Of a stretch of 33,196 nucleotides of DNA, positions 1-33,196 are shown in pieces. Every line of letters begins with the position of its first letter. The first letter of the stretch is position 1. A program made the translations under genes and the position numbers. The notes beneath the pieces were generated by a model. It did not search any database, was not told where the DNA came from, and worked only from the letters and a program-made list of their open reading frames with translations. The stretch comes from Planoprotostelium fungivorum (Eukaryota; Evosea; Variosea; Cavosteliida; Cavosteliaceae), in assembly GCA_003024175.1 (NCBI GenBank), contig MDYQ01000268.1:1-33196 (forward strand). Reading direction: 5' to 3'.

Positions 1-20
1 ATGATGACATGTCTATATAG

Positions 21-1083
21 TAAAGTGTTCTTGAGAACACCACAGACCCTCTTTGACGTAGAAGAGAGAAGAGTTCAAGCCTTCCACCGAATCGCCACCG
101 TCATCCAGGCCGTCTGGAGATCCTGGAAGGTACGCCGTTTTTCCCGCCATTTTATTCCCGCCATTTTTTCCCGCCAAAATTCTCACCTCCATCACAGATC
201 AGAAAAGTCTACATCGAGCTCCGCAATGAATCGTTGGACGTCTTCAAAGGACAGAAGGAGAGGAACAGGATGTCCATGGTCCGTGGTGCCGTGTCCTTCT
301 TTGGAGACTTTTTGGGACTTCAAAATACTCCGACGGATTTAGGACTCCTCCAGCCCAGCGACAACAGGAAGATTCTCTTCTCTGACAGAGTCAACAAGAT
401 CAACCAGGCCTTCAAGGTGAAGCGTTGTAGATGGAAGGTGCTGAAGAGTGTAGATTCAACCGCGTGGGTTGGTGTTGGGTGAGGCCAATCTGTACAACAT
501 CAAATTCTTTGACAAACCGAAGAAAAACGGCACCAACTTTGAAGTTCGCAGGTGAGAGAAACTTTTCTTTTCTCATCGACATAAATTTAAAAACTGGATA
601 AAAAATATCGAATGTAGAAAAAAATATTTTCTATTCGAAGAGGGAAAAGACTGAATCGAAAAAGATTTACTCCCATCTCCGAAATCTCTCACCTGAGTGT
701 GAGTCGCTTGGCCGACAACTACCTCGTGGTCCACGTTCCCAGCAGTGAGTGGAGCTGCAGCTCCACGAGTCGTCACGTCTGACTCCCAACAGCCCACGAC
801 TACGTCATGGAGACTGCAAAGAAGACCATATTCATCACCCTTCTCAGAAGACAGTACAAGAAGATCACCGGAAAGGATTTAGAGCTCAAGATCTTAGAGA
901 GGTTCGTATGAGATGCAACGTCCATCACATCATGTAACTCTACGCAGTATCGCCTACAAGGTCAGGAAGGGAAGAGAGAAGAACTTGAACTTCACCAAAG
1001 ACGAGAACGTGGTTGGTAATGCACAGACGAAGAAGTCTGGAAATGTATTGAACGTGAAGATCAGCTCTGGTTTGAACAAATAA
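21..1083 (+). CDS. Class I myosin heavy chain, C-terminal part (IQ motif and TH1 tail); 5' end outside the window
   Basis: Actin-based motor; this piece is the end of the motor, the light-chain-binding neck and the lipid-binding TH1 tail. Exons at 21-129, 198-416, 454-551, 665-744, 793-901 and 948-1083 have matching phases; positions 1-20 look like the end of an intron (acceptor TATATAG). The first exon carries the motor end KVFLRTPQTLFDVEE and an IQ-like helix (VIQAVWRSWK followed by RK across the intron). The rest reads as TH1: DRVNKINQAFK, IQPRGLVLGEANLYNI, RLADNYLVVHVPS, and the ending LNVKISSGLNK, a typical TH1 terminus. It stops right after TH1, so this is a short-tailed myosin I without SH3. 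Family assignment is strong; the exact class I subtype cannot be told without the motor. Confidence 0.9.
138..180 (+). promoter_or_regulatory. Three E2F-type TTCCCGCC motifs inside a myosin I intron
   Basis: The 68-nt intron at 130-197 holds three copies of TTCCCGCC, at about 141-148, 155-162 and 168-175, the last in the full form TTTTCCCGCCAAAAT. This matches the E2F/DP consensus TTTSSCGC. Copy number in one tiny intron is unusual. Function is inference: a binding site, or a repeated intron composition feature of this genome. Confidence 0.4.
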
Positions 1084-1380
1084 ACTCTCATTGAGAGGGA
1101 GATGGATGGATAATCTGTCGAAAATGTTTTATTCTCGAATGTCATACGAAGAATCGTTTCTGGTCTGCGGTTGGACCAAACGTCAGAAACGTCCAAGGTG
1201 CACCTTGCATCATCTAGAGGTTTCCTACTCCATATGTCGTCACGTCCTCCACCTCTCCAACTTCATATCTCAATCATCAGAACGGTATCCATTACTGTTG
1301 CATAGAGTCCATCATCCACATAAACATACATGTAACACACAAATCTTCGTCTAATCTTTAACTTGTGCCTTGTTGTCGTT
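1084..1380. other. Convergent intergenic stretch, no gene seen
   Basis: Lies between the 3' ends of the myosin I gene (plus) and the F-box gene (minus). I see no exon chain with consistent phases, no RNA gene and no repeat. Presumably two 3' untranslated regions. Confidence 0.5.
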
Positions 1381-2641
1381 CTATTCGTCGTCTGAATCGT
1401 CACTGTCTCCATCTGAACCAGTACTCTCTTCAGCCCATTGTCCAAATCGTCCCAGTCTCCGTTCCTCCCATGACTTTCTTTCATCATCGTATACCAATTC
1501 GTCCCAAAAGCAGAAGAGGTGAAATCTTTCGTCAAGAGGGGTCTCCATCCATGGTTCTAAATCGGGATAATTGGTTATCCATTCCGCCCAATCGAGGACC
1601 ATTGTCTCGTAGCTGGGTGAGACCATCTTACTCGCATCTACCACTATCATCGGAGTAATGCCACCAGATGAATCCAAACTTGTCCACTAGCAGCTCCGCA
1701 GTAGATGAGCAGCCACCTGACACAGATCAGTCGAAACACGACATGATCGTGGTCACCATCGAACCTGTAGATCTGATTGACCTCTAGAGATGCACTCCTC
1801 GCTTTACAACTGTAGAGATTCCAGAACCAATATGGGTCATGGTCTTTGCTTTCTTCTGAATCGCTCTCTTCTTCGTCTCCACGGCCTTCATCATGGTAAT
1901 GAAGCACTCCCTTGGATTGAGGAAGAGGGAGGTAACTGTGATGTGTGAGTCACGGTGCATGATCGTGTGGGCTGTCACCCTCTCAGACCCGGATATCGAG
2001 TGCAGTACTCTTCGATGCATTCTAGATTCAAGACACTGTCAATGAGACTCTCATCCTCTTGTTTCTCCTCTTTCTTGAGATCGATGCCACGGCATTCAAG
2101 TGCAGCGACCAATTTGTTGAGAGCTCTGTCTAGAAAGTATCTTTCGAACGTTCTGGCGTGGTGGATGTATGCCTTTCGATATCGGATCATCGTAACACCC
2201 TGCATCAGTTAGGAGCGATCGGATGGATCTGGCGCTCACCTCCGTTTGACCGCCAAGGGTCGCAAAATGAAGATCAGCAAACACCCAGGTGTTATGTTTT
2301 GACTCAAGCAGCTTGATCCTCTTCATAAAATATGCTTGTGAGTGATCTTCTTCATTTGGCAGTGGAGAGTCTGACGCCTTCGTCTTTCCCTGTGTTGTCT
2401 TCCTCTTTGATAATCCTATCCGTTTTGGATGAAAGGCGAATAAAATGTCGTGCCGGTTACAGAGTGACTTCCAGATGGTTCGATCGAACTCAACATCGTG
2501 AGTTATGAGCTGATAGAATGGGTGAGAGACCCGTCTCAGTCGATACAGATCGACTCCATTGAGGAGGCACGTGAAGTTAGAGATGGTCAGCAGCTGAAGC
2601 AAGTCCATCTGTTTCCCCCGATGTGGCGTTCCAAATGTCAT
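1381..2641 (-). CDS. F-box protein, 379 aa
   Basis: Probable substrate-recognition subunit of an SCF ubiquitin ligase. Exons (minus) 2641-2240, 2199-1979, 1935-1717 and 1678-1381 join in phase. Near the N-terminus, residues about 12-62 fit an F-box: LLQLLTISNFTCLL, then VDLYRLRRVSHPFYQLI and IWKSLCNRHD. A basic stretch (KRIGLSKRKTTQGK) follows. The middle has an acidic run (DEEESDSEESKDHD) and the protein ends in an acidic tail (DGDSDDSDDE). The C-terminal half (PMIVVDASKMVSP, VLDWAEWITNYPDLEPW) is unrecognised; an SMI1/KNR4-like domain as in FBXO3 is possible but unproven. Start chosen at the first ATG of the ORF; an alternative is Met-12. Divergent from the next gene with about 59 bp between starts. 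Confidence 0.75.
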
Positions 2642-2700
2642 GAAATTGTTTTGGTCGCGCGAGAACGAGAAGGAAATTGCTCACACTTGTTCAGACACAC

Positions 2701-3112
2701 ATGTCTGGGGTCACCGTCGCCATCCTCTATCTCTTCTCCATTTGCTTTGGGCAAAGTGATCGTATCCACACGTTAACGACTGACTTCAATCAGACTGCAC
2801 GGACATCGCTAGCCAAGACGATTGTGTCAGAAACGTGATGCCATGTGCGGAGAAATGTGACCATGTCGAAAGACTGCCTGGTGCGATAATGGAGAAGAAG
2901 AAACGTATGCAGAACTACCGAGAGGAGAGTGAGACCCATCATGATGTATGATCGTCAGTGATTCGAGCTCAGAGCACATCGACCAAGTGACCTGGATCGG
3001 TATTGGATTGGGCTCTTTCTTCGCCGTGACAGCTCTCATCGTCCTCTCCTCCTATCTCATCTACAAACACATCACGAGGAGAAGACAACGTCAATATCAT
3101 GCGATCCAATGA
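2701..3112 (+). CDS. Small Cys-rich single-pass membrane protein, 105 aa, with a 16-nt micro-exon
   Basis: Unrecognised. Exons 2701-2761, 2794-2880, 2913-2928 and 2959-3112 join in phase. The product starts with a signal peptide (MSGVTVAILYLFSICFG), has a short outside domain with four cysteines (CTDIASQDDCVRNVMPCAEKC), an acidic stretch, one transmembrane helix (WIGIGLGSFFAVTALIVLSS) and a basic cytosolic end (KHITRRRQRQYHAIQ). It therefore looks like a type I membrane protein. The third exon is only 16 nt; reading through the preceding intron breaks the frame before the transmembrane segment, which is why I prefer the micro-exon. The stop lies 26 bp from the end of the convergent neighbour. 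Confidence 0.6.
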
Positions 3113-3138
3113 CCTCGGCCTTCTTTATTTCTACTTGT

Positions 3139-3722
3139 CTATTCGATGATCCAGTCTTGTCCTGCCGTTCTCAGACGATCAATGAACGTGGGGCCGTAAG
3201 CCGCCGCGGGCGTGCAAAAACCCCTCTCAGCACATCTACAACGAGTCAGACACGAATGTGGCAGGTTGTAGATGCTCACTTGTCACGGCTGAGGGCGAGA
3301 TGTACGGCAGACTCGCTGAGCATTCTGGCAGTGTCATTGTAGCCAGGGTCCTGGTGGCCCTTAGCTCTACCACGGACAGTTACCTCTCTTCCATCCTACT
3401 CTGGTTGAGAAGAATCTATGAAATTGCGTGGTGATTTCGCAGAAGAAAATGGCGGGAAGATATTCGAAGAAGATTCACCGGAGTTCTTCCCTTGGCGATG
3501 TAATGAGTGGCCCACTTTCCACTCTCGATGATCTTACGCGTGGGTCCAGTACCTGTACAACCTTCACTCCTTTTTTCCCGCCAAAACCTCACCTGGGGTG
3601 GGAACGAACTTCTTGATGATATTCCTCGAGAAAGACACCGACAAGAGGAGACCGGCGACGATCATGACCACAAAGACGACACCCGAAACAAAGACATCGG
3701 GTGTGCTGAGTACCTCCGTGTA
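3139..3722 (-). pseudogene. Saccharopine dehydrogenase-like oxidoreductase (SCCPDH family), C-terminal part only
   Basis: Exons (minus) 3722-3593, 3552-3479, 3395-3280 and 3235-3139 join in phase into 138 codons. They match the C-terminal third of the SCCPDH / trans-acting enoyl reductase family: hydrophobic segment VFVSGVVFVVMIVAGLLL, then FSRNIIKKFVPTPGTGPT, then VRGRAKGHQDPGYNDTARML and ESAVHLALSRDK, and the ending GFCTPAAAYGPTFIDRLRTA. The N-terminal NAD(P)-binding Rossmann domain (about 280 residues in the family) is absent: upstream lies a splice-acceptor-like ATATTTCAG, then a 16-bp palindrome and a divergent gene. So it is either a 5'-truncated relic or a gene whose front was lost by rearrangement or misassembly. 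The splice sites and frames of the surviving part are clean, which suggests the loss is recent. Confidence 0.7.
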
Positions 3723-3757
3723 CTGAAATATTATATTGTCTTTCCATGTGATAGGAG

Positions 3758-3773
3758 GTAGGAGGCCTCCTAC
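3758..3773. repeat. 16-bp perfect palindrome at the truncated end of the SCCPDH fragment
   Basis: GTAGGAGGCCTCCTAC reads the same on both strands. It lies 36 bp upstream of the first surviving exon of the oxidoreductase fragment and about 100 bp before the divergent start at 3876, so it marks the probable breakpoint. Confidence 0.7.
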
Positions 3774-3802
3774 TTAGTTTCCGTTACACAAACACAATTT
3801 CC

Positions 3803-3810
3803 TTTCCCGC
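3803..3810 (+). promoter_or_regulatory. E2F-type site TTTCCCGC upstream of the NLS protein gene
   Basis: Canonical TTTCCCGC followed by C, 66 bp before the ATG at 3876. Shared with the dCMP deaminase promoter, so the downstream nuclear protein may be expressed in S phase (inference). Confidence 0.4.
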
Positions 3811-3875
3811 CTCCAAATACGATTTCTCTTTGGTTTCACGGAACACGAAAAGCATTTCCATACGAACAGAACATC

Positions 3876-4817
3876 ATGGCGGAACAAGCGACGACTACTC
3901 TCCAGGCACTCCTGAACACAGATACATCGGATGTGATCACGGCCCTGCAATCATTGGAAGATTGCAGCAAGCTGAGGATCATCATTGAGAAGATGAAAGA
4001 ACAACTGCCTGGACGGACAGAGATACTTCAACTCAGAAGTTCTGTTCCTGCTGAATCTGAGGAAAGAAAGATTGTCGATAATACCCGACTGATTACCTAT
4101 AAAACAAACAAGGTGAGATGATGCACTTGTCGAATGCAATATTAAGAGACGAAGGACGAATGGGAGGGTGAAAAGACTGGTTCATTTGCAACATGGATCA
4201 ACTGGAGTCTCGTAGAGGTCAAGATGGAACACATGACCGAACCCCTACAGCTTGCTTTCAAGCACTCTATTTATTCTCGCAACTATTACCTCGAAGAAGA
4301 TGAAGGTGAATCACATCAACCACCGACAACAACTGATCATGGATAGGCTTTGGCATCACCTGGAGCTATGAAAAAGAGGAAGGCAAGTTATGGAATTCAT
4401 CTGTCAACTACTCCACTCGGACGTACCAACTAGAACAGATGGAGAGAGTGAAAGAGGTACGACATCTCAACTCTCCATCTCGCTCATCCATCACCAGATC
4501 TTGAAGACGAACTTGTCTGAGAAACAACTCATCCACCTCTTGACTCGAGCTTGTGTCATGCCGTTCTTCGCTTCGACCACACCTCGTCTGGATCTCCCAA
4601 CCGAACAGCAACTCTTCGATTACAAGTCTTTCACGTCCTCCGTCGATAACATGAAGCCACACGAGGTGATCTTGCATCTCGTTCCCCCATCTGACACGGA
4701 CAGATCGCACAAGATGAGAAATCATCTCCTCGATCGAGAAGCAAGAGTGTCGATGGAAAGGTCGCCCCCATCGATCTCCTGGCATCACCCACGAAGAAGC
4801 GAAAGGTCAATGCATGA
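3876..4817 (+). CDS. Uncharacterised nuclear protein with C-terminal SV40-type NLS, 261 aa
   Basis: Exons 3876-4112, 4149-4305, 4347-4456, 4498-4665 and 4704-4817 join in phase. The product starts MAEQATTTLQALLNT, has a helical N-terminal region (LRIIIEKMKEQL), a central mixed region (WINWSLVEVKMEHMTEPLQL, FGITWSYEKEEGKLW) and a helical segment (LSEKQLIHLLTRACVMPFF). It ends in a Ser/Arg-rich tail (KSSPRSRSKSVDGK) and the basic motif SPTKKRKVNA, nearly the classic PKKKRKV nuclear import signal. I chose the splicing that removes 4666-4703, because it alone puts the NLS in frame with a stop just after. I do not recognise the family. An E2F-type site precedes it, so a DNA-replication or chromatin role is possible but unproven. 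Confidence 0.65.
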
Positions 4818-5023
4818 AGCCATTTATTCTCTGATAAATATTATTTGTATTATCCTCACCACTCTTCATCACGCATCGTCCTTGTGATTATCCATCGCTG
4901 TCATCGACTTGATCCATCACCTCTGTGATCCGACCATCCATCATCCTTTCCGTCATATCCTCCACTCACACATTCTCTGCGTTACAAAAGTTCCATCATC
5001 ATCATCTTCTCTCTTTTATTGTC

Positions 5024-6709
5024 TTACGGCAGCAAGTGCTGTCTCTCTCCTCCCTCCTCGTTCATCTTTGGCAGCTCAGACGTGGGTCGGCTGAGAGATT
5101 CAAACTTGTGAACCTTGTAGACGTCCTTTCTGGGCACGATGTACACCAACATGATGTCTATGATGACGGTAGCTATGGACAACAGAGCGATACCACTGCC
5201 CAAGCTGGTCACCATGGTGACAAAGTCGAACTGTACGGGTTAGCGAATAGGATGAAATTTCACTCACTTTTCCTCCGGTTCCTGCGACAAGGAAGACGAA
5301 GCGGAGTCCGTATACCTTTGAATAAATCGATATTTAATTCTATTTATTTCTCGACACGTGATGCATGATGATGCATGATGGAGATTGGTTTTGTGTGTTG
5401 AATTGTGTCTCACCTTGTATAGATCTCTGCGTTGGACGTACTGTCCATTCTCAAGGCTTTGATACGTGGAAGTGTATCTGAAATTGTAACCTGGTGAGAA
5501 GGTTTTCTTTGGGTCGAGCTCGTCGACTCTGTCTTCTCATCAGCCTCCATCGTCACATCGCGTCGTCTGATGAGTGAGACTGACCTTCTGAATTGCATCG
5601 TGGCATCACATTCGTCTGGACTCTTATCAAGGTTGCAATCCCAAATCAATGTGCCCACGATAACTGATCGTCCATCATCATCAAATCATCTCATAATCAT
5701 CCATCATCATCATCTCGTTTACAGAAACGAATCGATTGGAAGATGTCTTACGTGCACCGGTCTCCATGACTTCATCTAAGTTGACGTGAGCGGCGTTGAT
5801 GTTGTCTCCCTCCGGAGAACCGTTCAAGATGGTAGAGATGTTGAAGAGGTTGTAGTTGTCTCTGATCTTCGGACCCTTGGCGTTCGATCTGTTCGCGTAT
5901 CAACATCATCACAATGCAAGATGGGGAGACGTAAGATGAGAAGTCGAGAAGGTGATGGAATAGAAGGTGAGAACGTGAAGATGAGAACGTGAAGAAGAGA
6001 TCACGGACACAGTCAAGTTGAAATGCGGAAAGAATCCTGATGCTTTGGGGAAGACGGTGAAGTTTTGAATGCCTTGAAGGTGGATGAGAGGTACCTTGTC
6101 GTTCTCGATGGGGCACCACGCGTAGGCGTAACAACGGTTGTTGATGCACGTATCGTTCGCGATGATGCCTGCTCGATGTGAATGGATCGTTAGAATTCCA
6201 TTGTCCTTCACCTGTTCCCTTCGAGGCCAACGGGACACATGGTGTTGTCTCATCGCAGAAAAGAGTCTTATCGATTGTAGTGCATGTGTCTCTCTTCTGT
6301 CTGAGTGTCGCCACATATGATGTCGTCAAGAAGAAAGCGTTGTCTTCTTTTGGTGGATAGACGGCGTCGAACTCATCCCAATTCTGGATTGTTCCATTCA
6401 CATTCGTGTATGCATTTCCCTTCACTTTGATATTTACGTCTGAACGTTAGATCAGTGATGCACTCGAGCCGTGAAATGATTTACTTCCTGACAACTGGTC
6501 GACTTTCTGATAACCTTTATGCCAGACGATCTGCACTCTGATGGTCGATCAGCCACAGCGTCGTACGTTATATCTTCTCACCCTATAATGTAGCCCAATA
6601 GACCCAAAATGATGAGCCAATTGAGCAATCCCAACTTCCAGTTCTTGATCTCGACCAATTTGACGGTCTTCACGGTCAAAAATCCTTTGACGTAGCCCCA
6701 CATGGCCAT
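5024..6709 (-). CDS. P2X-type ATP-gated cation channel, 384 aa
   Basis: Trimeric ATP-gated channel subunit with two transmembrane helices and a large Cys-rich outer domain. Exons (minus) 6709-6582, 6537-6485, 6439-6212, 6168-6009, 5888-5752, 5663-5585, 5528-5414, 5315-5268 and 5230-5024 join in phase. Diagnostic parts: N-terminal TVKTVKLVEIKNWKLGLLNW leading into TM1; VNIKVKGNAYT with the paired lysines of the ATP site; ECDATMQFRR and GYNFRYTSTY, then DLYKVYGLRF (the Lys before VYG matches the ATP-contacting Lys near TM2). TM2 is LGSGIALLSIATVIIDIMLV. A YxxxK motif (YKVHK) follows TM2, as in animal P2X. In Dictyostelium P2X proteins sit in the contractile vacuole, so an osmoregulatory role is plausible. 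Start is MAMWGYVKGF; Met 2 codons on is equally possible. The splice choice at 6009/5888 is the least certain junction. Confidence 0.92.
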
Positions 6710-6981
6710 GCTGTTCGAGAATGGAATGAGAAAAAAAGTCAAAAGGCCCTCCGGCTTCTTCATCTGCCTGAAACTTTTCTCGTTCCACAACACAGACACA
6801 GACACGCAGTGAAGGACGATGAACCAACCCCACGGTGGTGGCGTCGATGATGCGGGCACAAGTGAAGAGACAGCGCTCTGAAGTATATGCACCGCTAGTC
6901 CTTATGATGAATTTCGTCGTCCATTCATGCTGTTACTTAATTATTATATCAGCGACAGTTACAGTCTCACAATAATTTATT

Positions 6982-7834
6982 TTAATCTGACTCCTGAGGA
7001 CCACCCACGATGATCGTCTCGATGTCCACTGACTCGCTGCTGTGAAGATGTGTCCTGGCGTAGGACTCTGCCTTCTTCAAGTCCTTCAACTGTCGACTCT
7101 TCAGCGTCTCTTCCATCTGATGATTGGACTCACGCTGTCGTGGCTGAGTTGCTTCTGAAGAACATGCAGATGAGATGGGATGGTTCGATCTAAGGCAGGG
7201 GCTGCCACGAGAGCACCAAAAGGAATGAAGAAGAGGGGGACGACGGCGGCGGCGACGGCTGCTGGGTTTCTCTGGCACCAGCGAGACTTCTTTCCAAATG
7301 TAATATAGTTAGCGTCGCAGTAGGTGGGGAAGAGCTTGTTGTCCAGATACATGACACGACGAGATGAATCGATGGCCTGGGATTAATTCAGTTGGGGTCG
7401 TGTGGGCGATTATGAAGATCGACATGAACGTCTTAAAGTATCAATGTTCACCATGTAGAGGATGTTTCCAGCGCTCATCATAGTGTCCAAATGACCACTG
7501 ATGTTGGACGTGGTACGGATGAGGTCCTCCATCAGATTGAGATTCTGCTTTAGAGCTTCGATCTTGGCGCGATATTGTTTCCTCTCGGTCTTCTCGGTGC
7601 TCTTCTTTGGAGATCTCATGCGGGCGTACTCCATTTTCGTATCGTTCAACAGACTAAAGAGCCGATCTCTTTGAGCCTAATTCTTCATTCAGCTCTCGCG
7701 GTTTTTCTCACACTTCCACTCACCTGAGCTTGCACCAGCAGTGTTGCCAATCGATCAGAGGGGTTCGATTCAGAGGGATCGAAATGAGAGTAAAAGAGAT
7801 CGGTCTGCACAGAGCGCTTGAGGTTTCTGTTCAT
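6982..7834 (-). CDS. Uncharacterised coiled-coil membrane protein, 222 aa
   Basis: Exons (minus) 7834-7724, 7676-7452, 7376-7217 and 7154-6982 join in phase. The first half is charged and helical (DRLFSLLNDTKMEYARMR, RKQYRAKIEALKQNLNLMED), likely coiled coil. The middle has a Cys-containing stretch (LFPTYCDANYITFGKKSR, WCQRNP) running into a hydrophobic segment (AAVAAAVVPLFFIPF), long enough for one membrane pass. The C-terminus is again helical and ends in IETIIVGGPQESD. No family recognised. The last intron (7216-7155) is inferred: without it the frame ends before the clearly coding C-terminal exon. Confidence 0.6.
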
Positions 7835-8449
7835 TTGGACTGATGATGGTATTCGTAGAGGTTCGTGCGTGTGGCGTGATGGTGATGCGGAGACGGGTGT
7901 GCCCAGAGAAGATTTTGGTGTATAGTTTCAAGTGATTTTTCAACCATTTTCGCGATTCCATGTCATCCGTGGCACACCTCCATGTAATATGTATGCGTTA
8001 CGTTTGGGTGAGAGGACAAAGAGCACCCCTCAGCTTCAAGTCAGACGGGTTCGTGGGTCTTTGAGCCTGAGCCGGCCAATCAAACAGGATCTAATCAACA
8101 ATATTCTGGACTTACTTTTTGATCGAATTTCCTCTCTCTACAATCGAAATTGAGTACACAGTACCAAACATATCCAGCTCGACAAGGTACAATCTCAGGC
8201 CTGAGAGAGGACAGATTTATTTTGGATGATCCTTAGGTCACCTCGATCACCGACGTAAAACACGCCAACTGATCGAAATCGATTCATGAATGGTAGTGTT
8301 TAGAATGAATGGGTGTTCACAAACTACACAAGAAACATCGATGGTCTAACGTAAGATTAGAACTTCGCACGCTCTGATTTGACATATCTATCGAGACATC
8401 TTCAGGTCAACCTTTCCAATTTTCTCTTCCCGAAGCGACACATCGGATC
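7835..8449. other. Intergenic, no gene supported
   Basis: Divergent spacer between the coiled-coil membrane protein gene (minus) and the first LEA2 gene (plus). Short open frames exist on both strands (for example 7932-8153 plus), but none joins into an exon chain or resembles a protein family. Probably two promoters plus untranslated leaders. Confidence 0.4.
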
Positions 8450-9241
8450 ATGGACTACTCAGGTGAGCAACCTCTCTTAGGACAACACAAGTCTTCCGAT
8501 TCTGGCCGTAGGAAATGTTTCAAGTGAGTGAATTCCTCAAATCATCATCTGAAAGAATCAGCTCCTGTTTGACCGTCTGTGCGTGCATTGTATTCATAGC
8601 CATGCTGATCCCTCTTCTGATCTACTACATCTATCCTAGAGCACCGACAGGTGAAACATTGCACATCAGATTCCATCCTCTGAGGTGACCACAGCCTCTA
8701 TCAGCAGAACCTACACAGACATCGTTCTCTATCGTTATCCAAGGAGTGTCTATTTCAACATAACAGTGAGATGCTTCTTCCACCATCGCATCGCGGTTCT
8801 AACTTGACGTTAGCATGTCGTGACTGTCTATAATCCCAACTACGTCGCCGTGACAGCCGATGATATAGCAATCGACGTCTATTATCAAGACCCCTCACTG
8901 TATAGATATTCAAGAAGCTACATTGGTAGTGCGAAGATGGACAGCATCAAACTCGCCGGACATCAGAACACGGTGTGTCTTGGAATGATGACACCCGCGT
9001 CTAATGCGATCAGACGTTCAACATGAAGATCATCGTCACCAGCTACGACTCCAATGTCTACTCCGATATCCAATCGGACAGTACCTACGGTAGTGGAATG
9101 GTGAGATGATGAAGAGGGAACATTGTTGACTCCTCCAAGGTGCCCGTCTTCACGGTGGGCAACATGACAGTCACTCATCTCAAATTCACCTTCTCTCTCA
9201 CCATTCAAGACAATGGGAGGTTCCAAATCAAGGAAGATTAA
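8450..9241 (+). CDS. LEA2-domain (LEA14 / NDR1-HIN1-like) single-pass membrane protein, copy A, 193 aa
   Basis: Exons 8450-8523, 8562-8650, 8695-8765, 8814-8972, 9014-9100 and 9140-9241 join in phase. A short cytosolic N-terminus (MDYSGEQPLLGQHKSS) leads into one transmembrane helix (LTVCACIVFIAMLIPLLIYY). Outside comes an LEA2-type beta-sandwich: TASISRTYTDIVLY, FNIT, VTVYNPNYVAVTADDIAIDV, YIGSAKMDSIKLAGHQ, then VPVFTVGNMTVTHLKFTFSL. The N-P-N-Y after VTVY is the hallmark strand of the family. In plants such proteins act in dehydration or pathogen response; in amoebae the role is unknown. A tandem paralog lies 447 bp downstream with the same domain order and almost the same exon lengths. Confidence 0.8.
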
Positions 9242-9688
9242 CTTTAAATTTCCACTTGTGGATGAGGCGCGATCGCGTGAAGAGCGTCGCCTGATTGGCT
9301 GATGGAGTGGATCTCTAAGACGAATAAAACTCTTGATGTTTTCAATCGGTATCCATGAATATCTGAGAAGAAGCACACATTCAAAAGGATGAATGGAGAT
9401 GAAAATAAGGATAGGAACAATCCATTTGTACAACACGAAATTGGGCCTTATCAAGCGTTGGGCCAGTGCATCGAGATCGCGGACATCACGACAGTCCTGA
9501 AGACGTCGTCGAATGGTGGTCCATGAGCGAACACTTCTGTTTATGCTTCCTTACAAGTTGATACATATTCATTGGTGTGAGAAGGCGGGTGGGAATCTGT
9601 GTTCTTCCGTACCTGACAGATAATCCGGCCGAGAGCGAAGAATCTCGGTGGCTTCCTCTCATTTTCTTTCGGGCAAGACAACACCAAC
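9242..9688. other. Intergenic spacer between the two LEA2 paralogs
   Basis: No exon chain found on either strand. The palindrome-like GCGATCGC at 9268-9275 is too short to call. Presumably 3' untranslated sequence of copy A and the promoter of copy B. Confidence 0.4.
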
Positions 9689-10528
9689 ATGGACCACTCA
9701 GACACCCAGCACCTCGTAGGACAACACCACACTTCCCGTTACAGAAGCAGAAAATGTCTCAAGTGAGCGAGTGCACCGCACACTATCACCTGACGGCGTC
9801 AGCATCTTTCTTGGTGTCTGTGCGTGCTGCATTCTCTTAGCCGTATTGATCGCAGTTCTTGTATTCTTCCTATTCCCTAGAAAGCCCGAAGGTGAGACGT
9901 ACGTACCATCGCACTGTCTAACGCAATGGTAGCGTACACCGGTGAGGCCCAAGCAGAGGGTTTCGTCATCGACAAGGCCAACAAGGCCGTACTCCTCAAC
10001 ATTACGGTGAGACACCACCTCAAATCACAACTTCCTGACAGCACAACAGCAAACGATGACCGTCTATAACCCGAACTACGTCAACATCATCATCGATGAT
10101 CTCAGCATCAACGTCTATCACCCGTATCTCGGAACCGAATTTTACCTCGGTAATGCGAAACTCGATCACGTCGATCTCGCAAAGAGACAGAACACGGTGT
10201 GTCTTTTCGAATATAGGACGTGCCGTCATCGTCTAACACGAACAGACGTTCGGCGTTCGCATCAACATCGTCTGCTCAGATCCCATCGCTTATTCTGGGG
10301 TGCTCTCCGATGCAGTGACCCACTCTGGAAATGTGAGATGATGAGAGAAGAAGATTATGGTGACGCTCTTAGGTCCCCCTCCACATGTTGGGCAACATCA
10401 CCATCACGTACCTCAAGCTCTCCATCTCCCCAACAATCGACGAAAGGCAGAACTTCCAAGCCAGTGAGTCACCGTGATTTCATCACGAGGTACAGTTGCT
10501 GATCGAATCCACAGAGATCATCAACTGA
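9689..10528 (+). CDS. LEA2-domain single-pass membrane protein, copy B, 191 aa
   Basis: Tandem paralog of the preceding gene. Exons 9689-9762, 9803-9891, 9933-10006, 10050-10196, 10246-10332, 10373-10463 and 10515-10528 join in phase. Exons 1, 2 and 5 have exactly the same lengths as in copy A (74, 89 and 87 nt), which supports both models. N-terminus MDHSDTQHLVGQHHTS, then a helix (GVCACCILLAVLIAVLVFFL), then the LEA2 part: LLNIT, MTVYNPNYVNIIIDDLSINV, FYLGNAKLDHVDLAKRQ, VPLHMLGNITITYLKLSIS. Unlike copy A, the last codons sit in a separate 14-nt exon (KIIN, stop). Sequence outside the core strands has diverged strongly, so the duplication is not recent. Confidence 0.8.
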
Positions 10529-10697
10529 TCTCCTTCCACCCTGGATGAATAAATTATTGACTTAATTGGGTTGGTCGTGTGCACTTTGAGCCATAAGGCT
10601 GCTCAGCTCTGTTTTTGCTTCATCAATTATTCGTTCACTGAACGGCTTCAATGAACGCTCGGAATCCGCTCTCCACCTTCACATCATCGGAAACACC

Positions 10698-11651
10698 ATG
10701 CATCGCACCAGCCTTCAAGTTCTCAACTTTATCCCCAATTATGTTGGCAAGTCACACCGACAATTGACTCTTCTCATTCTTCCTCAGGTTATTCTAGGGT
10801 TCTGGCACTTTTCGTCTCATTCTACTTCATCCACACCCATTGGAAGGTGAATCGCGATCCTCTCTCGGTCCCACCTTCTAATCCGCAATCAGATTACCAT
10901 CAGCTTCTACTTGTATAGTTTCGGAATGGATATGGTCGACGGAAGCATCGCTCGATCTCTCAATCAGAGTAAATCCACTCACCATCTTCAAGGGCTAACA
11001 CGGATAGGTTCACGTTTCGGAGCGGCTTTAGACATGCTCACCGACAAGATGAGCACACCCGGACTCTTCTTAGCCATGTCACAGATGTACACCGATTTCA
11101 AGTATCCCATGCTCGCTTGCATGATGCTGGACGTCATCAGCCATTATTTCCAGATCTACAGGTGAATGAGACATCCTTCAACATCTTCATTGATCGAATC
11201 GAAAGTACTCTGTTACGTGGAGTCAAGAGCCACAAGATCATCGACCCCAACGAACCCTTCCTCCTTCGCATGTTCTATGGCAACTTCACCTTCTTCACTT
11301 GGTAAGCATCCTCTCTCTTTCTCTCGCTGAATCTCCTCTCAGTACATGTTTGGGCCACGAGATCTTCACCATCCTTCTTTACGTCTTACGTCACACTGAA
11401 GGTCCTTATTTATTTGGCTACCAAGTTTTACTCGTGCCTGCCGTATTGACATTTCCCTGGTTCATCTGTAAGACATGTGTTCACGTAGTTCAATTGGCTT
11501 CATCTGCACTGGGTGAGTCGAATGAGATGATGAACATCACATTACGCGATGCATGATCATCATGTCCACAGACAACACTGACGTTGATTCAGCCATCGCA
11601 ACCTTTGATGCAGAGACATTCAACGATGAATCGAACGGAAAGACGAAATAA
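10698..11651 (+). CDS. CDP-diacylglycerol-inositol 3-phosphatidyltransferase (PI synthase), 227 aa
   Basis: Makes phosphatidylinositol from CDP-diacylglycerol and myo-inositol in the ER membrane. Exons 10698-10746, 10788-10846, 10893-10968, 11008-11161, 11206-11301, 11343-11512 and 11572-11651 join in phase. The CDP-alcohol phosphatidyltransferase signature DGx2ARx8Gx3Dx3D is complete, spread over two exons: DGSIARSLNQ and SSRFGAALDMLTDK. The N-terminus (VLNFIPNYVGYSRVLALFV) and the motif LRGVKSHKIIDPN are as in eukaryotic PI synthases, and the length matches. The first intron appears to use a GC donor (GCAAGT at 10747) with a CAG acceptor; no GT donor restores the frame. The 3' end lies 17 bp from the end of the convergent dCMP deaminase gene. 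Confidence 0.93.
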
Positions 11652-11668
11652 AAGTTGTACCAATCATT

Positions 11669-12413
11669 TTAATGATTCACCGAATCGAAATCGATGCTGA
11701 TACTCGTTCTCTCTGGAACGCACTGTCTATATTTTACACCTGCAGAGTCAAGCAATCTTCTGGAAGCGACAAACTAGGTGTGAATTTAGAATGTGAGATG
11801 GGAGTCCGGTGATCCTCTCACCTTCCAGTCATCGTGATACTTGTCTCCGTAGTAAACGACCTCTTTGATTCCACTCTGAATGATCAACTTACTGCATTCG
11901 TTGCTGATACACGTTAGACGATGATCATATGGAGGTGATGAGATGGAGTTGACACCCACCATGGAAAGAGAGCGACGTAGATTCTCGAATGTCTCAGATC
12001 ACCCGTGTTACGATTCAGAATGGCATTCATCTCTGAATAAAATGAGAATGACAGCGCTGGATGGGATCACCTGCGTGACAGACGAAGGGGTATTTCGTGT
12101 CTAAAGGGTCACCGTGTCTGGCCCACGGAAATTGATCGTCTTCACAGCCCGTTGGAAGACCATTGTATCCAATGCCAACGATACGATTGTCTGTATTCAC
12201 AATGCAGGCCCCGACCTGAGATTCCATGAGATGAATTGACAGAGGAGTTGTGATATCACCTGTGTATTTGGATCTTTCGATCTCATGGCTGATAAGAATG
12301 CCTAGGGAAGATACGTGAGACATGGTGAGTGTCATGCGGTTAGAACTTACCACTGACATGAAATACTCATCCCAAGAGAGATAATTCTCCCTCTTCGTGT
12401 TCTTCTCTTGCAT
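11669..12413 (-). CDS. Deoxycytidylate (dCMP) deaminase, 169 aa
   Basis: Zinc enzyme turning dCMP into dUMP for dTMP synthesis. Exons (minus) 12413-12351, 12301-12260, 12215-12071, 12032-11960, 11903-11822 and 11773-11669 join in phase. The N-terminus has [20 protein letters not shown], then [20 protein letters not shown] and [14 protein letters not shown]. The catalytic HAE motif (CHAEMNAILN) is split over an intron and the zinc cysteines are PCNEC, also split. The end [10 protein letters not shown] is compact. Length and order match the family. A canonical E2F-type TTTCCCGC lies 23 bp upstream of the ATG, fitting S-phase expression. The gene is divergent from the GH5 gene, with 252 bp between starts. 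Confidence 0.95.
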
Positions 12414-12435
12414 CTTGGTTCAAAATTGCGGCTGA

Positions 12436-12443
12436 GCGGGAAA
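12436..12443 (-). promoter_or_regulatory. E2F-type site TTTCCCGC in the dCMP deaminase promoter
   Basis: On the minus strand the exact octamer TTTCCCGC lies 23 bp before the dCMP deaminase start. DNA-precursor genes are classic E2F/DP targets in animals, plants and Dictyostelium-like amoebae, so the placement makes biological sense. No binding data here. Confidence 0.5.
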
Positions 12444-12665
12444 TTATGTAATCTACAACCAAAATTACCGTTCAAAATGAACGATTTGAAATTGATATCT
12501 ACTTCCTTGGTCTGATTGTGATTCAGAAGGACGCTCATCGTCGTCAGCATATGCACACGCGAGAACGATACAAAGTATGTTCTGGTCACGAGTAAGTACA
12601 GAATCTGCCAACAACACTTCTACTGGATGACAAGCCGTCACATCACATTTAGGAGGACCAACACC

Positions 12666-14543
12666 ATGAAGGGACACCTTCTCCTGTTATCGTGCGTCTC
12701 TATTGCATTATCTCTGACTTACCACGGAGTAAATGAAGCTGGAGCCGAGTTCGCTCCTTCAAATCTTCCGGGTATGTTGAGATAACATCCATCGATTGAC
12801 GTCGATTCAGGTGCGAACAATAAGGATTATGCATTCCCTACTACCTCTTCCATCGATTGGTTCATCGCAAGAGGTGGAAATGTGTTTCGCATTCCATTTC
12901 TGTGGGTGAGTGAACCAATAGAGCGACGACGGTCGCTGATACAATCCAGGAACGTCTCCAACCCTCTTTGAATGGAGCTTTCGACGCAACTTACTTCGGT
13001 CTGTTGGATTCCATCGTCAACCATACTACCAAAGCCGGTGCCTTCGCTCTCATAGAACCGCACAACTACATCCGATACAGAGGTACTCCCATCGGTCAGG
13101 GTGTACGCCACTCCATGCACAGATACCCACTCATCCTCTTACAGTCCGTATCCACCAACGACTTCAAGAGCTTTTGGAAGAGCTTGGCCTCTCGTTATGC
13201 AGACAATCACAGAGTCATCTTTGGTCTTATGAATGAACCCAATGGAGTCAAGACAGAAGACGTGAGAGCCGCCATGCAAGCCGGAATCGAAGGAATCCGC
13301 AGCTCGGGCGCCAATCAACTCATCCTTGTCCCCGGAAACGCCTGGACTGGTGCTCACAGGTGATGCATCTGCATCGTCCAATCATCTCGTGCTCTCTAAA
13401 TTCATCCAGTTGGTTCGATAGTTGGTATGGAACATCGAACGCACAAGTCATGTCCAACATCACGGACCCTCTGAACAACTTCGCCTACGACATCCACCAG
13501 TATTTCGATGGAGATTACTCGGGCACCAACAGGGACTGCAAGGTAATTTCCATCACACCATCACTTCACATCTCGGTCATCGTCCGTCCCATATCCATTA
13601 TCATCATCATCACGTCCATTCGACACCGTCACCATCAAAGCCGTCAACGCATCCTCCAACTCTCGACATCACATCATCCGATCCCATCGTCTTCTACATC
13701 ACACCATCACCTCTCGACTCACCATCACGACCAGAACGGATGGAACACCGAATCTGTCTTTGGCAAATTGACCCAATGGCTCACACAGAGGAAGGTCAAG
13801 GCATTCCTGTCCGAATTTGGATTCTCTCAGGACGAAAACTGTTATCACATCGCAGCGAACGTTCTCGATTATCTCGAGGCACATTCGGACGCTTGGTCTG
13901 GCTGGACGTATTGGGCTGCTGGACCTTGGTGGGGGGACTACATGTACTCCGTTGAACCGTCAGGGTGAGATGAGATGTTTCTTCGTCTCACTTGATGTCT
14001 CGCGATCATCGTGGATGATCGTCCGTCAATGATCGTGTCTTGCGATCATCGTGATCATGACTTCGATCACGCGACATCGATCGTTCATGGATACTCACGT
14101 GACGTCAGAAACGGCGTCGCCGATCAATGGAGACGGGTTCTATCCAACTACATGAAATCCAACGGAAGCGTTCCTACGTCAAAATCCTCCACCACAACGA
14201 AGACTCTGAATCCCACGAGTGAATCCACAACGAGACAGACGACCGTGCAGACGACACAGGTGATGCGAGAGACATCATGAGAGTTGATGAGAAGAGCAGA
14301 TCACATCCAGCACGTCTCAGGTACAGACGACCGTGACCGCTGCCTGCTCTAACCACTACGGTCAATGCGGTGAGATGGAATGGAGAATGTGAGGACTGAT
14401 GGTGAGAAGGTGGTAAGAATTGGAACGGGGCCTTCTGCTGTGAGGCGCCTTACATATGCATCTTCTCGAACGATTGTGAGTTTTCGTTCTCGTCTTCTCG
14501 TATGTAGGATTGAATGTAAATAGGGTATTCTCAATGCTTGTGA
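12666..14543 (+). CDS. Secreted GH5 endoglucanase with C-terminal CBM1, 405 aa
   Basis: Cuts beta-1,4-glucan (cellulose). Exons 12666-12771, 12811-12905, 12950-13102, 13145-13359, 13410-13542, 13735-13964, 14109-14259, 14321-14369, 14410-14475 and 14524-14543 join in phase. A signal peptide (MKGHLLLLSCVSIALSLTYH) starts it. The GH5 barrel shows FRIPFLW, IEPHNYIRY, the acid/base in GLMNEPNGV, DIHQYFDGDYSGTN, the nucleophile in FLSEFGFSQDE, and GWTYWAAGPWWGDYMYS; this resembles fungal GH5_5. A Ser/Thr linker (PTSKSSTTTKTLNPTSESTT) leads to a fungal-type cellulose-binding module: HYGQCGGKNWNGAFCCE, then SNDWYSQCL at the end. The final exon is 20 nt. CBM1 is best known from fungi, so transfer or a shared amoebal repertoire should be considered. 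Confidence 0.92.
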
Positions 14544-15268
14544 AGATCTTCTTAGATGTTTTAATAAAATACGATGCTTCATCTCACGATGACAATTGGG
14601 GAACATTGTCATCCGTTGTGTCTGTCGTCTTCTCGTCATATCGTCTGATCGAGGCGGTTTGATGGAAGCTGATCGAAGATGCTGTCGATGTGATTATTTG
14701 TTCATCTGCTGGAATGAAAGCGAAGATCTCTCGAGTGGCCAATGAGAAGATAGCCAAACCGAGATTCGGCCGCACACTTGATGGTCCTGCTGGAGGGTTC
14801 ACAATCATATGCAGTGATATGTGACGCTGACGATCTCGTTGACGAATAGATGTGGCTTAGATGGTGGATTGCAATGTTCGAGTCATTGATATCATCCCAA
14901 CACCCCGTTTAGTTTACGATCTAGCTGACCTCACTACTTGATCAGATCTTTGAACAAAGGGATCCATCACTTGATGCATTACGTGCGATCGTCTCTATCA
15001 GTAAACACGGAAAACTCAAATTTTAACTCAACTACAACGATTCACAGGGTGGCGTAACGCGATGGTAATGTCCATGGTTGATCTCATTTCCATCGTGTGC
15101 CTTTCAATCATTTAAATGGATGATAATATATGAGAATAGTTCGCGAGGGATACCGTCCACTATCACTCACCGGAAGAACAAAATGAGGATGCCGTTGGCT
15201 CAGATGGAAGCTTTTGATAATCGTACATCGCTTCTTTCTATCTGAATTATTCTCTTTATACCCCCCTG
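14544..15268. other. Gene-poor stretch; weak open frames only
   Basis: A minus-strand open frame at 14584-14808 (74 codons) has no recognisable family and no convincing splice partners. On the plus strand about 15051-15115 reads WRNAMVMSMVDLISIVCL, which resembles a minus-strand reading at 16150-16200 (NQTVMSTVNVISQTV). This hints that the inverted duplication described next once extended this far but has diverged here. Nothing firm can be called. Confidence 0.35.
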
Positions 15269-15566
15269 GATCTCATTGAGCATGTCGAAGATGGGCAAGA
15301 AGCATCATTAAGTAGAAGAAAAGGAGAGGTTTTGTTCTTTTTTTATTGTTCAGGAGTGTCTGTGGCCTTGGGTGAAAACCTGCGCGACGAACGCAGGGAA
15401 AAGCGAGCCAACAGAATTTATCGTCTATGCACTCTTCCACTCGTTGATCAGCTTGCAGGTCGTGCATGCCGTCAGCCCACCTGTGTACTCACCTGTATGA
15501 GAGAGTCAGAGAAGAGATGACAAGACTGAGGCTCACCTGTCTGCTTTCGGTTTCGATAAAAGTGAT
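15269..15566 (+). repeat. Left arm of a large inverted repeat
   Basis: About 298 bp matching 15763-16061 in reverse complement. The inner block 15351-15541 (191 bp) is identical to the other arm; the flanks differ by substitutions and small indels. One frame of the block reads like a membrane protein exon (ECLWPWVKTCATNAGK, EFIVYALFHSLISLQVVH) between a CAG acceptor and a GTATGA donor-like site. I cannot assign it to a family. Confidence 0.9.
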
Positions 15567-15762
15567 TTGTGAGCCTGGCCTTCGGAGCTTGCTTCCGCCG
15601 TTTTCCCGCCAGATTTCTGTTTACGTCTTCCTGAACTAACGTGAAGCGAACACGTTAAGAGTGACAGTGCGTTTTGGGCTTGATTACAATTCTCATCGGG
15701 GAATACGGTACTTAACGTGAACCCTTCACGTGAATAATTTCAGCCTACGGGGCTCAGTCTGG

Positions 15763-16061
15763 CCATTTTTATAGAAACCGAAGGCGGACAGGTGAGCCTC
15801 AGTCTTGTCATCTCTTCTCTGACTCTCTCATACAGGTGAGTACACAGGTGGGCTGACGGCATGCACGACCTGCAAGCTGATCAACGAGTGGAAGAGTGCA
15901 TAGACGATAAATTCTGTTGGCTCGCTTTTCCCTGCGTTCGTCGCGCAGGTTTTCACCCAAGGCCACAGACACTCCTGAATAGTAATAAAAAAAAGAACAA
16001 AACCTCTTCTTCTTCTACTCAGTGACGCTTCTTGCCCATCTTCGACATGCTCATTTGAGAT
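15763..16061 (-). repeat. Right arm of the large inverted repeat
   Basis: Reverse complement of the left arm, with the identical block at 15787-15977. The 196-bp spacer is itself partly symmetrical: AACGTGAAGCGAACACGTTA near 15640 faces a similar TAACGTGAACCCTTCACGTG near 15715. The whole 0.8 kb could therefore fold as a long hairpin in RNA or a cruciform in DNA. The spacer also holds an E2F-type TTTTCCCGCC at 15601. Confidence 0.9.
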
Positions 16062-16515
16062 GCCTCCATCAACAGAGGTTACTTCAGAATGAGTAGCAGG
16101 ATTGGGGCATAATCCGCGCACTCCCACGATTTATTGGACTTGAGTTCGAATCGACGGTCTGCGAAATCACATTGACCGTGGACATTACCGTCTGATTGTG
16201 ATGGCGGACCATTGAGAAGAATTTCGACCGGATGATCTCTGAATCAACGCTCACGATTCGTCTATATCTATTCTTCCCCCTGATAGGTGCTTCACAGTTG
16301 CACATATTCTTCGAAAAGGTGAAAATGAACGTAAACGATTGTAGACTTCGGCCCATCACACACGAAACAGCAGACGTCTAAGACAAACGATGTTTCGTAT
16401 TTCCTCTATATCCACCAACGTGCGTTGCGATGCATTCATCAAGAAGAGCGGCTGATGACACACTCTGCCGCCTTCACCAGCTGCATCATCTGACTTCGCG
16501 ATGACTCTCGTTCTT
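16062..16515. other. No gene supported
   Basis: Minus-strand open frames at 16084-16359 and 16356-16538 do not join into a chain and match no family; the second one overlaps the end of the F-box gene in another frame. Part of the first resembles the region left of the inverted repeat (see 14544-15268). Confidence 0.35.
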
Positions 16516-18755
16516 TTATTTGAGCGATAAGATCTCACGGACCCTCTCTTCCTTCAGCGCGATCTTCTTTGCCAACTCGACTCGATTCAATCCATCTGGA
16601 TAGATTCCCGTCATTCTTCCCTTCTCCATCAACACTTGCATTCCGAGCCATCTGTCGTCCTTCAGTTCCACGATCTACAACGATCACGACCTCGCCAGAT
16701 CGTCTGAGACTTCTACGGCCAATTTCTGAAGGGCCAGAGGTAACTGATTGACGGGCACCTTCTTAATGTCATATTTGACGATATCCCTCGTTTTCCGGAG
16801 ATATCCTCTATCTTCAACTGATCGTCTCTATCAGTCCAACGTGATGATGACAATGTGCACGAAGATGGATCGTGATGATGATGACATCACCTGCCATGGC
16901 TGCTAATGAGACGATGGGTAATCTGCTCTCCGTTCCTCTTACTGGAAGGTGAAGACCATATCCTTCTTGCGTCATACCATTCCACAGAGAGGTATACAAA
17001 TGAACCCTTTCTTCAGGATCGTTCTCGTCAACATTGAGGGTCAGCTTTTCCGTGTAATTCAACCAGGCAGGATGAAATTCGAATAAGAGTTGTCGAAGGG
17101 CCCTCCGAATGCATCTGTAGGACATCAGCTCTACATCTAGTAGACTCTTCACCTCTGATACGCAGGAGCACCCTTCTTTGAAGATGCATTGTTCCTCTTG
17201 CCACCGAACAATGTGTCGAGGTATGCGTTCAATCTAACGTTCACTCTGAAATTGTCCTGGAAGGAATTCGATCGAAAACTCGAAGAGAATCCGTTCACCT
17301 TCTCGTGCGTTAACGTTTCCAATCGGTCGGATAACTTTTGAATCTTCTCGTAGATGAGATGACTCGTGTGATCGACTTGTTGCTTCATCTCCTGCCACAG
17401 ACCAGTCCACTCTGTGGGGTATCTTCTGAAGGTGTTCATATTGAGGAGAGTCTGTCGTGGAGTCAGTCTCGATGATCTCGATGATGATTCAATGTTGATG
17501 TCGATCGTGATGTAGGTCGTGATGGATAGATTTTGTTTCGGTTGAGTGTCGAATTTGTGATGAGAGAGTCTCACGGTGGTCTGGTGGAATTCTGATTCTA
17601 ATTTCTCCATGAATTTCGTCTCCTGCTCTTCCGTCACCATTAAATCACGCATCACATCACATCACGCATGTGACTCACCCATTCTTTCGTCATTTCCTCT
17701 GTCATATCCACATGAAAGACAGTCTCCCTCCCCTCCACCATCAGATTCATCTTACCCCACTCCCCCACAAACATCTCGATGACGACTGAATCCTGCAATC
17801 CCATCGCGATGTGAGGATATTGCACTTCTATCGAATGTCACTCTCACACTCGACTCTTCACACTCTTCACCTCTATCCAAATGTCCTCCAATCTGATTCG
17901 TATACGCCCTCAGACAACTCAGCCAGGGAAAATAACAGAGAACGCGCTCGTGTAATTTTGCCACGAAGCGACGAGCTTTGTCGTAATCTTCTCCCCTTAG
18001 GCTGATCTCTGGTTCGAGGAAAAAGCTTCCCGCCACGGGACTGGTGGAGGGTGAGAGGTGATGAAAAGTGCAGCTCACTTGTCTGAATCCAAGTTGGAAT
18101 GTTCACAAGAGAGGTGACAGAAGGTGTAGTATAAGATCCGCCAGAAGCAAGGACGTCGGACGCCCTCGAAGCCGATCTTTTAAATTTTGAACGTCGGATT
18201 TTGGCGGGAACACACCTGACTGCGCTGACTCCATCTCATAGCGTGAACGTCCCAAGCCGAGCAAGTGGCCAGATTGAGTGTGTCGAAATTGACAAACCTA
18301 CGATATTTCATTTCCCGCCAAAATTAAACATTCGAATTTCAAACCCACCTTTCTCGTGTCTTCTTCTCCCACAAGATATCACTCTCCAGTAGCTTGAAAA
18401 ACGGTAGAGAAACGGTAGAAAACTCACAACCCCAAGACGATTGCCCCACGATCAAATCCATGATGACTCGTTGTAGTTCGATGGGTAAATCGAAAAAAAA
18501 TCGAAATGATTCTCCTTCTGGTCGCTGCAAGTGTAGAGTCTGACTCACTGTACACGTCAGAGACGTAAGATGTCACGTGATCACATGTTAAGAAGCCATT
18601 CTGTACTGCCCACTCTTCACTCTCTCTACTTCGACTCAGCGGTGATTCCAATATTATCTGTATTTGGGTCAACTACAACGCGCCAGAACGAAACCTACCT
18701 CGGTTATACTTCTCGTCGTTTTCTGTGTGAGAGATAGAGGTATGGGTGTGTCCAT
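16516..18755 (-). CDS. F-box protein with long uncharacterised C-terminal region, 602 aa
   Basis: Exons (minus) 18755-18699, 18672-18556, 18524-18349, 18297-18216, 18176-18079, 18040-17871, 17827-17679, 17622-17153, 17114-16891, 16817-16711 and 16674-16516 all join in phase. Residues about 67-110 look like an F-box: FFDLPIELQRVIMDLIVGQ, then SLPFFKLLESDILWEKKT. The remainder (MGLQDSVVIEMFVGEWGK; IYEKIQKLSDRLETLTHEK; HPAWLNYTEKLTLNV; IALKEERVREILSLK) is unrecognised, rich in helices and charged. I start at Met 18755 because the first two exons lack any later in-frame Met before the F-box. A different start (18234) in another frame also joins in phase downstream but would drop the F-box. The relation to the upstream ankyrin-like gene is unclear (see findings). 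Confidence 0.7.
18202..18318 (-). promoter_or_regulatory. Two E2F-type motifs in consecutive F-box gene introns
   Basis: GGCGGGAA at 18203-18210 (minus-strand TTCCCGCC) and TTTCCCGCCA at 18311-18320 lie in two neighbouring short introns of the F-box gene, about 110 bp apart and in opposite orientation. They share the flanking AAAAT/ATTTT with the copies in the myosin and SCCPDH introns. Either regulatory or a recurrent intron motif. Confidence 0.35.
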
Positions 18756-20119
18756 GTTGGCCACGATCTTCTTGACCGACTGTCGATGTGTCAATCTCGC
18801 GATGTGTCATCGTGATGGACAGCACATCGAGTCGGTGGTTCATGCGACCGTATTGTAAGACGAGGAGAGTGAGAAAAGGTAAACCGCAGAGGATGCAACG
18901 GAAACCTTCGTTTTGACACAACACATCAACCATCTCGGGCTGCATCATGTTAGAGACACGTTCATCTCTTTCCATCACGAATCTCACCGTGATATAGAAT
19001 GTGAGATCTTTGAGCGAGTGTGCGAAGTTCTTGGCTATCATGTTTGGATGATGCAAGAGGAGAAGCATCATCTGATTACCAATCACACATCGTCACGCCG
19101 GTCAATGAATCACCTCTACGCACTCGGAAGTCACGGCCCATTGAAAGAGATGTTGGGCTTGAAGGATATCATACCTATTCATTTCAGCCTCCCATCCCTT
19201 TGACTCATGTGTCACCTGTGTTCTTGAAAGATCATCTCCACCACATCCACTCGACCTTCTTTATACACTTCGATCAAAACAGAAGAGATCGCGTCTGAAT
19301 CAAAGACAACATCATCTCGAGACAAGATCATGGAGAGGTACAAGATGTCACCGACCAGTATCCAATTGGAGACAACATCGACTGGCACCCATTGGCTGGT
19401 CACAAGATTGATCATGTCCTCCCTGGCATGCTCGATGGCCAATCGAATACACTACAGACTGTCAAGATTGTGATGGTGGGGAAGTGATGCACCTCGATTG
19501 GATCGTAATCGCCTTCGACGAGGAAATCGAGAGCAGCAATGAGAAGTTCTATGTTGCCAATCTCGATGCACCAACGAACGATCTGTTTGACTTCCAATCT
19601 TGAGTCTGGATTAAGTTCAACATATGAAAGGGGACGATCATCGTTCGTCACTTGTAATCTCATAGAGGAGATAGTTGAGAATCGGGATGCTGCGTCTGCC
19701 GATGGCTTCTCTGATGGAAGTGTACTTGAACATTAGAATATTCCTGTCCTTCGCAATTGTTACACCACTGTATAACGCATTGAAATTGATCTCCTGATTT
19801 CACATCATCAAAGTCTTATACTGTGCATTTCTCACGGCTGGTTGCAGTGTGTTCTCGTCAGGATCATATGGTTCTCGTCTATCCTTGTCATCCTCTAAAA
19901 AGAAGATGCGAATCTCCTCCAAGATCGGATCGAGTTCCACATCAAACTCTTCATTCCTGGGCCTTGTTTCAAAAGGAAGGTCTGAACTGAAACGACTCAC
20001 ATGATGCAGGCGAGCTACTGTTTGCCTCTACGACAGTGTACCTCCGAACCACATTCGGTGAACCACCCAGCAAACTGAGAAAGATGATCACCATAAAGAG
20101 ATTCGGGTAACAACAACAT
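18673..20119 (-). CDS. Ankyrin-like repeat protein, about 386 aa; 3' end uncertain
   Basis: Exons (minus) 20119-20019, 19986-19804, 19767-19652, 19605-19493, 19451-19216, 19174-19114, 19071-18988 and 18939-18673 join in phase. The N-terminus is MLLLPESLYGDHLSQFAGWF, followed by an acidic region (LEEIRIFFLEDDKDRREP). The rest is a run of paired helices in the style of degenerate ankyrin repeats: IGNIELLIAALDFLV, ILYLSMILSRDDVVF, GRVDVVEMIFQEHR, SECVEMMLLLLHHPN. This pattern is common in amoebal ankyrin/F-box families. The last exon as given runs to a TAG at 18673; an alternative is a 25-nt intron near 18800 that would lead into the next gene, making one long ankyrin plus F-box protein. Confidence 0.6.
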
Positions 20120-20325
20120 CTATCACGATCACACCATCCACTTCTTGTATGAAAGACTTCATCACCGCGTTTCACTTGTGTTGAATTTCGAAATTGATGA
20201 AAGGATATTAGATGATATATAGATTTCAATGATTTTATTTCTCATTCTCTCAGCCTGTCATTCCTCCGGCAGCCCCGATAATCTTCCGACATAACACACA
20301 ACACAAGACAGGAGCATCGATCACG

Positions 20326-21963
20326 ATGGCTGGTCAGACCCTCTTCGTTTTTCTCCTCGTCGTTCTGTCGGCATCAGCTGTCGTCCGTTGCCTGAATAAC
20401 GAAGGAAAGGGTGTCGATTGGTGGTACGTATCGCGGTCGACAGGTCATCTTCTAAATGATTCGAAGGGTCATCCTCAAATATCCAATCCTCAGTCAAGGT
20501 GGAGATGTTGGATCAGGATTTGCATATACCTATGCCGATGCAAAGAGCCCAAGTTTCAAGGTGACAACGTATATTTCACATCAAAAGCTGATATTCTGGG
20601 CAGTACTCTTCTCTTCGTTTAGATTCTGATGGAGCTATCCCCAATACCCTGAATCAAGTCTATAACAACAGCGGCAGCGACTCCATCGGCTACCTCATGT
20701 ATAATGGTCGGTGACATCTTCCATACACCACGCGTGTGATTGTCTAAAAGATGAATCCCCCGATGGATCTCAACACGAGAGCTTCGCACACATGAAGGGT
20801 GTCATGGGATTCGACAGCAAAGTCGGATTCCTCCTCTCCCACAGTGTCCCTCGCTGGCCTCCCGCATCTTCAGACTCATACAACTATCCAGATGGACAAG
20901 CCGTCTATGGACAATCTTTCTTATGCCTCTCTCTCTGTATCCACACTTTATCATCGATCGTCTATGACGATTGAGAAGATGATCTCTTCCATCACATAAA
21001 TGGATCAGATTTTTCTGTTCTCCTTGACTTGTGTAGCCACACCGAATCTGGATCTCGTCGGGGGACAGCTTCTCATCGATAAACCCCACCTCTACGATTC
21101 CAACCTGCCAGATTCCATCACCACCCAGAACTTAGCTCAAGTCGTAAGCTCTCAATGGATCAAGGTGATGATCTCCTATCTGCATGTCCATGTCATTCCA
21201 AACCAACATGCATCATATCGCATCTTCCATCATCAAATCTCTCATCTTTCCCCTCTCAACTCCTCTACAGGACGGAACGACCAACTTCATCACCATCAGC
21301 ACCCTGGCTGGAGAGAAATTCGACGTCTTCGCAAAGAACGAGGAGGCAGACGTGGAGCTGTGGGACGATGTCGTGGAGCCACAGTACCAATCGGGTATGC
21401 TCGTGGAGAGCTGGATGAACGGTGGTCTGAAGAACAAGGTGATGGAGAATCCGTGGGAGGAATTGACACCGTGGGACAGATGCCGACGGTCTGTACTCCC
21501 GATTCCAAGTACAACACGATGAACGTCAGGACGGTGGCACCGATGGATGGTGTCCAGTGGACAGAGACGAAGGATCACAGTAAATGGGTGAGCGTCGTAT
21601 TCTCTTCTCTTGTCTTCATCATCATGACATCACATCACGATCATCATCAGTCGATCATCGATGCGAACCGTTCTTTCATCTCCTCGATGACGATCGCGAT
21701 CGCATCACCACATCATCATCGTGTGTCGAATCATCCGCTGATCCATCATCTCGCAGGCGGTCACGACTGACGTTCAAGACGTCTTCTGCATCGGAGACAT
21801 CAACCGTCAATTCTCACAGGCCAAGAGAGGAGGTGGAGCGGTGAGTCAATCACAGATCTCTATCGATCAGATCTGACGTGAAGGATAGATCTGTGGAACA
21901 GTCTCCAGCATCTGGAAGGACTTGACCGGTTTCGTCACCGAATCTGACCCGTGTCCCAATTAA
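20326..21963 (+). CDS. Deoxyribonuclease II, 347 aa
   Basis: Acid endonuclease of lysosomes or phagosomes, digesting DNA of engulfed prey. Exons 20326-20423, 20467-20560, 20604-20706, 20751-20936, 21037-21164, 21271-21438, 21480-21587, 21757-21840 and 21889-21963 join in phase. Signal peptide MAGQTLFVFLLVVLSASAVV. Family hallmarks in order: NEGKGVDWWVILKYP, SGFAYTYADAKS, the first catalytic His in SFAHMKGVMGFD, GFLLSHSVPRWPP, YGQSFLCLSLS, the second catalytic His-Lys in TKDHSKW, and FCIGDINRQFSQAKRGGGA near the end. The first catalytic motif has HMKG where mammals have HTKG. Length matches the family. Introns 20424-20466 and 20561-20603 were chosen because they alone keep these motifs in frame. 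Confidence 0.93.
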
Positions 21964-22849
21964 TGTACGAGTTGTAGTCCTTTCTATCGTTATCGTGAAT
22001 TAGAACGTGACGAACGGAGATGCGATGTGTGTTCGTCTGATGATGAAGGTGATCATCGTCCAGGAGACTCAGACCGTCCTCTTGAACATTGATGTCGGAG
22101 TCAAAGCACTCAACAGTTCGTTAGTTAGGAAAAGATGACATTTCATGGAATTCATATTCTTGTTGAATGTACGATGAGGATATTTTTTGTATTTCGAATT
22201 CTATCTGAACAAGTGCACTGGTCACTTGGGGAGAGAGGAGCCTTGAGTGTATCAACACTTCTTCATTCCACAGTTTTGGATATTTTTGACCCATTCGCGT
22301 GAGTCATTGCGATCGATGTCATCGATCACTATATCATATGCAGGAAGAGGATCTCACATGCCCAGACAGGGTCTATCACTGTTGTTCGGGGAGATCTGCG
22401 ATATCATCGGCCTTCTTTGAGCTCACACCAGCCACTCTAATCATCGACACCAATCGGCTGCCGATGAACGCACAGAGAAGACTGCCAAGCCACAATCGCC
22501 ACTCGAACGAATTGTTTTAATTCCAAATAGGGGTTTAAATCTCACAGCGTCACATCTGAAAGCTCATCGGTCACCACCCCAATACAACGAAGAGGAAGCA
22601 CATCGACGAGGTACATGGAAGGGGACTGCTACAACCCGCCCAGGAACAGAGTCACCTCCCAATGTGGCCGTCGCTGAAGCTGCGAACTCGATATAGAGAT
22701 GAATAGTAACACGTGTCTGTGTGTTTCTCGCTTCTCTGTCCTCGAGAAGATGACGTATTAGCAATATTCGTGTGGAGACGAGATAGAAAAGGATCATTGA
22801 GTGATGAAACTGTTGAAAAGAATAGAAGGAAGAAGTGTCGAATGAAGTC
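21964..22849. other. Gene-poor stretch left of the transposon; weak minus-strand frames
   Basis: A minus-strand open frame at 22564-22797 (MILFYLVSTRILLIRHLLED) and another around 22400-22510 (LGSLLCAFIGSRLVSMIRV) are hydrophobic and could be fragments of a membrane protein, but no consistent exon chain links them. A plus-strand 32-codon frame near 22045 is too short to trust. No repeats seen. Confidence 0.3.
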
Positions 22850-22873
22850 GACAGCAGTGAGGTTTGAACTCAC
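22850..22873 (-). pseudogene. tRNA-Ser 3' part (T arm and acceptor strand), left of the transposon
   Basis: On the minus strand 22873-22850 is GTGAGTTCAAACCTCAC followed by TGCTGTC: a perfect T arm and the 3' acceptor strand, identical to the intact tRNA-Ser at 27671-27763. No matching D or anticodon arm lies within tRNA distance upstream; instead the transposon begins. Its 5' partner is at 27900-27839 on the same strand. Confidence 0.85.
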
Positions 22874-23256
22874 ATATTGCCCGTTTTCGGGACCTGCCGC
22901 TCCTTTCTATGAATTTTCTGGAGCACTCTAAGAAGAAAACATGGGCAAATAGATCCGTACCGCAAAAGGCTTATAACATCACCCTTTTCTATCCAGATAC
23001 ACACAGGGATCTGGATGAACGATCGCATCGTGGTGTCTGAAAGAGGCATGCGAGAGCCGGGACGAGATCATAAAGGATTTATTCGAGCTATTTAATTCGA
23101 ATTATTTATCTACAATTCAGCAGTGGAATTCGTTTCGAGTAGCTTCTTCACACAAGGTACACGCTTTCACGTGAAGATAATACAAGTTCCTTCAACGTCA
23201 GAGACTTCCACTTCCCAAGGAGAATCTTTTGGCGGTTGTTCATCTGAGTCATTGTG

Positions 23257-26200
23257 ATGGACGTCCCACCAATGGCTACCGAAGAGGATTCTCAAAAGAG
23301 AGAGGTGAAATCTTATTACATCTCCATAGGTTCGTATGAAATTGCTTACAAAGAGCGAAGAAGCACCGACCTCTCACGGCCGCGGAGTGGGCGGCTCATC
23401 GTCAACACACATCGAACACGACTAGAAGAAAAACTATCGACGAGAGGATTGGAAGAGGACAGGTCAAGCCTGCGCCTGGAATGTCTGTTCGTCCCACGGT
23501 TGGAGTGGCAGAGGCAGTGCAAAGCAATCTGTGGGAACTCGAAGTATCCAAGAGAAAGATAGCCCGCCTTGAGAGTGGCAATCGTGTGTGGACTAATTTC
23601 ACATACCTCCGAGAGAAAGTCGGTCTACCAGTCACAGATAAGAAGTGCATGAGCCTGGAGGTGAATCGTCGCGTGATGTCACATTTATTTACGAAGATAT
23701 CCAGGACGCGAAAAATCTAGCCGTCCACCTCTGTTTGGTGAGGAAGATCAAACCCAAGACTGCCGAGACATTAGTTCACGATGCCCTCCGTTACCAGAGT
23801 GAAGTTCTCGTGAGTCTTTCCGATGGAAATCACCTCTCTGATGATACGCAGGGTCAGACTACCATCGCCTCTGATCCCGAGAAGATGAAATCTCTGGTCG
23901 CCATATTCTGGAATATGTCCTATTATCACATTCGAACCACCACCAAACAGGCCATTCCCATCTTGAAGAAAGATGTAGATCATGCCATACAACAGTGCAT
24001 CACCGTGGATAAGAAGATGGACGCAGCGGCGATAGCCACTCTTTGGGCCACCGCCGGAAGATTTGATTCCATGCAATGGGTCGCAGGAGAGGACCTCGAA
24101 TTCCTCACGGAAGAGTGCGACCAAAAGCATGTGTTCAGTGGATTCAACCTCAAATACAACAAGATGAAGGTACGGGACGAACCGTTCAATCATTTGAACT
24201 AAATATCGTTATAGCAAGGATCGACCGAGGGACTCACGTATCACCTACAAGATAGAGATGTGGACAATCCCCTCAGCTTTTCCAGATGTCTCGTAGACTT
24301 GCTGATCGAAAAGGACTGGCTGGTATTCGTCAGCGACGACAGTCCCAACAGAGTCAACATCAATATCACGGAGGATCACGAGACTACGACGTGAGTTTGC
24401 CCGCATCCTTCTTTTATTCATAACAAATCAGAGAACCGTCCGGTCCAGAAGACACATCGTCCGTGACGGCCGACTCCAATACTGGAAAACAGAGACCGAG
24501 AGTCACGATCACGCCGCAATCTTTCTCCACGTGTGTCACCTCTAATGTAAATTTCTGATCTTGGACAGTGAGGAGGAGAGAGAGGAAAGAAAGCGCAGTG
24601 CACCAGAGGGAACTCCCGAGCCCGCTGAGAAGCGTCAGAAGATCATCAGGACCGTGAAAAGCTTTGAGGAATTCAAGAGGGGAATCGCTCTTGGGCTTGT
24701 ACCAGAGATCGTAGAATTCGCACACAAGCAATGGCTCTTCACGTGGGACAATGGTACATTTCAGGGAAACCTCCTCTCGAAATTCTCCATCGCCAAGGGC
24801 AAAGCTAGGTCCACTGTGGTTTCAGAAAACATGATGTACAACCACTACAGAGGAAAGAGGAGAACAATCAAGCAGATGAACGACTTCCTCAACGAAATGT
24901 TCCACGTCTTTGGATTCAAGGAACACGTGTTCACCACTCGATCTTTTCGGCGCGGAAAGATCACGTCGATCGCCATCCAACGCTTTTTTCGTAACGGAGG
25001 AGGATGGAAGGAAGGAGATATAGAATATATCTCGGATGCTATGGGATGGCGCGACAAGGGTGAGCCGTCCATCATGATGCTTCATCACGACTTCCCATCG
25101 TCGTGACACGACATCTCATCATCACCATCTCAATCTCATGACCTCTCACCAGAACACATCAAGCGTTACATGGACAACGTTGTCCGTCAACTGAGATCGT
25201 TCACTGATCTCGATTCGGACATCTCTGACGATGAGATGCTGGCGAGGATGAAACAGCGCTTCCTCTCTATTACCAACGATCACCTGCTGCGAGCTTACAC
25301 AAAGGTAATTCTCTTCTTGTATGGAATTTCTTACTTGGAAACAGAATTCGAGCTTGAATGTGATGGATCATATCCTCCAATCCATCATCTCCGCCTTTGA
25401 CGAAGAAGAACAACTTGTAGAGCCATCCGAGAAAGAGGTGAAGATACCTAAATATAGAAAATTGAATCATCTCCTCAGGAGGAGACGGCGGAGTTGAAGG
25501 AAGTCAAGAGACTGTTTGCGGAGCAGGAACAACTGATGAAGAAATACGGACAAGAATACGAAGAAGACATCGCCATAGGCAAGGAACAAAGCAGTCTGTA
25601 CCAAACCATTCTCTCAGCTGCCGAGACTGGACGTGAACCCGATCTGATGGAATACTCCCTTCAGGAAGTGGAGAGCTTCATTGCCGAACTCACCTCGAAA
25701 TTTCGAGCGAAGAAGTTGGAGCCAATCATGATACGAGTGAGCGAAGGATGGACGATGAGGAGTGAATGATTCATATATAGATCTTGGCGAAATGGTCCGT
25801 TGAGAGAAAGGTACACAAGCAGAGCAGGGAGAGACAATCCGTCAGCAGTCTGAAGGAATGGGAGGAGAAGGCAAGTACGATGGTACACACGAATTACGCG
25901 AACAAGAGCATCAAAGACATCGACCCAAACTTCCGCAAATTCTTCTCCAAAGCCATGGATCCACAATTCAGAGGTGATCGTTATCGTCTCCTCGCGATGT
26001 CTGCTGAAGGGCGATTCAGATGTGATGGCCAAGCACGTCTTAACGGCTGTCCCCAAGGAGAGGCAGAACGATCGAAAGCACATCGACAGTTGTATCATCT
26101 CCTACCTCTTTGGAAAGTACCACACAGTTGCCAAGGACATCTCTTTCTTACAGAGGTGGCACAAGATCTTCAGAAACACCGGAATCAACCCCGTGGTGGT

Positions 26201-27393
26201 GCGTCCCTCACATTCCGTCGTCTACATCCACGGCTGACGCCACACAGAAGGGGTTCTGCGTGCAGTACGCACAGCATCACTTCAAGAGCGAGTTCAACCC
26301 CAACTTCCAAGTCGGCGATGTTGTCATCAGGAACCCCCACAAGAACAAGCGCGCGACCGATGAAGGCTACACCCCTCTGCACAGAGAAGCGCAGGAGAAG
26401 ATGTACGACCTATTCAAGGGTCCCATCCCTCGTCTGACGGCATCCGGTGAGAAAATGGAGAAGCTCAGAGCCATACACACCGAGTTGGAGATACCACTCA
26501 CCGAGATCGAAAAGTCGAGAACCAAGTACAAGTCCGTGCTGCAGGTACGATTTATCGGTTCAGTTCTCCATCTGAATCTTCCAGCGATCGGAGGAGAAGA
26601 AAATCTCCTTCGCCGAGGCCCTCGCAGAAGTCTTCGACTACCACAACAACCGCCGCGCCGGCTCTGCCGCCTCTGCCGCCCTCGATGCCTTCTTCCCCCC
26701 CGACAACCCACCCACTCTGTCCACATACAACAAGGCCATCACGAGCCTCACCCCCGTGGAAAGAAAACACATCGAGAAGAGGAACCTGGGATTCAACGGT
26801 TACCTCAAGCAGTGGAAGAAGAAGCACCCTTCACCCGCCCCTCAGAAGAATCTTATGCAGTTCTTCAAATCCAACGACGACGACAAGGCCCCAGCCGAGG
26901 CGCTCGATATGGAGGAGGTAATACCCTACATGGACGAGACACTCTCCGAGGCGCTCGATATCGATGAGGAAATACCTGAGGCCCCAGCCAATCCGATCCA
27001 GGTGTCTACGATGCTTTATCGCGAGACGCTGAATGATCATCGCAGCTTGCCGTCATGACCGACGAGGACATGGAGTTGTTCAACGCGGCACCTCAGGAGT
27101 CCCTCTTTACATCCAACAGTGCCAACTATTTCGGGGAGGACACTTGTGCTCCCAAAGAGAGCGCAGACGCCACCACAGAGAACATTGGCAATATTCTCCG
27201 TGCCGCACAGACCCTCCCTCTCAACTTGGAGCTCGCAGCGCAGGAGGGCGCTCACATCGCACAGTACTGCACGAAGCTGATGGCCGACCCCGAGGGCGTC
27301 ATGAGCACCACTTGGAAGAGCTTGCTGGCCGAGAGTCGAGCCAAATTCAGGGCTCTCTTGCAGAATATCTCAGCAGATGCCACTCACGTGTAG
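23257..27393 (+). CDS. Tyrosine recombinase of the transposon, 1157 aa
   Basis: Fifteen exons join in phase without a stop: 23257-23304, 23361-23660, 23705-23809, 23852-24169, 24215-24390, 24432-24530, 24569-25059, 25153-25304, 25345-25437, 25479-25736, 25781-25973, 26020-26198, 26248-26544, 26585-27001 and 27046-27393. Catalytic motifs in order: ATAGRFDSMQW (first Arg, about residue 221), TTRSFRRGKITS (the HxxR box, with R in place of H, about 473-476), ISDAMGWRDK (Trp of the H/W position) and HIKRYMDNVV (nucleophilic Tyr, about 518). Between the first Arg and the second box lies a long linker of about 250 residues that includes an acidic/basic stretch (EEEREERKRSAPEGT). The region after the Tyr, about 640 residues, is helical and charged with a basic segment (FNGYLKQWKKKHPSP), perhaps DNA-binding. 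Crypton-type is the best guess; a search is needed to fix the family. Confidence 0.75.
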
Positions 27394-27670
27394 GTTCACA
27401 CTCGTAAGGGAATCAAATACAGTTGAATTGTGAATTTGGTTTTTGTGTGATGGTGTGGCGGGCTTCGCGTGATCGCAAGTCATGAGTTTAAAAAAGTGTT
27501 GGTGTTTTGGCCATCACATTGATGCGCCGAATCTATCTACACGCAAGGACCTCACGCAATTTTGTTGTGGGCTCTCGCGTTGCACCGGATGCAAGAATTG
27601 GAAAAACATTGACAGCACAGAACAGAATTGAGGGGAAATATCTAAGCAGGCCTGAGCCTCCAAACATCTA

Positions 27671-27763
27671 GACAGCATGGCCGAGTGGTTAAGGCGGTAG
27701 ACTTGAACCTAAAAAAGTCATCTACTATCTTCGGATTCGTGAGTTCAAACCTCACTGCTGTCG
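27671..27763 (+). tRNA. tRNA-Ser(UGA) with a 12-nt intron
   Basis: Acceptor stem GACAGCA pairs perfectly with TGCTGTC; D arm GGCCGAGTGGTTAAGGC (A box); anticodon stem GTAGA/TCTAC around CTTGA, anticodon TGA at 27704-27706; T arm GTGAGTTCAAACCTCAC (B box). A 12-nt intron (27708-27719) sits one base after the anticodon, the canonical place. The variable arm (TATCTTCGGATTC) is long, as in class II tRNA-Ser. A run of six T at 27766-27771 is a Pol III terminator. It lies inside the transposon, 68 bp from its right edge, and points opposite to the disrupted tRNA-Ser. Confidence 0.9.
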
Positions 27764-27765
27764 AG

Positions 27766-27771
27766 TTTTTT
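27766..27771 (+). terminator. Pol III terminator of tRNA-Ser
   Basis: TTTTTT two bases after the tRNA discriminator base. Confidence 0.75.
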
Positions 27772-27838
27772 ACCTGCTACTCAATGTTTCAAGAAAAGAT
27801 GTCCCCACTATAACTTGTAATTTACCGTCATCCTTCAC

Positions 27839-27900
27839 GATGTTATCCCATAGGGAACCAGATTTCAAGTCTGGCGCCTTAACCACTCGGCCATGCTGTC
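27839..27900 (-). pseudogene. tRNA-Ser(UGA) 5' part (acceptor, D arm, anticodon arm, variable arm), right of the transposon
   Basis: Minus strand 27900-27839: GACAGCATGGCCGAGTGG (acceptor and A box), then anticodon arm CCAGACTTGAAATCTGG with anticodon TGA, then variable arm TTCCCTATGGGA. The next bases (GTGAAGGATGACGG) do not form a T arm: only GTGA is right, the B box is missing. The acceptor strand fits the 3' part at 22856-22850 perfectly, and the two parts would make a normal 86-nt class II tRNA. Unlike the intact copy it has no intron. Confidence 0.88.
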
Positions 27901-28338
27901 TTGGTGTTTGTGTCCACTTCACGGCGGGAGTAAGCTCAGATTATTGTAAATAATTGGTTAAAAAGCTCGATTTTACTGTCTGTCCGCACTCAAGGATTGT
28001 TCAAAGACTCTTGTGAAGTAGAGAAATCATGTACTTATATTTATCCATCCATCCTTGTCCATTCAATATCCTGCTATTGAGAGTGAGATCATCCAATCAC
28101 ACTTCACTCAGACAAAATTTATACATCTCCAATGATCTTCACTGGAGTGAGTCATCACGTATGACCTTCTCTTCCAACAGAGGTGACACAAAGGATTTGT
28201 TCTCCCTCCCCCTTCTTCTCTTCACGGCTGAGATCCACCTCCCTGCCTCAAACGGCAACAGCAGAGGTGACAAAAATAGATCCACCACGACCCTCCCCAG
28301 CCCCATTTGACTGTAATGCTCGCGGACCTTGCGAGGCG
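27901..28338. other. Intergenic, right of the transposon
   Basis: No tRNA, repeat or firm exon. A minus-strand stretch about 28186-28290 could be an alternative C-terminal exon of the 7TM gene (donor at TCG/GTGAGT, acceptor near 28312), but the resulting tail is short and low in complexity, so I left it out. Confidence 0.35.
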
Positions 28339-29515
28339 TCAGCCGGATGTTTCGCAATCTCCGCGGAATCTCCGCGGACTCACCGAGGGGGTCACAACGA
28401 CGTACACGATGCAATCGAGCATGGCAATGTATGATATGGTGTGAAAGAAGATCTGTTGGGTTGAATGGTTTGAATGGAAGGGGAGAACAAATGCTGGAGT
28501 CCATGCGATGACGGTGCTGACGAGGAAGGCGAAAGCTCTCAACCTCGGAAGCTGATGATGGGGTGAGTGTGGCGACGTGTGCAGATGATGGTGATCGGAT
28601 GATGCGATGATGGATGATGTGATGATGAGTAGTGAATTGATGATGGACAATGTGATGATGAATGGTGTGATGGTGGGTGGTGGAGAGAGGGGAGGTGATC
28701 GTGACGCAGACAATGACCCACCTTGGTTGCGATAATCTGATAGGATCTATGTCGTCTCTTCTGTACTTCGGACAGCTTCCTCGTGAAGATGATGTTTGCA
28801 GCCAGCATGAATACTGTTTCATTTGTCAGCCACACATCATGATCGATCGCTCACGATCGAGACAGATTATAGCGATCATCTCCCATAACAGAATGTACAA
28901 TTGTTCCTCCTCCATCAAAGCCGCTATAGCCACCAAGCAGGGTGGTATGAAGATCACCGACCAAATGATGCTCATCCACATTGTCCTGCTCATTCGTATG
29001 GACGTTCTCAACTCGTTCGATTCCATGTCCGGCGTGGATAAACTTAATATGTCAGCGATGAAGAGAATCGAAGAGATCGAACGTACTATGATAGGGCGAT
29101 TCGTAATCCGTTAAGGGAGACCAGGGACATTCCAATCACCCAAACCATGCGAGCCATCCAAAGACATAGAGCCACGACGTTCATCCAGAAACATTTCTTC
29201 TCGTGGCATCTCTCACGACTGAGGCCGCAGCTGTAACATTTTGTCGTCCCGAGAAAGAATAGAGTGGTCGAAGAGATAGGGATCCACAATACGTGGACGA
29301 AAGCAAGAAGACCGACCATCTGGTAGAGTCATCTACCGATATGATGTATCAATCTTCACCAGAGAGATACCCTTTCCTTTGCCCTTTCGAAGGCAATTCA
29401 CCAGCATGAAGCAGGCGGCGAGAAAAGAGACGATCTGAGTGTATATGAGGGGGCTCAAATCGGTGTAATCTTCATCATTCTGTGGTGGATTTTGTTGTAT
29501 CCGTCGGTGATCCAT
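28339..29515 (-). CDS. Seven-transmembrane receptor-like protein, 293 aa
   Basis: Exons (minus) 29515-29360, 29319-29087, 29042-28855, 28813-28722 and 28551-28339 join in phase. Seven hydrophobic helices can be counted: YTQIVSFLAACFMLVNCL; VGLLAFVHVLWIPISSTTLF; VVALCLWMARMVWVIGMSL; WMSIIWSVIFIPPCLVAIAA; LYILLWEMIAIICLDLFML; AFAFLVSTVIAWTPAFVLPF; FFHTISYIAMLDCIVYVVV. The N-terminus is short and polar, the loop between helices 2 and 3 has a Cys cluster (KCYSCGLSRERCHEKKC), and the loop before helix 6 is strongly basic (RKLSEVQKRRHRS), as in G-protein-coupled receptors. The family is not recognised. The intron between the last two exons (28721-28552) is full of CATCATCAC-type repeats. The C-terminus depends on whether a further splice occurs. 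Confidence 0.65.
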
Positions 29516-30328
29516 AGATCGACTTTGTTCGTGACGATGGTCTAACAGCTCATACTAGACCCGACGGATTATTCTCACTTTTTTTGTAATTGCATCACTG
29601 TAGAAGACAGTTGTAAGAGGCGTAATCCACCGAGACGAACTGACCGTCACTCTGAATGTAACTGTTACGAGATCAAATACAAATGGGTTACGCACTCAAG
29701 CAACGAGCAACGATGAGATGTTTCAGGAGTTTAAATTTCACCACCACCGACGAAATTGGACGATGACAGAAGAGATGAAGGAAGGCGTCTCGCCCAACAC
29801 GACGATCTCGTCATCTAGCGTACGAATCTATGAGGCAGTTCGACGTGACACACTTGTAGAAAAAAAAAACATCGTGTGAATCTTGTCTCATAACGGTTCA
29901 TCACCAAATACCATCTACACCAATCATCTGACGACGCACATTGCAAGTGACACGGATGCACGATGAAGCATCACATTCGGAAATTTATCTCACAGAGAGG
30001 TTCCTCTCACATGCGCGGAACCAGCATCAACACAAGGCCCTGAAAGACAATCTTTCACATAGATATCCGGTGCAGGGGTCATGTTCTGTCCCATCGTTCG
30101 GTCGTTGTTCTCATGCATGCTCTGCTCGTGTTCGGCGATTTCCGATACGTAAATAGAAATGTGGGCGAAAATAACCACCCCGGAGGCTTCCCTGGTATTC
30201 CCGTGTGCATGAGGTTTACCAGCCCTCGGGTACGACTGGTGCAGGTCCTACGGCCCGATTCTACTCTCCTCTTCCTCATTCTCTCATCTCACGAAAGACA
30301 ACAATACAACACGAACACGAACGTTACC
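29516..30328. other. Intergenic, about 0.8 kb, no gene supported
   Basis: Divergent spacer between the 7TM gene and the GH72 gene. Short open frames (for example 29941-30156 plus) have no family resemblance and no splice partners. Contains an A run at 29860-29869. Likely promoters and leaders. Confidence 0.4.
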
Positions 30329-32564
30329 ATGAGACACGCACTGACCCTTCTGATGGGTTTCCTCTGCTTGGCATTGGCCGTCAACCCCATCACCGTGAGA
30401 TGAGATGCGTTCGATGGAAGACTCATCTTCTCTCAGGTGAAAGGAACCAAGTTCTTTGATAGCGTCACCGGCGATCAGTTTTACGTAAGTGATGCTTCGT
30501 ATGACACCTCGCTGAACCTCTACAGGTCGTCGGAGTAGATTATCAACCCTCCTCAGACCCTATCGCCGACATTGCAGGCCTCCAGAGGTGGAGATGCATC
30601 ATCCTGACATCTCTCGATCTCATCTCTCACAGAGACATTCCCCTCTTGAAGGACTTGGGTGTCAACGCCATCCGAATTTACACTCTCAACGTCCAGTCCG
30701 ATCAATCACAAGGCATGCAACTCTTAGAGCAGAATGGCATCTACGTCATCTTCGATCTCTCTTCATCTTGGGCTTCCATCAACCCCCAGAATCCTCAGTG
30801 GAACACGGACCTCTTTGCAGCTTACCGACAGAAGATCGACCTCTTCCGATCTCATGCCAACACCCTCGGTTTTCTCGCTGGAAACGAAGTCATGAACGGC
30901 TACTCGGACACGGTCGCTGCTGCCTTCGTAAAAGCTTCCGTGAGAGACTGCAAGACTTACATCAAATCGACCGGCAGGGCCATCCCAGTTGGTTACGCCG
31001 CCACCGACATCGATGCGAACCCCAACATCATGAACTATCTCGACTGCAAAGACGTCGAATCATCCGTCGACTTCTACGGCCTCAACACCTACAGGTGCGT
31101 AGACGCATTGCATCGCATGCGTTGATGATCGAGTTGACCGCGTGACAGGTGGTGTGGTAACAGCAATTTCGATCAGAGCGGCTACTCCGCCTTCGTGGCG
31201 CAATGGAAGAATTACGATGCTCCAGTCATATTCACCGAATACGGTTGCAACCAGCCCTCTCCGAGAGTCTTCACTGAAGTCCAAGCCATATATGGTGATC
31301 AGATGACAGACGTGCTGTCCGGTGGCTTCGTCTACGAATATTCGCAAGAGGTGAGGTGGAATGATGAAACCTCTTCTGATGCATTCATAGGCCAATGGTT
31401 TCGGCCTCGTGAAGATTGATGGAACCACGGCGACAAAGTTGACGGACTACAACAACTTGCAGACTCAGCTGAAGAGTATCAATCCGAAGAAAGTTCAGAT
31501 GAACAGCTACAACCCTACACCCAATGCTGTCGTGGCTTGTCCTCCCGTCAGCTCAGCCTTCTTGTCGTCCGGCGCCTCTCTACCTCCAACACCAGATGAC
31601 GCCCAGTGTTCTTGCGTCTACAACGCTCTCGAGTGCGTCACGGTGAGTTCACGTGATTTCGAGATATCGAATTTATCTTCGAATTTAATCTCATTGATTC
31701 CAGGCCACAACCGATCCCAACCTCATCTCTTCTACCATCGGTTACATCTGCAGTGTGATGTCTTGTCAAGACATCTCCACGAATTCGACGACTGCCACCT
31801 ACGGAAGCTTCTCCGGCTGCTCTGACATCCAGAAGTCTTCCTACATACTCAACGCCTACTATCAGATCTACAAGTCTCAGGGAAGCTCGGCCTGCTCTTT
31901 CAACGGTGCCGGCAAGATCGTACAGCCGTCCCGTCAATGCACCGGGCCAGCACCGACCACCCAGCTGCCTTCCACCTTCACTCCGTCCACGGTATCCACT
32001 CAGGCAGCTCCCACGACTTCTCCATCAGCTTGCACGGACATGTACGCTTCCCTCACGTGCCGCACGTACTCTGAGGATCCGAACAAGGTTGGAGTAGCCA
32101 AGATCACCGATGCCATCAATTACGTCTGCGGCCTCAAGCCTTCGTATTGTAGTGCCATCACCAACGGACAGTACGCCAATTGTAACGCCGCTGAGAGGGT
32201 CTCATGGGCCATCGATCAGTACTACCACGACAACGTGGCTCAGGGAGCTTCTGCTTGTGATTTTGGGGGCATCGGCTCGCTAGCAGCTACCAGCACAACT
32301 TCGACAGTTCAGAACGGTGGAACGACAAGTGCAAACCCCACCAGCAGCGGTGGGATCTCGTCTGAGACGACGGCTACACTTTCCGTTACTCCAACGAGCT
32401 CTAGAGGTTCTACTGCAGTAACAGAAGCGATCACGAGCAGCGCCGGGCAGGAGGACACGAGGACTTTTACAGTATCGACCACTCAGGAGAGGGGACAGAC
32501 GACTTCATCAGCCACCAGATTTCTCCCCGCCGTCTTCTTTGTATTCGCAGTCGCTCTACTCTAA
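30329..32564 (+). CDS. GPI-anchored GH72 beta-1,3-glucanosyltransferase with two X8 domains, 650 aa
   Basis: Elongates or cross-links wall beta-1,3-glucan (Gas/Gel/Phr family). Exons 30329-30394, 30437-30484, 30526-30587, 30633-31094, 31149-31350, 31391-31642 and 31704-32564 join in phase. Signal peptide MRHALTLLMGFLCLALAV; start of the catalytic domain VKGTKFFDSVTGDQFYVVGV; LKDLGVNAIRIYTLN; acid/base in FLAGNEVMN; SSVDFYGLNTYRWCG; nucleophile in VIFTEYGCNQPSPR; GGFVYEYSQE. Two X8 (CBM43) modules follow: CSCVYNALECV to YGSFSGCSDIQKSSYILNAY and ACSFNGAGKIV; then CTDMYASLTC to YANCNAAERVSWAIDQYY and ACDFGGIGS. A Ser/Thr-rich stretch and a C-terminal hydrophobic tail (FLPAVFFVFAVALL) indicate a GPI anchor. 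Fungal GH72 enzymes have at most one such module, so the tandem pair is notable. Confidence 0.93.
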
Positions 32565-32735
32565 ATGAAAGGATAAATCATATACATGATCAAGCATGCT
32601 TCTTCTTTTCGTGCAATAGCAAGTTCATAAATTGGTTGTACAAGGAGAGTTCCCCGATAGCAGGAAAATTGATTACAGATATTTCCGACTGTGTTGTGTC
32701 GCTACAAACAAATGAGCCGTTCTTCCCCCTCACTT

Positions 32736-32806
32736 GGCTCTGTAGTTCAGTGGTAAAATACTACCTTAGGGTGGTAGTGCCTCGGGTTCGATTCCCGACA
32801 GAGCCC
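32736..32806 (+). tRNA. tRNA-Pro(AGG)
   Basis: Acceptor stem GGCTCTG pairs with CAGAGCC; D arm with GTTCAGTGGTAAAATAC; anticodon stem CTACC/GGTAG with loop TTAGGGT, anticodon AGG; T arm TCGGGTTCGATTCCCGA. A TTTT at 32811-32814 would end Pol III transcription. No intron. Confidence 0.93.
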
Positions 32807-33196
32807 CTCCTTTTGCTGTCCCTATCCCAATTTTGGGGTAGATATCATATCTACCTACGCAACCTCGTTGTAGAGAACTATTTCCACGTAGCTGGATACC
32901 AGTGGACAGGTAATAGATGATTGAGTCCATGATCGCACATCTCTCGCTCATTATATGTATCACATTGTTGGAACATTTAACCTTGACATGAAAGATAGAT
33001 CAAGAAGATTGTCGTTTCGTTTATTGATCAATTGCAGCCTCTTAGTCTTCAAGTTCGTATAGCTACGGTATATCTGAAAGAACCCGCACTCCTGACTGAT
33101 GAACGAATGTGATTCAGACAGTCACCATTAACTGGAACCGCCGGTCTGATCAGTTGATAATGTGAGGATCCCTCAGTTCTGAAAGCTATCACAGGC
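32807..33196. other. End of window, no gene supported
   Basis: Follows tRNA-Pro. No exon chain, tRNA or long repeat apart from the short palindrome at 32837-32855. Confidence 0.4.
32837..32855. repeat. 19-bp palindrome downstream of tRNA-Pro
   Basis: GGTAGATAT, a central C, then ATATCTACC: two perfect 9-bp arms around a single base, 31 bp after the tRNA end. Meaning unknown. Confidence 0.7.

Follow-up and report, generated by a model that had tools for sequence, protein, structure and literature searches.

A tyrosine-recombinase-like gene within split tRNA-Ser genes of the amoebozoan Planoprotostelium fungivorum

In the amoebozoan Planoprotostelium fungivorum, two loci carry a tRNA-Ser gene broken at the border of the variable arm and the T arm, with a long recombinase-like gene between the tRNA parts. 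One of them lies in contig MDYQ01000268.1, analysed as a stretch of 33,196 nt (the window). It is proposed with moderate confidence that both are copies of a low-copy mobile element which encodes a divergent tyrosine-recombinase-like protein and resides in tRNA-Ser(UGA/CGA) genes. Such a habit is a reasonable proposal for a eukaryotic element of this kind, because a second copy occurs at the same border and closely related loci exist without the gene.

The split tRNA-Ser gene and its second copy

On the minus strand of the window, the 5' half of a tRNA-Ser(UGA) gene runs from 27900 to about 27845, and a 3' half comprising the T arm and acceptor runs from 22873 to 22849. The split, first noticed from the letters of the window, proved real, as both halves were recovered and the identical plan at a second locus excludes chance. 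The perfect pairing claimed for the acceptor strands was likewise confirmed (GACAGCA against TGCTGTC). Neither separate half was called a tRNA by ARAGORN or at the Rfam gathering score. The features of the window are as follows.

22849..22873, minus strand: tRNA-Ser 3' half (T arm, acceptor), left edge; homology to the gene-less counterpart C414 stops at 22873
22874..23104, no strand: left non-coding tail, mostly unlike that of the second copy, with similarity confined to its inner part
23272..27393, plus strand: recombinase-like gene with at least 13 introns (12 mapped against the second copy), encoding the 1137-residue protein PROFUN_14437
24569..25059, plus strand: exon with the putative second catalytic box (RSFR, MGW), from motif reading
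25153..25304, plus strand: the next exon, carrying the tyrosine Y498
27456..27670, no strand: spacer of 215 nt, from the end of BLAST homology (soft by some letters) to the intact tRNA
27671..27763, plus strand: intact tRNA-Ser(UGA), interrupted by a 12-nt intron, within the insert and opposite in orientation to the broken gene, predicted by ARAGORN and Rfam
27764..27842, plus strand: first half of a spacer unit of the type that follows other tRNA-Ser genes; it stops directly behind TTCACG, where the broken 5' half joins (score 62 against the C4 unit, reached by 0 of 200 shuffles)
27843..27900, minus strand: 5' half of the broken tRNA-Ser(UGA), with recognisable tRNA letters stopping at about 27845

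The original prediction was of a simple disruption. The gene is indeed broken, but an intact tRNA-Ser within the insert and displaced 3' halves elsewhere had been overlooked, and the picture changes to that of a tRNA-Ser site recombined repeatedly.

In the second copy, C294, whose recombinase-like gene is 78% identical in DNA to that of the window, the order is a 3' half of tRNA-Ser, the gene, an inverted intact tRNA-Ser, and a 5' half broken at the variable-arm/T-arm border. This order was thus found in both long copies; at least two such copies occur in the genome, search counts being lower bounds. The two share no common terminal sequence and no common direct repeat, and the stretches after their inner tRNAs show no similarity to each other. 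The GTGA reported at both edges is present in the window, but it was not found at C294. A distant relative of the gene (C43) keeps N- and C-terminal parts and lacks residues 203-677 of P0001, the window-copy protein, and with them the catalytic part; it is absent from the tRNA-Ser sites found.

Both inner tRNAs begin about 215 nt past the end of homology between the copies, behind spacers of about equal length and unrelated sequence, and they belong to different tRNA-Ser sequence types; that of C294 scored 49.7 bits in a focused Rfam search (gathering 29). No intact tRNA was seen at this position in the counterpart loci. Carriage of the inner tRNA as shared cargo is weakened by the unrelated spacers and the two tRNA-Ser types, although the equal position and the lack of such a tRNA in the counterparts still fit it. 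With no common terminal sequence and dissimilar spacers, the copies do not define where the mobile unit would end, and the inner tRNA may belong to the locus instead of being carried.

Each of the two loci has a closely similar counterpart in which the gene is absent and a tRNA-Ser is intact (C414, C113). The flanks of C414 are 97% identical to the window, and its matches to either side of the insert include 18174-22010, 22684-22873 and 28098-31225. C113 shows 99.4% identity over 717 bases and 94.8% over 515 at some distance from the tRNA, and 80-84% close to it. Other copies and empty sites had been named as the test of the insertion: C294 is cut at the same border and the counterparts hold an intact tRNA-Ser, but both carry further rearrangements, so that neither is a clean empty site. 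Because window positions 4000-6500 have no second copy in the genome, C414 may equally be an allele or a segmental duplicate; the insert as a haplotype difference only was set aside for the same reason, despite the matches of C414 on both sides. The flank of the 3' half at 22849..22873 matches the one beside C414's last displaced half. Judged by this flank, the window's 3' half at 22873 appears to be an already displaced half of the C414 type and not the broken gene's own 3' end.

A recurrent breakpoint at the T-arm border

Displaced 3' halves are restricted to the tRNA-Ser group in the sample examined. Among tRNA-Ser(UGA/CGA) genes without an insert, four of five are followed by a related spacer of about 195 nt and a second 3' half starting at the T-arm border, an arrangement found in none of 61 other tRNA predictions. 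In an alignment of 11 displaced or edge 3' halves, tRNA letters run from the 5' end of the T arm onward and the preceding letters are unrelated; the exception is C414-1, where about seven further letters agree before the T arm. A complete tRNA-Ser stands in front of seven of the nine displaced halves that are not edges of long inserts. The search patterns themselves begin at the T-arm border, so these counts cover pieces starting there and would miss any that start later. As displaced halves and both long copies begin or break at it, the variable-arm/T-arm border is a repeatedly used breakpoint, in parallel with the tRNA-gene integration of bacterial islands.

One half of the spacer unit lies behind the inner tRNA of the window, the other at the left edge of C294; the right end of C294 and the left tail of the window are not significantly unit-like (best 8 of 200 shuffles each). 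An inverted CGTGA core (TCACG) occurs at 70-73 nt in five of eight units and in the half unit of the window. Inversion of the segment that holds the 3' half, between two such cores in opposite orientation, would agree with the window, though the core is only five letters long.

The recombinase-like protein

The gene had been described as apparently unbroken. Its reading is open, but it is divided by many introns: the 12 mapped ones align in both copies, 11 with GT-AG borders in both and the twelfth using a GC donor in C294, and the deposited protein implies at least one more. The C294 gene has one in-frame stop in this reading. Between the two copies, dN/dS is 0.47 (891 codons, from 24215 on).

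Set against the R-K-H-R-H/W-Y catalytic layout of tyrosine recombinases, the motifs follow in the order TAGR201, K235/K237, RSFR456, MGW489 and Y498. The claim that all motifs of a tyrosine recombinase are present was too strong, since of the tetrad R-H-R-Y the R, R and Y are kept and R453 stands at the expected H in both copies. The W-Y spacing of 9 equals that between H333 and Y342 of lambda Int. In hhalign comparisons of 200-column slices from the two-sequence alignment with six tyrosine recombinases, the five top scores (21.0-21.6, the next being 15.3) all came from slices containing Y498, a weak match; the best alignment, also weak (probability below 2%, E 0.028 for the best slice), pairs Y498 with lambda Y342, and one comparison of the protein gave P 0.059. 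Family searches, Pfam among them, identified no family for the protein, with no Crypton (DUF3504, GCR1_C and similar), Starship or phage-integrase match up to E = 10 and no transposase family match; the Starship search concerned the DUF3435-type recombinase of the captains. No phage-integrase Pfam match was found in the P. fungivorum genome, and searches returned no homologues beyond the two P. fungivorum proteins (the length limit of one search excluded even these). The protein is probably a very divergent tyrosine-recombinase-like one and may be catalytic, as judged from motif order, spacing and the weak profile match.

Origin of the arrangement and comparison with known elements

Under the preferred reading, insertion of the element would cut tRNA-Ser at the variable-arm/T-arm border, which would serve repeatedly as a recombination site. 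The joints would be made by the encoded protein through conservative site-specific recombination, perhaps via a circular form, and the spacer units may be remnants or small passengers of the element family. Full-length copies would break their target but accompany an intact inverted tRNA-Ser, so that the locus would keep a potentially working gene. A tentative extension, possible but rather doubtful, has a eukaryotic system using the T-arm border as an attachment site and exchanging tRNA halves: small units would supply a fresh 3' half and leave the gene working, the full element would break one tRNA-Ser and bring or keep an intact inverted one as compensation, and a second, mid-unit site with the inverted CGTGA core might allow the recombinase to invert or exchange the 3'-half segment.

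Alternatively, the gene could be a resident, perhaps domesticated one beside tRNA-Ser, with the splits arising from ordinary rearrangement among tRNA-Ser copies (inversion, gene conversion, segmental duplication) and the protein uninvolved. The unrelated ends of the two copies would suit this, as would the locus-specific look of inner tRNA and spacer, the rearranged neighbourhoods, a 3'-half module without a 5' half at C116 with a remnant of such a module at C113, and purifying selection, which is equally compatible with a host gene. Homologous recombination among copies of a tRNA gene is expected to leave scattered breakpoints, however, whereas a single one was found in 11 cases; moreover, the gene is present or absent between closely related loci twice, and lies inside tRNA-Ser both times it occurs, which makes a resident gene unlikely.

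Still less probable is that the displaced 3' halves are target-site duplications of about 32 nt left by a small unrelated transposable element, the recombinase-like gene having arrived later. The direct repeats at C414 and C450 do span GTGAG through the T run, about 32 nt, but all 11 aligned cases, long-insert edges included, start at the T-arm border; long duplications tied to a single sequence are more usual for att sites; and the C4 unit was found at four places (C4 included), all of tRNA-Ser type, in an insensitive search that missed the known C414 and C450 units. An assembly artefact, with chimeric inverted joints or collapsed tRNA repeats, is the most improbable origin. Inverted 5' halves close together resemble inverted chimeras, those of the window (inner and broken) lie 156 nt apart, C294 is a short contig of 10.7 kb, and the assembly sequence is the sole basis. 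Yet the anticodon stem, intron and variable arm are not the same in the two halves, so that one was not copied from the other, and the same plan recurs in two contigs differing by 22% in DNA.

The element preferred here resembles several known systems in part. Bacterial and archaeal integrases classically target tRNA genes. Integrative elements of this type, with tyrosine integrases, share with the present one the tRNA-gene site, the fixed internal breakpoint (both long copies lie at the same border) and, in the small units, displaced 3' ends behind intact genes. They differ in that here the host is eukaryotic, the gene intron-rich, the breakpoint at the T-arm border, and the target not restored: the 5' half is broken in both long copies, with an intact tRNA-Ser inverted inside the insert. 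In archaea, long-variable-arm tRNAs form a target class for integrative elements, according to part of PMC8371274.

Cryptons, to which the insert had been likened, are similarly eukaryotic, with a single recombinase-like gene and no terminal inverted repeats recognised. They have the tetrad R-H-R-Y according to the portion consulted of PMC3212892, in whose main text the word tRNA was not found. Here, an R replaces the H and the copies have no common terminal repeat of 4-6 bp; GTGA occurs in the window alone, and the termini are not firmly defined. Membership in Cryptons is not supported, given also the absence of a Crypton family match, and simple insertion with a GTGA target repeat as a general rule was rejected on the second copy. 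Of the original prediction, the position at the tRNA-Ser border recurs in both long copies.

TRE retroelements insert near, not in, tRNA genes. As amoebozoan elements seeking tRNA genes, the retrotransposons of Dictyostelium (PMC5006619, in part) are like the present element, which differs by lying within tRNA-Ser. Dada DNA transposons do insert inside tRNA genes, including tRNA-Ser, with a DDD/E transposase and sites around the anticodon or A box (nt 8-13), as given in part of PMC8869645, whereas the break described here is at the T-arm border and the protein has no transposase family match. Among the papers listed by the literature searches, none was found to describe a tyrosine-recombinase element residing in the tRNA genes of a eukaryote. 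Should the T-arm border prove to be where the enzyme acts, the habit of integrating into tRNA genes would have arisen again in a eukaryote, the broken and duplicated tRNA-Ser parts of one genome would be accounted for, and P. fungivorum would possess a recombinase with a short natural target of few genomic copies.

The broken tRNA-Ser gene and a second copy of the inserted gene

The genome of Planoprotostelium fungivorum, an amoebozoan of the class Variosea, was searched as 471 contigs (36.86 Mb), the window being contig C223. The split tRNA-Ser(UGA) gene of the original prediction was recovered on the minus strand: its 5' half stops near 27845, its 3' half starts at 22873, and the 4.97 kb between them hold one long gene, whose product is PROFUN_14437. 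The insert also contains an intact inner tRNA-Ser(UGA), previously overlooked. When the genome was searched in six frames for the catalytic exon, a single further locus came up, C294:1957-2487 (73% identical); the DNA of this copy is 78% identical to window 23105-27455. The C294 gene lies between a tRNA-Ser 3' half and a broken 5' half, in line with the expectation that other copies would be flanked by tRNA-Ser parts; the broken 5' halves of both the window and C294 end at the variable-arm/T-arm border. Use of the entire protein as query brought up just one more, weak place, on C43; according to tblastn it retains the N-terminal region as far as R201 as well as C-terminal parts, and residues 203-677 are missing.

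Features of the window and related contigs
Window 13363-13968: GH5 cellulase piece
Window 21184-21522: DNase II piece
Window 27671-27763, plus: intact tRNA-Ser(UGA) with a 12-nt intron, inside the insert
Window 30594-32564: gene pieces, GH72 glucanosyltransferase and X8 domain
Window 32736-32807: intact tRNA-Pro(AGG)
C294 154-176, minus: tRNA-Ser 3' half
C294 5075-5165, plus: inner tRNA-Ser(CGA), intact, intron-bearing
C294 about 5467-5536, minus: 5' half of the broken tRNA-Ser(CGA)
C43:147000-151000 (stretch L103), about 957-2297, minus: distant relative of the recombinase gene, without the second catalytic box

ARAGORN recognised the C294 inner tRNA but gave it no clear anticodon. An Rfam scan of eight stretches did not list this tRNA, which scored 49.7 bits (gathering score 29) in a focused scan; the broken 5' half scored 18.3 bits there. 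The T stem of this inner tRNA is CAGAG/CTCTG in place of GTGAG/CTCAC (C294 stretch L025, 5075-5387). The 3' half displaced behind this tRNA shares the CTCTG change, as though both had been kept alike. The intron of the window's inner tRNA-Ser(UGA) resembles those of CGA genes, whereas the remaining intact UGA genes, those of C414 and C450, lack introns; this inner tRNA may be a mosaic of two tRNA-Ser types. An intact tRNA lies about 750 nt away from the C43 relative; it is an intron-bearing tRNA-Met by our reading and SeC according to ARAGORN.

The recombinase-like gene and its product

Twelve introns were mapped in the window gene; the deposited protein, whose 5' end is unlike that of our gene model, implies at least one more. 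All 12 align with introns of the C294 copy, 11 being GT-AG in both and one using GC as its donor in C294. The two copies were compared over 891 codons beginning at position 24215: dS is 0.40 and dN 0.19 (ratio 0.47), with 70% amino-acid identity, and their 12 introns are 75.5% identical (414/548), so that the protein has been under selection. The C294 gene has one in-frame stop in our reading, and its deposited protein begins downstream of that stop.

The motifs of the window protein, P0001, follow by eye the tyrosine-recombinase layout (TAGR201, K235/K237, RSFR456, MGW489, Y498), with R453 in the usual H position. No recombinase match was obtained in Pfam, PHROGs or NCBIfam even at E = 10, or for the catalytic exon among PDB sequences up to E = 1, and the sole matches among 5.77 billion proteins were the two P. 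fungivorum proteins; one search, whose length limit excluded both of these, gave no match. When slices of 200 columns from the alignment of the two copies' proteins were compared by hhalign with an alignment of lambda Int, Cre, FimB, FimE, XerC and XerD, the five best were the five holding Y498. The best slice alignment places Y498 opposite lambda Y342 (lambda residue letters confirmed in the sequence), with probabilities below 2% and E 0.028 at best; these matches support, rather than prove, a tyrosine-recombinase identity.

Gene-free counterparts and displaced 3' halves

In partial agreement with the predicted empty sites, the window and C294 have gene-free counterparts with an intact tRNA-Ser in C414 and C113, respectively, but neither is a clean empty site, both being further rearranged. 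C414 is 97% identical to the window on both sides (18174-22010 and 28098-31225) and 93% over 22684-22873, where similarity ends at the first T-arm base. The tRNA-Ser(UGA) of C414 is intact and has two further 3' halves behind it; the flank homology ends 1.4 kb from this tRNA, against 187 bases in the window. Upstream of this tRNA (C414 stretch L030, about 3552-4210), a stretch between inverted similar sequences (AAGGACCTGC...GCAGGTC), not seen at the window's matching place, is probably another transposable element. C113, with an intact tRNA-Ser(CGA), matches C294 at 99.4% over 717 bases, 94.8% over the next 515 and 80-84% near the tRNA, and there are additional pieces by which the two differ. 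Because window 4000-6500 has no second copy in the genome, the counterparts may be either alleles or segmental duplicates.

In C4, C113, C414 and C450, the 3' end of the tRNA recurs 192-198 nt behind the intact tRNA-Ser; at C329 it does not. ARAGORN made 66 predictions in the 46 stretches covered. Within 450 nt, such halves (last 24 nt, at most 3 mismatches) follow 4 of these 5 tRNA-Ser(UGA/CGA) genes and none of the 61 other predictions, these 61 being drawn largely from the best-scoring matches of a search and including doubtful calls and two with less than 450 nt behind them. The spacers are mutually related, and a search with that of C4 found at least four places including C4, all of tRNA-Ser type, while missing the known C414 and C450 units. 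In C116:269411-269652 (L028) a spacer unit separates two tRNA-Ser 3' halves, and no 5' half was found in front. In 11 aligned displaced or edge 3' halves the tRNA letters start at the T-arm border, with unrelated letters upstream, except in C414-1, which agrees with its tRNA about 7 letters further upstream; the halves were found by patterns starting at this border, so that the line-up marks an upstream limit of similarity and shorter pieces may exist.

Ends of the element and known integration systems

The first half of a spacer unit lies behind the window's inner tRNA and the second half forms the left edge of C294, each with a score reached by 0 of 200 shuffles; neither the right end of C294 nor the left tail of the window gave a convincing unit similarity (for each, 16 comparisons, the best score being reached by 8 of 200 shuffles). 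Most of these tRNA-Ser genes have CGTGA at the T-arm border; its inverse, TCACG, occurs 70-73 nt into five of eight units and at 71 nt in the half unit of the window. At the left joint of C294, a perfect 20-bp palindrome, AATTAACAACGTTGTTAATT (L025, about 287-306), is located where the unit's second half joins the left tail.

BLAST homology between the copies stops about 60 bases past the stop codon, 215 bases from the inner tRNA in both. Given their dS and intron identity, non-coding DNA of the copies should still be recognisable; the 215-base spacers are unrelated (score 17, shuffle mean 17), and the sequences that follow the inner tRNA are likewise unrelated. Because these flanking stretches are unrelated, either the inner tRNA was resident and the gene body landed about 215 nt ahead of it, or the inner tRNA is part of an exchangeable end of the element.

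The suggested membership in the Cryptons fails on the points tested. In a largely subscription-free literature on Cryptons or Starships with tRNA and on tyrosine recombinases in Amoebozoa or at eukaryotic tRNA sites, no tyrosine-recombinase element inside eukaryotic tRNA genes appeared among the matches listed, or in passages of PMC10871703, PMC12220804, PMC8869645, PMC3212892, PMC5006619 and PMC8371274. Close parallels exist in archaeal integration, for which a review (PMC8371274) describes restoration of an intact tRNA once integration has taken place, an att site in the 5' half for pTN3 and target classes defined by the variable loop. The breakpoint recurs at one point, the gene is present at some loci and absent from their counterparts, and a single tRNA group is involved; these are hallmarks of site-specific integration into tRNA genes. 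The position and motifs of the recombinase-like protein suggest that it carries out that integration.
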